Shown here piece by piece: positions 1-64,000 of a stretch of 64,000 nucleotides of DNA; positions within the stretch are counted from its first letter, which is position 1; every line of letters begins with the position of its first letter. The stretch is from Hyphomicrobium zavarzinii ATCC 27496 (GTDB lineage: Bacteria > Pseudomonadota > Alphaproteobacteria > Rhizobiales > Hyphomicrobiaceae), in contig NZ_KB911258.1 of NCBI RefSeq assembly GCF_000383415.1, positions 62,001 through 126,000 of the forward strand, in the 5' to 3' direction. The position numbers and the translations under genes were made by a program. The notes beneath the pieces were generated by a model. The model searched no databases and was not told the origin of the DNA. It saw nothing but the letters and a program-made list of their open reading frames with translations.

Positions 1-1
1 C

Positions 2-607
2 ATCGGCGTGGCCTCGTGGTACGGCAGTGATTTCCACGGCCGCCATACGGCCAACGGCGAAGTCTTCGACATGAATGCGCTGACGGCCGCCCATCCGACG
101 CTGCCGATGCCGAGCTACGTCTACGTGACAAACCTCGCCAACGACCGCACCATTCTGGTGCGCGTCAACGATCGCGGCCCTTACGTGGGCGAGCGCATGA
201 TCGACCTTTCCAGAGCCTCGGCGCGTGAGCTGGGCCTCATGTCCGGCGGAACCGGGCGGGTTCGCGTCCGCTACGCCGGACCGGCCCCCCTCGACGGTAA
301 CGATGCCCGCGAGCGCCAGTATCTCGCCAGCCGCTCGGGGAATGGCGGAACCGACATCGCCGCCTACGAGCGGGATCAGTCCGCGCGGGAGTGGGAGCAG
401 TACCGACGCAAGGCATTCGGACCGCAGGGCGTGGCACAGGAAGCCCAGCCGCCCGTGGGGGTGCCGCCGGTTGCCTACGCCGACGGCGCGTTCAACCGGA
501 ACGCGGCAAACCCAAGCTATGCACCCCGCAGCTACGCGGCGGCCGAGCCACAGCAGGATAGCGGCTGGTCGCCTTCGTCCTATCGCGCGGGGCTGGTCGC
601 CCGCTAA
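2..607 (+). CDS. rlpA: RlpA-like septal lytic transglycosylase, 3' part
   Basis: The gene runs in from the left edge, so its start and signal peptide lie outside the window. The first visible residues (IGVASWYG, then FHGRHTANGEVFD) are the opening of the double-psi beta-barrel RlpA domain, and the later VRVNDRGPYV and IDLSRASARELG segments are also characteristic of it. RlpA proteins bind and cleave glycan strands lacking stem peptides at the septum in some bacteria. The remainder, from about residue 105, is Ala/Pro/Gln-rich and low in complexity. No SPOR domain is recognisable, although one is common at the C-terminus of this family, so this copy seems to lack it. Confidence 0.85.
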   Translation: MGVASWYGSDFHGRHTANGEVFDMNALTAAHPTLPMPSYVYVTNLANDRTILVRVNDRGPYVGERMIDLSRASARELGLMSGGTGRVRVRYAGPAPLDGNDARERQYLASRSGNGGTDIAAYERDQSAREWEQYRRKAFGPQGVAQEAQPPVGVPPVAYADGAFNRNAANPSYAPRSYAAAEPQQDSGWSPSSYRAGLVAR

Positions 608-810
608 GTCTCACGGGCAACGGCGGCGAGTTCTGGGTACCTCAAGAAAAAGACTGAAGGAACAAGCGTTTGCAAGGGCGCCTGTGCCATCTTCCGCACG
701 TCCCATCCCTGTCCTATATCCACGGGCGGAATCTGGAACATTTGTAACGCGAACCGCACCCCGGTTCGGCGTAGAAGATGCGACCGGAGCAAGGGACAGG
801 GGCAGGATTT

Positions 811-2259
811 ATGTCTCGCTATTTCAAGGAATTCGCCGCTCTCGTTGCGGCTGGCTTGCTCGGCGTCGCGGGCGCCTCGATGTTCGATCGGGAGGCGACC
901 GCGCAAAGGGCGGAGATCGGCGTCGCGCGTGAGGTGCCGCCGTCGCGCGAGGTTGCGCAGTACTCGTTCTCGCCGATCGTGCGCCGCGCCGCGCCGGCGG
1001 TCGTCAACGTCTACGTTCAGCGCCGCGTGCAGACCTTCTCCTCGCCCTTCGCCAACGATCCCTTCTTCCGTCAGTTCTTCGGCGATGCATTCGGCCAGCC
1101 CTCCGAGCGTATTCAAAGCTCGCTCGGCTCCGGCGTGATCGTGAGCCCGGAAGGCATCGTCGTCACCAACACGCACGTCATCCGGGGGCGCGGCGAGACC
1201 GAGATCCGCATCGCGCTCGCCGACAAGCGCGAGTTCGACGCGAAGGTTCTGACCCAGGACGACAAGACGGACATCGCGATCCTCAAGATCGAGAACGGCG
1301 ATCATCGCTTCCCGACGCTCGAGTTGGAGGATTCCGACACGCTCGAAGTGGGCGACATGGTGCTCGCCATCGGCAATCCGTTCGGCGTTGGCCAGACGGT
1401 GACGAGCGGCATCGTGTCCGCGCTCGCCAGGAGTGAGATCGGAAACTCGGATTCCCAGGTGTTCATTCAGACCGACGCGGCGATCAACCCCGGCAACTCG
1501 GGCGGCGCGCTCGTCGACATGTCGGGCAAGCTCGTCGGCATCAACACGATGATTTTTTCCCAATCCGGCGGCTCGCAGGGCATCGGCTTCGCGATCCCGT
1601 CGAACCTCGTGCGCCTTTACGTGCAGGGTGCCGTGGAGGGCCGCAAGGTCGAGCGGCCGTGGCTCGGTGCGCGCCTGGAGACGGTCACGCGCGACATGGC
1701 CGAGGCGCTGGGTCTCGATCGTGTCGCAGGCGCCGTCGTCGCGCGCGTGTCCGATAAGGGGCCGGCCGCAGGCGCTGGACTGATCGCGGGAGATGTCATC
1801 GTCAACGTCGATGGCTTCGAGGTGGGAGACGCGCGCGCGGTCCACTATCGCCTGACGACGCGCGGCATCGGCAGCCAGGTCAAAGTGGGTGTCATCCGCA
1901 AAGGACAGCCGCAGACGCTCGAGCTGACCCTCGTGGCCGCGCCGCAGCCCGGCCGCGACGACGTGCGTAACCTCGCCGGGCAGCATCCGCTCGATGGCGC
2001 CCGGGTTTCCAACATTCTGCCCGCGGTCGCCGACGAGCTCGGCATCGATGAAGGCGAAGGCGTCGTCGTTCTCTCCGTCCGCCGCTCTTCCACCGCCGCG
2101 CGCCTTGGCTTCCAGCCGGGCGACATCATCGTGCAGGTGGGCCAGGTGCAGGTCTCGACCGTGAGCGACCTGGAGAAGCAGCTTGCCGTTCGTCAGCGCA
2201 TGTGGCTCGTGGCCGTGCGCCGCGGCGACAAGGTGTTCAATCTCCAGGTGCCGGGATAG
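811..2259 (+). CDS. degP: Do-like periplasmic serine protease (DegP/DegQ family)
   Basis: 482 residues. The chosen ATG follows an AGGGGCAGG ribosome site; an upstream in-frame ATG at 778 lacks one. An N-terminal hydrophobic segment (residues 8-23) followed by ATAQ suggests a signal peptide or anchor. The trypsin-like domain carries the full catalytic triad: His122 in TNTHVI, Asp154 in KTDIAILK and Ser230 in NPGNSGGAL. Two PDZ domains follow (about 280-370 and 385-475), with the usual carboxylate-binding loops. The family degrades or refolds misfolded envelope proteins as cage-forming oligomers. Whether this copy is closer to DegP, DegQ or DegS-like MucD proteins cannot be settled by eye; two PDZ domains argue against DegS. 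Confidence 0.93.
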   Translation: MSRYFKEFAALVAAGLLGVAGASMFDREATAQRAEIGVAREVPPSREVAQYSFSPIVRRAAPAVVNVYVQRRVQTFSSPFANDPFFRQFFGDAFGQPSERIQSSLGSGVIVSPEGIVVTNTHVIRGRGETEIRIALADKREFDAKVLTQDDKTDIAILKIENGDHRFPTLELEDSDTLEVGDMVLAIGNPFGVGQTVTSGIVSALARSEIGNSDSQVFIQTDAAINPGNSGGALVDMSGKLVGINTMIFSQSGGSQGIGFAIPSNLVRLYVQGAVEGRKVERPWLGARLETVTRDMAEALGLDRVAGAVVARVSDKGPAAGAGLIAGDVIVNVDGFEVGDARAVHYRLTTRGIGSQVKVGVIRKGQPQTLELTLVAAPQPGRDDVRNLAGQHPLDGARVSNILPAVADELGIDEGEGVVVLSVRRSSTAARLGFQPGDIIVQVGQVQVSTVSDLEKQLAVRQRMWLVAVRRGDKVFNLQVPG

Positions 2260-2292
2260 GCGAAGCGTCCCCTCCAGGCTAACATCGGATCC

Positions 2293-3612
2293 ATGAGCAA
2301 TCTCTTTGAAGCCGCCGGGCTCGAAAAAAGCGCGCCCCGCCCGCTGGCCGATCGTCTTCGGCCGCAGAAGCTGTCGGAGGTGGCAGGGCAGGCGCACATC
2401 GTCGGGCCCGAAGGCACGCTGACGCGCCTGCTCGCAAGCGGCCGTCTGCCGAGCCTCATCCTGTGGGGACCGCCCGGCTGCGGAAAAACCACCATCGCGC
2501 GCCTTCTCGCCCATGAGACCAAGCTCGAGCTGGAGCAGCTCTCGGCGATTTTTTCCGGCGTTGCGGAGCTGCGCAAAGCCTTCGACCGGGCCAAGGCCCG
2601 CCGTGAGCAGGGTCGCGGCACGCTGCTCTTCATCGACGAGATCCATCGTTTCAACCGCTCTCAGCAGGACAGCTTCCTGCCTTATATGGAGGACGGCACC
2701 ATCACGCTCGTCGGCGCGACAACGGAGAACCCGTCGTTCGAGATCAACGCCGCCGTGCTCTCCCGCGCGACTGTTCTGACGCTGAACCGTCTCGACGAGG
2801 ATGCGCTGGAGGATCTCGTGAAGCGTGCCGAAGCCGAGGAGCGTCGGCCCCTCCCGCTGGACGCGGACGCCCGCGATGCCCTGAAGTCGATGGCCGACGG
2901 CGATGGCCGGGCCGTCATCAATCTTGCCGAGGAGGTGTTGCTGGCGGTGAAGCCCGGCGGCAAGCCTCTGGACCGGGCGGCTCTCGTCAAGCTCGTGCAG
3001 CGCCGCGCGCCGCTCTATGACAAGGGGCGTGATGGTCACTACAACCTGATCTCTGCGCTCCATAAGGCCGTGCGCGGATCGGATCCCGATGCCTCCCTCT
3101 ACTGGCTGTGCCGGATGCTTGACGGGGGAGAGGATCGCCTGTTCATCGCCCGCCGTCTCGTGCGCATGGCCATCGAGGACATCGGCCTTGCCGATCCCCA
3201 GGCGCTCGTGATCGCCAACGCGGCCAAGGAGACGTTCGATTTTCTGGGCAGCCCCGAGGGGGAGCTGGCGCTTGCGGAGGCGACCATCTACCTGGCCACC
3301 GCCCCCAAATCGAACGCCAACTACGTGGCCTACAAGGCGGCCATGCGTGCCGCCAAGGAGCACGGCTCGCTGAGCCCGCCCAAGATCATCCTCAACGCCC
3401 CCACCAAGCTGATGGAGGAGGAGGGCTATGGCGACGGCTATCTCTACGACCACGACCAGCCGGACGCCTTCTCGGGGCAGAACTACTTTCCCGACGAGAT
3501 GCGCACCCGTCCCAAGTTCTACGATCCCCCCGAGCGGGGCTTCGAGCGGGAGCTTGGTAAACGCCTCTCCTACTGGGACGGCCTGCGCAGAAAGCGGCAG
3601 GACAGCCAATAG
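2293..3612 (+). CDS. rarA: Replication-associated recombination protein RarA (MgsA) AAA+ ATPase
   Basis: 439 residues, usual length for the family. Walker A is GPPGCGKT at residues 59-66; Walker B is LLFIDEIHRFN followed by RSQQD, the clamp-loader/RuvB-like arrangement. VGATTENPSFE contains sensor 1 and is very typical of RarA. The C-terminal half (YDKGRDGHYNLISALHKAVRGSD, a tetramerisation domain) is also conserved. RarA acts at stalled replication forks together with RecA and SSB. It sits 33 bp downstream of the protease gene on the same strand; this link is probably positional only. Confidence 0.95.
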   Translation: MSNLFEAAGLEKSAPRPLADRLRPQKLSEVAGQAHIVGPEGTLTRLLASGRLPSLILWGPPGCGKTTIARLLAHETKLELEQLSAIFSGVAELRKAFDRAKARREQGRGTLLFIDEIHRFNRSQQDSFLPYMEDGTITLVGATTENPSFEINAAVLSRATVLTLNRLDEDALEDLVKRAEAEERRPLPLDADARDALKSMADGDGRAVINLAEEVLLAVKPGGKPLDRAALVKLVQRRAPLYDKGRDGHYNLISALHKAVRGSDPDASLYWLCRMLDGGEDRLFIARRLVRMAIEDIGLADPQALVIANAAKETFDFLGSPEGELALAEATIYLATAPKSNANYVAYKAAMRAAKEHGSLSPPKIILNAPTKLMEEEGYGDGYLYDHDQPDAFSGQNYFPDEMRTRPKFYDPPERGFERELGKRLSYWDGLRRKRQDSQ

Positions 3613-3760
3613 GCTCATGCAGCTCAGATAACCGGAAAACCGTGGCCTGGGCGATCTGGCCAACCTCGCGGCCGCCCCCTATAGTCCGTGGCGCGACGGC
3701 CGGGGAGGGACTGAGCGCTCTGGCCGCTCGACGGGGCGGATCGAGGTAGGGAAGCGTTTC

Positions 3761-4306
3761 ATGATTGAATTCAACGATCTTTGGCGCGGGCATCCGATCA
3801 ACGAAAGCGTGTCGACCCCGTGTATCGCTCCCCACAATCTCACCAATCTTGAAGGCAAGACGATCCTCGCGGGTTTTCCGGTTTTCTCGAACCAGTGCGC
3901 CATCCGCATGGGCGTCGCGCTCCGCAGGGCGGGCGTTCAGCCGTCGCAGCTCTCGGGCATCTCGCACTGCTCCGTCCATCCGCGCGATGAGATGCACTTC
4001 ATCAACGCCAGCCAGCTCGCCCAGGGCATCGCGCGGGCGAAGATCGACGGCATCGGCCCGACGGAGAAGTTCATCGGCGCGGACGCCGCCGAGTTCTACC
4101 CGAAGATCTTCGGCCGCACGGGCATCATCTACATCCAGGACTATTGGCGCCGCTCCTCCGATACGGGGCGCCCCACCGGCGACCACATCGACGTGTGGAA
4201 CGGCTACCGCTCCTCCGCGAAATGGCTGATGGAGTGGTTCTCCTGGCTTGGTTACTATTCGAACTATGCCGGCGCCGGAGAGATCTGGTTCTGGGAAGTT
4301 AAGTGA
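3761..4306 (+). CDS. Tae4-family peptidoglycan amidase (type VI effector-like)
   Basis: 181 residues, starting at an ATG preceded by GAGGTAGGGAAG. The fold signature of Tae4 effectors (NlpC/P60-like D,L-endopeptidases that cut between D-Glu and meso-DAP) is visible: FNDLW near the N-terminus, the nucleophile segment NQCAIRMG with Cys46, GRTGIIYI in the middle, and GDHIDVWNG carrying the catalytic His142 and Asp144. There is no signal peptide, as expected for a protein delivered by a type VI secretion system rather than by Sec. No VgrG, Hcp, PAAR or other secretion gene lies in the window, so this is an orphan. Cys and His are intact, so activity is plausible. Delivery route and target are inference. 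Confidence 0.8.
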   Translation: MIEFNDLWRGHPINESVSTPCIAPHNLTNLEGKTILAGFPVFSNQCAIRMGVALRRAGVQPSQLSGISHCSVHPRDEMHFINASQLAQGIARAKIDGIGPTEKFIGADAAEFYPKIFGRTGIIYIQDYWRRSSDTGRPTGDHIDVWNGYRSSAKWLMEWFSWLGYYSNYAGAGEIWFWEVK

Positions 4307-4376
4307 GCGCGAAAGAAGACGACCAAGAGGGGTGGGGAGCGCAAGCGGAGACACCCGAGGACGACCGGAGGGGTTC

Positions 4377-4613
4377 ATGCGCTATCTCGTTGCAATCATT
4401 TTCGCCATCGTGGGCGCCGCCCTCGCCATGAAGTTTTTGAGCGGCCCCGTGGCGGATTGGGCCGCCCTCCAGTTCAAGTACGAGAGCTCGGACGAGGCCG
4501 AGAACATCAACCAGCTCGCTTATATGGTCGTGAACCTCGCCGGCCTCATCGTGGGCTGGACCATCGGCTGGGTGATCGGCGGCCCGCTCCGCGGCGGATC
4601 GCGCGCCGACTGA
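4377..4613 (+). CDS. Small two-helix membrane protein
   Basis: 78 residues, ATG preceded by GGAGGGG. Two hydrophobic segments are evident: residues 2-21 (starting YLVAIIFAIVGAALAM) and about 50-70 (including VVNLAGLIVGWTIGWVIGG), joined by an acidic hydrophilic loop (SSDEAENIN). No family recognised. It lies 70 bp downstream of the Tae4-like amidase on the same strand, so it may be cotranscribed. An immunity or export-partner role is possible, but known Tai4 immunity proteins are soluble periplasmic proteins, which this is not. Confidence 0.7.
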   Translation: MRYLVAIIFAIVGAALAMKFLSGPVADWAALQFKYESSDEAENINQLAYMVVNLAGLIVGWTIGWVIGGPLRGGSRAD

Positions 4614-4752
4614 GCCCTCGCGCGCGCCCGGCAAGGGTGCTATCGGAAGTCCTCCGGCGAACGGAAACGGCTGCGACAGGCATGAAGCGGCCGAGGATGG
4701 AGTTTGCGGCCCATCGAAGCTTGTCCGCACGAAGCTGAAAGACCCCATTCCC

Positions 4753-5766
4753 ATGACTGACCGCGCGCAGGAGCGCGTTGAGACGATCGAGGTGACGGAG
4801 CGCGAGGCGGGCATGCGCCTGGATCGCTGGTTCCGCGTGCACTTCCCCGAAATCACCCACGGCTACCTGCAGAAGCTGCTGCGGTCCGGGCAGGTGAGGG
4901 TGGACGCGAAGCGCGTCGAGGCCAAGGAGCGCCTCGAAGCCGGTTCCAAGATCCGCGTGCCGAAGGCCGCGCGCACGCCGCGCGAAGGAAGCCCCGCCGC
5001 CGCGCAGGCTTCCGTTCCGTCTGCATCGAAGGCCGATCGCGAGCTGATCGAGAGCATGATCCTGTTCGAGGACGACGACGTGCTCGTCCTCAACAAGCCG
5101 TTCGGCATCGCGGTGCAGGGCGGCACGGGGACGCGCCGCCATATCGACGGCATTCTCGCCGGTATGGTCGACCGCTTCGGGGACCGCCCCCGTCTTGTCC
5201 ATCGGCTCGACCGTGACACCACGGGCGTTTTGCTGGTCGCGAAGCATCGCGCCGCGGCGGCGAAGCTCGGCCGCATTTTCCAGACACGCTCCGCCGCCAA
5301 GACCTACTGGGCTCTCGTCAAGGGCGTGCCCAAGCCGCCGCAGGGCAAGATCGAGGCCGCACTCGTCAAGGCGTCCGGTCCCGATGGAGATCGCATTCGC
5401 AAGGCGCGGCCCGGCGAGCAGAAGGAAGCCATGCACGCCACCACGCACTACTCGGTGATCGACCGGGTTGCGCATAAGGCGTCGTGGGTCTCGCTCAAGC
5501 CGGTCACCGGGCGTCAGCACCAGCTCCGCGCGCACATGGAAATGATCGGGCACCCGATCGTCGGCGACAACAAATATGACGGCGGCATGGATCTGGTGGC
5601 GGAGAACATCGAGCCGAAGCTGCACCTTCACGCGCGCAGGCTCATCATTCCGCACCCGGCCGGGAAGGCGAAGATCGACGTTTCCGCACCCCTGCCGCCC
5701 CACATGCTCGTCACCTGGGATTTGCTGGGTCTCGATCCGCGCCGTTTCGACAAGGACGATGGCTGA
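4753..5766 (+). CDS. rluC: RluA-family 23S rRNA pseudouridine synthase (RluC-type)
   Basis: 337 residues. An N-terminal S4 RNA-binding domain (residues 15-75, with GMRLDRWFR and LLRSGQVRVDAKR) precedes the pseudouridine synthase domain. The catalytic motif is HRLDRDTTG, whose second Asp is the family's nucleophile, and VTGRQHQLRAHM is the conserved RNA-binding and active-site strand. RluC modifies three uridines of domain V in 23S rRNA in E. coli; RluD is the alternative. The S4-containing RluC assignment is the usual one in alphaproteobacteria, but exact target sites are inferred. The stop lies 3 bp before the next start, so it is probably in an operon with the HAD and ATP12 genes. Confidence 0.85.
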   Translation: MTDRAQERVETIEVTEREAGMRLDRWFRVHFPEITHGYLQKLLRSGQVRVDAKRVEAKERLEAGSKIRVPKAARTPREGSPAAAQASVPSASKADRELIESMILFEDDDVLVLNKPFGIAVQGGTGTRRHIDGILAGMVDRFGDRPRLVHRLDRDTTGVLLVAKHRAAAAKLGRIFQTRSAAKTYWALVKGVPKPPQGKIEAALVKASGPDGDRIRKARPGEQKEAMHATTHYSVIDRVAHKASWVSLKPVTGRQHQLRAHMEMIGHPIVGDNKYDGGMDLVAENIEPKLHLHARRLIIPHPAGKAKIDVSAPLPPHMLVTWDLLGLDPRRFDKDDG

Positions 5767-5769
5767 GGC

Positions 5770-6459
5770 ATGACGGCCGTGAAGCTCGTCATCTTCGATT
5801 GCGATGGAACGCTGGTGGACAGCCAGCACGTCATCGTGGCCGCTATGCAGGGCGCGTTCGCATCGGAAGGGCTGATCGCACCCCCGCGTGACCGCATCGT
5901 CGGCGTCGTTGGCCTGTCGCTCGACATTGCGGTCGCGCGCCTCGTGCCGGAGGGGACGGACTTCGAGCGCGTCGACCGGCTGGCGGAAGCCTACAAGGCC
6001 GCCTTCGGCGAATTGCGCCGTCGGCCCGATCACGTGGAACCCTTGTTCGCTGGCGTCCGCGAGACGCTGGCGAAGCTCGCGGCACGGGACGGCGTTCTTC
6101 TGGGCCTCGCCACCGGTAAATCGCGCCGTGGCGTGGACGCCGTGCTCGAGCGTGAGGGGTGGGGGGATCTGTTTGCCACCATCCAGACGGCCGACACGCA
6201 CCCCTCGAAGCCACATCCGTCCATGATCTACGCCGCCATTGATGAGACGGCCGCCGAAACGCCGGACACCGTGATGATCGGTGACACCACCTTCGATATC
6301 GAGATGGCACGAGAGGCCGGCACCTCCGCGATCGGCGTAAGCTGGGGCTACCACCCGGAGGATGCGCTCCGGGCGGCCGGCGCGCACCACGTCTCGGCCG
6401 ATTGCGCCGAGCTCGAGCAGGCGCTCGATCGCATCGTATTCCATCGGGAGCGAGCTTGA
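5770..6459 (+). CDS. HAD-superfamily phosphatase (phosphoglycolate phosphatase-like)
   Basis: 229 residues. HAD motif I is FDCDGTLVDS (Asp10 nucleophile, Asp12 general acid/base), motif II is LATGKSRRG, motif III includes SKPHPSM and motif IV is MIGDTTFDIEMA. The helical cap between motifs I and II is of the C1 type found in Gph and PGMB-like enzymes. In alphaproteobacteria this gene commonly follows the pseudouridine synthase and precedes atpF chaperone ATP12, as here. Substrate is unproven; phosphoglycolate or another small phosphomonoester is the usual guess. Its stop overlaps the next start (TGATG), implying translational coupling. Confidence 0.88.
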   Translation: MTAVKLVIFDCDGTLVDSQHVIVAAMQGAFASEGLIAPPRDRIVGVVGLSLDIAVARLVPEGTDFERVDRLAEAYKAAFGELRRRPDHVEPLFAGVRETLAKLAARDGVLLGLATGKSRRGVDAVLEREGWGDLFATIQTADTHPSKPHPSMIYAAIDETAAETPDTVMIGDTTFDIEMAREAGTSAIGVSWGYHPEDALRAAGAHHVSADCAELEQALDRIVFHRERA

Positions 6460-7244
6460 TGACGGGTGACGAGACGAGGTCCAACGGCAAGGCCAATGGC
6501 GCGCCGGGGCTCGAGATCAAGGATTCGCTGCGCGCTCCGCTTCCGAAGCGCTTCTACAAGTCCGTTTCCGTCGAGCAGCAGCCGGAAGGCTTCGCGATCC
6601 TGCTCGATGGACGCGCCATCAAGACCCCCGGCAAGCGCGCGCTCGTCGTTCCGGCCGAGGCGCTGGCGGACGCCATCGCCGCCGAATGGGCAGAGCAGGG
6701 CGAACGCATCGACCCGGCCACAATGCCGCTCACCCGCATCGCGAACTCCGCCATCGATGCCGTGTCCGCCCGCATGGCGGAGGTCGTGGGCGATGTGGTG
6801 GCGTTCTCGGGCAGCGATCTTCTGTGCTACCGCGCCGAATCTCCGGAGACGCTGGTGCGCCGGCAGGCCTCGGCATGGGATCCTGTGCTCGCATGGGCGC
6901 GCGAGGAGCTGGAAGCGGAGTTCAAGCTTCAGAAGGGCTTGATGCCGATCGAGCAGCCGCCCGAGGCTCTGCAAGCCATCGGTCGCGCGCTGGGCAGCTT
7001 GGATGCGCTGAGCCTCGCAGCGCTTCACGTGCTGACCACCATCGGCGGCTCGGCCCTGTTGGCGCTCGCTCATTCCAGGGGACGTCTGTCTCTCGACGAG
7101 GCATGGGCCGCGGCAACCGTGGACGAGACGTGGCAGCGCGAGCAGTGGGGCTATGACGCCGAGGCCGAAGCGCAAGCCGCCGCCCGCTTCGCCGAGTTCA
7201 GCGCCGCAAGTCGGTGTCTTCGCCTTCTTCATCCTCTTCGATGA
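6459..7244 (+). CDS. ATP12-family F1-ATPase assembly chaperone
   Basis: 261 residues; ATG overlaps the upstream stop (TGATG). FYKSVSVEQQPEGFAILLDG near residue 30 and the hallmark PLTRIANSAIDAV near residue 95 identify ATP12, which in mitochondria and alphaproteobacteria binds the F1 alpha subunit before assembly of the hexamer. DLLCYRAESPE and the C-terminal EQWGYDAEAEAQAA are further conserved blocks. The last 47 bp overlap the convergent MgtC-like gene, and the final residues (CLRLLHPLR) lie in that overlap, so the tail may be less constrained. Confidence 0.9.
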   Translation: MTGDETRSNGKANGAPGLEIKDSLRAPLPKRFYKSVSVEQQPEGFAILLDGRAIKTPGKRALVVPAEALADAIAAEWAEQGERIDPATMPLTRIANSAIDAVSARMAEVVGDVVAFSGSDLLCYRAESPETLVRRQASAWDPVLAWAREELEAEFKLQKGLMPIEQPPEALQAIGRALGSLDALSLAALHVLTTIGGSALLALAHSRGRLSLDEAWAAATVDETWQREQWGYDAEAEAQAAARFAEFSAASRCLRLLHPLR

Positions 7245-7731
7245 TAAGAGCGGACTCCCGCGAGCTGTCCGGGCTGGACCGCGGCGATTGGATGAACCTC
7301 AAAATCACGAACGACAGAAGCGCGGCCACGATCGCGAGCATGTAATGGCCTGCGCCTGACGCGACGCCGAGTGCACCGGCCATCCACATGCCAGCACCCG
7401 TGGTGAGCCCTCGCACGCTATTGCGTCCCTGGATGATGGTGCCCGCCGCGAGAAACGCGACGCCCGCGGTGACGGCTTCGATGATACGGATCGGATCGGA
7501 CGCGCCCTCGGAATGGCTGAGGCGTACCGTCTCGTAGATTTCGAATGTCAGCACTGTGAAGACTGAAGCCGCGAGCGCAACCAGCATGTAGGTGCGGATG
7601 CCGGCCGGACGATCTCGCTCTTCCCGATCCCAGCCGAGCAGCGCCGCAAGCGCCGCTGCGAGCACGAGACGAAACACGACCTCCACATAAGCGAGAGACC
7701 CCGAGGGATAGAGAAGCTCGAGAGCAGTCAC
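7198..7731 (-). CDS. MgtC/SapB-family membrane protein
   Basis: 177 residues with four to five transmembrane helices. Family blocks visible: the LLGWDREERDRPAGIRTYMLVALA segment (helix-loop with the conserved G and R), then EAVTAGVAFLAAGTIIQG and VRGLTTGAGMWMAGALGVASG. MgtC proteins are tied to growth in low magnesium and acid and in Salmonella bind the F-ATPase. This copy has only the membrane domain plus a short acidic tail (EEDEEGEDTD). The acidic tail is encoded in the overlap with the convergent ATP12 gene; a functional link between the two is speculative. Confidence 0.88.
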   Translation of the reverse strand: MTALELLYPSGSLAYVEVVFRLVLAAALAALLGWDREERDRPAGIRTYMLVALAASVFTVLTFEIYETVRLSHSEGASDPIRIIEAVTAGVAFLAAGTIIQGRNSVRGLTTGAGMWMAGALGVASGAGHYMLAIVAALLSFVILRFIQSPRSSPDSSRESALIIEEDEEGEDTDLRR

Positions 7732-7811
7732 GGCTGAGTTCCTCCGGAGGACGTGAAACGGGCAGGAGGATAAGCCAAGTCGCTCTTCAGAGAAATGATA
7801 AATTCAAACTA

Positions 7812-8030
7812 TCAGTCTTCGTCATTTCTCTTCGGAACGGTGATGTCGACTCCCGGCGCTTGAATGCGAGTCTTCTCGTTGTCGGACTCGACGGTAGTGC
7901 CTGGCGCGTCGACGCGCGTTCCTTCGCCACTCGAAACAGCAGGGCCGGATGCATCTCTCTGTGCAATTGCGAGAGCACCTCCCATCAGCACGACGGCCGC
8001 CACGAGAATGAGAAGCGTAGTGCGCGACAT
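7812..8030 (-). CDS. Small exported protein of unknown function
   Basis: 72 residues, ATG preceded by a good CAGGAG site on the minus strand. One N-terminal hydrophobic segment (residues 5-22, TLLILVAAVVLMGGALAIA) suggests a signal peptide or single anchor; the rest is hydrophilic, with two similar short stretches (TRVDAPGTTVESDNE and TRIQAPGVDITVPK) that look like an imperfect repeat. No family recognised. It is transcribed divergently from the CpaC-like gene. Confidence 0.65.
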   Translation of the reverse strand: MSRTTLLILVAAVVLMGGALAIAQRDASGPAVSSGEGTRVDAPGTTVESDNEKTRIQAPGVDITVPKRNDED

Positions 8031-8192
8031 GAAAACTCCTGTGAGAAATCCACTTGCTCGTGAAAAAACGCTCGCGGTGCGAAAGCGTTCCCTCATGTGC
8101 AGCATGCCGCGCCCGTTTCGAAGCGCGCGTTAGATCTTCGTTTACCTAATCGGCCGCAGATTGGTGGCAATCTGGAACAGGAGGAGTGGGCC

Positions 8193-8714
8193 ATGGTGCC
8201 GACTGCAGCCATTGCCGTGCGCACAGATGCCCCCGTTCGCCGGGCAATGCTGGCAACGGGCGCGCTCATCGTGCTTGCCGCTCTTCTCGTGTCGGCAAAG
8301 GCGAGAGCTTCGGATCTGGTCGTCGCCTACGACCAGTCGCAGCTTCTGCGTCTGCCGCGGCCGGTGGCCAGCGTCATCATCGGCAACCCATCGATCGCCG
8401 ACGTTGCGATCCAGGGCGGCAACTTGCTCGTGGTGACGGGCAAGACCTTCGGTGTGACGAACATCATCGCGCTCGATGCGGAGCGCAACATCATCCAGGA
8501 TCAGCGCATCGTCGTTCAGCGCGACGAGGTCCGCACGGTGAATCTGACCAAGGGCGGATTGCGCCAGTCCTATAGCTGCACGCCGAACTGCTCGCCGACG
8601 CTCACGATCGGCGACGATAGCGCGTACTTCGATACCATTCAGAAGCACGCCACGGCGAAGACGAAGTTCTCCGACGGCCGCAGCGGCGAAGGCGGCGCCG
8701 GAGAGGGGCAGTAA
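8193..8714 (+). CDS. Exported protein with CpaC/RcpA-type pilus secretin N-terminal domain, no secretin barrel
   Basis: 173 residues, ATG behind GGAGGAG. A signal peptide (residues 20-42, ending SAKARA) is followed by about 80 residues resembling the N-terminal domain of CpaC-type Flp/Tad pilus secretins: LRLPRPVASVIIGNPSIADVAI, then LLVVTGKTFGVTNIIALD, then RIVVQRDE. In CpaC this domain precedes the secretin barrel, but here the protein ends after a short tail with two Cys (YSCTPNCSPTL). No other tad or cpa gene is nearby. It may be a free-standing periplasmic adaptor of the type found beside Tad loci in Rhizobiales; function is unknown. Confidence 0.78.
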   Translation: MVPTAAIAVRTDAPVRRAMLATGALIVLAALLVSAKARASDLVVAYDQSQLLRLPRPVASVIIGNPSIADVAIQGGNLLVVTGKTFGVTNIIALDAERNIIQDQRIVVQRDEVRTVNLTKGGLRQSYSCTPNCSPTLTIGDDSAYFDTIQKHATAKTKFSDGRSGEGGAGEGQ

Positions 8715-8734
8715 GCCCTGAAGAGAAGGACGCC

Positions 8735-9541
8735 CTAGGCGTCCGCGCCGTTTCTTGGCGTGCACATCGAGCGCTTGCCGCCAGCCTTGATGAAGGCCAC
8801 GATTTCCATCACCGTCGCGTGGTCCTTGAACTCGTCGGCCACGTCGGCCACGCGCTCGAGAAGCGTGCCTTCCTGCGCGAACAGAAGACGGTAGGCGCGC
8901 CGCAGGTCGTGGATCTCGCTGCGCGAGAAGCCGCGCCGCTGTAGCCCCACGATGTTGAGGCCGGAGAGGTAGGCGCGATTGCCGAGCGCCATGCCGTAGG
9001 GGATGAGATCCTGCTCGAGGCCGCTCATTCCGCCGAGGAAGGCGTGTTGGCCCACGCGGGCGAACTGGATCACGGCCGCGCCCCCGCCGATGATGACGAA
9101 GTCGCCGACCTCGACGTGCCCGGCAAGCATCACGTTGTTCGAGAGGATGACGTTGTTGCCCACGGTGCAGTCATGGCCCACGTGAGAGTTCGCGAGGAAC
9201 GCGCACGAGTTGCCGACCACTGTCTTGAGCCCGCCGCCTTCCGTGCCGGGGTTCATCGTCACCCCTTCACGGATCAGGCAATCGGTGCCGACCTCGAGGG
9301 TCGAGGCCTCGCCCTTGTATTTGAGATCCTGCGGCTGGTGCCCGATGGACGCGAACGGGAAGATGCGGGTCCGTGCGCCGATCGTCGTGCGCCCGGTCAC
9401 CACCACATGGCTCTGAAGCTCGACGCCTTCTCCGAGCGTGACGTTCGCGCCGACCACCGAGAACGGCCCGATCGTCACGCCGTCCGCGATCCGGGCCCCG
9501 TCCTCGACGATCGCGCTGGGGTGTATCCTGGTCTCAGCCAT
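8735..9541 (-). CDS. lpxA: Acyl-ACP--UDP-N-acetylglucosamine O-acyltransferase LpxA
   Basis: 268 residues. Left-handed beta-helix hexapeptide repeats fill residues 5-190 (for example [20 protein letters not shown]). The catalytic His is His123 in the [13 protein letters not shown] block, matching His125 of E. coli. The C-terminal helical part ([23 protein letters not shown]) is typical. LpxA makes the first acyl transfer of lipid A synthesis. Its start overlaps the end of fabZ by 8 bp. The stop codon sits in the loop of a 7-bp inverted repeat (8728-8734 and 8738-8744), and the operon ends here: lpxI and lpxB, which often follow, are absent. Confidence 0.96.
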
Positions 9542-10043
9542 TCTTGCTCGCCGCGAACGCCCGAGCCTCTGCGGTGTCGGCGAGCATGGCGCTGATCTCC
9601 GCCTCTGCCACCGTGTGACCGTCCACCTTCGCCTCGCCGTAGAAGCGCCAGACGCGGCCGCGGTTCCGGATCTTTCTCACGTGGTAGTGCAGCTGATCGC
9701 CCGGCAGCACCGGCTTGCGGAACTTGGCCTTGTCGATGGCCATGAAATACACGAGCTCGGTCTTGTAGTCCTCGCCCAGGCTGTGCACGCAGAGCGCGCC
9801 CGCCGTCTGCGCGAGGCCTTCGATGATCAGCACGCCCGGCATGACCGGATACTGGGGAAAGTGCCCCTGGAAGAACGGCTCGTTGATCGTGACGTTCTTT
9901 ATTCCCACGCACGTCTCATCGCCGTTGATGTCGTAGATGCGATCGAGAAGAAGGAAGGGGTAGCGATGCGGCAGCAGCTTCAGGATCTTGCTGATATCCG
10001 CTGTCGTCGCTGAAGATTTCTTCGTCGCGTCGTCCATCCCCAT
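9534..10043 (-). CDS. fabZ: 3-hydroxyacyl-ACP dehydratase FabZ
   Basis: 169 residues. The hot-dog fold motifs are clear: [12 protein letters not shown] near residue 24, the GHFP motif with catalytic His61, and [11 protein letters not shown] with catalytic Glu75. FabZ dehydrates 3-hydroxyacyl-ACP in fatty acid elongation and so competes with LpxA and LpxD for 3-hydroxyacyl-ACP; clustering of the three is the norm. An alternative start two codons downstream (Met3) is possible. Compared with E. coli FabZ it has an extra N-terminal stretch of about 15 residues. Confidence 0.96.
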
Positions 10044-10101
10044 TACACTCCTTTTTGCCCAACCGGTCTCGACTCTGGCGAGGGCATTCGATCCAAAAAT
10101 T

Positions 10102-11160
10102 TCAGGTGCTGCTCGCGTCGTCGTCGGGGCGATCCCCGCCGCGCTTTGCGAGCCGCGTTACGGCGGCCACTTCACGCGCCCATTGCTTGAAAGGTCGCGC
10201 GGGAGTACCCGCCAGCACAGCTCCCGGCGGAACATCGTCCTTCGGATGAGAGCCGCCTGCGATTTGCGCTCCGTTGCCGATCTTGATGTGTCCGACAGCG
10301 CCGGACTGACCGCCCATGACGACGTAGTCACCGAGTTCGGTCGATCCCGAAATACCGACCTGCCCGACAATCACGCAATGGCGCCCGATGACTACGTTGT
10401 GCCCGATCTGGACGAGATTATCAATTTTCGTCCCCTCACCAATGATGGTATCCTTAAGCGCCCCGCGATCGACGGTTGAATTTGCTCCAATCTCGACGTT
10501 GTCCTGGATAATGACCCGCCCGACCTGCGGCACTTTGAGGTGCCCCTGGGCGCCCATCGCGAAGCCGAAGCCGTCCTGTCCGATCCTCACGCCCGCGTGC
10601 AGAATGACCCGGTCTCCGATCAGGGCATGCATCACGGATGTAAGCGGGCCGATGTAGCAGTCACGGCCGATCGAGACCCGGTAGCCGACCACGGCACCGG
10701 CGGCAATGCGGCTTCCCCGCCCGATCCTGGCCTCGGGGCCGATGATGGCGCCTGGCTCGATCTCGGCCCCATCCTCGATCTGCGCCGAGCGAGAGATGCG
10801 CTGCTCCTCGCCCGCCCCGGCCGCCTTGCTGCGGATAGCTTCCGGATAGAAGAGCCCGAGCGCCATTGCGAACGAGCGGTAGGGAGACTTGACGATGAGC
10901 GGGATGGTATGCGCTGGCACGCGATCGGCGAACTGCGCGGAGACCAGGCACGCCCCCGCCTGCGTCGCGAGAAGCTGGGGCAGATACTTGCGGTTCTCGA
11001 AGAACGAGAGGTGACGTGGTGAGGCCTCGGAGAGCGGCTGCACGCTGTCGACCTTACGCGTCTTGGCCGCGTCGTCGCCCCGCACCTCAGCCTGAACCGC
11101 CGCAGCGATCTCAGCCAGCGTGAAGGGCCCGGCGTTATGGAAGAAACCGGGGTGGTTCAT
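10102..11160 (-). CDS. lpxD: UDP-3-O-(3-hydroxyacyl)glucosamine N-acyltransferase LpxD
   Basis: 352 residues from the ATG that gives the usual N-terminus ([18 protein letters not shown]). An N-terminal uridine-binding domain (about 1-105) is followed by hexapeptide repeats (110-290) and a short C-terminal helix. The [12 protein letters not shown] block contains the catalytic His equivalent to His239 of E. coli. LpxD carries out the second acylation of lipid A. It lies between bamA and fabZ in the standard order. Confidence 0.95.
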
Positions 11161-11544
11161 GGCGTGTGGACCTCGATAACCTAGATCTCGATCGCTTCGG
11201 ATGCCGCTGGCCCGGAGCGTGACTTGAGGGCGCTCTCGCGAGTGGCCCGGCAGGGATGACGCGGCGGCACGGGACGTCCGGTGCGCGCCGGATACTCGAA
11301 GTTGGGCCCCGGTTTTCCGACAAAAAGCGCGCTTTAACAAGCGCCAGGGCCGGGAGAAGCGCGCCAATTCAGCGGAAAACCCGACGGAGGCGGCCGGCGG
11401 CCCAAATCTCAAAGCCCACGGCATACACCCCGTAAACAGGCCGCCAAGGGCGAGACCTATGCAACGAAGAGGAGGGGCTGAGGGGGGGGCCCAAAAGGAA
11501 ACGCCGCGCAGAGCGCGGCGTCGCCTTCAAGATGGGTATGTCTC
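11161..11544. other. Intergenic region between bamA and lpxD
   Basis: 384 bp without a convincing gene, on the bamA-to-lpxD path. It contains a strong hairpin near the bamA stop (listed separately). The remainder could hold a promoter for lpxD-fabZ-lpxA, but no clear -35/-10 pair was identified by eye. Confidence 0.5.
11502..11520 (-). terminator. Hairpin downstream of bamA
   Basis: Perfect 8-bp stem CGCCGCGC / GCGCGGCG with a 3-nt loop, 25 bp past the bamA stop. On the minus strand it is followed by TTTCCTTTTGGG, a broken T-rich stretch, so it resembles an intrinsic terminator with a weak U-tract. It may only attenuate before lpxD. Confidence 0.55.
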
Positions 11545-13911
11545 TTAGAACTTGGTCGAAGCGCCGAAGCGGAAGAACTGTTCCTCGTCGTACTTCTCTT
11601 TGGTGAGCGCCTTCGCGAAGTCCATGCGGATCGGGCCAACCGGCGAGTTCCACATGATGCTGGCGCCGACCGACGAGCGGATCGAGGAGTCGTCCGCGAG
11701 ATCGATTTGACCAGCAGCATCCATTTTTTTAGCCAAGTCGTTGGCATTAAACAGCGAGCCAGCGTCCGCGAACACCGCGCCCGAAAGGCCAAGGTCGTCC
11801 GGAATGAAGGGCAGGGGGAAGCGGATTTCGGCCGTCGATGCCCAGAAGGTCGTACCGCCAATCGCGTCCCGACCCGAGCTGGCCAGATCGCGCGGACCGA
11901 AGCCGCCCCGATCGAAACCGCGGATCGTCTCACCGCCGCGATAGTAGAGGTCCGTCAGACGGATGTCGTCGCCACCCCAGCCTTCGATGTGGCCGCCGAT
12001 AACACGGCCAACAAAGGTGATCTTCTCGGAGATCGGATAGTAAGCGCGGCCTTCACCGTTGACGCGGACGTACTGAACGTCGCCGCCAAGACCAGCCATA
12101 TCAGTCGAAACCTGCAGATAGTAGCCGCTGGTCGGGTTCTTTGGATGGTTGCGCTTGTCGTAGGTAAGCGAGGTACCGAACGAGGAGGTGAGCGAGTCTT
12201 CGCCGCGTGTCCTGATTTCCTCCATCACGAGCTTGGAGACACGCGCTTCGTACTTCGCCTCCACGTCGATGGTGCTGTAGTCGAGCGTGTAGCCCGTCTG
12301 CATCCAGAGGTTCTCGGAGAGCGGGAAGCCAAGGCGAACGGTGCCGCCGGTGCGCGTCGACGAGAAGCCCGACTCGTCCGTCTGATCGACTTCCTTATGG
12401 AAGAGATCGAAGCCGGCCGAGAGGTTGCGGTCGAGGAAGCGCGGCTCGGTGAACGAGAGGTCCACCTGCATACGCTCCAGAGAGCCCGCCAGCTTGAGGC
12501 GCAGGAACTGGCCATTGCCGAGCAGGTTGCGCTCGCTGATGCTGACGTCGCCGATCACGCCTTCCGAGGTCGAGTAGCCGGCGCCGAACGAGAGTTCGCC
12601 GGTCGACTGCTCGACGAGATCCACGTCGAGCACGACGCGATCCTGTGCAGAGCCGGGACGGCGCTTGATATCGACGGACTTGAAGAAGCCGAGACCGTTG
12701 AGGCGCTTCTTGGCGCGGTCGACGAGCAGCGGGTTGTAAGCATCGCCCTCAGCGAGGCGGAACTCGCGGCGGATCACGTGATCCTTGGTGCGCAGGTTGC
12801 CGCTGATGTTGATGCGCTCGATGTAGATGCGCGGACCTTCATCGACGATGTAGGTGAGCGCGATCGTGCGCGTTGCGGGGTCCGGCACCGCGCGCGGACG
12901 CACGCGGGCGAAGGCAAAGCCCTGCTCGGCGGTGAGAAGCGTGAGCTTCTCTGCGCTCTTGTCGATGTCGGCGCCGTTATAGGTTTCGCCCTGATGGGTG
13001 AGCACCTCGCCGATCAGGCTCTGCGGATCGGCACCAGGAAGCGAGCTTTCGATCGTGACGTTGCCGAACGTATAGAGTTCGCCTTCGTCGATCGCGAAGT
13101 TCACGTAGAAGCCCGAGCCCTCACGATCCAGCTCTGCATTGGCTGCCACGACCCGCACATCCGCGTAGCCGTTCTTGAGGTAGAACTGGCGCAGAAGCTC
13201 GCGGTCTAGGTTCATACGATCGGGGTCGTAGATGCTCGTGCCCTTGAGGAAGTCGAACCAGCCGCTCTGAGTGGTCGAGACGATGTCGCGGAGCTGTGCG
13301 TCGGAGAAGGCGTGGTTGCCGACGAAGTTGACGCCCTGAACCTTGGTGGCGCCGCCTTCGTTGATCTCGAAGACCAGGTTCACGCGGCTCTGCTCGAGCT
13401 CGATGATCTTGGGCTCGACGGACGCGGCGAAGCGGCCCTGCCGGCGGTAGACGTCGAGAATGCGCTGCACGTCGCCCTGTACGCGGGCGCGGGTGTAGAC
13501 GGAGCGCGGCTTGAGCTGAACTTCGGCGCGCAGCGTGTCGGTGTCGACTTCGCTGTTACCTTCGAAGGCCACCTGATTAATGACCGGATTTTCGACGACG
13601 TAGATAACGACAGCCTGGCCGTCCTGATCGATCGAGACGTCTGCGAAAAGGCCCGTAGCGAAGAGAGCCTGCAGCGAGCGGTCGACCTTGCCGGCGTCAT
13701 AAGCCTCGCCGACGGAGAATTGGAGATAGGAGCGCACGGTCTCCGGCTCGACGCGCCGGTTTCCTTCCACGCGAATTTCTCGCACGACACCCTGCGCCTG
13801 CGCAGGGCTCGCCATAGTCACGAACTGCGTGACAAAAGCTGCAGGGGTTACTGCTGCCAGCCAAAAGAGGAGGCGCATTCCCCCCAATGACATGATCCGT
13901 AACTGCACCAT
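11545..13911 (-). CDS. bamA: Outer membrane protein assembly factor BamA
   Basis: About 788 residues from this start. Five POTRA domains (VVREIRVEGNRRVEPETVRSYL opens the first; others begin near NQVAFEGNSEVD, VQGVNFVGNHAFSD, FGNVTIES and IERINISGNLRTKDHVIRRE) precede the 16-strand barrel, with VRGFDRGGFGPRD close to the conserved VRGF/Y lid-lock motif and a terminal Phe. BamA inserts beta-barrel proteins into the outer membrane. The start is uncertain: Met at 13911, 13893 or 13878 are all possible, the last just ahead of the signal peptide (LLFWLAAVTPAAFVTQF, ending ASPAQAQ) with a GGGGGG stretch upstream. Confidence 0.94.
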   Translation of the reverse strand: MVQLRIMSLGGMRLLFWLAAVTPAAFVTQFVTMASPAQAQGVVREIRVEGNRRVEPETVRSYLQFSVGEAYDAGKVDRSLQALFATGLFADVSIDQDGQAVVIYVVENPVINQVAFEGNSEVDTDTLRAEVQLKPRSVYTRARVQGDVQRILDVYRRQGRFAASVEPKIIELEQSRVNLVFEINEGGATKVQGVNFVGNHAFSDAQLRDIVSTTQSGWFDFLKGTSIYDPDRMNLDRELLRQFYLKNGYADVRVVAANAELDREGSGFYVNFAIDEGELYTFGNVTIESSLPGADPQSLIGEVLTHQGETYNGADIDKSAEKLTLLTAEQGFAFARVRPRAVPDPATRTIALTYIVDEGPRIYIERINISGNLRTKDHVIRREFRLAEGDAYNPLLVDRAKKRLNGLGFFKSVDIKRRPGSAQDRVVLDVDLVEQSTGELSFGAGYSTSEGVIGDVSISERNLLGNGQFLRLKLAGSLERMQVDLSFTEPRFLDRNLSAGFDLFHKEVDQTDESGFSSTRTGGTVRLGFPLSENLWMQTGYTLDYSTIDVEAKYEARVSKLVMEEIRTRGEDSLTSSFGTSLTYDKRNHPKNPTSGYYLQVSTDMAGLGGDVQYVRVNGEGRAYYPISEKITFVGRVIGGHIEGWGGDDIRLTDLYYRGGETIRGFDRGGFGPRDLASSGRDAIGGTTFWASTAEIRFPLPFIPDDLGLSGAVFADAGSLFNANDLAKKMDAAGQIDLADDSSIRSSVGASIMWNSPVGPIRMDFAKALTKEKYDEEQFFRFGASTKF

Positions 13912-14160
13912 GTGCGGATCTGCCTCGCCTTTCTTGTGCCGATCCCCCTCGGCTCCTGAACCCGTCGGCAATGGTTCAGCGCCGTAGTCCCGTCGTGATC
14001 TTGTCCGAGGTTGATCCCCCGAATAAGCGACCCAAATCGGCGCAACAAATATCGAAGCCCCCAGCCTCGAATCGCGCCGCCTAAGCCGTTCACTTAGGCC
14101 ATTCTTAACAACTGGGTAAGAGGCTGGGAAGTGGCAAGTTTACGTCACTCAATTCAGATT

Positions 14161-15573
14161 CTAGCCGCCACCAAATAGCCACCTTTTCCCAAGGCGCATC
14201 AGGTCATTGAGGTTGACGAACACGACCAGCATCAAGACCACCGCGATGCCGATCTGGAAGCCGATCTCCTGCACGCGCTGGCTCAGCGGGCGGCGCCGGA
14301 TGGCCTCGATCGCGTAGAACACGAGATGACCGCCGTCCAGGACGGGAATCGGCAGCAAATTCAAAAGGCCGATGTTCGCGGAGATGAGGGCGGTCCAGCG
14401 CAGCAGCGGCTCCCAGCCGAGCTCGACGACACGGGCCGTGACCTCGGCCATCAGGATTGGGCCGCCAACCTGATCGGCCGACTGGCGCCGGGTGACGATG
14501 TCCGCGATGCCGGTGATCGTCTGAACGATGTTTGCATAGGTTTCGCGGATTCCCAGGCGAACGGCCTCCGGAAAGGAGACGGCGACCGGTTCCGGGCGAT
14601 CGGGTGCGACGCCGATCCGTCCGCGATCTACGGTTGTCCCGTCAGGCTGCTTGGTCTGGGTGGTCTCGGGAATCACGTCGACCGTCTGGGGCGTACCCTT
14701 ACGGTCGATGGTGAAGGCGAGGGAACGTCCGGCCGCGGGGCTCACCGCTGAGATCACGTCCTCGAACGAGTTGACGCGCGTCCCGTCGATGGCGACGATC
14801 ACGTCGCCTGCAGCAAAACCGGCCTTCGCGGCTGGCGAATCCGGGATGACGGCGCCGATCCGGGCCGGAATGTTGCGCCGGACACCGATGTCGCCGAGGC
14901 TGACCGTGACGCCGAGGTCGTCCTTGTGTTCGCGCATGGCGGGGTGCACGGGGAACGTCAGGCTCTTGCCGTCGCGATCGACGGTGACGGAGAGCGTCCG
15001 CCCACTGCTCGTGGTGACGATGCGAACGACATCGTCGAAATTCTCGATCGACCAGCCGTCGATTTCGGTGATGAGGTCGCCGGCTTTGAGGCCCGCCTTC
15101 TCGGCCGGCATGCCCGCGACCACCTCGTCGACGCGCGCGCTGACCATGGAGACGCCATAGGCTGCATTGACGCCGGTGTAGATGAGGGCCGCGATCAGGA
15201 AGTTCGCAGCCGGACCGGCGGCGACGACCAGCGCGCGCTTCCACACCGGCTTGCCGTGGAACGAGCCGGCCTGCTGCTCGGGGGAGAGTTCGACGGCGGT
15301 GCCGGGCTGGCTCGCCGCGTTGGCGTCATCCAGGAACTTGACGTAGCCGCCGAGCGGAATAGCCGCGATCCGCCACCGCGTTCCGTGGCGGTCGTAAAAT
15401 CCGAAAAGCTCACGCCCGAAGCCGATCGAGAAGGTCGTGACGGTGACCCCGCACCAGCGGGCCACGAGAAAATGGCCCAGCTCATGGAAGAATACGACCA
15501 CGCTGAGCACGAACAGGAAGCCGAGCCCCTGAAGGATCCACGTGAGAACCTGGCTGAGTAAGCCTTCCATCAT
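14161..15573 (-). CDS. rseP: Site-2 intramembrane metalloprotease RseP/MmpA
   Basis: 470 residues. The zinc-binding HELGH motif (His30, Glu31, His34) lies in the first transmembrane helix, and LLNLLPIPVLDGGH near residue 410 supplies the third ligand Asp (LDG motif). Two PDZ domains sit between the first and last helices (about 125-210 and 225-310), each with the carboxylate-binding GL(K/F)AGD pattern. RseP cleaves membrane-embedded anti-sigma factors and signal-peptide remnants. The gene lies between dxr and bamA in the usual cluster. Met2 (15570) is an equally possible start. Confidence 0.95.
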   Translation of the reverse strand: MMEGLLSQVLTWILQGLGFLFVLSVVVFFHELGHFLVARWCGVTVTTFSIGFGRELFGFYDRHGTRWRIAAIPLGGYVKFLDDANAASQPGTAVELSPEQQAGSFHGKPVWKRALVVAAGPAANFLIAALIYTGVNAAYGVSMVSARVDEVVAGMPAEKAGLKAGDLITEIDGWSIENFDDVVRIVTTSSGRTLSVTVDRDGKSLTFPVHPAMREHKDDLGVTVSLGDIGVRRNIPARIGAVIPDSPAAKAGFAAGDVIVAIDGTRVNSFEDVISAVSPAAGRSLAFTIDRKGTPQTVDVIPETTQTKQPDGTTVDRGRIGVAPDRPEPVAVSFPEAVRLGIRETYANIVQTITGIADIVTRRQSADQVGGPILMAEVTARVVELGWEPLLRWTALISANIGLLNLLPIPVLDGGHLVFYAIEAIRRRPLSQRVQEIGFQIGIAVVLMLVVFVNLNDLMRLGKRWLFGGG

Positions 15574-15648
15574 TCTGCTTAATTCCCGTTGCTTAAGTCG
15601 TGCGCACCCCGCTCCCGGCGGGGACCTTTTCCGGCCGCTTTGCGCAAT

Positions 15649-16902
15649 TTATCCCGGAAGCATCATCCGTGCCATGTTTCGCGCTTCGCCGTCGACGGCG
15701 AGCACGTCGTCCAGTGTATCGACACCATTAAAGAGACCCCGAGCTTCGGCCTTTTCAAGACAAGAGGCCACGGTGCTGGCGATTTCCAGGAAACCGATCC
15801 GCCGTTCGAGGAATGCGGTGACGGCTATCTCGTTGGCAGCGTTCAGAACAGCGGGCGCGGCGCCGCCGCGGCGAAGCGCCTCGATCGCGGTACCGAGCGC
15901 GGGGAAGCGGTCGAGATCCGGAGCCTCGAACGAGAGGCTGCCGAGTGTCACGAGATCGAGGCGGGAGACCGGCGTCGCAAGCCGCTCGGGCCAGGCGAGC
16001 GCCAGCGCGATCGGCGTGCGCATGTCCGGTTGCGAGAGCTGCGCCATGACCGAGCCGTCCTCGAGCATCACGAGGCAGTGCACCACGGATTGCGGATGCA
16101 CGATCGCCTCGAGCTGGTGCGCGCCGACTGGAAAAAGGTGGAACGCCTCGATCAGCTCCAGCCCCTTGTTCATGAGCGTCGCGGAATCGATGGTCACCTT
16201 CGCGCCCATCGACCAGTTGGGATGCTTGAGCGCCTCCTCCGGCGTCACGCGCGAAAGCCGTTCCTTGTCGAAAGTACGGAACGGCCCGCCAGAGGCCGTG
16301 AGGATGATCTTCTCGATGGAGCGGCCCGGCGTCTGCCCGATCGATTGAAAAGCGGCCGAGTGCTCGCTGTCCACCGGCAGCAGTTCCGCGCCGTGCTGTT
16401 CCACCTCGCGCAAAAAGATGTCGCCTGCGCAAACGAGGCATTCCTTGTTGGCGAGTGCCACGCGCGAACCCTGCCGCGCGGCGGCGAACGTGGGCCTGAG
16501 CCCTGCCGCACCAACGATGGCGGCCATCACGCAGTCGGCGGGCTCGAGCGCGGCGGCTTCGATGGCGGCGGCGCCGGCCGCGGCGCGAATACCCGTCCCG
16601 GAAAGCAGAGACTTGAGTTCGTCGTAATGAGCTTCCTCGCCGATGACCGCGATCTTCGCCCGATGCGTGATCGCAAGCTCGGCGAGACGGCGCGCATTGC
16701 ATTGCGCGGTCAGGGCCACGACGTCGAACTTCTCGGGATGGTGTCCGACGAGGTCGAGCGTGCTCTTGCCGATGGAGCCGGTGGCGCCGAGGATCGAGAT
16801 CCGCACTGGCCCGCCGGATGCGCTGAGCGCCGCCCGCGCAAGATCGCCAGGCCGGTCCTTACGGTCAGCCGCGCCGTTCGATACGCTGACCGCCTCGGCC
16901 AT
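15649..16902 (-). CDS. dxr: 1-deoxy-D-xylulose 5-phosphate reductoisomerase
   Basis: 417 residues. The NADPH-binding motif GATGSIGKSTLDLV begins at about residue 39, after an N-terminal extension of about 30 residues that is hydrophilic and may be partly untranslated. LANKECLVCAG and the TIDSATLMNKGLE block are active-site segments, and LVMLEDGSVMAQLSQPDMRTPI is conserved C-terminally. Dxr makes 2-C-methyl-D-erythritol 4-phosphate in the MEP isoprenoid pathway, which supplies the substrates for UppS encoded two genes upstream in the same operon. Confidence 0.96.
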   Translation of the reverse strand: MAEAVSVSNGAADRKDRPGDLARAALSASGGPVRISILGATGSIGKSTLDLVGHHPEKFDVVALTAQCNARRLAELAITHRAKIAVIGEEAHYDELKSLLSGTGIRAAAGAAAIEAAALEPADCVMAAIVGAAGLRPTFAAARQGSRVALANKECLVCAGDIFLREVEQHGAELLPVDSEHSAAFQSIGQTPGRSIEKIILTASGGPFRTFDKERLSRVTPEEALKHPNWSMGAKVTIDSATLMNKGLELIEAFHLFPVGAHQLEAIVHPQSVVHCLVMLEDGSVMAQLSQPDMRTPIALALAWPERLATPVSRLDLVTLGSLSFEAPDLDRFPALGTAIEALRRGGAAPAVLNAANEIAVTAFLERRIGFLEIASTVASCLEKAEARGLFNGVDTLDDVLAVDGEARNMARMMLPG

Positions 16903-16985
16903 GCTACGCCAGTCTCCATCCGTTGCGCGGACGCGTTATGCGTCACATCGGGTCATTCTACCAGCACAGGCCGGCGCCTGCCGCC

Positions 16986-17861
16986 TCATTCGCCGCCGAT
17001 CGGCAGCCCTGCCAAGAGCGCGCTCGCAGGCGCCTGTGGGTCGAGAAACAGCGCCGCCAGCGCGACAGCGACGGCCACAGTCACGAGACCGTCCATACGA
17101 TCCATGAAGCCGCCGTGCCCGGGGAGCAGTTGGCTCGCGTCCTTGACGTTGAAGGCCCTCTTCAGCGCCGATTCCGCAAGGTCTCCCGCCTGCGCGATGA
17201 GCCCCATGAGAACGCCTGCCGCTGCGAGGCCCAAAACCGGGCTTCCGATCACATACCCGAAGGTGCCAGCCGCGAGGCCCGCCGTCGTGATGCCTCCGAT
17301 GAGCCCGCTCCACGTCTTGTTGGGCGAGATCCGGGCGGCGAGACGCGGACCGCCGATCAGGCGCCCGAAGGCGTAGGCGGCCGTATCCGTCGCAGCGACC
17401 ACGAGCACGATGAACAGCACGGCATGGAACCCATTCGGTTCGTCGCCGCGAAGCCAGAGCAGCGCCACCGCCGGGAGCCCGGCATAGCCAACGCCCGCTG
17501 CGGACAAAATCGGGTGCCCGCCGAATTCGAGCGCGAGCACGATGATGGTGCCGATAAGAAGCACGGCGACGCCGAGCGCGGCGAACCCGAAGCTCGCGAG
17601 CGCGACGGCCGCGATGATGGAGAGGCCCTGCACGATCAGGCAGATGTCGATGCCCTCGCCACGCACGACACGGCACCATTCCCAGCTCATCACCAGCGCC
17701 ACGACGAGCACGAGCCCCGCGAACGGGAGCACGCCGGCCCAGGCGAGGCCGAAGGCGACGACAGCGAGCGCGATGGCCGACGCGGCTCTCGACCAGAGGT
17801 CGGAAGACTTGGGTGGTGGCGCGATGATCCGCGGTTCTGCAAGAGTTCCATCTTCTTCCAT
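16986..17861 (-). CDS. cdsA: Phosphatidate cytidylyltransferase CdsA
   Basis: 291 residues with seven or eight hydrophobic helices. The CDP-diglyceride synthetase signature is at the C-terminus: GDLAESALKRAFNVKDASQLLPGHGG, then FMDRMDGL. The enzyme makes CDP-diacylglycerol for phospholipid synthesis. It lies 12 bp downstream of uppS. The N-terminus (EEDGTLAEPRIIAPPPK) is a short cytoplasmic leader. Confidence 0.95.
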   Translation of the reverse strand: MEEDGTLAEPRIIAPPPKSSDLWSRAASAIALAVVAFGLAWAGVLPFAGLVLVVALVMSWEWCRVVRGEGIDICLIVQGLSIIAAVALASFGFAALGVAVLLIGTIIVLALEFGGHPILSAAGVGYAGLPAVALLWLRGDEPNGFHAVLFIVLVVAATDTAAYAFGRLIGGPRLAARISPNKTWSGLIGGITTAGLAAGTFGYVIGSPVLGLAAAGVLMGLIAQAGDLAESALKRAFNVKDASQLLPGHGGFMDRMDGLVTVAVAVALAALFLDPQAPASALLAGLPIGGE

Positions 17862-17873
17862 GCGGGCCGGCCT

Positions 17874-18638
17874 CTAAGCCGTCGACCGGCAGGGCAGGCC
17901 GCCGAACCGGCGCTCGCGCGCCTTGTACTGAGAGACGGCTTCCAGAAGCAGCTCGCGGCCGAAGTCGGGCCAGTAGGCATCAAGGAAGACGAACTCGGTG
18001 TAGGCGCACTGCCAAAGCAGGAAGTTGGAAAGACGGCATTCGCCGCTCGTGCGGACGAGAACGTCTGGGTCCGGAACGTCGCCGGTGTCGAGCGCGGCTG
18101 TGATCCGCTCCGGCGTGATGTCCGCAGGCGTGAGGCGTCCCGCGGCCACGTCCTCCGCCAGCCGGCGCGCGGCCCGCGTGATCTCGCTGCGCGCGCCGTA
18201 GTTGAAGGCGATGATCAAGGTCAGGCGCGTATTCTCGCGCGTTAGTTCGCACGCCTCGTCGATGAGGGCCTGCATCTCGGGATCGATGTTCTCCCGCTCG
18301 CCGATCACGCGGACGCGCACGTTGTTCTGATGCAGCTCCGCGAGATCGCAGCGGATGAAGCGCTTCATCAGCCCCATCAGGTCGTCGATCTCGGCCTGCG
18401 GGCGCGACCAGTTTTCCGAGGAGAAGCTGTAGAGGGTGAGATAGGGGATAGAGAGATCGATCGCCGCCTTCACCGTGCGCCGCACCGCCTCCACGCCTGA
18501 GCGATGTCCGAGTGCGCGGGGCAATCCGCGCTCCGCCGCCCACCGACCGTTGCCGTCCATGATGATAGCGACGTGCCGAGGCATGATTGCTGCGCTGGGC
18601 GTCGCCTCGGAGGATATCGATCTGTCTGCCACGGGCAT
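17874..18638 (-). CDS. uppS: Undecaprenyl diphosphate synthase UppS
   Basis: 254 residues. The cis-prenyltransferase motif [13 protein letters not shown] holds the catalytic Asp28, and [14 protein letters not shown] and [17 protein letters not shown] are conserved substrate-binding blocks. In most UppS the latter reads RTSGExRLSNF, as here. It makes the C55 lipid carrier for peptidoglycan and O-antigen. A second Met (18581, just before [10 protein letters not shown]) could be the true start; the first 18 residues are not conserved in the family. Confidence 0.95.
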
Positions 18639-19093
18639 TCGAGCTTTGTTGCGGCTTCAGGTGGTCGGATCGTTGCGGCCAGCCCTGCGCCGATGGCGCG
18701 GGCCGTACGTTCGGAACAGGGACACTAGAGCATTTTCGAGCGAAGTGGACACACGTTCATCGTAGAAAAATGCAGCAAAAAACAAACCATCGGGGCGCTG
18801 TCCGATCCGGCCGGGAAGCGGTCTGACCGGAAAACGTCCCAAAGGCCTGTTTCCTGGGGGCGCGTAGGGGAAGCACCGGAGTCTTCCGGGTGCTATCCAG
18901 CGCGCTCCGAGGCCGGATCATAGGCCGCTTCGACGGCCCACGTCAGTACCGGACGGCACATCGAGACCCGGGAAACTGTGCTTGCGGGCGCTACCGTGCC
19001 AGTTTCATCACTCTGGCACGGGAGCTCCAGTCTTCGTATGGAATTTGGAGAGTAAGTCACATCTTTATTGATGGGACGGAAGCAAACCGCCAC
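18639..19093. other. Gene-free region between frr and uppS
   Basis: 455 bp with no convincing coding sequence, unusually long for this cluster. It contains a perfect 8-bp inverted repeat CGTGCCAG / CTGGCACG (18995-19002 and 19013-19020), and a near-perfect GCACC-GGA/TCC-GGGTGC hairpin at about 18872-18894. Neither is followed by a T-tract on the minus strand. A separate promoter for uppS-cdsA-dxr is plausible here. Confidence 0.5.
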
Positions 19094-19657
19094 TCAGACC
19101 TTGTGGATCTCGGCTTCCTTGGTCTGCAGCGTCTGGTCGATCTCCTTGATGAGCTTGTCGGTAAGCTCCTGCACCTTTGCGGAGTTCTTGTGGTGCTCGT
19201 CCTCGCTGATCTTGCCGTCCTTCTCGAGCTTCTTGAGAAGGTCCATGCCCTCGCGCCGCACGTTACGCACCGCCACGCGGTGGGCCTCGGCATATTTGTG
19301 AGCCTGCTTGGCGAGCTCCTGGCGCCGCTCGGCGGTGGGGGCGGGGATCGGCAGGCGGATGATCGTGCCGTCCACGACGGGGTTCACGCCGAGGTTGGCC
19401 TCACGGATCGCCTTGTCGACGGCCTGAAGGTTACTCTTGTCCCAGACCTGCACGGAGATCATGCGCGGCTCCGGCACCGTAACGGTCGCCACCTGATTGA
19501 TCGGCATGCGCGCGCCGTAAACGTTGACCTGCACGGGATCGAGCAGATGGGCGCTTGCGCGGCCGGTGCGCAGGCCTGCCAGCTCGCGCTTGAGAGCTTC
19601 GAGAGAAGCGCGCATCCGCGCCTCGATATCCTTGGGATCGAAAGTCGTGATCGACAC
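19094..19657 (-). CDS. frr: Ribosome recycling factor
   Basis: 187 residues from a GTG start at 19657, chosen because AAGGAG lies 9 nt upstream and it gives the normal length; the first ATG would remove the conserved N-terminal helix start. [27 protein letters not shown] and the C-terminal [20 protein letters not shown] are typical of the three-helix bundle domain, with the small beta/alpha domain between ([20 protein letters not shown]). RRF splits post-termination ribosomes together with EF-G. Confidence 0.96.
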
Positions 19658-19839
19658 CGGGGTGTTCTCCTTCTTGTCTTCGCCGGCCGGCGCAAACGCG
19701 CGCGAGCCTGGATCGGGACTGCTCGAGACCGGTCCGCGCCGCGGGGGTCTCTCGATCGGATGTGGCGCGGGGGCGCGTCTGAGATGCTCGATCCCGGAGA
19801 CGGGCGCGCCCGGCCGTTTGAAACCGAGGTCCTTGCGGC

Positions 19840-20568
19840 TCAGTCGTGAATGACCGTCGCCCGTGCGGATCCCGTGAGCAGCTTGTTCAGATTGCCCGGC
19901 TCCTCGATGGAAAAGACAATTACCGGAAGATGATTGTCCCGGGCAAGGGCGATTGCCGCGCCGTCCATGACCCTTAGGTCGCGGGCGAGAACGTCGGAAT
20001 AGGTGAGCCGCTCGAAGCGCTGGGCGTTGGGGTCCTTCTTGGGGTCCGCGGAGTAGACGCCATCCACCTGAGTAGCCTTGGCGACCGCATCGCAGCCCAT
20101 CTCGATCGCCCGCAGCGTGGCGGCCGTATCGGTCGTGAAGAACGGATTGCCCGTTCCGGCAGCGAAAATGACAATTCTCTTTCGTTCGAGGTGGTAGAGC
20201 GCCCGGTGGCGCACATACGGCTCGCAGACCGTCGGCATCGTGATGGCCGAAAGAACCCGCGCCGGCGCGTTGGCCGCTTCCAGCGCGCTCTGAAGCGCGA
20301 GCGCGTTCATGACCGTGGCGAGCATGCCCATGTAGTCCGCCGTCGCGCGGTCCATGCCCTTGGCGGCGCCCTGCAAGCCCCGGAAGATATTGCCGCCGCC
20401 GACCACGACCGAGAGCTCGCATCCCGCCGCCAGCGCCTGCGACAGGTCGGCGGCTAGGCGGTCCACGACAGCCGTATCGAGACCGTATCCGTTGCGCCCC
20501 ATCAGGGCTTCGCCGGATAGCTTGACCAGCAAGCGCTTGTATTTCAGCGATCCACCATCCGTAGCCAT
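19840..20568 (-). CDS. pyrH: UMP kinase
   Basis: 242 residues. [14 protein letters not shown] at the N-terminus and [11 protein letters not shown] are phosphate-binding loops of the amino-acid-kinase fold, and [27 protein letters not shown] is the diagnostic segment of bacterial UMP kinases. It converts UMP to UDP and is regulated by GTP and UTP in other bacteria. It lies upstream of frr, with 182 bp between them. Confidence 0.97.
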
Positions 20569-20663
20569 GCGGGCCTCCGCAATCTCGAACCTTCGTCGTG
20601 TCGTCGTGCGAGCGAGTTAGCGCGTTCCGGCCGAAAGCTCGACAGCCAAACGCGCGCACTCGC

Positions 20664-20693
20664 AAAAAAAAGCCGGCGCTCTCGCCGGCTTTT
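20664..20693 (-). terminator. Intrinsic terminator of the rpsB-tsf operon
   Basis: Perfect 8-bp stem AGCCGGCG / CGCCGGCT with a CTCT loop (20671-20690), flanked on the plus strand by seven As (20664-20670), which form a U-tract in the minus-strand transcript. It starts 14 bp after the tsf stop. This is the clearest rho-independent terminator in the window and separates rpsB-tsf from pyrH-frr. Confidence 0.9.
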
Positions 20694-20706
20694 GATCTTG
20701 CTGCGG

Positions 20707-21660
20707 TCAGCCCGCTTTGGCTGCGCCGACCGTCTTCGCCACTTCCGCGGCGAAATCCTCGGCCTTTTTCTCGATGCCCTCGCCGAGGGCATAGCGCACG
20801 AAGCCCGCGACCTTGACGGGAGCGCCGACGTCCTTCTCCGCCGACTTCAGGATCTCGGCGACGGTCGCCTTGCCGTCGATGACGAACACCTGCTTCAGCA
20901 GAACGGACTGGTTGATGAACTCCTTCTGCAGGCGCCCTTCGCTTGCCTTGGCGAGGATCTCGTCCGACTTGCCGGCGTTCTTGGGCTCGGCCTTGGCCTG
21001 CTCGACGTAGATCGCGCGCTCACGCTCGATGGCTTCCTTCGGCAGGTCCTCGACGTTGACGACCATCGGATTAGAGGCGGCGATGTGCATGGCGAGCTGG
21101 CGTCCGAGCGCCATCAGGCTATCGGTGTCACCGGCGCTCTCGAGCGCGACGAGCACGCCGATCTTGCCCAGGCCGTCGGCGGCCTTGCTGTGCACGTAGT
21201 CGGCGACAACGCCTTCCTTGACGGAGAGCGCGGCCGTGCGGCGCAGAGCCATGTTCTCGCCGATCGTGGCGATGGCGTCCTTGATCTGCTGGTCGACGGT
21301 GGCCGACGTGCCGGGATAGGTGGCGGTAAGCAGCTTGCTGACATCGCCGTTGGCGGCCAGCGCCAGCGACGCGATGTTCTGCACCATCTCCTGGAACTGG
21401 GCATTGCGCGCGACGAAGTCGGTCTCGGAGTTGACCTCGACGACTGCGCCGGACTTGACCTTCGAGAGAACGCCGATGAGGCCCTGAGCCGCAACGCGGT
21501 CGGACTTCTTGGCAGCCTTCGAAAGGCCCTTCTTGCGCAGGAGATCGATCGCGGCTTCCATGTCGCCGTTGGTTTCGGTCAGCGCCTGCTTGCAATCCAT
21601 CATGCCCGCGCCGGTCTTGTCGCGCAGCTCTTTGACGGTGGCGGCGGAAATCGTGCTCAT
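20707..21660 (-). CDS. tsf: Translation elongation factor Ts
   Basis: 317 residues from the ATG giving [23 protein letters not shown], the standard N-terminal UBA-like helix with the TGAGMMDCK motif. [12 protein letters not shown]-like sequence ([16 protein letters not shown]) and the core and coiled-coil domains follow. EF-Ts exchanges nucleotide on EF-Tu. The start is preceded by AGGAGCAGTC on the minus strand, a good ribosome site, so the upstream in-frame Met is not used. Confidence 0.97.
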
Positions 21661-21820
21661 GACTGCTCCTTTTTGCACCGGGCTCGCAGGGTGCGGTGTC
21701 TCTGGGGGTGCTTCGGAAAAGCGTGAAACGGCTTTTCGGTGCGAAGCACGTTCACTCGAGTGTTCGGGCCTTTGGCGTGCTTCGGCGAAGCGCGGGAACG
21801 ACCCGGTAAAATGGCAACCG

Positions 21821-21880
21821 GCGGGCCGAGGATCGGCCCGCGCGGGAGAAATCGATGCACGAGGCGGGAACCCCGCCTCG
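21821..21880 (-). other. Tandem hairpins in the rpsB-tsf spacer
   Basis: Two perfect 9-bp hairpins lie in tandem between rpsB and tsf: CGAGGCGGG / CCCGCCTCG (21860-21880, 3-nt loop) and GCGGGCCGA / TCGGCCCGC (21821-21841, loop GGA). Neither has a real U-tract, though TTTCTCC follows the first on the minus strand. They could set the ratio of S2 to EF-Ts mRNA by attenuation or RNA processing; that role is inferred. Confidence 0.6.
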
Positions 21881-21899
21881 CGCTGACTTACCTGCCGTC

Positions 21900-22892
21900 T
21901 CAGGCGGCCGAAGCTTCGACGAGCTTCTTGGCCTGGCCGACCCAGCCTTCCTGCTCGATCTGGCCCTTGAGCTTCAGCTTGCGGTCGAGCGCCGAGAGGT
22001 TGTCGGCGTCGAGGTCGGCGATCTGCCAGAAGTGGAAGACGCCAGCGTCATTGAGCTTCTGCTCGATCTTGACCGTGATGCCGGTGATGCGCTTGAGGTC
22101 GTCGGCCTCGCCGCGCGGCCCGTCGATGCCGCGGAACACGGTGACGGCTACCAGATCCTCTGAGGGCGGCTCTGCCGAAGCGCCGATGTCGATGCCGGAA
22201 GAGCCCTGGCCCCGCTCGAGGCCGTCGAGAGCAGCGCGTGCGATCAGATCGCAGTAGAGCGTGATAGCGCGGCCGGCGTCGTCATTGCCCGGAACCGGGA
22301 AGTCGATGCCGTCGGGATCGCAGTTGGTGTCGACGATGGCGACGATCGGAATGCCGAGCTTGCGGGCTTCCTTGATCGCGATGCCTTCCTTGTTCGTGTC
22401 GATGACGAACAGGAGATCCGGCACGCCGCCCATGTCCTTGATGCCGCCGAGCGCCTGGTTGAGCTTGTCCCGCTCGCGCTGGATGTTCAGGATTTCCTTC
22501 TTGGTGCGGCCCTGCGGATCGGCCAGGATCTCGTCGAGCTGACGGAGACGGCGGATCGAGGTGGAGATCGTCTTCCAGTTGGTCAGCGTGCCGCCGAGCC
22601 AACGATGGTTGATGAAGTACTGAGCCGACTTCTTGGCGGCTTCAGCGATCGAATCCGAAGCCTGGCGCTTGGTGGCGACGAACAGCACGCGGCCGCCCGA
22701 TGCGACCGTATCCGAGACCTTGTTCAGTGCCTGATGCAGCATCGGCACGGTCTGGGTGAGGTCGAGAATGTGGATGTTGTTGCGGGCGCCGTAGATGAAG
22801 GGCGCCATCTTGGGGTTCCAGCGGTGAGCCTGGTGACCGAAGTGCACGCCGGCTTCCAGAAGCTGGCGCATGTTGAATTGCGGCACGGACAT
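21900..22892 (-). CDS. rpsB: 30S ribosomal protein S2, extended form
   Basis: 330 residues, about 90 longer than E. coli S2. The S2 core is intact: [28 protein letters not shown] at the N-terminus, [10 protein letters not shown] and [25 protein letters not shown] further on. The C-terminal extension carries [21 protein letters not shown] and [21 protein letters not shown], a helix-hairpin-helix-like segment typical of Rhizobiales S2. This extension helps place the organism among the alphaproteobacteria. The upstream region (22893-23129) should hold the operon promoter. Confidence 0.97.
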
Positions 22893-23129
22893 GTGCGACG
22901 TATCCTTTTCCGGTTGATCCTCCGCGTACCCTGAGAAGAAAAATCAAGCTCGATCAACGAGTTGAAGTTTCCACCGGAGCGACCCTGCGGGGCTTTCAAT
23001 CCGCAAGGCGCATGGAAGTACGCGTGTGAGATGGGGCGGCTTCTACTGTGCTTGACTTGAATTGGCAAGCCTTTCCCGAGAGAAGCGCCCATCGTAAGCT
23101 TGCTGACTGACGTGATGGGGGGAGCCTGA

Positions 23130-23372
23130 ATGCGTATCCTGGCCTTTGTGGTGCTCGCCTTTGTGGTCGGCGCGGTTGCCGGGTGGGTCCTCTCCATGTG
23201 CGTCTACATTGCGCAAACCGAGTGGTTCGGCGTCCATGACCAGGACGGCGGGGGCGCCATGGCCTACGGCCTCATCATCGGCCCCGCCGTAGGCCTCGGG
23301 CTGGGCATCGTGCTCGCAGTGCTCACCGCGCTGCGGCTGACCAGCAGACCCAAGCAAGACGCCGCCCGCTGA
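23130..23372 (+). CDS. Small two-helix membrane protein
   Basis: 80 residues; ATG preceded by GGGGGGAG. Hydrophobic segments at residues 2-28 and 44-68 (GLIIGPAVGLGLGIVLAVLTAL) enclose a short hydrophilic loop (TEWFGVHDQDGGG). No family recognised. It lies 27 bp upstream of the RMD1-like gene on the same strand and is probably cotranscribed. Confidence 0.7.
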   Translation: MRILAFVVLAFVVGAVAGWVLSMCVYIAQTEWFGVHDQDGGGAMAYGLIIGPAVGLGLGIVLAVLTALRLTSRPKQDAAR

Positions 23373-23399
23373 AGCGAAGCAGCAACCCGCAGGATCGAG

Positions 23400-24185
23400 A
23401 TGGACAAGCCCGTCACTGTGCGCGCCCTACAACTCGGGGAGCGGATCGATCTCAGGGGCCTCGAGCGTGAGGACACGTTCTCGACCAGCCCGTTGGCGTT
23501 CCGCACGCCCGAGGGGGGCGCCGTCGTCCTGTTCAAGAGCGGCACCGCTGTCTTCGTGGGTCTCACCCCGGTCGCCGAGGACGCGCTGATCGACAGTCTG
23601 GCGGGACGGATCGCCGAGCCCATCGAGGAGAGCGAGCGCGAAAGCGAAACTGCGCACCTCGTCGTCAAACCGGACGCCGACGACCTCGCAGGCCCCGCTG
23701 GCACGCTTCACATCCGAAGCCTGGACGCGAACCGTCTGGTGCTGATTGCGCAGGCGCTGGCGACGAGCGTGGCAATGGCCTACGACGAACGGCGCATCGC
23801 CCAGGCTTTCGAGCGCATCGCGCCCCTCGCCGAGCGTTTGAAGGGCGGGCGCTTGCCGGAGCAGCCGCAGGCCGAGCTTCTGCGCCAGATTGGCGATGCG
23901 CTCCTGATCCAGCAGCGCCTCGCCGGCCGTGTCGATCTCGATGAGAAACCCGACGTTCTCTGGGATCATCCGGAGCTGGAGCGGCTCTGGACTCGCCTGG
24001 TCGACGAGTACGATCTCACTGTGAGAAGCCGCGCGATCGCGCGCAAGCTCGAAGCCATTCAGGAAACCTCGGCGACACTCACCGATCTTGTGAGCACGCG
24101 CACCAGCCATCGCCTCGAATGGTACATCATCGCGCTCATCCTGCTCGAGGTCGTGCTCGGGCTGTACGACAGGATCTGGAAATAG
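23400..24185 (+). CDS. RMD1/YagE (DUF155) family protein
   Basis: 261 residues. The protein has the DUF155 layout: a soluble alpha/beta part (VVLFKSGTAVFVGLTPVAEDALI, then LVLIAQALATSVAMAYDE), a helical segment (about 140-235) and one C-terminal transmembrane helix (LEWYIIALILLEVVLGLYDRIWK). Eukaryotic relatives Rmd1 and RMND1 act in mitochondrial translation or vacuole-related processes; bacterial members are uncharacterised. The tail-anchored topology puts the bulk in the cytoplasm. Confidence 0.82.
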   Translation: MDKPVTVRALQLGERIDLRGLEREDTFSTSPLAFRTPEGGAVVLFKSGTAVFVGLTPVAEDALIDSLAGRIAEPIEESERESETAHLVVKPDADDLAGPAGTLHIRSLDANRLVLIAQALATSVAMAYDERRIAQAFERIAPLAERLKGGRLPEQPQAELLRQIGDALLIQQRLAGRVDLDEKPDVLWDHPELERLWTRLVDEYDLTVRSRAIARKLEAIQETSATLTDLVSTRTSHRLEWYIIALILLEVVLGLYDRIWK

Positions 24186-24743
24186 CTGCCCCGGAGCGAT
24201 CGCGGAGTATGGCGAGCGCGCGGAAGTCGCCCGCAGCGCGACGCGAGTTCAGTTCGGCTTTCTGGGATGAAGGGGCGGTCGTCTATGCGATCGCGGCGCA
24301 GCGCGCGAGTCTGCGGGATGTGCAGCGGCTTTCAATAGCGAGAAAGCAGCCTCGTCGGAGATGTCGGGAAATTGGGCCACGATAAATCGGGCCGTGTTGA
24401 TGATGTTCCGGTCGGAAACCGGAGCGTGGTGCTGGGAGCTTTGTTTTATCGTTCGCCGCAAGGTCATTTGGCATCTATCCCGCCAGATGTGCACGAGCTG
24501 AGGTCGTGTCGCCATGCAATGTGCTATCGCAGCATGAGATTGACGCAGTAGCAATCGAACTTTGGATCAACAAACGAGCATGCATCTAGATTAGATAGTG
24601 AAAATAGATAGTTAGATCTCGTGACGCAGTGCAAAAAAATAGTGCAAAATCCAGCCGCCGGGGAGCAAGTGTCCGTCTGGAAGCGTTCGATCGGCAGGCA
24701 GGAGAGGCTGCCTGCTTCGAGAGACTCGAATTGGAAAGGGACG
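24186..24743. other. Gene-free convergent region, partly AT-rich
   Basis: 558 bp between the 3' ends of two convergent genes. No confident gene. From about 24560 to 24650 the sequence looks AT-rich compared with its surroundings and holds repeated AGATAG units (in TAGATTAGATAG and AATAGATAGTTAGATC). A minus-strand frame at 24249-24554 contains a stretch weakly reminiscent of an ANTAR helix (IINTARFIVAQFPDISDEAA) but is not a confident gene; see rejected list. Confidence 0.5.
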
Positions 24744-25457
24744 CTACGCGGGATCCTCTGAAAACCCGATAGCGCTAGGATCGGTTTGATAAATACCGGT
24801 CTCCAGAAGGCCGACGATCGATCTCAGATCGAGCTTTGCGATTTCGATCGCCGCTGCCGTGCGGTTGATAACGTCGAGTTTCTTCAGGACTTGGCTCGAG
24901 TGAGCCTTCGCGGTCGATTCTGTGATTTCGAGTTCATGGGCGATTTGCTTGTTCAAATAGCCCTGATGGATCAGCTTCAAAACGCGCAGCTCCTGCCTCG
25001 ATAGCGACATCACCTTTCTGATTGCGCCGTCGAGGTTGGGGCTCAGCTCGGTTTGTAGCCCCGGAGAGCCCCCTGGTATGACCTGGTCCCCGGCGAGAAC
25101 GGAATGAATGGCCTCGACGAGAACCTTCTTGCTCTCAGCCTTTGAGACGAAGCCGGCTGCCCCGCAGAGCAGGGACGCGTGCACGAGGGAGTCGTGGTCG
25201 GAAGCCGATACGACGATGACCGGGAGGTTGGGAAAGCACACGCGCAGTTCGAGCAGGCCGGTGAGGCTCTGGCTGTCGGGGAGCCAGAGATCCAGAAGAG
25301 CAAGGTCGAACCGCTGGGATCCGGCCAGCACGCGCAAGGCCTCGGCGATCGTGTACGCACACGTGACCGACGTATTGTCCATGGAGCTGGTGACGGCGAG
25401 TTGGAGCGCCTCGGCGTAGATCGGATGATCTTCCACGATCAGAAGCTTCGTCGTCAT
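24744..25457 (-). CDS. NarL/FixJ-type response regulator
   Basis: 237 residues. The N-terminal receiver domain has IVEDHPIYAEAL at residues 7-18, phosphoacceptor Asp56 in LALLDLWLPD, and the conserved Ser/Thr and Lys (VSAS near 86 and SKAESKK near 106). A LuxR-type helix-turn-helix occupies about 150-215 (LSRQELRVLKLIHQGYLNKQIA, then ESTAKAHSSQVLKKLDVINR). No histidine kinase is next to it. It is the first gene of the cytochrome locus as drawn, transcribed in the same direction as the GAF-Fis regulator and the minus-strand cytochrome operon. Confidence 0.92.
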   Translation of the reverse strand: MTTKLLIVEDHPIYAEALQLAVTSSMDNTSVTCAYTIAEALRVLAGSQRFDLALLDLWLPDSQSLTGLLELRVCFPNLPVIVVSASDHDSLVHASLLCGAAGFVSKAESKKVLVEAIHSVLAGDQVIPGGSPGLQTELSPNLDGAIRKVMSLSRQELRVLKLIHQGYLNKQIAHELEITESTAKAHSSQVLKKLDVINRTAAAIEIAKLDLRSIVGLLETGIYQTDPSAIGFSEDPA

Positions 25458-25669
25458 TGCGGCGCAAGAACCTCGACGGAAAAAGCCTCCCGGAGCGGCT
25501 CGCCGGTCTCGAGTGCTGCGTTGGGCGCGTTCTGGATCAAGGTTTCCTCCTGGGAGATCGCGGAGAGGTCCCGACGCGCCGCGTCATTGGCGCAGTCATG
25601 GCCCCGGAGCATCCCGAAGCTAAGCCGAACTGGCTTGGCGCAATGGTGTGTGCGCACCGGAGGTTCGTG

Positions 25670-26746
25670 TCACCAGTCCCGCTGCGTGTGGCTGGCGGGA
25701 TGTGTCTCAGTCCTGAGACAGAAAGGCCCCTCCCCGTGGGCCGGAGCGATCCCGAGGGGGATGTCTGGGATCTCGGAGTATTCGGACAATCCCGCGCGGC
25801 GCATGCGGCGGTAAAGCGTGGCGCGGCCGATGCCGAGCTCCCGCGCGGCCGCGGAAACATTGCCTTTCGTGCGCGCCAGCGCGCGGCGGAGCTCCGCCTG
25901 CTCGGCGATGCGCAGGCTCGACGCCTGGCTACCGTCGCCGATCAGGTCTGCGGCGGGTCTTTCCAGCCAATCCGTGGTCAAGCCCAGGGCCTGGCGGGCC
26001 ATGCGCGTTGCGCCCACCACCAGGTCGTAGCGGTCGACGGCCAGCAAAGCCGATGGGTATTGGCTTTGCGAGGGGATCATGAGGATGCGGCAGTTCGGAA
26101 ATGCGGCGCGAAAAGCCGCGCATTCGATGCGATGCGCCGCGTCGGCAATGAGCGCGCTGACGAGAGGGGCCAGGCTCGCGATCACGTCATCGCGGCAGCA
26201 GGAGACGTCGAGCACAGCCGCCAGCCGCCCCGTATGGTCGAAAACGGGGCTGCTCATACAGCTCATTTCCGTGTTGCGCACGCGGAAGTGGTGATTGCGG
26301 AGAATGGCGACGGGACGCTGCTCGGCCAGACATGTTCCGATGCCGTTGGTTCCTTCCTTCGCCTCGCTCCAGATTGCTCCCGTCCAGAGACCCCAACCCG
26401 AGAAGATGTCATCGTCGGACGGCAGGCCGCGCCGATCGACGATCACCCCGTCGGTGTCGGTGAGGAGGACGCAGAAGCCCGATTGGCCGAGGGTTTCCAG
26501 CATCCGATCGATGACCGGGCCGGCGGCGCCTACCAGTATGCCGAGCCGCTCGCGAGCTTCGCGCAGCCCGGCTTCCTCGATCCTTTCCGGCGGAGAGGAC
26601 GCTTCGGGATTGAGCTGATGGTAGAGCAGCGACCGGCGCCAGGACGCCGCCACGGCAGATTGGGTGGCACACGACGATAGCTCCACTGTCGCACGCACAA
26701 CGTCCGCGTGTCGAATATGCGGGCCATTCCTCCCGGGCTTGTTCAT
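25670..26746 (-). CDS. GAF-Fis transcriptional regulator without AAA+ domain
   Basis: 358 residues from the chosen ATG. An N-terminal segment is followed by a GAF domain (about 70-225) with EGTNGIGTCLAEQRPVAILRNHHF, the signature of AcoR-type activators, and by a Fis-type helix-turn-helix near residues 295-335 (AELRRALARTKGNVSAAARELG, then IGRATLYRRMRR). The central sigma-54-interacting AAA+ domain of AcoR is missing altogether, so it cannot remodel sigma-54 holoenzyme. It lies 204 bp downstream of the decaheme cytochrome gene; regulation of that locus is inferred. The start could be further upstream (26821). Confidence 0.85.
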   Translation of the reverse strand: MNKPGRNGPHIRHADVVRATVELSSCATQSAVAASWRRSLLYHQLNPEASSPPERIEEAGLREARERLGILVGAAGPVIDRMLETLGQSGFCVLLTDTDGVIVDRRGLPSDDDIFSGWGLWTGAIWSEAKEGTNGIGTCLAEQRPVAILRNHHFRVRNTEMSCMSSPVFDHTGRLAAVLDVSCCRDDVIASLAPLVSALIADAAHRIECAAFRAAFPNCRILMIPSQSQYPSALLAVDRYDLVVGATRMARQALGLTTDWLERPAADLIGDGSQASSLRIAEQAELRRALARTKGNVSAAARELGIGRATLYRRMRRAGLSEYSEIPDIPLGIAPAHGEGPFCLRTETHPASHTQRDW

Positions 26747-26950
26747 TCTCAGTGCCCTGCTTCTGCAGATAGGTGCCCCTGCGACATTAGATCTCACCCT
26801 TTGGTAGGGTGCAAGCTTCAATGACGGCCCGGGCTTGCTTTTTTGGGGGCCGCCAGGTCGGGGAAGAGGCTTTGGGAAGGGCGGTCTGGTTCCACGTCGG
26901 AGGGGGCGAGGGACCCCGAGCGTGCGGATCTTGGAGCAGGGCGCGCCGGC

Positions 26951-29542
26951 CTACTGGGTTGGCAGCTTCGTATTCGTGATCGGTGTGGTCACGCCGTTCA
27001 CGTGATAGCTGTGGCACAACAGGCAATCCTGACGCGCCATGCCACTGGTGTGGCAGCTCTGGCAGAGGTCCTTCTTCACCGCACCGAAGTTGGATGAGAA
27101 GGTGTGCGGATTGCCCTGCTCGTAGCTCTTGAGATAGGGGCGCTCCTTCTCGAGGTTGTGGCACGTGAGGCAGCCGCGTGACTCGACGCTGCCGAAATGC
27201 GGCTCATGGATGAAGGACGTGAAGCGTCCCTGCTTGCCCGCCGCCGACGCAGAAGAAAAATTGACGAGCCGTCCCTTGCCTTGGACGTCGTCGATGCTGT
27301 GGCACTTCGTGCAAGATCCCTGGGCGTCCTTGCCCGTGAGAGCATCGAAGACTGCCGTCGCCGGGCTCGCATTGCCCTTCGACGCGTGAGGCCCTGTCAG
27401 AACGAGCCACGAATAGACGAATTTGTCCTTGTGGCCCGTGGGGCGGTAGTAGATCGCGTAATCCTGTCGGTACCAGCCGCCATAGTCGGCCCAGCTCTCC
27501 GGATCGACATCGCTTGCGATGCTGATGACGGGCGCCGCGCCCTTTGGAGACGCCCCTGACCCGGAGGCCGGGCTTCCGGCTTCAGCGTCGGCACGTGCCT
27601 CGATGGCGGCCTCCTTGGATGCCGCGCGATCCGGCTTGGCGTCTCTGGCCTCGGCCTTTCCGTCTGCGCGTTCGGACTGCGCCGCTGCCACCGCGGGGCT
27701 CTTTGTGCCCGCTTTGATCGCGCGAAGCTCATCCTCCGTCGGGAACAGCAGATCGTCGGTTTGCTCGGTAGCTTTTCCTGGAGGCTCTTCGGCCGGAGGC
27801 TGTGCCTCCTTGGTGGCATCGGGCTTCGGCGCGGCGTCGGCGTTTCCGACGCCACCTTCCTTTAAGCTTGGTTTGTCTGCGCGATCCGGGTCGCCCGCGC
27901 GACGCACGTCATCGTTGCGATCTTCCTTTTCGGTCTTTCCGCTCGGCGGTTCGGCGTCGCCCGCCTGCTCCGCGTCCTTTCTGCGAGCCTCGATCGCGCG
28001 AGGTGTTCCGCTCGGCAAGAGCGAGCGCCCTTTGATGGGACCGCCGGTGTCCTCTCCGGATGCCCCATCGCTGCTGTCTTCCGGCCCGGCGTTCGTGGTG
28101 TAGGTCTTCACCTCCACGCCATGGGGCTTGGCTGGTTTACTCCCGGAATCCTGCTGGCTGGGATTCTTAGCGGCCGGGGCCGCATCCTCCGAGGCCCGCG
28201 CCTCGCGTTCGGAAGTTGCCCCGCCCGGGCTCGCGTCCTCGATCGTTGCGCTCCAGCCGCTTTGCTTCTGATCGCGCGCCTGCGGCCGGTTCGCCATCTC
28301 CGTCGCGAGGTTGGGAAGCCACTGCTGTTGCGCGCTGACGATCACATCGCGCGGAATGCTTGCGGTGAGGTCGGTGACGAGACCGGGGGAGAGCGTCGCA
28401 CCGCCGCCGATGTCGAAGGTGCCGAGCACGTCCGAGGCTTTTCCCGAGATGAGAGCGTGGAACAGCCCCTTGATCTCCCACGCGAGCCTGGTCACGGCCC
28501 GGATCTGCTCATCGGTGGCGGCCGTCAGGTCCTGCAGGTTGAGGCTGTCCACCGCCTTGATCAACGCGCGGCCGTCCTCGTTCCGGCTGATCATCATTTT
28601 CATGAACGGCGTGAGATCGGCTTCGGACGCATCGGGCCATTCGCCGACCGAGGCTTTCTTCTTTTTGAGCGTCACGAGGTCGAGGCCGGGCACGCTGAGG
28701 AACGCGATGCCTTTTGGTCCGCTGGCCCGCTCCTTGCCGGCGATCTGGTCGAGATGACAGCCGGTGCAGGTTTGCTCGAAGGGCGCGACCGCCATCACGC
28801 GCTTGTCCTCCCGGCTGTTGTGGCAGGCCGAGCAGGTGTCGGGGATGCGCCGTCCCGGGGTCTTCTTCGCCACTTCCGGGAAATGCTTACCGAAATGTCC
28901 GGCATGATCGTAGACGATGCGTGAGCGCCTTTTGAACGGATAGGCTTCGAACTGCGGGTGGCGGCTGTCGAAGCTGTCGAACTTCACCACGTGGCAGGAG
29001 CGGCACTGCTCATTGGAGATCTTGGCGAGATCGAAAGTGGCGCCCCGATGCTCCTGATGACAGGTCGCGCAAAAGAGTCCCCGTTCGACCACGTCATGGG
29101 TGGGAAAGGCGGCGGCCTGCGCGCGCGCCGCGTGCGGCTGAGGGGTTTGCGCTGCGATTTTGGTCAGCCGTCTCGTGCTCTGCTCCAGCACGTCGGCCGA
29201 AGCTCCATGCGCATTGAAGGCCGTGTCCGGCATTTTGTGGCAGGTGAGGCACGCCTTGCTGTCGGCAAGCGGGTCGCCGGCGACGAGACCATGGACCCAG
29301 CTTAATTTGCTGTCGCCGTTCTTGGTGTGGCAGGCGCTGCATTTCTCGATGCCGCCGTGAGCGCTCGCAAGCGGCCCCGGCATGAAAAGCTGCGTCCCCT
29401 TGGAGAGCAGCAACGCCGCGCCCACGCAGACGACAGTCGCGAGCGCGAGCGCTTTGGCAATGCGATCGCGGGAAGCGCCGGGCGCCGCCTGTGCCTCTGA
29501 CTTCAGCGGCCAAACCGAGCTGATCCAGTCGGGGCGCCACAT
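26951..29542 (-). CDS. Membrane-anchored decaheme cytochrome c with long linker
   Basis: 863 residues. ATG overlaps the stop of the cytochrome b gene (TGATG), so the two are translationally coupled. One N-terminal transmembrane helix (residues 28-47) anchors the protein in the inner membrane. Ten CXXCH haem motifs start at residues 68, 98, 158, 180, 237, 259, then 744, 791, 827 and 840: six in an N-terminal domain with doubled-CXXCH/c7-like spacing and four in a C-terminal domain. Residues 265-740 between them have no haem; about 430-670 are Ala/Glu/Lys/Pro-rich and look disordered. Likely passes electrons between the b subunit and periplasmic carriers. Not assigned to a named family. Confidence 0.88.
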   Translation of the reverse strand: MWRPDWISSVWPLKSEAQAAPGASRDRIAKALALATVVCVGAALLLSKGTQLFMPGPLASAHGGIEKCSACHTKNGDSKLSWVHGLVAGDPLADSKACLTCHKMPDTAFNAHGASADVLEQSTRRLTKIAAQTPQPHAARAQAAAFPTHDVVERGLFCATCHQEHRGATFDLAKISNEQCRSCHVVKFDSFDSRHPQFEAYPFKRRSRIVYDHAGHFGKHFPEVAKKTPGRRIPDTCSACHNSREDKRVMAVAPFEQTCTGCHLDQIAGKERASGPKGIAFLSVPGLDLVTLKKKKASVGEWPDASEADLTPFMKMMISRNEDGRALIKAVDSLNLQDLTAATDEQIRAVTRLAWEIKGLFHALISGKASDVLGTFDIGGGATLSPGLVTDLTASIPRDVIVSAQQQWLPNLATEMANRPQARDQKQSGWSATIEDASPGGATSEREARASEDAAPAAKNPSQQDSGSKPAKPHGVEVKTYTTNAGPEDSSDGASGEDTGGPIKGRSLLPSGTPRAIEARRKDAEQAGDAEPPSGKTEKEDRNDDVRRAGDPDRADKPSLKEGGVGNADAAPKPDATKEAQPPAEEPPGKATEQTDDLLFPTEDELRAIKAGTKSPAVAAAQSERADGKAEARDAKPDRAASKEAAIEARADAEAGSPASGSGASPKGAAPVISIASDVDPESWADYGGWYRQDYAIYYRPTGHKDKFVYSWLVLTGPHASKGNASPATAVFDALTGKDAQGSCTKCHSIDDVQGKGRLVNFSSASAAGKQGRFTSFIHEPHFGSVESRGCLTCHNLEKERPYLKSYEQGNPHTFSSNFGAVKKDLCQSCHTSGMARQDCLLCHSYHVNGVTTPITNTKLPTQ

Positions 29543-30417
29543 CACCAGGCTCCCGATGAAAACGCGTACGCGACGAGGACGTGCAGCACCCCGAGAACCG
29601 TCAGCCCATAAGTGACGGGCACATGGAGGAACAGCCAGCCTTTGGTGAGCGAGAGATAGACACGGGCGAAATCCAGCCGGTCCTTCTCGACGACCAGACG
29701 CCTGATGGCACCCAGTTTCTCCTGGCCCTGCTGGCCTACATAGCGCGAGAGGGCGTCGATCTCGTCGGTCATCCGCCTGAGCGGACGCTGCGAGCCGACG
29801 AGATGGGCGAGCATGTTGCGCGGGCCCTGGAAGAAGGCGCTGAGATGGGTGGAGTAAAGATCCGCGATCCACGCATCATGCGGCAGTCCCGGCAAGGCGA
29901 TTGCGGTCGCTGCCGGATCGGGTGTCGCGACGATGGCATAAACCTTCTGCGCGATCTCGGCGCGAAGGGCCGGGATGCGATCGTAGCTCACGCCCTCGTC
30001 GATATGGCCCTTCGCCTTCAACGACCAAGCGAGATAGGTGCCGAATATGCCGCTCAGCGTCACCAGCACGAAGCCCGCCCACAGCGCCCATTCGAAGCCG
30101 GTATCCGGCAGAGAAAAATCCGAATGCGAGATGAAGGCGGCGATTAGCAGATATCCGGCGAAGACATGGATCTTCCGCCAGCGCGTGGCGGATTTCGGCG
30201 AGAACGCGCCCCGTTTGATGGCGACGTGGAAGGAGATCTGCAGCCCCATCCCGCCCGCCAGAATCCAGCCGTCGAGATAGCGCGGATCGCGCAGCCCGTT
30301 GCCATAGATCCACACGAGCCAGAACAGCGCGCCCGAGAGGGCCGCGATCAAAGCCCCCTGAACGATCTGGCTTGCGGGATATTTCGCCGGGCGGCGCCCG
30401 ATGGCGTCAGGTGTCAC
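29542..30417 (-). CDS. Diheme cytochrome b membrane subunit
   Basis: 291 residues, five hydrophobic helices. Two helices each carry a pair of His with the spacing HX13H: His84/His98 (IHVFAGYLLIAAFISHSD) and His265/His279 (LHVPVTYGLTVLGVLHV). That is the bis-haem arrangement of cytochrome b and ferric-reductase-like proteins, so two b haems spanning the membrane are expected. Residues 135-255 form a soluble loop. Coupled to the decaheme gene, it looks like a split version of the Geobacter CbcL design (b domain plus multihaem c), a quinone-linked electron-transfer module. Quinone binding is inferred. Confidence 0.85.
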   Translation of the reverse strand: MTPDAIGRRPAKYPASQIVQGALIAALSGALFWLVWIYGNGLRDPRYLDGWILAGGMGLQISFHVAIKRGAFSPKSATRWRKIHVFAGYLLIAAFISHSDFSLPDTGFEWALWAGFVLVTLSGIFGTYLAWSLKAKGHIDEGVSYDRIPALRAEIAQKVYAIVATPDPAATAIALPGLPHDAWIADLYSTHLSAFFQGPRNMLAHLVGSQRPLRRMTDEIDALSRYVGQQGQEKLGAIRRLVVEKDRLDFARVYLSLTKGWLFLHVPVTYGLTVLGVLHVLVAYAFSSGAW

Positions 30418-30466
30418 GGCAGCACCTCAGGACTTGCTCAAACGCGTGGCTCTGCTCCCAAAGGGA

Positions 30467-31441
30467 TCAATTCGGCGGCTTTCTCGCTGTGCCCTTGTAT
30501 TTGTCCGGCCCGGGGATGAGGCTATCGAGCCCCGTCATCGTGCTGCCGTCGTACTTCTCGGTAATGAGGACGAGTTGCTGCGAGACGCCGTCGGCTGCGG
30601 CGGTCAGGCGCCGCTCATTGTTCAGCCTCAGCCCGGCCGACTTGGAAAACTTGATGATCTCCGCGATCTCCGGCACGTCCGGCGCGGCCTGCGCTGCCGC
30701 GGTGAGTTGCTTGCGCGCGCGGTCGGCACGCTTGGCCATCTCGAAGGCGTAGAGCCATCTGACTTTCGCCCGGCCGATCCCGCGTAGCGCGGTCTCGAGC
30801 TCCACGCCGAGGCCAACGAGATAGAGCATCCGCCTGCGGGCCGCGCTGGCCGCCACGTTCTCTCTGCCCTTCGAATACCAGGTGTTGTGCCGGACCTCGC
30901 CCTGCGACCAGGACACCAGCTCGAAGTCGCTCCCGGACTTGTGCCCGCCTTTGTTGACGAGATCCTCTTGCGGCACCACGTGGCAGCCGTAGCAGTTCTT
31001 CGCCAGCAGGTAGAACGAGCGCGGCCGGATCATTCCCTTTGAATCGGAGAGCTTCCAGCGCTCCTTCTCCTCGGCCTTGCTTTCGAACAGAACGGTCTTT
31101 CCGCTGAACCCGCTGTGAACCTTGATCCAGTCCTGCCCGGCGCTGTGGCAGGATTCGCAGGAGATGCCTGCGATCGGCTCCTCCCTGTTGGTCTTCTGCT
31201 GCGTCGTGAAGTGGCAGCTCTTGCACAAGTTGTCCGACTTGATGCGCCGCACGCCCATTTTATCGGCAATCTCGTTGGCCTTCGTGTCGCGCGGCAACTC
31301 GCGGAATGTTTTGAAATGATGCGTGCCTTTCCAGGCTTCGGCTTCTTCCTTGTGGCATTCCGCGCAGGCATTAGGCCCGACTGTCTTCGCTGGGTCGGAC
31401 GCAGTTGCGCCCGCCGCGGCGAAGCCGAGAAGCATCAGCAA
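30467..31441 (-). CDS. Periplasmic tetraheme cytochrome c (c554-like)
   Basis: Four CXXCH motifs at residues 26, 73, 95 and 150 (numbered from the TTG at 31441). The first, CAECHKEEAEAWKGTHH, has the CXXCH...W...TxH pattern of the cytochrome c554/c-prime domain; GISCESCHSAGQDW is a further c554-like block. After the last haem there is a His-poor helical region. The start is unclear: from TTG or ATG (31435) the signal peptide is too short, whereas the same frame extends upstream through RSIRFGAG and SSVLLVCGLL to an in-frame stop at 31535, with an ATT codon at 31528 behind AAGGGTGAG. Overlaps the reductase if that start is used. Confidence 0.82.
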   Translation of the reverse strand: MLMLLGFAAAGATASDPAKTVGPNACAECHKEEAEAWKGTHHFKTFRELPRDTKANEIADKMGVRRIKSDNLCKSCHFTTQQKTNREEPIAGISCESCHSAGQDWIKVHSGFSGKTVLFESKAEEKERWKLSDSKGMIRPRSFYLLAKNCYGCHVVPQEDLVNKGGHKSGSDFELVSWSQGEVRHNTWYSKGRENVAASAARRRMLYLVGLGVELETALRGIGRAKVRWLYAFEMAKRADRARKQLTAAAQAAPDVPEIAEIIKFSKSAGLRLNNERRLTAAADGVSQQLVLITEKYDGSTMTGLDSLIPGPDKYKGTARKPPN

Positions 31442-31505
31442 GCCGCAGACGAGAAGAACGGAAGACCGGACAGGCGAGCCAGCGCCGAACCGGATCGACC
31501 GAAGG

Positions 31506-32597
31506 CTATGCGCTCTGAGGACGATAATGACTTCTCACCCTTGCGTCGGCCAAACTTGCAGCCTCCATCGGCAGCTCTCGCGGAGTGCGGAAGCGATTGA
31601 GAGCGAGCCACCCGAATGTGCGGCTCAGCCCGCTTTGCGCGGACGCGCCGTCTGCGGTCGGCAGGAAAGGATCCGCATGGCAGGTCACGCCGGCCGCAGC
31701 GGCGATGGCTTTGACGGAGCCCACCATCTCCGGCGCGCCGCAGGCGTAGATCACGTCGCTCCGCAGCAGGCGCGGCAGATAGTCCGTCGGCCGGCCTGGC
31801 TGAACCGCTGAGATCGGCGCCTCGAGCGTGCTGCACACAGGCACCACATGGACATTTGGGAAGCTCGCGAGCCGCACGAGAGCGGGAGCCATGTAGAGCG
31901 ATCCCAGGGCGCGTCCTCCGGCGATGATCATCATCATGCGCGCTGGGTTCTCGCGAAGCGCGGCGACGGCAATCGACCAGATCGGCGCAAAGCCGGTGTT
32001 GGTTGCGACGAGCAGCAGCCGGCCATTCAGATTGGGCCGGAAGTGCGCCGAGCCGTAAGGTCCGGAAAGCGTCACCCGATGACCGGGCTTGATGCGCTTG
32101 CCGAGCGACGAGGTCACCAAGCCGTTGCTCATGCGCCGGACGTGAAACCAGATCGACGCGCCGCTTGCATCGCCGTGCAAGGGGTGGGTGATGCTGAATG
32201 GACGGCTCGGATATCCGTTGAAGCGCATCTGCACGTACTGTCCCGCGTGATAGGGAAGCGCGCGCTGGGTCCGTATGCCGACCTCGATCACCTCCGGCGA
32301 GAGGGGGCGCAACGAGCTCAGCACACCCTCGACCGTGCGAGCACCCGAAGGTTGCTTTTTCTCGATCACCACGTCGTCGACGATGCGGCACTGGCAGGCA
32401 TGAACAATGCCAGCCTCGGAGCCCGCGCCACCGCTCACCTCGCCCGCGACCAGCCTGACGCAGCAAGTGCCGCAATGGCCAGCTCGGCAGTCGTGAGGCA
32501 GGTTGACGCCATTGCTGAGCGCCGCATCCAGGAGAAGCTCGCCGTGGTGCGCGAGGAAGCATTGTCCGTTGATCGTGATTTGGTGACGTCGCGTCAT
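31506..32597 (-). CDS. 2Fe-2S/FAD/NAD(P) oxidoreductase (ferredoxin-reductase type)
   Basis: 363 residues. An N-terminal plant-type ferredoxin domain has Cys37, Cys42, Cys45 and a fourth Cys at 68 (CRAGHCGTC, then HACQC). A ferredoxin-NADP reductase module follows: RPFSITHP (FAD site, RxYS-like), LSGPYGSAHF, LLLVATNTGFAPI (NAD(P) phosphate loop) and YACGAPEMVGSVK near the C-terminus. This is the oxygenase-reductase architecture (as in NqrF-like or phenol/xylene reductases). No signal peptide is visible, so it acts on the cytoplasmic side. First gene of the minus-strand cytochrome operon; it could link NAD(P)H to the cytochrome b subunit, which is inference. Confidence 0.9.
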   Translation of the reverse strand: MTRRHQITINGQCFLAHHGELLLDAALSNGVNLPHDCRAGHCGTCCVRLVAGEVSGGAGSEAGIVHACQCRIVDDVVIEKKQPSGARTVEGVLSSLRPLSPEVIEVGIRTQRALPYHAGQYVQMRFNGYPSRPFSITHPLHGDASGASIWFHVRRMSNGLVTSSLGKRIKPGHRVTLSGPYGSAHFRPNLNGRLLLVATNTGFAPIWSIAVAALRENPARMMMIIAGGRALGSLYMAPALVRLASFPNVHVVPVCSTLEAPISAVQPGRPTDYLPRLLRSDVIYACGAPEMVGSVKAIAAAAGVTCHADPFLPTADGASAQSGLSRTFGWLALNRFRTPRELPMEAASLADARVRSHYRPQSA

Positions 32598-33275
32598 TGT
32601 GCAGCCCCGGCAGGATTGAGGAGCGCGCTCCGAGAAACGTGTCAGGCGCAATGATTATAGGGATTTGCCTAAAGACCCATCGTGGTCGGAGAATGACATT
32701 TTGTTGGCGATATACGTCTATTTGCGGAAATGAAGATTTCAAGAATAACAAATAAAAAGAAACAGCAACGGCTGTTCATGTGTCAATTGTGGCGAAATAT
32801 CGGTGCCATATGAATAAGCAGATTCGCAATAACGAATTGAGCGGCGCTTTTATTCCATGCAGGATTTTGAGCGTCCGCGCGGGCGTTTGCGATGCCCAGA
32901 GTGAACCGTGTTTTTGATGCTCCGGCATGCGATAGGTTTTATCATGGATGAACAGTGTTGTGTTCGTTCGGGCTCAAAGACGAAGCGAACAAAAAGCTTC
33001 TTGGAGTCAGGCGATCGCGCGGCATCTGCTCAGCGAATTGTTTTGTATGTGTCCTTCCGTTTTGGATGCTCGGATTGAACGTTGCGCGACGGTGGGTGGA
33101 TGATCGTCTCAGTTTTTGCATTTTTCGCGTAATTTCTATTTTATTCGCAGCCTTATCGCCGACAATTTTCACGTACTAATTTTGGATCAGAAATTCCATG
33201 CGGCGGTCGGGCGCCGTTTTCGCGCAAGCGAGTTGAATGGGATGCTGCCCTGAAATTTATCGAGATGGTAAGGCG
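32598..33275. promoter_or_regulatory. Divergent regulatory region of the multihaem cytochrome locus
   Basis: 678 bp between two divergent operons. Much of it looks clearly AT-rich in a GC-rich window (for example AAGAATAACAAATAAAAAGAAAC near 32735-32760, and TTTTTGCATTTTTCG near 33113-33127), with no convincing gene. Expected to contain both promoters and regulator sites. I found no clear sigma-54 -24/-12 element with correct GG-N10-GC spacing and no TTGAT-N4-ATCAA FNR box. Confidence 0.7.
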
Positions 33276-35228
33276 ATGAAAAGATTGCCCGATGCTTCGA
33301 TTGTTTCGTGCGTTCTCGCGAGCGCGATGCTGCTGAGCCCAGCAGTCCTGGCCCCGGCGATCCTCGGCCATGCTATGGCCGGATCAGCCGGAGCCGGGCC
33401 GGTGAAGACCGCGGAGACGCAGCGTGGAGCACCGCTCGCGCGAAGCGACAAGGCAGAAGCCAACGCGGCCGATGTGCGCACGCCACCCCAGGCGGCCAGC
33501 AAGGGGGATCAGAAGAGTAAGCTCAAGGCGGAGGAGAAATCCGTCAAGAAGGCCGATCTTGATAAGGCGAAGCCCGAGGGGCACGACAGCCTCCTCAACG
33601 ACGAGACGCTCTATCCCACCGCCGCGCAATGCGGTGAATGCCACAAGCAGATTTACGAGGAGTGGGCGTCGTCACAGCACGCCTACGCGTCGATCTCGCC
33701 GATGTTCCACAAGTTCGAGCAGAAGTTCCAGGACCTGACCCAGGGCACGGTCGGCACCTTCTGCGTGCGCTGCCATCAGCAGGTCGGCACCCAGCTTGGC
33801 GAGAACCGTGAAACCCCGCTCTGGGCGCGCAGCCAGATATCGCGGGAAGGCGTGAGCTGCATCACTTGCCACCGCGTGAAGGAGCAATACGGCAAGGTCA
33901 ACGGGGAGCGCCGCGTCGAGCCGGGCAAGATCTACGAGCCGGTCTATGGCAGCGGTGAGAAGAGCGTCATCAAAGACGTGCTGGCAAACAAGGAGACCTT
34001 CGCCGTCAAGACCAGCCCGAAGGGGCGCGGCAACGACATTCACAAAGGCATGATCACCAACGATCAGATCACCAAGTCGGAGTTCTGCGTGAGCTGCCAT
34101 CAGGTGGCGGTCAATCTCGGGATCAAGCTCGAGATCGTCTGGGACCAGTATCGCGACAGCCCGGCGCGCAAAGCCGGCGTCACCTGCCAAGATTGCCACA
34201 TGGGCAAGGTGCCAGGAAAGCCCGAAGGCTATGCGACGGCGCCCTCCGCCATCGTCGGCGGCAAGGAGGTCAATCCGGGGCGCAAGCACGCCAACCATCG
34301 TTTCATCGGTCCGGGCTACTCCATCGCTCACCCCGGCGTCTTCCCGCACAACACTAAGGCGCAAGCGATCAGCATCAAGGATTGGCTGGAGTTCGACTGG
34401 CGTGCCGGATGGGGCACCTCGGAGTTCGAGGACAAGGTCGCCGACGGCAAGGTCAAGACCGCGTTCCCGAAGCGGTGGGCGGACGCGGCCGAGCGCGAGG
34501 ACGCGCGCCAGATCATCGACGAGAATCTGAAGCGACTCGACGAGCGCGACGAGATCCGCCAGCAGGTGCTTGAAAACGGCAGCCACGTCGACGGCCCGAA
34601 CATCGAGGGCACGCCAGCGGTCGGCAAGGATTTGGCGTTCTCCTACAAGATCAAGAACACCAACTCCGGCCATAACCTGCCGTCTGGATCGCTGGGTGCG
34701 CAGCCTCAGCTCTGGGTGAACGTCGCGCTCCTCGATCCCGATGGCCAGAACATCTGGGAGTCGGGCTATGTCGACAGCAACGGCGACATTGCCGACCTGC
34801 ACAGCCTGGACGTCGCGGCAGGGCGCATCAAGACGGATCAGCAGTTGGTGCACTTCCAGACCAAGTTCCTGACCACCAACGTGAAGGGCACGGAGCGTGA
34901 GATGTACCTCCCGGTAAATTTCGACATCGATCCGCTGCCGCATCTGCGTCCGCCGGGTGTGCCGACCACCGTGCTCAACCATCCTCCGCTCGTGCGCATG
35001 GAGAACCGCTCGTTGCCGCCGTTGGCCGAGAAGGCGGCGCGCTACAAGGTGCCGGGCAACCTCATCACCAAGCCCGGCAAATACCGCCTGGCGTTCCGCA
35101 TGCGCAGCCGCGCCGAGCCGATCTACTTCATGCGTTTCGTCGGCTCCACCAAGGAAATGGAGCAGAGCATGAACGAGCGCATCATGAACTTTCACGCCTA
35201 CGCCGTGGAGTTCGACGTGAAGGGCTAG
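33276..35228 (+). CDS. Secreted pentaheme cytochrome c with C-terminal beta domain
   Basis: 650 residues, ATG behind GGTAAGG. Signal peptide at about 5-35 (ending HAMAG), then an Ala/Lys-rich linker to residue 100. Five CXXCH motifs at 119, 163, 195, 271 and 304, in a cytochrome c554-type domain; HANHRFIGPGYSIAHPG at about 350-366 provides further His that could be distal ligands. The second half (from about 440) has no haem and reads as a beta-sandwich (LAFSYKIKNTNSGHNLPSGS, then LWVNVALLDPDGQNIWESGY). First gene of the plus-strand operon, 80 bp before the barrel protein. Likely a periplasmic or outer-membrane-associated carrier; partner choice is inferred. Confidence 0.86.
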   Translation: MKRLPDASIVSCVLASAMLLSPAVLAPAILGHAMAGSAGAGPVKTAETQRGAPLARSDKAEANAADVRTPPQAASKGDQKSKLKAEEKSVKKADLDKAKPEGHDSLLNDETLYPTAAQCGECHKQIYEEWASSQHAYASISPMFHKFEQKFQDLTQGTVGTFCVRCHQQVGTQLGENRETPLWARSQISREGVSCITCHRVKEQYGKVNGERRVEPGKIYEPVYGSGEKSVIKDVLANKETFAVKTSPKGRGNDIHKGMITNDQITKSEFCVSCHQVAVNLGIKLEIVWDQYRDSPARKAGVTCQDCHMGKVPGKPEGYATAPSAIVGGKEVNPGRKHANHRFIGPGYSIAHPGVFPHNTKAQAISIKDWLEFDWRAGWGTSEFEDKVADGKVKTAFPKRWADAAEREDARQIIDENLKRLDERDEIRQQVLENGSHVDGPNIEGTPAVGKDLAFSYKIKNTNSGHNLPSGSLGAQPQLWVNVALLDPDGQNIWESGYVDSNGDIADLHSLDVAAGRIKTDQQLVHFQTKFLTTNVKGTEREMYLPVNFDIDPLPHLRPPGVPTTVLNHPPLVRMENRSLPPLAEKAARYKVPGNLITKPGKYRLAFRMRSRAEPIYFMRFVGSTKEMEQSMNERIMNFHAYAVEFDVKG

Positions 35229-35308
35229 CCCCGAGGGCCGGGCGTTTCGAATTGGGTGAGTTCAAAGACGCGCGTATCCAGCCTTGCTCCGCTGGTTAGT
35301 GCCACGGC

Positions 35309-36973
35309 GTGGAGTTCCACATGATGTGTATTGCGTACCGTGCGAGCACAACGATTGCCGGTGTCGTCCTGTCGGTGGGCGCTTATCTCGCCATATCCGG
35401 TGCGACGGCCGGTGAAAGCGCAGGCGGCGCCCAAGCGCAGGGATGGTCGACCGAAGTGTTGCCGCGGACCTCCTGGGTCGATGCCGGAGAAGGCCGCGCC
35501 GCTCCCCAGCACCTGGGCGCTGCGCCAGAGGAGGAAACTGCGGAGAAGAAGACCTCCGACAAGGCCCCCGGCAAAGCCAAGACCAAGACCGCAGCAAAAA
35601 CCAAGGCCAAGGAAGATTTGTTCCGCCCCGATCCGCAATACGAAGGCGGCTACAATCCGCAAGGACAGGTCGACATCTATGGCGCGAAGAGTGCCGTCGA
35701 GCCCCCGCGCCCGCCGGTGGAGATCGGGCGTCAGCAGTACACCTCCGGCATTTATGACGAGAGCAGCACGCTCTTTGGCGCGAAGAACCCGCTTCTTCCC
35801 GGCCTTGCGGTTTACGGCGATTGGCGCACGGCGGTCGCCTACAACAACAATAACGGCAAGGACATCGCGCAGATCGCGACGCGTCTGAACCTCGACGTGG
35901 ACTTCAAGATCACCGGCACCGAGCGCATTCACGCGTTCTTCACGCCGCTTCAGAAGGCAAACAAGGAGTTCACGCGCTTCGAGTTCGGCGGCGCCGACGG
36001 AAACGGAAAGTTCAACGACGAGCTCGACCTCAATCCGCAGACGCTGTTCTTCGAGGGAGACTTCGGCTCGATCTACTCCGGCCTCTCCGGCACGGAAGCG
36101 AGTTTCGATCTGCCGTTCACCGTGGGTCTCTTCCCGCTGTTCCTGCAGAACGGCATCTGGGCCAACGACGCAATCCTCGGCGGCGCCGTGAGCCTCCCCG
36201 CAAAGAACTCGGCGGCGCTCGGCCTCTCCAACTTCGACGTGACCTTCTTCGCGGCCTTCGACAACGTCGACAACGCGGGCCTCATCGGAAACGCGAAGGG
36301 CGACAACCACCTCGCCAACCTCTATGGCGTGACCGCCTTCATCGACGCCTTCGACGGTTACGTCGAAACGGGCTACGGCCTGATCCAGGGGCGTGACGAG
36401 CAGGAGGATCTTCTCACGCACTTCTTCACGGCCGCCTATACGCACCGCTACTACAACACGGTTTCGAATTCGACCCGCGTGTTCGCGAACTTCGGTGATG
36501 CTCCCAACGGAGAGAGCGATGGCGTCGCCGTCATTTCGGAAAACAGCCTGGTCACGGGCCTGCCGAGCACGCTTCTGCCCTACGCAAACTTCTTTGTCGG
36601 CTTCGGCAATCCGCAGCCTCTGGTAGACGGCAACGGCGCCGGCATCCTGAAGAACGTCGGTATCAACTTCGAGACCGATGCCCTCACCGGATACCCGAAA
36701 CTCGACGACACCGGCTCCAACGCCTTCGGTGGCGCGCTCGGCTTGCAGTATCTGTTCAACCTCGACCAGCAACTCGTCTTCGAGGTGGCAATGGTGGAGC
36801 CGTTCGATAACGACGGTGTCGGCGCCAAGGACACGCAGTATGGCTTCGGCGTTCGCTATCAGATCCCGATCGATCGGGCCTGGCTGTTCCGCGCCGACGC
36901 AACCTATCAGATCCTCGAAGGCGAGGATGAAGACAACTTCGGCATCCGCGCCGAGGTCAGGAGAAAGTTCTGA
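35309..36973 (+). CDS. Outer membrane beta-barrel (porin-like) protein
   Basis: Up to 554 residues; a second Met-Met at 35321-35326 is an alternative start nearer the signal peptide (TIAGVVLSVGAYLAISGATA). A Lys/Ala-rich stretch (about 80-105) precedes the barrel, which has many alternating strands with aromatic girdles (LFFEGDFGSIYSGLSG, VETGYGLIQGR, TAAYTHRYYN) and ends ...GIRAEVRRKF, a terminal-Phe BAM signal. Length after the linker (about 440 residues) fits roughly 16-20 strands, smaller than MtrB or PioB. Encoded between a pentaheme cytochrome and haem-supply genes, so it may form a porin-cytochrome conduit; not recognisably MtrB. Confidence 0.82.
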   Translation: MEFHMMCIAYRASTTIAGVVLSVGAYLAISGATAGESAGGAQAQGWSTEVLPRTSWVDAGEGRAAPQHLGAAPEEETAEKKTSDKAPGKAKTKTAAKTKAKEDLFRPDPQYEGGYNPQGQVDIYGAKSAVEPPRPPVEIGRQQYTSGIYDESSTLFGAKNPLLPGLAVYGDWRTAVAYNNNNGKDIAQIATRLNLDVDFKITGTERIHAFFTPLQKANKEFTRFEFGGADGNGKFNDELDLNPQTLFFEGDFGSIYSGLSGTEASFDLPFTVGLFPLFLQNGIWANDAILGGAVSLPAKNSAALGLSNFDVTFFAAFDNVDNAGLIGNAKGDNHLANLYGVTAFIDAFDGYVETGYGLIQGRDEQEDLLTHFFTAAYTHRYYNTVSNSTRVFANFGDAPNGESDGVAVISENSLVTGLPSTLLPYANFFVGFGNPQPLVDGNGAGILKNVGINFETDALTGYPKLDDTGSNAFGGALGLQYLFNLDQQLVFEVAMVEPFDNDGVGAKDTQYGFGVRYQIPIDRAWLFRADATYQILEGEDEDNFGIRAEVRRKF

Positions 36974-36990
36974 CAGGGGGAGGCCAGGCC

Positions 36991-37383
36991 ATGACGTACA
37001 CGAGTTTGTTCGCGAGGGGCGTGATGGCGTGTCTGCTGCTTGCGTGTCTCCTCGGAACGCCGCCGGTGATCTCGCCCGCGTCGGCCGGTCAATCCGGCGC
37101 GAAGGCGCGGGAGAGCAGGAGCTACGTTCTTGAAAGCAGGAGATACGCTCACAGGCGCGCTCGTGCCCCGCGCATCTGGTTGCCCGTGGGGCCGGCATAC
37201 ATCTACTACGACTATCCCTACTACTACGCCCGCGGCCACTATCCGAAGCACATCGGCGGCTATGTCTACTACATCCCGAGATCCGGAGGCGGCTGCACCG
37301 AACGGAGCCGGAAGTGTGTCGCCAAGGCGGGCTATCACCGCGCCGCGTCGTGGCGCCAGAGGAGGGCTTGCGGATGTCGTTGA
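36991..37383 (+). CDS. Small secreted Tyr/Arg-rich protein
   Basis: 130 residues. Signal peptide at residues 9-32 (MACLLLACLLGT...PASA). The mature part is basic and Tyr-rich (PAYIYYDYPYYYARGHYPK, then GGYVYYIPR) with three late Cys. No family recognised. Its last 10 bp overlap the start of the TPR gene, so it is cotranslated with the operon. May be a matrix or outer-membrane-associated protein. Confidence 0.65.
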   Translation: MTYTSLFARGVMACLLLACLLGTPPVISPASAGQSGAKARESRSYVLESRRYAHRRARAPRIWLPVGPAYIYYDYPYYYARGHYPKHIGGYVYYIPRSGGGCTERSRKCVAKAGYHRAASWRQRRACGCR

Positions 37384-38309
37384 CGCTCATCGGATGGCTT
37401 CTGATCGTCTCGTCCGTCGCCGTGTCGGCGCGGTTGATGGTCTCGCTGCTTACAAAAGGCTCGCGGAAAGAGCGGCTGGATCTCGCCTGGAGCGCGCTTC
37501 CGCAGGATATTCACGCGCGGCTCAAGCTGCGGAAGCTGAACACTGCGACCTCCGGAAGCCTCATCGCGGCGGCAGCGGCATTCCTTGCCGTGGCTGGCAT
37601 CGGCACAGCCACATCCTACGTGGCGAAGGGGCCTGAGCCCTCTCCCGCGGAGGAGAGCGATGGCGCAATCCTCGCGCGCCTCGACGACTACACCCGCTCC
37701 ATCGGGCCTGTGCCGACGGCCTCGGCAGACACCTCGGCGTCGACGTCGGACAAGATGCTTCCAGATGTGAGCACCATGATCGAGCGGCTCGCGGCTCGGC
37801 TCGAGGCCGCGCCGGGCGACCTCCAGGGCTGGCGCATGCTCGGCTGGTCCTACTTCAACACCGGGCGTTATGCCGAGGCGGCAGGCGCCTATGCGCGGGC
37901 GGTAGAGCTTGATGCGAGTTCGGAGGAGCTGAAGCGGGCGCTGGACCAGGCGAAAACGAAAGCGTCCGAAAGCAACGGAGCGGAGATGAGAGCGTCTTCG
38001 CAAACGGCGCCCGAAGGCACGGGCAGCGGCACACCGGACGCCGGGAAGGAGCACGCGCCCGAAGCAAGGCCGTCGGGCGAGCAGGGCGCCGCCATCCGGT
38101 CCATGGTCGATGGCCTGGCGGAGCGACTGGAAAGCGCTCCGCGCGACATCGAGGGCTGGACACGCTTGATGCGCTCTCGCGTCGTGCTGGGCGAGAGGGA
38201 GGCCGCCACGGCGGCGTTCCGCAAGGCGCTCGAAGTCTTCAAGGACGACGCGACCGCATCCGGCCAGATCATGGCCGCGGCGGCTGAGCTTGGCTTGAAG
38301 ACCGAATGA
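37374..38309 (+). CDS. CcmI/CycH-like TPR protein of cytochrome c maturation
   Basis: 311 residues from the ATG behind GAGGGCTTGCGG. Two transmembrane helices (residues 3-22 and 62-80) flank a short basic loop, as in CcmI. Two TPR-like blocks follow, with nearly parallel wording: [22 protein letters not shown] and [22 protein letters not shown], the signature of the periplasmic part of CcmI/CycH, which presents apocytochrome c to the haem lyase. No other ccm gene is here, so this looks like a locus-specific maturation accessory. Start of hemA overlaps its stop. Confidence 0.8.
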
Positions 38310-38344
38310 GCGTGCGCGCTCCTGTCGAAAAGACGGAGGTGGAT

Positions 38345-39577
38345 ATGAATTTCGAAGACATGGTCAAGCGACGCCTAGAGGCCCTTCACCGGGAAGGCCG
38401 CTATCGCGTCTTTGCGGACTTGAAACGCCGCCGCGGGTGCTTTCCGGTTGCAGACTATTTCGCGACGGAAGGGCCGCGTGAGGTCACGGTTTGGTGCTCC
38501 AACGATTATCTCGGCATGGCCCAGCACCCGGCGGTGTTGGCGGCCATGCACGAGGCGATCGACGTTGCTGGAGCCGGCTCCGGCGGCACGCGCAATATCT
38601 CCGGTACGACACGCTATCACGTGGAGCTCGAGAGCGAGCTCGCCGACCTCCACGGCAAGGAAGCGGCCCTTCTTTTCACATCGGCCTACGTCGCCAACGA
38701 CGCGACGCTCTCGACCCTCGTCGCGCTCGTCCCCGGTACAGTCGTCTTCTCCGATGAGAAAAATCATGCCTCAATGATCGAGGGCATCCGCCGCGGGCGG
38801 GGTGAGAAGCAGATATTCCGCCACAACGACGTGGCCGATCTCGAAGCGAAGCTCAAAAAATTTCCCAAGGGCACGCCGAAGATCATCGCTTTCGAGAGCG
38901 TCTACTCCATGGATGGGCATATCGCGCCACTCGCGGAGGTCTGCGATCTCGCCGAGAAATACGGGGCGATGACCTATCTGGACGAGGTGCACGCCGTCGG
39001 TCTCTATGGCCCGCGTGGCGGCGGCATTGCCGAGCGCGACGGCGTGATGCACCGCATCGACGTCATCAACGGCACACTGGCCAAGGGATTCGGCGTGATG
39101 GGCGGCTACATCGCAGGCTCTCGCACGCTCTGCGATGCCATCCGCTCATTCGCCCCCGGGTTCATCTTCACGACCTCGCTTCCGCCCGCGATCGCGGCAG
39201 GCGCGCTCGCCTCCATCCGCCATTTGAAGAGCAGCACGATTGAGCGGGCCCGCCATCAGGAGCGGGTGCGGACGCTGAAGAGCGCGCTTCACGCCAGGCG
39301 CCTGCCTGTCATGGACAACCCGAGCCACATCGTGCCCGTGGTGGTCGGCTGCCCCGTTCACTGCAAGGCCGTGACGGATGCGCTCCTCCACCGTCACGGG
39401 ATCTATGTGCAGCCGATCAACTATCCCACGGTGCCGAAGGGTACCGAGCGTATGCGCCTCACGCCGTCACCCGTGCACACCGACGAGCAGATGGCGTGTC
39501 TCGTCCATGCGCTCGAACAGCTCTGGGCCGCTTGCCCCGTGCCGAACGGCACCTACGCCCGTCTGGCGGCGGAATAG
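38345..39577 (+). CDS. hemA: 5-aminolevulinate synthase
   Basis: 410 residues from the ATG behind GGAGG; an in-frame ATG at 38306 overlaps the TPR stop (ATGA) and adds 13 residues. PLP-dependent alpha-oxoamine synthase features: [46 protein letters not shown] and the Schiff-base Lys247 in [13 protein letters not shown]. It condenses glycine and succinyl-CoA, the C4 haem route of alphaproteobacteria. Placement directly after cytochrome genes suggests it boosts haem for multihaem cytochromes. Whether the genome has a second ALAS elsewhere cannot be seen here. Confidence 0.95.
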
Positions 39578-39587
39578 GACCAGCGCC

Positions 39588-40130
39588 TCAAAGCCCCTCG
39601 GGAAGTTTCGACGCCATCATCTTGCGGCGATCGAACCGGCGGCCATCCGCGACAAAGGTGCCGTCGCCGACCGCGTGGATCATGCGCTTCTCCTTGTGCG
39701 TGGGATCGACGTAGGCTGCGACACCTTCCAGAACGACGATGTTGTGCTTGTCGACCAGGTCGACGACCTTGCACTCGATGTTGGCGAGGCACTCCTTGAT
39801 CAAAGGCGCCTTGACCAGCTTGCCCGGTACGGCGGTCAGCTTGAACTTGGCGAACTTGTCGGTGTCCGTGCCGGAGCATGTCCCGATCCCGACGACCCGA
39901 TCCAGCAGGTCCACAGCCGGAACGGCGATCACGCACTCCCGGGTTCGCTTCAACGCCGCGAAGGAATGGTTCCACGGACCGGTGGTGAGGGCGAATACCG
40001 GCGTGAAGTCCATCACCATGGTCCAGGAGATGGTCATCACATTGTTGGTGTCTCCGTCGCGGGTCGTCACGAGGACCACGGGGCCCGGCTCGATGAGGGT
40101 GAAAGCCCGGCTCAGCTTGAGCTGGCGCAT
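39588..40130 (-). CDS. Flavin reductase-like domain protein
   Basis: 180 residues; ATG 9 nt after GGAG on the minus strand. FMN-binding split-barrel features: VVLVTTRDGDTNNVMTISWTMVM, then NHSFAALKRTRECVIAVP and GIGTCSGTDTDKFAKF. Members are NAD(P)H:flavin reductases or uncharacterised FMN proteins. It is convergent with hemA, 10 bp apart, and divergent from the next gene. Confidence 0.88.
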   Translation of the reverse strand: MRQLKLSRAFTLIEPGPVVLVTTRDGDTNNVMTISWTMVMDFTPVFALTTGPWNHSFAALKRTRECVIAVPAVDLLDRVVGIGTCSGTDTDKFAKFKLTAVPGKLVKAPLIKECLANIECKVVDLVDKHNIVVLEGVAAYVDPTHKEKRMIHAVGDGTFVADGRRFDRRKMMASKLPEGL

Positions 40131-40313
40131 GACGGATCTCCAGTCGGCCTGCTGCGGCCGCGGCGATGATATCAAAGCCAGCCCCACTTTGCCGAGCGTG
40201 ACGCCTCGACACCATGCCTGCGGCCTTGGGATTTTTCCTGCGACAACGACGCGGCTATAGCTTTGAGCCCGCAAGCGTGGCTTGGTGCGTGATGTAAGGC
40301 TTGGAGAAGGGTG

Positions 40314-40907
40314 ATGGAGACGCTCTACAGATCGCCATGGGCAGATCAGACGTGCGGAGAGCTCGCGTGGGGCGCCGCCGGGTGGGCGGTTGTCCTGGTG
40401 CCGCTGATCATGGCGGGTCTCTACGCAATCCTGCGTCTCTTCATGCGCAGGGACGTGAACCAGCTTCGCGTGCTCAACATCCTGTTCCTGGTGCTGTCGC
40501 CGGTCTTGCTGATCGCTGTGGTGTGGGTGTTCCTCACCACGCTGCACCAGCTCCAAAGCATCGAGGTATCGGACGGCCGTATGGTGGTGGACACGTGCAC
40601 GGGCGCGAGTGCGGGGACGCGCGTGGTGGAAAAAACTGGCGTTGCCGGGATCGTGCACCGCGTTGGGCAGAGTGGAGGGAAGTCGCCCAAGCCGCTGGAT
40701 GAGATCGTGGTCAGCGTGAAGGATGAAGCTCCCGTGATCATCCCGGCCTGGGATTTCGGCAGAATGAACTTCACGGTGCTCCAGCGCCTCGTGCCACGCG
40801 AGCAGCTCGCCGCGTGGGCCAACGCCATGCGGGCGCGAGGCGAGACGCCGCCTCCCGAGATCGCCTGCCTCGTGACGGGAAGCGAAACGGATTGCGCAGC
40901 TCGCTAG
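40314..40907 (+). CDS. Two-helix membrane protein of unknown function
   Basis: 197 residues; GTG at 40311 is the alternative start. Hydrophobic helices at about 18-45 and 57-79 (LFLVLSPVLLIAVVWVFLTTL) are followed by a soluble region that looks beta-rich (about 80-197), ending with a Cys pair in IACLVTGSETDCAAR. No family recognised. Convergent with the ThDP enzyme gene, overlapping by 4 bp. Confidence 0.7.
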   Translation: METLYRSPWADQTCGELAWGAAGWAVVLVPLIMAGLYAILRLFMRRDVNQLRVLNILFLVLSPVLLIAVVWVFLTTLHQLQSIEVSDGRMVVDTCTGASAGTRVVEKTGVAGIVHRVGQSGGKSPKPLDEIVVSVKDEAPVIIPAWDFGRMNFTVLQRLVPREQLAAWANAMRARGETPPPEIACLVTGSETDCAAR

Positions 40908-42592
40908 CGCGACTTCTCCCCCGCCGCGCCTTCACGCACGCCCGAAAGCGTCTCCATCGGGTTGATGGCCTCGGGATCGAGCTTGAGGTTGATGACGAAC
41001 GGCCTGTCCGCGTGGAGTGCAGCGCGGAAGACACCCTCGAAATCCGCGCCACGCGTCACCGTTTCGCCGTGCGCGCCGTGGCTCCTGGCAAGCGCGGCAA
41101 AATCGGGATTGACGATGCTGGTGCCGTTGGGGCGCCCCGGATACGCGCGCTCCTGATGCATGCGGATGGTGCCATACATGCCGTTGTTGGCGATCAGGAT
41201 CACCATCGGCAATCCATACTGGACCGCCGTGCCGAGCTCGTTGGAGGTCATTGCGAAGCAGCCGTCTCCGGCGAAGCAGACGACGGGTGCCTCCGGGTGC
41301 TCGAGCTTGGCCGCGATCGCTGCCGGAAGGCCGTAGCCCATTGTCCCCGACGTGGGCGCGAGCCCGCTGCGGAAGCGCTTGAACTCGAAATAGCGGTGCA
41401 CCCATTGCGAGTAGTTGCCCGCACCGTTTGTGATGAGCCCGCTTTCCGGCAACACGCGCGAAACCGTGGTGACGACGTCCTCCATTCGCACCGCTCCCGG
41501 CGTGGCGCGTGGCGCGAGGCTCGCTTCGTAAGCGGCCCTGAGATCGGACCTGAACCGGCTCCAGCGCCGCTCGGGAGGCGTGCCGCCTGCGGGGCCGCGC
41601 AGATTGGGCGCGAAGCCGGGCAGCGTTTCCGCGAAGGCTTCCGACGTTGCGGCGATGACGAGCGAGGCATCGCGATAGCCGAGAATGGCGCTGGGCTCCG
41701 GATGCACCTGCACGAACGTCTGCCCCGGCCCGCCGAGCAGCGAATAGCCGCCGGTCGCGATGTCGCCCAGTTCCGCGCCGATCGCGATCACGAGGTCGGC
41801 CGCGCGCAGCCCGTCCTTGAGCTTCCGGTCGGTCGTGAAACCGAGATGCCCCACGTAGCAGGGATGGCGGTTGTCCACGTAGTCCTGGCAGCGGAACGAG
41901 GATGCGATAGGGAGGTCGAAGGCCGCCGCGAAAGTCCCGATCGCGCGGCCCACGTCCGCACTCCAGCCAGGCCCGCCGACGACCAGAAGCGGCCGTTCGG
42001 CTGCTTCGAGGCGCTGGGCGAGCTCGCTCATGTCACGGGAGGTGGGGGCGCCGCCAGCAAGCGACGTGGGCGGAACGAGCGGCGCCGTGCTGGGGGACGA
42101 CAGCACGTTCTCCGGCAGCCCGATCACCACAGGTCCCGGACGGCCCGACTGCGCTACGCGGAAGGCGCGCCCCACATATTCGGAGATCCGGTCCGCCGAG
42201 CGTATCACCGCCGTCCACTTGGCGATACCCGCGAACAGAGCCTCGATGTCGATCTCCTGGAACGGAGCCCGTTCTTCGAGCGGCGTCGTCGGCAGTCCGA
42301 CGAACAGGATCATCGGGGTCGCATCCTGTTGCGCGACGTAGACCCCCGCCACGGCGTTGACGACGCCGGGCCCGCGCGTCGCAAATGCGATCCCGGGCCG
42401 GCCGGTGAGCTTGCCGGTCGCTTCCGCCATAAGCGCCGCGCCGCCCTCGTGACGGCAGATGATGGTTTGCATCGCGGGCATATCGTAGAGGCCGTCCAGC
42501 GCCGCCAGGAAGCTCTCGCCCGGGACCTCGAAGATGCGGGAGACACCATGGGCCGCGAGCTGATCGATCAGGATCTTTCCACCGTGCGCCAT
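40904..42592 (-). CDS. Thiamine-diphosphate-dependent enzyme, acetolactate synthase-like
   Basis: 562 residues. N-terminal Pyr domain with the catalytic Glu in CRHEGGAALMAEA and FATRGPGVVNAVAG; central domain; C-terminal PP domain with the ThDP/Mg motif GDGCFAMTSNELGTA...NNGMYGTIRM. This is the IlvB-like group. No ilvN small subunit or other branched-chain gene is near, so it may be a different ThDP enzyme (for example a decarboxylase or carboligase) rather than the biosynthetic acetohydroxyacid synthase. The start gives MAHGGKILIDQLAAHGV, the usual N-terminus. Confidence 0.85.
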   Translation of the reverse strand: MAHGGKILIDQLAAHGVSRIFEVPGESFLAALDGLYDMPAMQTIICRHEGGAALMAEATGKLTGRPGIAFATRGPGVVNAVAGVYVAQQDATPMILFVGLPTTPLEERAPFQEIDIEALFAGIAKWTAVIRSADRISEYVGRAFRVAQSGRPGPVVIGLPENVLSSPSTAPLVPPTSLAGGAPTSRDMSELAQRLEAAERPLLVVGGPGWSADVGRAIGTFAAAFDLPIASSFRCQDYVDNRHPCYVGHLGFTTDRKLKDGLRAADLVIAIGAELGDIATGGYSLLGGPGQTFVQVHPEPSAILGYRDASLVIAATSEAFAETLPGFAPNLRGPAGGTPPERRWSRFRSDLRAAYEASLAPRATPGAVRMEDVVTTVSRVLPESGLITNGAGNYSQWVHRYFEFKRFRSGLAPTSGTMGYGLPAAIAAKLEHPEAPVVCFAGDGCFAMTSNELGTAVQYGLPMVILIANNGMYGTIRMHQERAYPGRPNGTSIVNPDFAALARSHGAHGETVTRGADFEGVFRAALHADRPFVINLKLDPEAINPMETLSGVREGAAGEKSR

Positions 42593-42820
42593 GAAGTTCC
42601 GCGGTCCGTTTGTTCGAGGTTTACCTTCACACATAGGACACACGAGCCGCCGGGGCTACCTCTTGCGGCGGCGCAGCTCGGCGAGCGGGCCGCGCGTGGG
42701 CTCGTTAGGTAAATACCGACGGTAAACAGGCGCGCAAATTATCCACACTGCGCTGTGGCCAAAGCGACGCTAGCCGCCTCCCGCATCCAGCCGGTATTCT
42801 GCTCTGGAACAGGAGAGGTG

Positions 42821-44563
42821 ATGGCGGGGTCGATGAGAACGCTTGCGCAAGCGCTCGCGAGGACGGGCGGTCTGCTCGCCGTGGCGATTGCGCTGGGCGC
42901 GGGTGCGGCTGTGCCGGCCGCCGCCAAGCCGGACACGGCCCAGGACGCGCCTTCATCCGCCGCGTCGCCGCCCGAGCCGACGAAGCCGCTGCCCGAACGC
43001 GCGCGCGCCGTGCTCGAAGCCCATTGTCCGGCCTGCCGCGATCCCGCGAAGGGCGAGGGAGCACCGCTCGACCTCGACGCGATCGCAGCTAACCCGCGTC
43101 TTGTGACGCCGAAGCGCCCCGATGCATCCCGCATCTATCAGCAACTCCTCGTACAACAGTCGCTGGCTTCGAGCCAGGCTAAGGAGCCCGTGCAACGGGA
43201 GGGCAACGGCAAGAAATCGGAGGCGGCAGGCACGGGCAAGGAGCCGGACGCAGAGACCGCCGCGCCGCCCGTTCCCGGTCCCGCTACGCCCGGCGAGATC
43301 GAGACTGTGCGCGATTGGATAGAAAGCCTGCCTGCGCGCGACGAAGGATGCCGCGACCGCGCGGTGATCGGAAAAGCCGACATGGAAGCGCAGATCGACC
43401 GCTGGATGAAAGCGGCGGGTGAGGCAAAAGCCGCCGATACGCGCTTCGTTGCGCTGGCCCATCTCTGGAACGCGTGTACCACGCCCGCGCGCATGAAGGA
43501 GTTCCGCGAGGCCGCCACAACGTTCCTCCAGGCGCTGGCTCGCCGCAACGGAGCCATGGATATCGAGACGGTTGGCGAGGAAAGCGCCATCCTGACCTTC
43601 CGGCTGAGCGAGTTCCACCGGCCGGCGGACGAGGAGGACGTTCTGATCGATCCTCCGCCCACGGTCGTGAGCGGGGATGCAATCCCGATCGATTGGTTCG
43701 CAGCCCAGTTTCTCGGCAACGCGCGCCCGGGTGGCGCGCTCGAAAGAATGGTGAAGAGTTTTGATGGCGCCGCGCTCAGCGCGGCAGAAGAGCTCGCCCG
43801 CTCGTGGAACGGCGACGTGGATCTCTTGCGCGCCGCCGCCGAGCGTGGCCTCCCTCCGGCCGATCTCGCGAACACGCTCTCCAAGATGGAAGGCGATCTT
43901 CTCCTTCCGGCCCGGCGCCTTCTGCATGGCGTACTGACGCGTGCGGCCTGGAATCGCCTCGCGGCCGCTCTCGACGGCCGGCGTCCGACAGACGAGGCGG
44001 CAACCGCACCGGCGGCGGACGAGATCGACGTCGTGCTCTGGACCGACAAGCCGGCCTACAGGCCGCGCGACCTCGTCACCCTCAACGCCTCGGTCAGCAC
44101 GGCGTGTCATCTCACGCTCATCAACGTGGACAAGGCGGGCAAGGCGATCGTGCTGTTTCCCAACGAGCTGGAGCCGGAAAATCTGGTGGCGCCCTCCGTC
44201 ACGATCCAGGTTCCCGGCCACGACGCGGGCTATCAGCTCCGCTTCGACGAAAGCGGCGAGGAGGAGATCGTCGCCATCTGTCAGCGCAAACGGCGCGATC
44301 CGTTGGGCATCGCCTACGACTACGAAAAGCAGCGGTTCGCCGTGCTGGGAGACTGGCGCACCTTCCTTCGCACCGCCCCCGAGCGTGAGCGGGAGGTTCG
44401 CGCCCGCGAGGCCGCGGAGAATGCGCGCCGCACGAGGCGCAGGGGCCGGTCGGCGCCCGTCGCGCCGCCCGAGGCGGCCGCCGTCGATCCGCAGGGCCCC
44501 GCCATCGAAGGCCGCGCGGCCATTTATGTGCCCATTGCGCCCGCCGGAATGGCCAACCGTTGA
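42821..44563 (+). CDS. Exported DUF4384 protein with degenerate cytochrome motif
   Basis: 580 residues from the ATG behind GGAGAGGTG. Signal peptide (about 10-36, ending PAAAK). The motif HCPACRDPAKG at residues 68-78 and RPDASRIYQQLLV look like the N-terminal cytochrome c-like domain found in planctomycete-type proteins, but the haem His of CXXCH is Arg, so haem cannot bind in the normal way. Two more Cys pairs occur later. The C-terminal third (about 395-500, DVVLWTDKPAYRPRDLVTLNASVSTACHLTLINVDK) is a DUF4384 domain. A basic Arg-rich tail follows. Function unknown. Confidence 0.75.
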   Translation: MAGSMRTLAQALARTGGLLAVAIALGAGAAVPAAAKPDTAQDAPSSAASPPEPTKPLPERARAVLEAHCPACRDPAKGEGAPLDLDAIAANPRLVTPKRPDASRIYQQLLVQQSLASSQAKEPVQREGNGKKSEAAGTGKEPDAETAAPPVPGPATPGEIETVRDWIESLPARDEGCRDRAVIGKADMEAQIDRWMKAAGEAKAADTRFVALAHLWNACTTPARMKEFREAATTFLQALARRNGAMDIETVGEESAILTFRLSEFHRPADEEDVLIDPPPTVVSGDAIPIDWFAAQFLGNARPGGALERMVKSFDGAALSAAEELARSWNGDVDLLRAAAERGLPPADLANTLSKMEGDLLLPARRLLHGVLTRAAWNRLAAALDGRRPTDEAATAPAADEIDVVLWTDKPAYRPRDLVTLNASVSTACHLTLINVDKAGKAIVLFPNELEPENLVAPSVTIQVPGHDAGYQLRFDESGEEEIVAICQRKRRDPLGIAYDYEKQRFAVLGDWRTFLRTAPEREREVRAREAAENARRTRRRGRSAPVAPPEAAAVDPQGPAIEGRAAIYVPIAPAGMANR

Positions 44564-44617
44564 GCGCTTCGCTCCGCGCCGAATTTTCAACAGCCGAATC
44601 GGATAATCGCAAAGGCT

Positions 44618-45949
44618 ATGGTGGAACCGAGCCCTTCTTCCCTGGCTGACTGGCTTGCCGCGCTTCGTGAGGTTCTCACCGCGGCTGCGAGCGGCCTCGA
44701 CCCCGCGTTGGTGGCCGGCGCCGTCGTCGTGCTGGCCGTTGTGCTGCTATGGATGGCACTGGGGTTGAGACGCGCCTCCGAGGCCCAGAAGCGCGAGGCG
44801 CTGGCCGCAGCCGAGTTCGCGGAGATCAAGGGGCGCCTCACCGCCATGAGCGAGATGACGGTGCGCCGCCAGTCGGAAGAAGCGCGTGCGCTCGACGAGC
44901 GTGTGGAGCAGGTGGCAGCCCGCCTCGGCAGCGCGCTCGATGGCGTGAGCCGCCGTCTGTCGGACAGCCTTGCCGAGACGCAGCGCCAGAACGGCGACAC
45001 CGTGGCCCGCCTGTCTGAGCGGGTCGATACTCTGTCCCGGCACATGGCGCAGAGCCTCGATACGGTTTCGGCTCGGCTCGGCGACAATCTGGCGGAGGCG
45101 GGACGGCGCACCACCGAAACCCTCTCGACGCTGAACGAACGTCTCGCCGTCATTGCGGAAGCCAAGCAGAGCCTCGCCGATCTCTCGTCCGAGGTGGGCT
45201 CGCTCTCCGGCGTCCTCGCCAACAAGCAGGCGCGCGGCGCTTTCGGGCAGCTTCGCATGGAGACCATCATCCGCGATGCGCTGCCTGCCGGCGTCTACGA
45301 GTTCCAGGCCACGCTTTCCAACGGAAAGCGGCCGGATTGCGTGATCCGCCTGCCGAACACGCCTGCTGCCCTGGTCATCGATTCCAAGTTTCCCCTCGAA
45401 GGCTTCGAAGCCCTGCGCGTGGCCCGCGCTCCCGACGAGGTGAAGGCCGCCCGCGATGCCATCCGTGAAGCCGTCGGCCGCCATATCGACGACATCGCGG
45501 AGAAATATCTGATCCCGGGCGAAACCCAGGACACGGCGCTGATGTTCGTGCCCTCGGAATCGGTCTACGGCGATCTGCACGAGCATTTCGCCGACCTCGT
45601 CCAGCGCGCGCACCGGGCGCGTGTGGTGATCGTCGCGCCCAACATTCTCATGCTTGCGGTGCAAACCGTGCAAGCAGTTATCAAAGACGCCAAGATGCGG
45701 GATCAGGCCGGGCTCATCCAGCGCGAGGTGGGTCTGCTGCTGGCCGACGTGTCGCGCCTGGTCGAGCGCGTGTCGGAACTCGAGCGCCATTTCTCCTTGT
45801 CGGGCAAGGCGCTCGAGAAGGTCTCCGCCTCCGCGTCCCGCATCAGCGGCCGGGGCGAGCGCTTGGTTTCGCTCGACCTCGAGGACAAAGCTCTCGAAGG
45901 AGAAGCCGCCACCTCGTCCGCCGCACAGTTGACGCAGCGCGCATCCTAG
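44618..45949 (+). CDS. rmuC: DNA recombination protein RmuC
   Basis: 443 residues. One N-terminal transmembrane helix (about 29-50, ALVAGAVVVLAVVLLWMALG) and a coiled coil (60-190, rich in EARALDERVEQVAARLG) precede the RmuC nuclease-like domain: GAFGQLRMETIIRDALPAG, then DCVIRLPNTPAALVIDSKFPLE and ESVYGDLHEHFADLVQRAHRA. The family limits inversions between short inverted repeats in E. coli. Membrane anchoring is a constant feature. Confidence 0.93.
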   Translation: MVEPSPSSLADWLAALREVLTAAASGLDPALVAGAVVVLAVVLLWMALGLRRASEAQKREALAAAEFAEIKGRLTAMSEMTVRRQSEEARALDERVEQVAARLGSALDGVSRRLSDSLAETQRQNGDTVARLSERVDTLSRHMAQSLDTVSARLGDNLAEAGRRTTETLSTLNERLAVIAEAKQSLADLSSEVGSLSGVLANKQARGAFGQLRMETIIRDALPAGVYEFQATLSNGKRPDCVIRLPNTPAALVIDSKFPLEGFEALRVARAPDEVKAARDAIREAVGRHIDDIAEKYLIPGETQDTALMFVPSESVYGDLHEHFADLVQRAHRARVVIVAPNILMLAVQTVQAVIKDAKMRDQAGLIQREVGLLLADVSRLVERVSELERHFSLSGKALEKVSASASRISGRGERLVSLDLEDKALEGEAATSSAAQLTQRAS

Positions 45950-46033
45950 ATCAATGAAGCCATCGCATTGCCGGAATCCCGTCCTCTTGCATAGGTGTTG
46001 CGAAGCACGAGTCCGGACAAAATTTACCTGACT

Positions 46034-46076
46034 TATCTGGATCTAAGCCTCGTCGATGGGTGTCCGGATCCAGATA
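46034..46076. repeat. Inverted repeat upstream of tex
   Basis: Perfect 10-bp inverted repeat TATCTGGATC / GATCCAGATA with a 23-nt spacer, in the 228-bp gap between rmuC and tex. A second pair, TCCGGACA (46012-46019) and TGTCCGGA (46061-46068), overlaps the right arm. Could be an operator or a transcribed hairpin. Confidence 0.6.
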
Positions 46077-46177
46077 CGTCTCCGATTGAGCCAAGTGTCC
46101 CTTTGAAGGTTCAGAGGGATGCCGACTGACTGACCTTTCTCCGAGGAGGAAGGGATTTTTCGTTCTGTAGGTAGGCC

Positions 46178-48502
46178 ATGGACAAGATCAATCAGCGTAT
46201 TGCCGACGAATTGCGCGTTGCGGCCGGGCAGGTTGCCGCCGCCGTGACCCTTCTCGATGAAGGCGCGACGGTTCCCTTCATCGCCCGCTACCGTAAGGAG
46301 AAGACGGGCGGGCTCGACGATACGCAGCTCCGCACCCTGTCCGAGCGCCTTGTCTACCTGCGCGAGCTCGAGGATCGCCGCGCTTCGATTTTGAAAAGCG
46401 TGGAGGAGCAGGGCAAGCTCACTCCGGAGCTCGCCCGCTCGCTCAACGCGGCCGGCACCAAGGTCGAGCTGGAGGATCTCTACGCTCCCTACAAGCCGAA
46501 GCGGCGCACCAAGGCGCAGATCGCGCGAGAAGCGGGTCTCGAGCCGCTGGCGGAAGCGCTGCTGGCCAATCCCGCGCTCGACCCCGTTGCAGAGGCCGAG
46601 AAATTCGTGGCGGCCGACAAGGGCGTGGCCGACCAGAAGGCAGCCCTCGACGGCGCCCGCCACATCCTGATCGAGCGCATCTCCGAACGCCCAGACATCG
46701 TTGGCGGTCTGCGCGAATGGGAATGGGGCGAAGGCACGCTCACCTCCAAGGTGAAGAAGGCCAAGGAGACGGAAGGCGCGAAGTTCTCGGACTATTTCGA
46801 CTTCGGCCAGGCCATCAAGGAGATGCCGAGCCACCGCGCGCTCGCCCTGCTTCGCGGCGTGAACGAGGGTGTCCTCGACATCGATCTCGACGTCGCGCAC
46901 GACGAGACCAAGGCGCATCCCGCGGAGGCAAAGATCCGCGCGGCGTTCGGCATCGCCGACAAAGGCCGTCCTGCGGACGCCTGGCTAGGCGAGACGGTGC
47001 GGCTCGCCTGGAAAGCGCGCCTAGCCACCACCATCACGTCGGATCTGCTGACCCGTCTCAAGGAGCGCGCGGACTCCGAGGCCATCACCGTGTTCTCGTC
47101 GAACCTCAAGGATCTGCTGCTGGCCGCACCCGCGGGCCCCCGCGTCACCATGGGCCTCGATCCCGGCTTGCGCACGGGCGTGAAGGTCGCCGTCGTCGAT
47201 CAGACCGGCAAGCTCGTCGACACCACGACAATTTATCCGCACGAGCCCAAGCGCGATTGGCAGGGCTCGCTGGCCGCGCTCGCGGCGCTCTGCGCCAAGC
47301 ATAAGGTCGATCTCGTGAGCGTCGGCAACGGCACCGGCAGCCGCGAGACCGACAAGCTCGTCGCCGAGCTGATGAGCAAGATGCCTCAGCTCAAGCTCAC
47401 CAAGGTCATGGTGTCCGAGGCTGGCGCCTCGGTCTATTCGGCCTCCGAGCTCGCCGCCAAGGAGTTTCCCGGTCTCGACGTCAGCTTGCGTGGCGCCGTT
47501 TCGATCGCGCGCCGCCTCCAGGATCCGCTGGCCGAGCTGGTCAAGATCGAGCCGAAGGCCATCGGCGTCGGCCAGTATCAGCACGACGTCGATCAGACCG
47601 GCCTTGCGCGCTCGCTCGACGCGGTCGTCGAGGATTGCGTGAACTCCGTCGGCGTCGACGTGAACACGGCCTCCGTTCCGCTGCTGACGCGCGTGTCCGG
47701 CCTTAACCAGACGCTCGCCGCCAACATCGTCGCCTTCCGTGACGAGCACGGCGCGTTCAAGACACGCGCCGCATTGAAGAAGGTGCCGCGCCTCGGGCCG
47801 AAGGCGTTCGAGCAGGCGGCGGGCTTCCTGCGCATCATGAACGGCACGAACCCGCTGGATGCCTCCGCCGTTCACCCCGAAGCCTACGAGGTGGTGGAGC
47901 GTATCGCCGAGAAGACGAAGCGCCCGCTCAAGGCCATGATCGGCGACCGCGCGTTCCTGAAGTCGCTGCGTCCCGCAGAGTTCGCCGACGACAGCTTCGG
48001 CATTCCGACGGTGACCGACATCATCGCGGAACTCGAGAAACCCGGCCGCGACCCGCGTCCCGAGTTCAAGACCGCGACCTTTGCCGACGGCGTCGAGAAG
48101 ATCTCGGATCTCAAGATCGGCATGCAACTCGAGGGCACGGTGACGAACGTCGCCGCTTTCGGTGCGTTCGTCGATATCGGCGTGCATCAGGATGGCCTCG
48201 TGCACATCTCGGAGCTGGCCGATCGGTTCGTGAAGGACCCGCGCGAGGTGGTGAAGGTGGGCGACGTCGTGAGCGTCCGCGTGAAGGAGGTGGACGCCGA
48301 GCGCAAGCGCATCGCGTTGACCATGCGCTCGGGCACAATCGACCGCAGCGCCGCGGCGGGTGCCGGCGCGCAGCGCCCCTCGGGAGCGTCCTCCCCGCAG
48401 GGTGGATCCCGGAACTTTTCCCCGCCCCCGCGCAAAAGCGCGGAGCCCGCAGGCGAGAGCGCCCTCGCTGCCGCCTTGCGCCGGGCTCAGGAGAGGAAAT
48501 AG
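46178..48502 (+). CDS. tex: Tex-family RNA-binding transcription accessory protein
   Basis: 774 residues. N-terminal Tex helical domain ([26 protein letters not shown] is diagnostic), a YqgF-like RNase H fold ([21 protein letters not shown]), helix-hairpin-helix domain ([26 protein letters not shown]) and a C-terminal S1 domain ([21 protein letters not shown], then [13 protein letters not shown]). A short Ala/Pro/Ser/Arg-rich tail ends the protein. Tex binds RNA and affects toxin and other gene expression in several bacteria, and helps resistance to DNA damage. Confidence 0.95.
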
Positions 48503-48515
48503 CGGCAATTGCACG

Positions 48516-48577
48516 GCGACGTTTTCATGATTGGCGCCCTGTCTCGGGTCAGCCGAATAACGTCATGAAAACGTCGC
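48516..48577. repeat. Perfect 15-bp inverted repeat between tex and the ornithine decarboxylase gene
   Basis: Arms GCGACGTTTTCATGA (48516-48530) and TCATGAAAACGTCGC (48563-48577), spacer 32 nt, 13 bp past the tex stop. There is no T-tract immediately after it, so it is not a standard intrinsic terminator, although its place at a gene end suggests a transcribed hairpin that shields or ends the tex transcript. Confidence 0.75.
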
Positions 48578-48585
48578 ATAATCCT

Positions 48586-48706
48586 TTCTGCAGCAAGGGT
48601 CTTTACATCGCGGCCCATAGGCCCTAAATCCACCTTACGCACGGCGGCGATCTCGCTTCGCACGGCGCTTCTTTTCCAACCCGATTGTTGGTGGAGGTCC
48701 GTTGAT
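48586..48706 (+). ncRNA. Structured leader of the ornithine decarboxylase gene, candidate speF motif
   Basis: The 5' region resembles the speF motif found upstream of ornithine decarboxylase genes in alphaproteobacteria; this is recognised from position and partial structure, not from a covariance-model hit. Visible elements: CCTT/AAGG and GGCC-CATA-GGCC stems (48583-48624), a hairpin CCAAC / GTTGG (48676-48691) abutting the ribosome site GGAGG (48693-48697), and TCCACC at 48629-48634, which is complementary to GGTGGA at 48690-48695. That gives two mutually exclusive pairings around the ribosome site, as expected of a translational switch. Confidence 0.5.
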
Positions 48707-49894
48707 ATGGAGCGTTTTGCCTCAGCGGCTGATCTTGTCGCCGCACGTAAGCCGGAGCGTCCCGTTCTCTGTGCCCGTCCCCACGCCGCCGCCCGCGCGG
48801 CGCGCTGGTTCGTCGAAAATTTCGACGGAGACGTGGCTTATGCTTACAAAGCGAATAGCTCGGTCTTTCTGATCGGTGCCCTGTACGGCGCCGGCATCCG
48901 CCATTTCGACGTGGCGTCGCTGCCCGAGATCGAGGATGCGGCCACCATTCCCGGCGCCGAGCTGCATTTCATGCATCCCGTGAAGTCGCGCGAAGCGATC
49001 CGTCGCGCCTATCACCAGCACGGCGTCAGGAGCTTCTCGCTCGACACCGAGGACGAGCTGAAGAAGATCGTCGAGGAAACCGCGGGCGAAGATGGCACCG
49101 CGCGTGATCTCGCGCTGTTCGTGCGCGTGTCCGTGCCCGCCATAAACAGCCGCATTCCTCTCGAGCGGAAGTTCGGCACCGGCGGCCAGAAGGCCGCCCG
49201 CCTCCTGGTCAAGGCACGCCAGGTCGCAGCAGAGCTCGGCATCACCTTCCACGTCGGCTCGCAGACCATGACGCCGGACGCCTACGTCAACGCCCTTGCC
49301 GAGGTGCAGCGCCTCATCGGCAAGGCGGGCGTCGTCGTGGACCGGCTGGATGTCGGCGGCGGCTTCCCGTCGATCTATCCCGGCATGAAGCCTGCCCCGC
49401 TTGCGCGCTTCCTCCAGGCCATCCGTGAGAGCATCGACAAGCTTCCGGTGCGCGAGAATGTGCGCCTGATGTGCGAGCCCGGCCGTGCGCTCGTCGCCGA
49501 GGCCGAAAGCCTGATCGTGCGGGTGGAAGCCCGTCGCGGCAACGACCTCTTCATCAACGATGGCGGCTACGGCGTGCTGTTCGATGCGGCCCATCTCGGC
49601 TGGATCTATCCGGCTCGCCTGATCAACCGCGAGCCCGCAGGCGGCGAGGCGCCCATCTCCTACGAGCTGTGGGGACCTACCTGCGATTCCATCGACCACA
49701 TGAAGGGTCCGTTCGTGCTGCCGGCCTGCATCAAGGAAGGCGACTATCTGGAGATCGGCAACGTGGGGGCCTACGGCCGCGCCATTGCCGGTGACTTCAA
49801 CGGCTACGGCAAGTACGAGGAAGCGATCCTCGACGACGAGCCGATGATGACCATGTACGGCGAGGCCGACGCGGCCGCCGCTCTTCTGGGCTGA
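48707..49894 (+). CDS. Group IV ornithine decarboxylase (type III PLP-dependent)
   Basis: 395 residues. Alanine-racemase-fold PLP enzyme: Lys48 in AYAYKANSS forms the Schiff base, FHVGSQTMTPDAYV and CEPGRALVAEAES are PLP-phosphate and substrate blocks, and Cys326 in WGPTCDSIDHM is the catalytic residue shared with eukaryotic-type ornithine decarboxylase. GDYLEIGNVGAYG is conserved. Some family members act on lysine as well. It supplies putrescine, the precursor of homospermidine and spermidine in alphaproteobacteria. Control by the leader is proposed above. Confidence 0.93.
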   Translation: MERFASAADLVAARKPERPVLCARPHAAARAARWFVENFDGDVAYAYKANSSVFLIGALYGAGIRHFDVASLPEIEDAATIPGAELHFMHPVKSREAIRRAYHQHGVRSFSLDTEDELKKIVEETAGEDGTARDLALFVRVSVPAINSRIPLERKFGTGGQKAARLLVKARQVAAELGITFHVGSQTMTPDAYVNALAEVQRLIGKAGVVVDRLDVGGGFPSIYPGMKPAPLARFLQAIRESIDKLPVRENVRLMCEPGRALVAEAESLIVRVEARRGNDLFINDGGYGVLFDAAHLGWIYPARLINREPAGGEAPISYELWGPTCDSIDHMKGPFVLPACIKEGDYLEIGNVGAYGRAIAGDFNGYGKYEEAILDDEPMMTMYGEADAAAALLG

Positions 49895-49904
49895 TCGCCT
49901 GGCT

Positions 49905-49934
49905 GCCTCTCTCCGTCTAAAGCCGGAGGGAGGC
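49905..49934 (+). terminator. Hairpin downstream of ornithine decarboxylase
   Basis: Eleven-bp stem GCCTCTCTCCG / CGGAGGGAGGC with one G-T pair and an 8-nt loop, starting 10 bp past the stop. No U-tract follows, so termination would be rho-assisted or the hairpin stabilises the 3' end. Confidence 0.5.
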
Positions 49935-50049
49935 CCGCCTAAAGACAGTCTGTGCAACCCATAAAACTGAGCAAAACTCTGAACGCCGTGCGCGCGACGG
50001 CTCGGAATCGCACTACCTCGGTCCTGTGGATTAGGGGGATAACTCCATC

Positions 50050-50319
50050 ATGGACGCAGATGCGGCCTTCGCGGTCATCCAGCGCGCGCTCGACGACTTC
50101 AACACCGAGATCGGTAAGGTTCGCGCTGAAACCGCGCAGACGGAGGAGACCATCGCTTCGCTCGAGTACGAGATGGAGCAGCTTCGCAAGGCCATCGCGG
50201 AGAATGCCCTCGACATGCCGGCCGCGCGGGCAAAGCCGGGAGCGCTCTCAGATGTCGAGATATTTGGCGAGAACGTCGGAAGTGGGCTGCGGCAGCGTTT
50301 CCTCGGCCGCGCGGCCTGA
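50050..50319 (+). CDS. Small coiled-coil protein, unknown
   Basis: 89 residues, mostly predicted helix with a heptad-like pattern over residues 5-55 (ALDDFNTEIGKVRAETAQTEET, EYEMEQLRKAIAEN). GGGGG lies 13 nt ahead of the ATG. No family. Its last 72 bp overlap, convergently, the small gene at 50248-50457; only one of the two may be fully translated in that stretch. Confidence 0.5.
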   Translation: MDADAAFAVIQRALDDFNTEIGKVRAETAQTEETIASLEYEMEQLRKAIAENALDMPAARAKPGALSDVEIFGENVGSGLRQRFLGRAA

Positions 50320-50457
50320 AGAATCCTCGGCCATAAGCTGATCCACGAGCGCTGAATCGGCCTCGATGTTATCGAGCAACGTCTGGGCGAGTTCGGCCCG
50401 CTCTTCAGGAGAGAGCTTGAGAGCGGTTATCAGGATTGCCTTGACGCGCTCGTTCAT
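50248..50457 (-). CDS. Putative addiction-module antitoxin-like protein
   Basis: 69 residues from the internal ATG; an upstream in-frame ATG at 50484 adds nine. KLSPEERAELAQTLLDNIE matches the short family of putative addiction-module components (antitoxin side, RelE/ParE partner type). No toxin gene is adjacent, so it would be solitary. Overlaps the convergent coiled-coil gene by 72 bp. Confidence 0.55.
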   Translation of the reverse strand: MNERVKAILITALKLSPEERAELAQTLLDNIEADSALVDQLMAEDSSGRAAEETLPQPTSDVLAKYLDI

Positions 50458-50525
50458 CAGCCACCTCGCGGCCTGCCGACTCATTCCGCGAGCCTAGCAC
50501 GGCGTGCGCTGATTACGCGTATGCC

Positions 50526-51230
50526 TCATTCGGAGGCGGCTTGCCTCTGAACGCTCTTTAGCGCGTCCATCACGGGCGACGAGAACTCGCGGCGGTAGAG
50601 CACGAGGGTGACGAGCAGCGTGGCGCCGAGGAACAGCAGCGGATCGACCAGCCAGGCCATCAGCGGGATCGAAAAATAGTAGGCCCGCACGCCATTGTTG
50701 TAGGCCTCTCCGGCGAGCGCGGCCACGTCCCCGGCCGCCGCGATGTAGGTCTTGCGTTGCGGGCCGTCGTGATCGCGATCCGGCATGGCGCCCACGAGGA
50801 TCGACAGCACGTTGTACTGCCAGGCGGACCACGTGAACTTGAAGAAGGCGTAGACGAAAACCAGGATCAGGATGAGCGCCTTCAGCTCCGCGAGCGCGGG
50901 ATCGGAAGACCGCACGAACGGCAGGTGCGAGGTGAGCTCCGCCACTTTGCTCGCCGTGCCGAGCAGTGCCAGCAGGCCGCCGAGGATGAGCACGGTGGTG
51001 GAGGCAAAGAACAGCGCCCCACGCAGCAGGTTGCCGAGAAGCGTCGCATCCGCGACGTGGCTTTCGCGCTGGCCGATCCGCTCGATCCACTGATGGCGGA
51101 ATTTTTTGACGAGAGACATCAGGCTCGGGCGGCGCGCATCCACATGCCGCGCGGCCCAGTGGTAGCCCGGCCAGCACACGAGAAACGTGGTGAAGGCCAC
51201 AACGTCATAGAGCGTGATGCCGGTCATCAT
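50526..51230 (-). CDS. DUF599 membrane protein
   Basis: 234 residues, four transmembrane helices. ITLYDVVAFTTFLVCWPGYHWAA at the N-terminus, QRESHVADATLLGNLLRGALFFASTT and RGYYF-like NGVRAYYFSIPLMAWLVDP are the DUF599 blocks. Family function is unknown. It is encoded alone, downstream of the cytochrome c operon terminator. Confidence 0.85.
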   Translation of the reverse strand: MMTGITLYDVVAFTTFLVCWPGYHWAARHVDARRPSLMSLVKKFRHQWIERIGQRESHVADATLLGNLLRGALFFASTTVLILGGLLALLGTASKVAELTSHLPFVRSSDPALAELKALILILVFVYAFFKFTWSAWQYNVLSILVGAMPDRDHDGPQRKTYIAAAGDVAALAGEAYNNGVRAYYFSIPLMAWLVDPLLFLGATLLVTLVLYRREFSSPVMDALKSVQRQAASE

Positions 51231-51397
51231 GTCGGATCCTGATGGGTAGGACGCGGCTTTGCCGTGTGAAGGTCTGCGATCGCGGTCAGGCTGTATAGAG
51301 GGCCTGCGCGCGGCCGCATACTGCGACACGTGGGAAACGAGCTGCGACATGAAGACAAAGAAGTGCGACGGGAAAAGGATGTGACCGGCAAAGGATC

Positions 51398-51435
51398 GGG
51401 CCGGGACCCCGCAAACGGGACCCCGGCCCTTTTTT
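51398..51435. terminator. Strong hairpin at the end of the bd-like oxidase operon
   Basis: An 8-bp stem GGGCCGGG / CCCGGCCC (51398-51405, 51422-51429) encloses a second CCCG-CAAA-CGGG hairpin. The plus strand continues with TTTTTTC, which points to plus-strand termination, but the hairpin lies directly past the stop of the minus-strand cytochrome c gene (51436), so it may act in both directions. Confidence 0.65.
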
Positions 51436-51783
51436 CTACTCCTGCACCGCGACGACGGAGCCGAGCGAGCTCCAGAAGGCCGCAAGGTTCTCAATGTCCT
51501 TGTCGGTCAGTGGTTTCGCCATCTCCACCATGGTCGGATCCGTCCGCACGTTCCCCGCGCGATAGGCGTTGAGTGCGGCCATGAGATAGTCGCGATCCTG
51601 GCCCGCAAGGTGCGGGATGCCCGGCACTTGGCTTCGGCCTTTCTCGCCGTGGCAGGCCATGCACACCTCCGCACGCTTCTGACCTGCGGCGATATCCGCA
51701 GATTGCGCGTTCGCGTCATGTGCGAGAGCGGTTTGTCCGATGAGTGCGAAAGCAAACGCGATCTTGATCTTTGCCGAAAACAT
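51436..51783 (-). CDS. Monohaem cytochrome c, class I
   Basis: 115 residues, ATG behind GGAGG. Signal peptide (about 3-27, IKIAFAFALIGQTALA). One haem motif CMACHGEKG, followed by PHLAGQDRDYLMAALNAYRAG and a C-terminal Met-containing segment (ATMVEMAKPL) typical of cytochrome c4/c553-like proteins with His-Met ligation. Last gene of the bd-like operon; it may donate electrons to or accept them from the membrane subunits. Confidence 0.9.
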   Translation of the reverse strand: MFSAKIKIAFAFALIGQTALAHDANAQSADIAAGQKRAEVCMACHGEKGRSQVPGIPHLAGQDRDYLMAALNAYRAGNVRTDPTMVEMAKPLTDKDIENLAAFWSSLGSVVAVQE

Positions 51784-51798
51784 GGGTTCCTCCAATTC

Positions 51799-53022
51799 CT
51801 ATGCGAGTAGCGCGTTGCGGATCCAGATCGCGACGCCGTAGACGAAGAACACGCCGATCCACACCACGAGCACGGCGACTGCAGCCGTGCCGAGACGCGC
51901 GATCGGGGGCTCGGCGGTATAGGTGCCCTGCACACGGCCAGCGCGGTAGAGGAGCGCCAGGTAGTAGCCGCCAACCAGCCCGCCCACGCCGGCCAGCGTG
52001 GAGAAGAACAGGACAAGGGACGGCCAATCCGCATGGACCTTGTAGTCCGATGCGATGTAGCCGAAGGGCGTGAGGTAGGTGATGCGAACAACCTCTCGCC
52101 AGAAGGCGAGCAGCGCCAGAACGCCGAGGCCGATCCCGAGAAACGCATAGCCGTGAAGGCGCTGGTATCCCGCTGCCGTGAGGCCTGCCAGGACGAGAAG
52201 GAAGCCCGGCAAGAGCCAGCCCAGCGGTTGCTCCGAGAGCCCTGTAGCAGCGGGATGGTCGAGCTGCCACCACGACGCGAGAAGCGCGGAAACGGCCAGT
52301 CCCGGGACGGCGATGGTGCGGCCGAGCAGGCGGGCGAATGCGCGATACTCCGGCGTCTTGTCGGAACGCGTGGCGAAATAGTCCGCATACGCGATCAGAT
52401 AGAGACCGACGGCCGGCGCCGACAGGCTCATGATGAACAAGTAGCGCGGCCATTCGATCGCATGCAGCTTCGAGCCGCTCGTATCGACGACCCCGCCCGG
52501 CGCATACCACTCCATCCACCTGTCAGGCAGGATCGCCTGATAGGCGAGCGCGTGCATGATCAGACCGTCCAGAATGAAGAGAGCCAGGCTCAGCACCGCA
52601 TAGACGCCGATGTAGCGCTTCGCGCCCTCGTGGTTGCCCCAATAGAACGCGAACCACAGGCAATAGCCCGCGATCAGCGTGAAGATGAAGCCGATCGCCC
52701 ACCCCGCCGATAGCACGTTGGAGGTGTACCACTGCGGATCGTAGATCACCTGCGTGAACAGCAGCGGCGCCACGCCGAGCACGATGAGAAGCGAGACGCC
52801 GACCTTGGCGACTTTCGTCATCGCGATCGACATCTGCTCCCAGTAGGGTCCGGCCTCGCGCTTGTAGAACGCGTAGATCGCAAGACCCGCCGCCCCGAGC
52901 GTGAGGTGGACGAAGGCGATGTGGAAGACCCAGGTCCCCACCGCGAGAACCTGGAAGAGCTGAGGCACGGCCGGCACTCCTGCCGGATCGCGCATCGTAT
53001 TCATGATTGTGCCGATATCCAT
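51799..53022 (-). CDS. CydA-superfamily-like membrane subunit
   Basis: 407 residues, nine or ten helices. The first helix reads FHIAFVHLTLGAAGLAIYAF (His34, His39), resembling the haem-ligand helix of CydA (HFLFVPLTLG...). GVAPLLFTQVIYDPQWYTS and the following helix parallel the CydA helices, but the quinol-loop signature GRQPW is absent. Encoded 4 bp downstream of the fused CydA-like/cytochrome c gene, and similar to it in the first helix (HX4H, then GAA), so it looks like the second subunit of a cytochrome bd-superfamily complex. Whether it reduces oxygen is unknown. Confidence 0.72.
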   Translation of the reverse strand: MDIGTIMNTMRDPAGVPAVPQLFQVLAVGTWVFHIAFVHLTLGAAGLAIYAFYKREAGPYWEQMSIAMTKVAKVGVSLLIVLGVAPLLFTQVIYDPQWYTSNVLSAGWAIGFIFTLIAGYCLWFAFYWGNHEGAKRYIGVYAVLSLALFILDGLIMHALAYQAILPDRWMEWYAPGGVVDTSGSKLHAIEWPRYLFIMSLSAPAVGLYLIAYADYFATRSDKTPEYRAFARLLGRTIAVPGLAVSALLASWWQLDHPAATGLSEQPLGWLLPGFLLVLAGLTAAGYQRLHGYAFLGIGLGVLALLAFWREVVRITYLTPFGYIASDYKVHADWPSLVLFFSTLAGVGGLVGGYYLALLYRAGRVQGTYTAEPPIARLGTAAVAVLVVWIGVFFVYGVAIWIRNALLA

Positions 53023-53026
53023 GATG

Positions 53027-54439
53027 TCACTCCTTGCTTGGCCCGGAGGCGGGCGCGATGTCCGCAACCGGCGTATCGCTCTCGGTCCCCGCCTGCGCCG
53101 CTGCATTCACGGTCGCGATGTAATGGGCAATCGCACCGATCTCCGGCTCTGGCAGATCGATGCGCGGCATGTAGGGAATGGCGCCGTGCTTCAGCGGTCC
53201 TCGCAGAAACGCGGCGATCAGGTCTTCGTCCGTCGAACGCCGGAACTTGTCGGGAATGCTCCGCAGAGGCGCTCCCGGATCGAGCGAATGACAGTTCGAG
53301 CAGGCGATCTTCGCGAGAAGCTCGCCCACCTCGTACCGGTTCTCGTCCGTCACCGTCCTCAGCCGATCGGGCACGAAGGGATGGAGCTTGAGCAGTCCCT
53401 TCTCCGCGATCGTCTCGACCTCTGCCACGATCTCCTTGCCCGGAACGTCGCGGGCGATCACCTGATTGCCGTAGATATACTGCCCGGCCACATAGGGCTT
53501 GCGCATACTCTCGCGCATGCGTTCTTCCGGCCAAACGCCGACGACGGCGATGAAGGTGAACACCGGTACCGCGATCCAGAGCCGAACGATCTGCGGTCTT
53601 GCCCATGCGGCGATCAGATAGAGCGACGCCACCGCGACGACGGCCATCATGCCGGCCGCGTAGGACGGCAGAAGGTGCGCCTTCAGCATCACGCGTGCGT
53701 TTTCGGGCAACGTCTGCAGATAGTAGAAGAACATCATCACGGAGAAGAGACCGCCGACCAGGCCGACCGGCGCCAGCATGCGGATGACGCCGTGCTTCAG
53801 CTCTCTGTCCTTCATGCCGGCCGCGACCATGAAACCGACGACGGCAGCCATGACGAGCATCGAGCCTGTCCTGACCCCGAGGTGGGCAAAGAAGTTGAGA
53901 TTGTAGAAGGCGTCGTTCGTGGAGCCGGTCATGTACCAGGACTCCGAACCCGGCCACATCATGAACGAGAGGATGCCGACGATCAGCAACATTGTCGCCC
54001 ACGAGGCGAGTGCGAAGGACCACGTGAGCTTGAGATGGGAAAGCGGATCGATCTTTCCGATGAGGTAGACGAGCGCGTAGACGCCGATCACCTCGACGGT
54101 GAAGTAAACCCACTCGGCCGCCCACACCCACACGAAGTTATGGATCAGGCCGCCGACGCCGCGCGGGCTCGCAACCGTGATGGCATACCAGATGCCGGGA
54201 CCCGTGATGGAGCCGATGATGTAGGAGAAAACCAGTAGGAAAACGCCATACCGCTTGATGAAGGTCATCAACTGAGGCTGGTTGTCCCTGTAGGCTTTGG
54301 TTTCGAGTAGAGCGAAGAGAAAGGCCGCGCCGACCGACGTGTGTGAAGCCACAACGTGGATGACGCCGATGATACCCATGACCCAGGCCGTGCCGATGTA
54401 GGGCACGTAGAAGGTCGGGTACATGCCGAGCATGTCCAT
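53027..54439 (-). CDS. CydA-like subunit fused to a cytochrome c domain
   Basis: 470 residues. About nine transmembrane helices, first helix with IHVVASHTSVGAAFLFALLETKA (His28, His33) matching the pattern in the neighbouring subunit. GVFLLVFSYIIGSITGPGIWYAI and ...AAEWVYFTVEVIGVYA follow CydA helix order. From about residue 310 a periplasmic domain begins, with a haem motif CSNCH at 380-384 and IPYMPRIDLPEPEIGAIAHYI, the Met ligand region of a class I cytochrome c. No GRQPW quinol loop. This is the layout of cytochrome bd-superfamily members that use cytochrome c instead of quinol (OR-C type, from memory of published classifications). Substrate inferred. Confidence 0.78.
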   Translation of the reverse strand: MDMLGMYPTFYVPYIGTAWVMGIIGVIHVVASHTSVGAAFLFALLETKAYRDNQPQLMTFIKRYGVFLLVFSYIIGSITGPGIWYAITVASPRGVGGLIHNFVWVWAAEWVYFTVEVIGVYALVYLIGKIDPLSHLKLTWSFALASWATMLLIVGILSFMMWPGSESWYMTGSTNDAFYNLNFFAHLGVRTGSMLVMAAVVGFMVAAGMKDRELKHGVIRMLAPVGLVGGLFSVMMFFYYLQTLPENARVMLKAHLLPSYAAGMMAVVAVASLYLIAAWARPQIVRLWIAVPVFTFIAVVGVWPEERMRESMRKPYVAGQYIYGNQVIARDVPGKEIVAEVETIAEKGLLKLHPFVPDRLRTVTDENRYEVGELLAKIACSNCHSLDPGAPLRSIPDKFRRSTDEDLIAAFLRGPLKHGAIPYMPRIDLPEPEIGAIAHYIATVNAAAQAGTESDTPVADIAPASGPSKE

Positions 54440-54549
54440 GAGCTGTTTCCTTTGTTTTCAGGCAATAGGACCTCTCCTGCGCACGCGCGTGCGTGCCAGT
54501 GCGCGCCGGCCTTGAGCCGGACGAACGGGAAGGAGAGGGAGAAACGCGC

Positions 54550-54927
54550 TCAGGCTCGGGGTGGTCCGCGCGGCCCCAGCACCGGCAATGCCGGATTGAC
54601 GCCGATGGATGCGATACGCGGGAAGTGCCGATTGACGGCAACGCACCGAAGGGAAAGCCACGCGTAGCCGGACCGTGACGGCGGAAGGCCCGGCGCGGCG
54701 ATCAGGCGGCACGCTTTGCAACTGCTCTTAGAGGCACCGGCACGGCCCGAGGTGTCTCCTTTGGTCAGACAGAGGACGGGTAGCGTGCCGTCCGGCATGG
54801 CGAACTCGGCCAGATCCGCGGCCGATGGCTGCGCTGGTCTATGCGCAAAGCCGATCGACAGGCTGGCCAGCGCATAGAGCACCAGCACCAGACAGCGCGC
54901 AGGTTTGACCCAGCCGGCTCGTCTCAT
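54550..54927 (-). CDS. Small secreted protein with C-terminal RGPP motif (DUF2946-like)
   Basis: 125 residues. Signal-peptide-like start (CLVLVLYALASLSIGFAHRP), then DGTLPVLCL, a CKAC pair, and the C-terminal GPRGPPRA. Three other genes in 54.5-60.8 kb share the ICTG/VLC, Cys pair and RGPP features. DUF2946-like proteins are associated with metal uptake loci and TonB receptors, but have no proven role. Same strand as DUF2244 and the bd-like genes. Confidence 0.68.
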   Translation of the reverse strand: MRRAGWVKPARCLVLVLYALASLSIGFAHRPAQPSAADLAEFAMPDGTLPVLCLTKGDTSGRAGASKSSCKACRLIAAPGLPPSRSGYAWLSLRCVAVNRHFPRIASIGVNPALPVLGPRGPPRA

Positions 54928-54958
54928 GACGCGTCCGTCATGGCTATCCGCTCCGCGA

Positions 54959-55141
54959 TCATGCGAAGAAATAGTAGTAGGCGAGGGGCGCCCAGACGAG
55001 CGTGGTCGTGATCAAGCCCTTGATGGTCTGGTATGCGATCCACGCCCAGAAAGCAGCCGACGTCGCCCGCCCGGCTCCTTGCCCGGCATGAGCGGCGGCC
55101 GCGCGGCCTCGGCGGCCGAGCGAAGCAAATCGCCGAAACAT
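54959..55141 (-). CDS. Small single-helix membrane protein
   Basis: 60 residues; ATG preceded by GAGGA. Basic N-terminus (FRRFASLGRRGRAAAA) and one hydrophobic helix (AFWAWIAYQTIKGLITTTLVWAPLAYYYF). Might be a small accessory subunit of the neighbouring bd-like complex by analogy with CydX, but it shows no CydX-specific motif. Confidence 0.55.
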   Translation of the reverse strand: MFRRFASLGRRGRAAAAHAGQGAGRATSAAFWAWIAYQTIKGLITTTLVWAPLAYYYFFA

Positions 55142-55197
55142 GATCGTTACATCCTCGCTGTTGATCGTCCCCGTCGCGCCGATGGCGCGCAGGTTCC

Positions 55198-55770
55198 TCA
55201 CGGTGCGTACGGCCCTTTGGTGAGCAGGGCCCAGCCCGGCCCGGTCTCGATGCGTAGCGGCACCGAATAGGGGCGCAGAGCGTCGACGAAGGCCGTCGAA
55301 AAGGCTTCCCGCTCGAACGGGGAGAGGTCGCGCGCGATCTCCACGCTCTGTTTCCGCAGCTTAAGGATCAGCCGCCGGCACCCAAAATCCGGATCGTCGC
55401 AGCGCAAGACGCTGAGGCCGTAGCACGGCAGATGTTGCTCGGTCATCGCGCTGCGAAATGCGAACCGTCGGATCGAAATGGTGCCATCCGCAACCTCGAT
55501 CTCCTCGCGGCGGTGTCGCTGGCACAGCCTGAAAACATGAAGCACGAGAATGGCCCCCGCGACATCGAGGGAGACGAACATCGAAACCGGCCACCACCCG
55601 TGGGTGAGCGCCGGAAGCTGAATAGCGATGCCGAGCATAAGAAGCGCGGCGTAAAGGACGAGAGCGGCGTTGTCGCTCAGACTCTGGTGCGGCGTGATGA
55701 TGAACGAAGCCGGCGCGCTCGCGCGCGCGGTACCGGCTTGCGAAGACGCAAGCGCATCCGGTGATGGCAT
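55198..55770 (-). CDS. DUF2244 membrane protein
   Basis: 190 residues from the ATG preceded by GTGAGG. Two adjacent helices (about 40-80) are followed by a soluble beta-rich domain (EEIEVADGTISIRRFAFRS and LILKLRKQSVEIARDLSPFEREAF). DUF2244 genes are frequent neighbours of cytochrome oxidase genes in alphaproteobacteria, consistent with the adjacent bd-like genes. Function unknown; an upstream in-frame ATG (55818) lacks a ribosome site. Confidence 0.8.
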   Translation of the reverse strand: MPSPDALASSQAGTARASAPASFIITPHQSLSDNAALVLYAALLMLGIAIQLPALTHGWWPVSMFVSLDVAGAILVLHVFRLCQRHRREEIEVADGTISIRRFAFRSAMTEQHLPCYGLSVLRCDDPDFGCRRLILKLRKQSVEIARDLSPFEREAFSTAFVDALRPYSVPLRIETGPGWALLTKGPYAP

Positions 55771-55845
55771 GGTGGCCTCACGATCTATCCAATCCAAATC
55801 GGGATTGCGCGCAGGCATGGCGTGCCAGCACGCGCAAATGTGCGA

Positions 55846-56238
55846 TCAGGCAGGAAGAGACGGAGGTGCGCGCGAGCGGATATTGAGCGGCTTGTTCTGG
55901 TCGCCCGGCGCGCGCAGGCGCGTCGGCAGAACGGCGGCAGGCGGCGCAGCATCATAGGTGAGGCTGTCGCTCTCTGCTGGCAGGAGGCCGGGCGCAGAGG
56001 TCAGAAGACACGCGTCGCAGACGGCTCCGGCATGGCGCTTGGCGGGCAGCGAGCCCGGCTCCGTGCTTCCTGTTCCGCAAATGACCGGAAGCGTGCCGTC
56101 TGGCAACGCATAGGCCGCGAGATCGGCCCCGGACGCCAATGCGAGCGGGCGATGCGCAAAGCCGACCGTCACCGCCGCCAGCACGTAGAATGCCAGCAAG
56201 AAGTGTCGGGCGATCATGTTTCTGCGCAAGCGTCGCAT
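55846..56238 (-). CDS. Small secreted protein, DUF2946-like paralogue
   Basis: 130 residues; a second Met at 56217 is equally likely as start. Hydrophobic leader (FLLAFYVLAAVTVGFAHRP), DLAAYALPDGTLPVICGTG, CDAC and C-terminal SRAPP, parallel to the protein at 54550-54927. The FAHRP and DGTLPV(I/L)C stretches are almost identical in the two, so they are recent paralogues separated by two genes. Confidence 0.68.
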   Translation of the reverse strand: MRRLRRNMIARHFLLAFYVLAAVTVGFAHRPLALASGADLAAYALPDGTLPVICGTGSTEPGSLPAKRHAGAVCDACLLTSAPGLLPAESDSLTYDAAPPAAVLPTRLRAPGDQNKPLNIRSRAPPSLPA

Positions 56239-56311
56239 GGGCGCACGATCTGCAAGGTTGAGACACTGGTCAAGGCGATTAATCGTCGCGAGGATAAAGG
56301 ATCATCTGCAT

Positions 56312-57145
56312 TCAACCGTTTTTCGCCGCCGCACGCCGGGCGGCCTCTGCCGCCTTCACGAGGAACGGCGCGAACATCGCCGTCATCATGTCGAGGTTAA
56401 CCCTGGACGCCTTGGCCGGTGAGCCGGAGTCGAAGGGAGGCGCGGGATCGTACTCGCCCATGAGCTGGACGCCTTCCGCGTATTGGCGGTCTCGCAGCTT
56501 GCCGACGAGGGTGAGTCCGAAATCGATGCCGGCGGTGACGCCGCCGCCCGTGATGCGATTGCGGTCTTCCACCACGCGGGCATCTATGGGCTCGGCGCCG
56601 AATTCGCGCAGAATTTCGCGCGTGGCCCAATGCGAGGTCGCCTTGTACCCCTTGAGAAGTCCCGCAGCGCCCAAAACCAGAGACCCCGTGCAGACGCTCG
56701 TCACGTATTTCGCACGCGAGCCTCGATCCTTGAGGAAAGCGATGGTCGCCTCGTCTTCGATGGCAGCAAGGGTCCCGTCGCTGCCGCCTGGAACGCAGAT
56801 GATGTCGAGATCTGCCGGACACTCGTCGAACGTGACCGAAGGCATGAAGACGAGCTGTTGATCGCTCACGACCGGCTCTTTCGTTTTCGCCACGATATGC
56901 ACCGTGGAGCCCATCAGGCTGGCCAGCATGTAATGCGGACCAACCATGTCGAGCGCGGTAAACTTCGGGTAGATCAAAAACGCGATCTGCTCCTTGCCGT
57001 ACCAGGAGGCGGGCATCTCGTGCATGTCGCCGTGGGCCGATTGGGCGCCGCCGGCTTGCTCGGCTGCACCGGCGGTCGCGGGAAGCAAAGTGCTTCCCAC
57101 GCCGCCGGCCAGCATCATCAGAACGTCTCGTTTGGAGAGCGGCAT
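56312..57145 (-). CDS. Exported DJ-1/PfpI-like protein (isonitrile hydratase-like)
   Basis: 277 residues, ATG behind GAGG. Tat- or Sec-type leader (SKRDVLMMLAGGVGSTLLPATAGAA). The GATase1-like domain has IAFLIYPKFTALDMVGP, IICVPGGSDGTLAAI and the nucleophile Cys in VTSVCTGSLVLGAAGLL; ATREILREFGAEP and GGGVTAGIDFGLTLVG are conserved. Most relatives are cytoplasmic isonitrile hydratase or AraC-associated proteins; an exported copy beside a siderophore receptor is unusual. Substrate unknown. The stop of the receptor gene lies 7 bp before its start on the same strand. Confidence 0.85.
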   Translation of the reverse strand: MPLSKRDVLMMLAGGVGSTLLPATAGAAEQAGGAQSAHGDMHEMPASWYGKEQIAFLIYPKFTALDMVGPHYMLASLMGSTVHIVAKTKEPVVSDQQLVFMPSVTFDECPADLDIICVPGGSDGTLAAIEDEATIAFLKDRGSRAKYVTSVCTGSLVLGAAGLLKGYKATSHWATREILREFGAEPIDARVVEDRNRITGGGVTAGIDFGLTLVGKLRDRQYAEGVQLMGEYDPAPPFDSGSPAKASRVNLDMMTAMFAPFLVKAAEAARRAAAKNG

Positions 57146-57152
57146 GTGGACC

Positions 57153-59621
57153 TCAATATTTGTAGACCAACGTGCCAAAGAACTGCCGGTCGGCACCGGG
57201 AGCCACCTGTCCGTCGAACCAGATGTACGGAACGAAGTAGTCTTCGTCCGTGAGGTTCTTCACGTTGAGGCTCGCAGCGAAGGTCTCGTTCTCGTAGCCG
57301 ATTTTTGCGTCGATCGTGTAGTAAGAGCCGGTTTTGTAGATGTTGGCGGTGTCCACGTATGAGCCGGATGCCGCGTAGATGCCGGCACCCGCACTGAAGC
57401 CCTTGAGCGCGCCGTCGAATTCATAATTGACCCACAGCCTGCCGGAATGCTCTGGCACGCCGGGAGGCGTGGTGCCGGCCGGTACGACGCTGAATGACGT
57501 CGCGTCGAAAAAGTCGTCACTGAACTCGATGTCCGTGTAGCCGTAGTTTGCCAGCACGGACCAATTCCGGTTGGGCTGCCATAGCAAATCGAACTCGTAG
57601 CCACGCGACGACTGGTTCGTGAGGCTGGCAACACCCAGCGGGCCGGTAGCTGGCACGTTGCTGCGGTCGATTTCAAAATAGGCGGCGGTGCCGCTGAGCT
57701 GATTTCCGAAATTGAACTTGATGCCGACCTCGCGCTGCTCCGATTCTTCGGGCTTCGGTTCGAGAACCGCCTGCGAATAGCCCACCCAACGCATGCCCTC
57801 GCTGTAGCTGGCATAGACGGACAGGTCTCTTGTCAGATCGACCACCGCTCCGGCCCTCGGCAGAACCTTTGTTTCGTCGGTCCTGAAAGTCGTCGGTGTG
57901 GGCAAGCCCGTCATCGGGTCGAAGATGGCCCGCTCATTGTACTCGATGTCGATGTTGGCGAGCCGCGCTCCGGCAAGGAGGTGGACGCGATCGTAGATCG
58001 TCGACTGGAGCTGAACGTAAGCGCCCTTGGTGACGTAGGTGTTGTCGGCGTCGAAGGCAGGGAAGAACTCACCCGTTCCGGGGGCGGGATCCTTGTATGG
58101 AACCTGGAAGGAAGGGTTCTTCAGGTCGATGGCTGGAAATGGAGACGGCGGCACACAGGCAGGGAAAGGAGGCGCGCCGCCCAGGCATCCAAGGTAGCCC
58201 ATCAGGCCAAGGGTATCGACAAACATGTAACCCTTGTCCGTGACATGGCTGTAGTCGGCACCGATGAGCGCGGTGTTCTTGGTTTCGCCGAGAGCAAATC
58301 TGGCCTGCAGGTTCGGATTGATCGTGAACTCTTCTTGCTGTTGACCCATCAAGACATTCAGCAAAGTCCACGTCGTCGGCCCGACATCGGGCGCGGCTGT
58401 CGTTGGCCCTTGCGAAGGTTGCACCGCATCCGTCTTGCTGTAGCGCGTCTTCACGTTGAAGGACCACACAGGATCGAACCTGTGATCCAAGCTGAGGGTA
58501 ACTCCCTGTCGCTCGACGTCGGTGCGAGGGATGTTCGGATCGCCCGTGTACAAGCTCGGATCGATCCGGAAATCTCCAGCCACGGTGCCGACTGCCGGCA
58601 AGCCGGGATACGCCTGCTGCTTTGACTTCGCGAACGAGCCTTGAATAGTCAGCGTCGTGTCCGTCTTGTTGGTGATCGTAAGAGTAGGATCGATGGCATA
58701 GCGGTCGGACTCGAGGACATCGATGTAGCTGTCGGCGCCGCTGTACTCGCCGGTCAGCCGGAACAGAACAGTGCCATTCGATGTAATCGGCTGATTGATG
58801 TCGAAGAACGTACGGAGATAGTCGTGACTCCCTACGGCGATCCCGAATTCGCCGCCCGCGACATCAGTCGGCAGCTTCGAAATCAAGTTCACTGCGCCAG
58901 AAACGGGAGCGCCCGCGCCGCCGCCGTAGAGGATCGCGCTCGGTCCCTTGAGCACTTCGACACGCTCGATATTCGAGTAGGCATCGCGATGAGTATTGCC
59001 GAACAGAACGGGCATCCCATCGATCCACAGGTCGGCGCTGAAGCCTCTGATCTTGAAGGGCGACATCTCCGCGTTGCCGATGGCGCTGGGATGCGGGCCC
59101 TGCGTGTTCGAAACGTTCTGAAGCGCCTCACCGATGGACGTCGGGCGCTGATCGTCGAGCACGGCTTTCGGAATGACCTGGATCGCTTGGGGGATTTGCT
59201 CGATCGGCGTCGCGGTCTTGGTCGACGACATGGCCGAGAGCGCCTGGTAGCCGTACACCGGGCCTGCCGTGGTCAACGTCGTGCCGGGCGGAAGCTCCAT
59301 GTCGGGAAGGTCGAGCGCCGGATTGTAGCTGCCGAGCGCGGTTGCGGGATCGCTCGCCTCGGCGGCCATCGGGGCCGAAGGCGCGGGCGCAGTCATGGCG
59401 GAAGACTGCGCGCTGCTCTTCTTGCTCGAGCTTTTCGCTTTTGCGCTTGGAGACGTCGTGACTTCCACAGGCGGGAGCTCGGCCGGCTTGTCTGGCGCTT
59501 GAGCGAGGACTTTCGCCGCCAGCGCGGCAAGCGCCAGCAGCGAGAGCACGAGGGCAAATAGGATCGATACGAAATTTCGATACAAGCGGTCGAGACGCGC
59601 CGCGTGAGGCAAGGCAGCCAT
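57153..59621 (-). CDS. TonB-dependent siderophore receptor
   Basis: 822 residues. Leader with hydrophobic segment (about 18-40, ending VLAQA), then LPPVEVTT and a Ser/Lys/Ala-rich linker. The plug domain contains TATPIEQIPQAIQVIPKAVLDDQRP, SPFKIRGFSADLWIDGMP and IERVEVLKGPSAILYGGGAG, typical of FhuA/FpvA-type receptors. The 22-strand barrel follows, ending FFGTLVYKY. Imports ferric siderophores with TonB-ExbB-ExbD energy; the siderophore is not identifiable. Confidence 0.93.
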   Translation of the reverse strand: MAALPHAARLDRLYRNFVSILFALVLSLLALAALAAKVLAQAPDKPAELPPVEVTTSPSAKAKSSSKKSSAQSSAMTAPAPSAPMAAEASDPATALGSYNPALDLPDMELPPGTTLTTAGPVYGYQALSAMSSTKTATPIEQIPQAIQVIPKAVLDDQRPTSIGEALQNVSNTQGPHPSAIGNAEMSPFKIRGFSADLWIDGMPVLFGNTHRDAYSNIERVEVLKGPSAILYGGGAGAPVSGAVNLISKLPTDVAGGEFGIAVGSHDYLRTFFDINQPITSNGTVLFRLTGEYSGADSYIDVLESDRYAIDPTLTITNKTDTTLTIQGSFAKSKQQAYPGLPAVGTVAGDFRIDPSLYTGDPNIPRTDVERQGVTLSLDHRFDPVWSFNVKTRYSKTDAVQPSQGPTTAAPDVGPTTWTLLNVLMGQQQEEFTINPNLQARFALGETKNTALIGADYSHVTDKGYMFVDTLGLMGYLGCLGGAPPFPACVPPSPFPAIDLKNPSFQVPYKDPAPGTGEFFPAFDADNTYVTKGAYVQLQSTIYDRVHLLAGARLANIDIEYNERAIFDPMTGLPTPTTFRTDETKVLPRAGAVVDLTRDLSVYASYSEGMRWVGYSQAVLEPKPEESEQREVGIKFNFGNQLSGTAAYFEIDRSNVPATGPLGVASLTNQSSRGYEFDLLWQPNRNWSVLANYGYTDIEFSDDFFDATSFSVVPAGTTPPGVPEHSGRLWVNYEFDGALKGFSAGAGIYAASGSYVDTANIYKTGSYYTIDAKIGYENETFAASLNVKNLTDEDYFVPYIWFDGQVAPGADRQFFGTLVYKY

Positions 59622-59720
59622 GGATTTTGCTTTCGAGATGATCTGACGGGTCAGCGAGGCGCGCGCCGCTCGGACAAAAAGGCCGGCTCGGAACGCACGC
59701 TTCTGCTTCGGAGAACGTCG

Positions 59721-60086
59721 CTAGATCAGCTCGATGGGCGGGCCGCGTGCGGACGTGGCACCCGGCTTAGGCGTCTCGCGGAATATCGCCCGCGTGATGC
59801 GATAGGAAATCGACGCGTAGAGAGCCTGCGTCTCGAGGCGCGCTGGTTCGCTTGCAAGCGCCACGGCACCGAACGTTGCGTAGTCGCAGCGCTTTTCTTT
59901 CTGCGGCTCAGGGGGAAGCTGGTGTCCCTCGGAGTCGAGGGTGAGCGTCTCGGGGCCATACCCCGTACAGATAACGACGGTCACGGCGTCGGCGCTCTGT
60001 GCACGAGCCAGCATGAAGCCGGACGGGAGCAGGGCGTTCACTGCTACCGCGATCGTGCACAGCAGTGTGATCAGGCGTTGTGCCAT
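59721..60086 (-). CDS. Small secreted protein, DUF2946-like, with ICTG and RGPP motifs
   Basis: 121 residues from the internal ATG. Leader (LITLLCTIAVAVNALLPSGFML), VTVVICTGYGPETLTLDS, CDYATFGAVAL and C-terminal TSARGPPIELI. The ICTGYGP and SARGPP stretches recur in the divergent gene at 60414, so they are paralogues. Lies beside the siderophore receptor gene on the same strand. Confidence 0.7.
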   Translation of the reverse strand: MAQRLITLLCTIAVAVNALLPSGFMLARAQSADAVTVVICTGYGPETLTLDSEGHQLPPEPQKEKRCDYATFGAVALASEPARLETQALYASISYRITRAIFRETPKPGATSARGPPIELI

Positions 60087-60413
60087 CTGACCGCCAATCG
60101 CGCCCCCCGAATGCGAGAGAGCCGACGGTAGGTTCGGGTAGGACCGCGAGCAACCCAATGCGAGCCACTCGGGGAATAATCTTGTCTGGCATGTTGCGAA
60201 TTGGACACTTCAGAATTCGTCCGCCTACGGCAGGCGATCCAATTATTCACGTGAGAGCGGGGCACCAATTCATTCGTGAAATGTATGTACGTCGTCGTGC
60301 TCTGACTGCCACACTGCCTTGACTTTCGCCAAGGCGCGGGAAACCGAAGTTGCTATCGCTGATCTAGCACTGCATCTGTCACAAAAGCTCGATCCTCAGG
60401 ACCCAGCGAAGCC
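60087..60413. promoter_or_regulatory. Divergent promoter region between two DUF2946-like genes
   Basis: 327 bp with no gene. CGAATT / AATTCG (about 60195-60217) is a short inverted repeat over GGACACTTCAG, and TTCAGAATTC is partly like an Irr-type ICE box; both are weak. Iron or copper control is plausible from the neighbours but not shown. Confidence 0.45.
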
Positions 60414-60797
60414 GTGATCGTAAGGCGTGTCATCCATCTGCTCTTCCTGGCGGTGTTTGCCGCCCACGCTGTCGTGCCGGCGGGGTTCATGGTTGGCACC
60501 TCTGCCGATACGGGCTCTACGACGCTCGTGATCTGCACGGGCTATGGGCCGCAAATCGTGGCGGACGATCTCGGAGACAGCCAGGCTCCTCTTCAAAAGC
60601 AGAAGCGCGACGTCAAATCTTGCGATTTCGCGACGATGGGCGCTCTGGCTCTGCTCTCTGATGCGCCGTTCCGGCCAGCGTCCGAAGCGGAATTTTCCGC
60701 CGTTGTATACCGGATCACCCGGGATCTTTATTGGGCTACACCGAAGCCTGGCGCCGTCTCCGCGCGCGGCCCCCCTGCTGCGCTCCTAGCCGCTTAA
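60414..60797 (+). CDS. Small secreted protein, DUF2946-like, with ICTG and RGPP motifs
   Basis: 127 residues, GTG start. Leader (VIHLLFLAVFAAHAVVPAGFMVG), LVICTGYGPQIVADD, CDFATMGALAL and the C-terminal VSARGPPAALLAA. Closely parallel to the divergent gene, sharing FM-G, ICTGYGP, CD(F/Y)AT(M/F)GA and SARGPP. Followed at once by a second siderophore receptor on the same strand. Confidence 0.7.
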   Translation: MIVRRVIHLLFLAVFAAHAVVPAGFMVGTSADTGSTTLVICTGYGPQIVADDLGDSQAPLQKQKRDVKSCDFATMGALALLSDAPFRPASEAEFSAVVYRITRDLYWATPKPGAVSARGPPAALLAA

Positions 60798-60896
60798 GCG
60801 GACCCGCTTTTCCTCACATCGTCCTGACCCTTTCGGCTGCGTCCGCACAGTGCGCGTCTGCGCAAGCGGCGGCTGATAAACATCTCGAGTTGCATC

Positions 60897-63209
60897 ATGA
60901 CCAAGCTTCATCCGAGCCGCGCAAGCAAGGCCCTCGCGGTCAGCCTGCCATCCTTGTCCATCGTGTTCTCGGCATTTCCGCTCTGCTCGGCGACCGCGCA
61001 GGAAACCGGCGGTAAGCCTGTCGATCTCCCGCCCCTCGTCGTCGAGACGAACAAGGCGGCCAAGTCGAAGAAGGCTGCCGCCAGCAAAAATGCGCCCGCA
61101 ACGGCCGTATCGCAGCCGGAGCGGCCGCCTACTGAGCCGCAGCGGTCGCCCTCCGACATTGCCAACGATCCGAAGGTCGGCACGGCACAGGCCGCCGCCG
61201 CAAAGCTTCAGATCCAGAACACGACCGGCAGCGCGCTGGGCCTGACGCCTGAGGAGACACCGGCTACCGTCAACATCGTGAGCCGGCGCGACATCGAGGA
61301 GAAGGGCGCACGCGGGCTGGTCGAGACGTTCCGTACCGTTCCGGGCGTCGTCGTCGGCAACAACCCGGGTGAGGTGGGAACGACGGTCACGCGCGGCTTC
61401 TACAAGGCGACGGGCTTCTCGGTGGACGGCTCGCGCACCGCCGACCCTGTTTTCCTGCCTCGCGATTACAGCTCCTTCCACTTCGAAAGGGTCGAAGTGC
61501 TGAAGGGACCGGCCTCGGTCGTCTCCGGCACCAGCGGACTGGCGGGCTCGTTCAACATCGTCACCAAGCAGGCGACCACCGAGCGGAGCTTCTCCGAAGC
61601 CATGGTGAGCTATGGAAGCTTCGACACCGTGCAAACCGGAATCGGCACCAACATCGTGCTGAGCCCCGACGCCGCCATCCGCTCCACCTTCACGTTTTCT
61701 GGCGCGAACGGCTACGTCGATGACACAGGAAGCGAGAAGTACGGCTTCACGAACAACATCCTGCTGAAGCCGACCGACGATCTGAAGATCACCGCGTCGG
61801 CCGACTACTTCAAGGATGACATATCGGCCTACTACGGAACGCCGCTCATCGACCGCAGCGTCGCGCGCAGGCCGACCGATGCGGTCTCGAGCCCCAACGG
61901 TCTCGTCCTCGACCGGAACATTCGTTACAAGAACTACGATTTCGAAGACAGCGTGATGGAGTCCGAGAGCCTGTGGCTGCGTGGCGCCGCCGACTACAAG
62001 CTCTCCAGCAACTGGACCTTCAGAAACGAGCTCAACTACTACCACGCCGACCGCCTGTGGAAGGATGCCGACTTCTACACCTATTCGGCCGGCCTGATCA
62101 CGCGCGGCACCAGCTACATCTCGCACGATCACGAGTTCTGGTCCGACCGGATGCTGCTCAGCTTCGATGGCTATGTGGGCGGCTTCCGCAATCGGTTCGC
62201 CGCTGGCGCCGAGTACATGGAGACCACGTTCGGATCGACACGCCGCTTCGGAAGCACGCCAGGCGTCGACATCTTCGATCCGGATCGGGGCACCTATCCG
62301 GCGGGCACGCTCGGGACGCAGCAGGCGACCGAGCACGTGACCAAAGCCGTCTTCGCGGAGAACGCGATCAACCTCACTCGTGAGTGGCTGGTCTCGGCCG
62401 GTATCCGCTATGAGACGATCGATCTCGATCGAACAATCTTCAATGAGGCGACGCGCGCGACGCAGCAGTTCGGCAACGATTTCGAGAGCACGACGTGGCG
62501 CATCGGAACGACCTATGAGATTGTCGAAGGAACCTCTCTCTTCGCACAGTATGCCGAGGCAGTCGTCCCCATCACAGCGCTGATGCTCTCGAGCTTCACC
62601 AACTCCCAGTTCGAGCTTTCGACTGGAACGTCGGCGGAAATCGGCATCAAGTCCACGCTGTTCGACGGTCGGGTCACCACAACCGCCTCCGTGTACGAAA
62701 TCTCCCAGGACGACATCATCACGCGCAATCCCGCGAACCCGGCCGTTCCCGTGCAGGGAGGCAGCCAGCGCAGCCGCGGCATCGAAGCGGAGGCGGCAAT
62801 CGACCTCACAAGCAGGTGGAACCTCGCCCTGTCGGGAACGCTGATCGATGCCGAGTTCACGGAGCTGCGGACTGCGAGCGCCGACCTCACCGGCAATCGC
62901 CCGCTCAACTCCGTGCCCTGGGCTTGGTCGGCGCTGACCACCTACCGGCTCGAGGGGCTGCCGGCGACGGTGGGCGCGCAGCTCTCCGGAGTAGGACCGT
63001 TCTACACCAGCAACGCGAACCTCTATGAGGCAAAGGAGCGGACGGTGCTGGATGCCTGGATCGCGTTCGATGTCGGGAGCGGCACGCTCGCGGTGCGCGG
63101 CAGAAACCTCACGAACGAGTTCTACGCCGAATGGGCGGATTACAACGAGACCTCGCTCTACGTTGCTCCTCCGCGCAGCTTCGATGTGACTTACAGCGTC
63201 AAATGGTGA
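60897..63209 (+). CDS. TonB-dependent siderophore receptor
   Basis: 770 residues. Leader (about 12-38, ending ATAQ), then DLPPLVVETNKAAKSKKAA, a Lys/Ala-rich linker like that of the first receptor. Plug: EETPATVNIVSRRDIEEKGARGL, VTRGFYKATGFSVDG and FERVEVLKGPASVVSGTSG. The barrel ends with FDVTYSVKW. FhuE/FpvA-like. Two receptors in 6 kb with a PepSY protein suggest a siderophore uptake region; specificity unknown. Confidence 0.93.
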   Translation: MTKLHPSRASKALAVSLPSLSIVFSAFPLCSATAQETGGKPVDLPPLVVETNKAAKSKKAAASKNAPATAVSQPERPPTEPQRSPSDIANDPKVGTAQAAAAKLQIQNTTGSALGLTPEETPATVNIVSRRDIEEKGARGLVETFRTVPGVVVGNNPGEVGTTVTRGFYKATGFSVDGSRTADPVFLPRDYSSFHFERVEVLKGPASVVSGTSGLAGSFNIVTKQATTERSFSEAMVSYGSFDTVQTGIGTNIVLSPDAAIRSTFTFSGANGYVDDTGSEKYGFTNNILLKPTDDLKITASADYFKDDISAYYGTPLIDRSVARRPTDAVSSPNGLVLDRNIRYKNYDFEDSVMESESLWLRGAADYKLSSNWTFRNELNYYHADRLWKDADFYTYSAGLITRGTSYISHDHEFWSDRMLLSFDGYVGGFRNRFAAGAEYMETTFGSTRRFGSTPGVDIFDPDRGTYPAGTLGTQQATEHVTKAVFAENAINLTREWLVSAGIRYETIDLDRTIFNEATRATQQFGNDFESTTWRIGTTYEIVEGTSLFAQYAEAVVPITALMLSSFTNSQFELSTGTSAEIGIKSTLFDGRVTTTASVYEISQDDIITRNPANPAVPVQGGSQRSRGIEAEAAIDLTSRWNLALSGTLIDAEFTELRTASADLTGNRPLNSVPWAWSALTTYRLEGLPATVGAQLSGVGPFYTSNANLYEAKERTVLDAWIAFDVGSGTLAVRGRNLTNEFYAEWADYNETSLYVAPPRSFDVTYSVKW

Positions 63210-63216
63210 GCAATCC

Positions 63217-63249
63217 CGGCGGTCCGCCCTTGTGACGGGCCGCCGATTT
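63217..63249 (+). terminator. Possible hairpin between the receptor and PepSY genes
   Basis: CGGCG / CGCCG and GCCC / GGGC arms form a stem with a small bulge about 8 bp past the receptor stop, followed by ATTTC. Weak T-run; might attenuate rather than terminate, since the PepSY gene lies 58 bp on. Confidence 0.4.
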
Positions 63250-63267
63250 CAATCGAAGGCGAGCCCG

Positions 63268-64000
63268 ATGTCATCATCCCATATGGCCCTCTATCGCTCG
63301 GTGTGGCGTTGGCATTTCTACGCGGGGATCTTCGTCGCGCCGTTCATGCTGATCCTTGCCGTCACCGGCGCGATCTATCTGTTCAACGACGAGATCAACG
63401 ACGCGCTCCACGCCGACAAGCGCTTTGCCGTGGCGGAAGGTGCACCCGTTCCACTGAGCCGGGTGGCGCAAGGGGCCCTCGCAGCGTTCCCGGGCGGCAC
63501 GGTCACGCGCATCGACACGCCGACAGCGCCCGGCCGCACCTATCAGGTGTTCGTGACCCCCTCGGAGGGCGAGCCGGTCCGCGTGTTTGTCGATCCCGCG
63601 AACGGACACGCGCTCGGCTCCTATGTGTATCCGAAGACGCTCATAGGCATCGCGGATCTTCTGCACGGCTCGTTGCTCATGGGAGATTTCGGCGATGGAA
63701 TTGTCGAGCTCGCCGCCTGTTGGGGTATCATTCTCACCGTCACCGGCCTCTATCTCTGGTGGCCGCGCGGTCAGGTCCGGCTTCACCGCGTCTTGTTTCC
63801 CCAGTTCGGCCGCCAGGGCCGGAGCTTCTGGAAATCGCTCCATGCGTCGATGGGATTTTGGTCCGCGTTCCTCATTCTATTTCTGATTTTTTCGGGACTG
63901 CCCTGGGCCACCATTTGGGGTGACTTGTTCCGCCAGGCCACGAAGGCGGCGGGTATCGGATACCCCGATAGCGTTCGCGCGCACGGCGCCCCGGTCAGCA
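63268..64000 (+). CDS. PepSY-associated transmembrane protein, 3' end outside window
   Basis: First 244 residues of the protein; it continues past the right edge. ATG at 63268. RSVWRWHFYAGIFVAPFMLILAVTGAIYLF is the first PepSY_TM helix, with its conserved His, GSLLMGDFGDGIVELAACWGIILTVTGLYLWW is the second, and SFWKSLHASMGFWSAFLILFLIFSGLPWA is the third. Such proteins are proposed ferric-siderophore reductases or envelope iron-handling factors beside TonB receptors, as here. No signal of truncation inside the visible part. Confidence 0.88.
   Translation, partial: MSSSHMALYRSVWRWHFYAGIFVAPFMLILAVTGAIYLFNDEINDALHADKRFAVAEGAPVPLSRVAQGALAAFPGGTVTRIDTPTAPGRTYQVFVTPSEGEPVRVFVDPANGHALGSYVYPKTLIGIADLLHGSLLMGDFGDGIVELAACWGIILTVTGLYLWWPRGQVRLHRVLFPQFGRQGRSFWKSLHASMGFWSAFLILFLIFSGLPWATIWGDLFRQATKAAGIGYPDSVRAHGAPVS

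Follow-up and report, generated by a model that had tools for sequence, protein, structure and literature searches.

A PCC4 Subgroup I locus of Hyphomicrobium zavarzinii ATCC 27496: a candidate NAD(P)H-driven electron-export chain with an OprD/Occ-like outer-membrane barrel

Identification of the locus

The multihaem cytochrome locus at positions 26951..39577 of the window (the whole 64,000-nucleotide stretch analysed, from contig NZ_KB911258.1 of Hyphomicrobium zavarzinii ATCC 27496) is a PCC4 Subgroup I locus by every defining feature open to computation. Extracellular electron transfer is the function proposed for this subgroup. With about even confidence, we favor reading the locus as a chain that uses NAD(P)H to export electrons and has an outer-membrane channel of its own; it would not be a proven wire across that membrane. 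The ORF list and translations of the window contain all nine ORFs of the locus:

26951..29545, minus strand, decahaem c cytochrome, 6 + 4 CXXCH, one hydrophobic segment
29542..30417, minus strand, inner-membrane dihaem b protein (IMP of PCC4), WX3HX13H twice, SGXXG
30467..31441 (start uncertain), minus strand, tetrahaem c cytochrome, c554-like, 4 CXXCH, PF13435
31506..32651, minus strand, 2Fe-2S/FAD/NAD(P)H reductase of BenC-like layout, PF00111, PF00970, PF00175
33237..35228, plus strand, pentahaem c cytochrome, exported, 5 CXXCH
35309..36973, plus strand, outer-membrane barrel modeled with an OprD/Occ-like fold of about 18 strands
36991..37383, plus strand, 130-aa exported Tyr/Arg-rich ORF, with matches in 4 of 36 Subgroup I loci
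37374..38309 (ORF listed from 37314), plus strand, CcmI-like TPR protein for cytochrome c maturation, PF23914 at 53.5 bits (cut-off 42)
38306..39577, plus strand, 5-aminolevulinate synthase (ALAS), TIGR01821 at 667 bits

The three c cytochromes carry 10, 4, and 5 CXXCH sites, and the total of 19 stated in the initial annotation is confirmed; when the residues of the nine proteins were shuffled 200 times, the mean was 0.04. Pfam and NCBIfam searches backed the cytochrome c domains, the Fer2/FAD/NAD reductase, the CcmI-like TPR protein, and the ALAS, while no match passed a curated cut-off for the b subunit, barrel, or 130-aa ORF. Like the Subgroup I described by He et al. 2017 (PMC5566968), the locus combines a porin, a 4/5/10-haem cytochrome set, and an IMP with the named motifs; it has a redox gene upstream of the tetrahaem gene, two gene directions, and a Hyphomicrobium host, and its IMP gene is not preceded by a pfam13247 Fe-S gene. 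The CcmI-like and ALAS genes are extra in the window. Thus, the gene set was already predicted in 2017 and is not new as a system, and the earlier suggestion of an undescribed one was dropped once PCC4 was recognized. Our literature search found no experiments on any PCC4.

Synteny and variants

A pattern search of 84,980 species genomes found pentahaem relatives encoded at 302 places. The 80 loci fetched come, by record titles, from Pseudomonadota, Planctomycetota, Verrucomicrobiota, Nitrospirota, Elusimicrobiota, and Myxococcota, and include that of Hyphomicrobium facile DSM 1565. The pentahaem and barrel genes adjoin in 75 of the 80, and contig ends intervene in the other five; a sheath-and-wire pair would predict this adjacency equally well. 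All six core genes are present in each of the 29 Subgroup I loci that hold both decahaem and barrel (the other 7 of 36 have the decahaem, the barrel, or both absent), which supports an electron-transfer locus co-inherited from cytoplasmic flavoprotein to outer membrane. This conservation does not extend to all nine genes: the ALAS, 130-aa ORF, and CcmI-like protein have matches in 5, 4, and 24 of the 36 loci, counts that are lower bounds as several contigs end early. The flavoprotein was not found in every PCC4 locus, many of whose contigs likewise end early.

Labels I and IV were assigned by hand, and labels II and III follow a score rule; "III" and "IV" are variant names of this analysis, and the divergent members L082 and L085 were placed in II. 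Eight loci are unclassified, four of them short contigs and four (L063, L072, L084, and L096) long but without recognizable inner-module genes. In these four and in L070, 5 to 10 kb on both sides of the pentahaem and barrel contain no b protein or decahaem, so that the pentahaem-barrel pair may work with other partners.

Identities had suggested a mosaic origin of Subgroup I, with the inner module near IV and the outer near II/III, and this was dropped. In topology tests on "quick" trees of 21 of 33 relatives plus the window, grouping I with IV was not rejected for the pentahaem (p-AU 0.654) or barrel (0.153), nor was IV as one side for the b protein (0.0599), tetrahaem (0.653), or decahaem (0.385). 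The inner and outer module trees differ in branch lengths and not demonstrably in topology.

Inner module

The decahaem has a single N-terminal membrane anchor and a long charged low-complexity stretch that separates its two haem groups; 29 of 30 complete Subgroup I relatives have 10 haems. Its start is the GTG/ATG at 29545/29542, overlapping the b-protein stop, and not 29872. The b protein has its motifs at W80/H84/H98, S122-G126, and W261/H265/H279. H84, H98, H265, and H279 are invariant in all 62 aligned sequences (61 of 62 listed rows, with L042 left out; L082, L085, and L094 had been excluded as >360 aa), and among 65 relatives, 60 have both WX3HX13H motifs and 55 have SGXXG. The four ligand histidines are thus present, and they would hold two b-haems. 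A simple hydropathy scan found three segments only; the structural model (pLDDT 91) has helices at 15-40, 45-68, 74-98, 107-136, and a long one at 229-287, the five helices of a PCC4 IMP. Solved structures gave no significant match by sequence and none by Foldseek at E<=0.001, so that the fold confirms neither a NOX-like nor a quinone-reactive reading. PF01794, the ferric reductase/NOX membrane domain, is absent from the Pfam matches of the window proteins, and in the comparison with its fold the VIA rows fell below helical-bundle level.

The tetrahaem has four further histidines conserved in variants I, II, and IV. The cluster cysteines of the reductase and other positions are conserved across 33 aligned sequences, and its true start is probably near 32597.

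Outer module and accessory genes

The pentahaem probably starts near 33276, judging from sequence, and its haems lie in residues 132-321; its C-terminal domain has no Pfam match. In an alignment of 44 of 88 relatives, the window protein is 51-62% identical to rows of II, III, and the unclassified loci and 33-34% identical to IV. Its profile matched the solved structures 5ze8 ("cytochrome c552"; E 5.5e-12) and 28pb ("Cytochrome c"; E 0.0047), both across about the first three haems only, and a literature search on the structure match found nothing of use. Kinship with Geobacter ExtKL was rejected: NF040886 scored 36 bits against a cut-off of 250, and at E<=0.001 no own-genome match was listed.

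From residue 162 on, the barrel model has 19 strand segments, preceded by a Lys/Ala-rich N-terminal linker modeled with low confidence; the linkers of both pentahaem and barrel are variable. The structure search placed it with the 18-strand OprD/Occ fold. MOMP tied with OprD/Occ, and AlgE came within 2 Z, so that the fold names the barrel class and not its substrate; that MtrB does not appear among its rows carries no evidential weight. By sequence, neither Pfam nor a profile search against PDB sequences (E<=1) linked the barrel to OprD/Occ. An alignment of 47 of 78 complete barrel relatives accompanies two conserved, confidently modeled loops; loop 415-421, one of five other loops, is conserved too, at 0.67. 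Its model suggests a channel for small molecules more than a sheath around a cytochrome. The initial annotation had proposed a trans-envelope conduit: an electron path to the outer membrane is supported, and passage through the barrel is doubtful because the predicted fold is that of an OprD/Occ-like porin with 18 strands.

The remaining genes appear to be peripheral, the 130-aa ORF being accessory at most. The CcmI-like gene, probably starting near 37374, has matches placed after the barrel in 12 loci and beyond the decahaem in 12. The ALAS had been called dedicated, which holds weakly: it adjoins in 5 of the 36 Subgroup I loci and is one of three genome copies, the others being 79% and 76% identical to it; a fourth match, at 37% identity, is probably another acyltransferase.

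Intergenic region

Between the operons, we noted one motif common to relatives:

32678..32707, no strand assigned, putative operator, consensus CATCATGGTCAGACAATGRCCGTTTGATGG

The window copy agrees at 24 of 30 positions, against a peak of 18 in 20 shuffles. Across 32 intergenic regions (window included), 14 reach >=21/30, 19 reach >=19, and 13 stay at <=18, with the consensus built from some of the rows later scored and single shuffles of the regions reaching 20/30. An own-genome scan allowing <=3 mismatches, with a pattern shaped to fit the window copy, gave one forward match and two for the reversed control pattern. The 32 between-operon regions share no general regulatory site by the patterns searched: TTG-N8-CAA occurred 6 times (4.9 in shuffles), TTGA-N6-TCAA and CRP-type sites 0 times, and a loose sigma-54 pattern twice (2.7 in shuffles); the strict sigma-54 pattern occurred in one region (L050; 0.0 in shuffles).

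Distribution and metabolic correlates

A close pentahaem is present in 38 of 99 family genomes. By raw counts, RuBisCO was found in 4 of these 38. Of the 58 genomes that lack a pentahaem, 14 have it, 10 of them at E<=1e-70, and so does 1 of the 3 genomes whose pentahaem match is partial or resembles variant IV; the carriers may still be lithoheterotrophs. NapA exceeded its cut-off in 8 of the 99 genomes, that of H. zavarzinii included, and 2 of the 8 are close PCC4 carriers.

Direction of electron flow and the role of the barrel

In the export chain that we favor, the reductase, whose domain content is established, would take electrons from cytoplasmic NAD(P)H and pass them to the two b-haems of the inner-membrane protein. 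The b protein would reduce the anchored decahaem on the periplasmic side, with the flexible stretch joining its haem groups, and electrons would continue, in the order that we infer, to the tetrahaem and from there to the pentahaem at the outer membrane. There, the barrel may let in or position a small acceptor, such as a chelated metal or a redox shuttle, which would be reduced outer-sphere by bis-His haems. Somewhat more tentatively, we regard PCC4 as the split, trans-periplasmic counterpart of an NADPH oxidase, running from flavoprotein to b protein to 19 bis-His haems, with a channel, not a sheath, bringing the acceptor to the pentahaem and with cyclic-nucleotide gating, perhaps involving an FHA-like domain, in some variants.

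Electron flow would then be outward, opposite to the model of He et al. 2017 (PMC5566968), in which an extracellular donor, such as Fe(II) or Mn(II), feeds electrons via barrel and cytochromes to the b protein and the quinone pool, and which made PCC4 a candidate for Fe(II) oxidation. That model and the habitats reported with it, the pentahaem-barrel adjacency, and histidines sufficient for bis-His wires speak for inward flow. We nevertheless consider it unlikely, as the NAD(P)H-type flavoproteins of each variant have no obvious place in an electron path to quinone, Fe(II) and Mn(II) could reduce NAD+ only in an uphill reaction, the barrel models with an OprD/Occ-like fold of 18 strands, and most carriers lack RuBisCO. 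If NAD(P)H electrons are exported and the barrel is a channel and not a sheath, it would be mistaken to infer iron oxidation from PCC4.

The pentahaem might instead thread the barrel, so that minerals, electrodes, or shuttles outside the cell would receive the NAD(P)H electrons. Such a conduit shares the evidence on direction with the export chain, the histidines suffice for an all-bis-His wire, and the low-confidence linkers are compatible with it; we rate it slightly below even the inward model, since 18 strands and two well-modeled conserved loops would leave little room and the window ORFs include no fourth multihaem gene for the outside of the cell. Very improbable is a nonrespiratory chain for redox maintenance or detoxification, whose electrons would go to a protein of the periplasm or outer membrane or to an oxyanion or metal that is inhibitory: the NAD(P)H-driven layout with no evident proton pump and the accessory distribution would suit it, but no detoxification gene was recognized among the recurrent neighbors, which were inspected by eye only.

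Comparison with known systems

The locus and the published PCC4 model differ in barrel role and electron direction as read here. Subgroup II and variants III and IV have homologous tetra-, deca-, and pentahaem cytochromes, IMP, and barrel and add a cyclic-nucleotide-binding 4Fe-4S protein, for which the 36 Subgroup I loci gave no match at >=60 bits. In III, this protein is fused to a pyridine-nucleotide oxidoreductase and the decahaem has an FHA-like N terminus; in IV, the pentahaem (33-34%) and barrel (25-27%) have diverged. A report on porin-cytochrome groups of the Sterkfontein metagenomes (PMC13264449) describes decahaem and porin genes, which in 7 of the 11 members of one group have a gene for ferredoxin-NADP+ reductase nearby, and draws its own comparison with PCC4; the likeness to the window is one of description.

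NADPH oxidase and ferric reductase membrane proteins share with the IMP two HX13H pairs, as He et al. 2017 (PMC5566968) pointed out, located on two helices and served by a flavoprotein partner. They carry the flavoprotein in one chain, whereas in PCC4 it is a separate chain and multihaem c cytochromes follow. OprD/Occ channels share the fold of the barrel model but only 6-12% identity, and the window barrel differs in its adjoining pentahaem gene and long N-terminal linker.

MtrB-type barrels have about 26 strands, against about 18 predicted here. The proposal that Cyc2 has a narrow barrel with a haem inside counts against the channel reading. MtrAB, MtoAB, and PioAB share the idea of a barrel with a multihaem cytochrome, but there a decahaem adjoins the barrel and in the window a pentahaem does. 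The locus, not recognized earlier as MtrCAB or PioABC, is neither by the MtrB_PioB family (PF11854) searches, which gave no Pfam match for the barrel and an own-genome best of 19.4 bits (cut-off 23) on another contig. If the export reading is right, a cytochrome chain with a dedicated small-molecule channel would be unlike the MtrAB-type and other conduit models compared.

A divergent multihaem cytochrome locus of the PCC4 type

The nine genes of the locus lie on a 0.64-Mb contig of a 4.65-Mb genome (estimated completeness, 99.99%) and form two divergent operons, with the start of the decahaem gene overlapping the stop of the b-protein gene.

Genes of the locus
Minus strand (n = 4): 2Fe-2S/FAD/NAD reductase, tetrahaem cytochrome, dihaem-b membrane protein (b protein), decahaem cytochrome
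Plus strand (n = 5): pentahaem cytochrome, outer-membrane barrel, 130-aa ORF, CcmI-like protein, ALAS

The 19 CXXCH motifs counted in the initial annotation were recovered in full, against 0.04 expected. Its proposal of an undescribed system, however, is superseded by a published prediction, the porin-cytochrome system PCC4 (He et al. 2017; PMC5566968). Besides a porin and other redox proteins, that paper describes periplasmic cytochromes carrying 4, 5, and 10 haems and a conserved inner-membrane protein that has five helices, an SGXXG motif, and two WX3HX13H motifs and resembles ferric reductases and NADPH oxidases. It distinguishes at least Subgroups I and II; the former comprises Hyphomicrobium loci, which have a gene orientation of their own and lack the pfam13247 Fe-S gene. 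The locus shows every one of the listed Subgroup I features, and across an alignment of 62 b proteins none of the four haem-b histidines varies. It is one more Subgroup I member of a real, widespread system already named PCC4, for which our literature search found no experimental test.

Conservation and accessory genes

Scanning 84,980 species genomes by pattern recovered 302 pentahaem relatives, the top named ones mostly titled Hyphomicrobium. Matches were present in 17 of 297 genomes sampled across the order and in 41 of 99 sampled from the family (own genome included), 38 of the latter in a close form. Among the loci of the best 80 of the 302 relatives, which were fetched for comparison, the barrel adjoins the pentahaem in 75; in the remaining five, the contig stops near the pentahaem. 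One locus titled Bordetella parapertussis (L068) is probably mistitled, since it comes from a metagenome bin and its genes group with those of a Proteobacteria MAG (L065).

Synteny holds for six core genes (those other than ALAS, the 130-aa ORF, and the CcmI-like gene), which co-occur in every Subgroup I locus with a detected decahaem and barrel (29 of 29), but not for the CcmI-like gene (24 of 36 Subgroup I loci, half past the barrel and half past the decahaem) or ALAS (5 of 36). Haem numbers are nearly constant in complete Subgroup I ORFs: four in 30/30 tetrahaems, five in 34/34 pentahaems, and ten in 29/30 decahaems. Five loci (L063, L070, L072, L084, and L096) carry the pentahaem and barrel with no recognizable b protein or decahaem in the 5 to 10 kb of fetched flanks; thus, this outer pair can exist separately from the inner module. 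The genome holds three ALAS paralogues, the two additional genes being 79% and 76% identical to that of the locus.

Additional ALAS genes in the same genome
Contig C4, 29017-30258
Contig C5, 35180-36403

In four distant loci (L073, L077, L082, and L098), the pentahaem has a thiamine-diphosphate enzyme nearby, and another is found at window 40904-42643; the recurrence is possibly coincidental. Elsewhere in the window, two adjoining multihelix proteins (51799-54439, minus strand), one with a CXXCH near its C terminus, resemble, on our reading of their sequences, a cytochrome bd-like oxidase carrying a c-haem; they gave no Pfam match at 1e-5. Two TonB-dependent receptors lie near each other (57153-59621, minus strand; 60897-63209, plus strand).

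Between the operons, a 30-base motif fits at 24 of 30 positions (shuffle maximum, 18), and 14 of 32 intergenic regions match at 21 or more positions (highest shuffle in any region, 20). Allowing up to 3 mismatches, the genome has one forward copy against two matches to a reversed control pattern, and we therefore regard a regulatory element here as a lead, not a finding.

Variants

Ninety loci were sorted into I (36), II (24), III (12), IV (10), and unclassified (8), I and IV being labelled by hand and III and IV being our own labels. Subgroup II adds a membrane-anchored FAD-NAD-2Fe-2S reductase and a protein combining cyclic-nucleotide domains with four ferredoxin clusters, whose 16 cysteines are conserved. 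In variant III, the cyclic-nucleotide/4Fe-4S part forms one protein with a pyridine-nucleotide oxidoreductase, and the decahaem has an FHA-like N terminus (17 bits, under the cut-off); variant IV has the parts of II with a diverged pentahaem and barrel. The cyclic-nucleotide/4Fe-4S fusion (L098:5222-6898 and relatives) is a possible second-messenger gate on the electron chain. The decahaem with the FHA-like, cytoplasmic N terminus at L097:6720-8417 has a relative at L091:14187-15866 (36% identity). The reductase was detected in 33/36 loci of I, 15/24 of II, and 8/10 of IV, and the fused form gave strong matches in 7/12 loci of III; many of the contigs stop short.

Haem ligation and direction of electron flow

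Outside the motifs, conserved histidines number 4 in the tetrahaem (counted without III), 6 in the pentahaem, and 11 in the decahaem (from I and IV only), for 4, 5, and 10 haems. This supply is enough for bis-His ligation throughout, a pattern that fits wires and outer-sphere reduction better than it fits an inner-sphere enzyme such as a nitrite reductase, which becomes less likely.

An NAD(P)H-type flavoprotein occurs in each variant, in three layouts; this, with its fusion to an Fe-S partner in III, suggests electron exchange between the chain and NAD(P)H. By established thermodynamics, Fe(II) or Mn(II) would have to reduce NAD uphill, and we therefore infer that electrons flow outward. RuBisCO occurs, by raw counts in the family sample, in 4 of 38 close carriers versus 14 of 58 genomes without the pentahaem (10 of 58 at E ≤ 1e-70), and a search of the own genome found none. 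These counts speak against a general role in Calvin-cycle lithoautotrophy, though not against lithoheterotrophy.

A 2026 metagenome paper (PMC13264449) likewise reports ferredoxin-NADP+ reductase genes beside those for porin-cytochrome systems, in one group for 7 of 11 members. The main interest of the locus is that the barrel fold, modelled as OprD/Occ-like, and the flavoproteins together point to an export chain that is driven by NAD(P)H and has its own dedicated channel. This runs against the iron-oxidation model published for PCC4, in which the b protein is proposed to exchange electrons with quinone and flow to be inward (PMC5566968).
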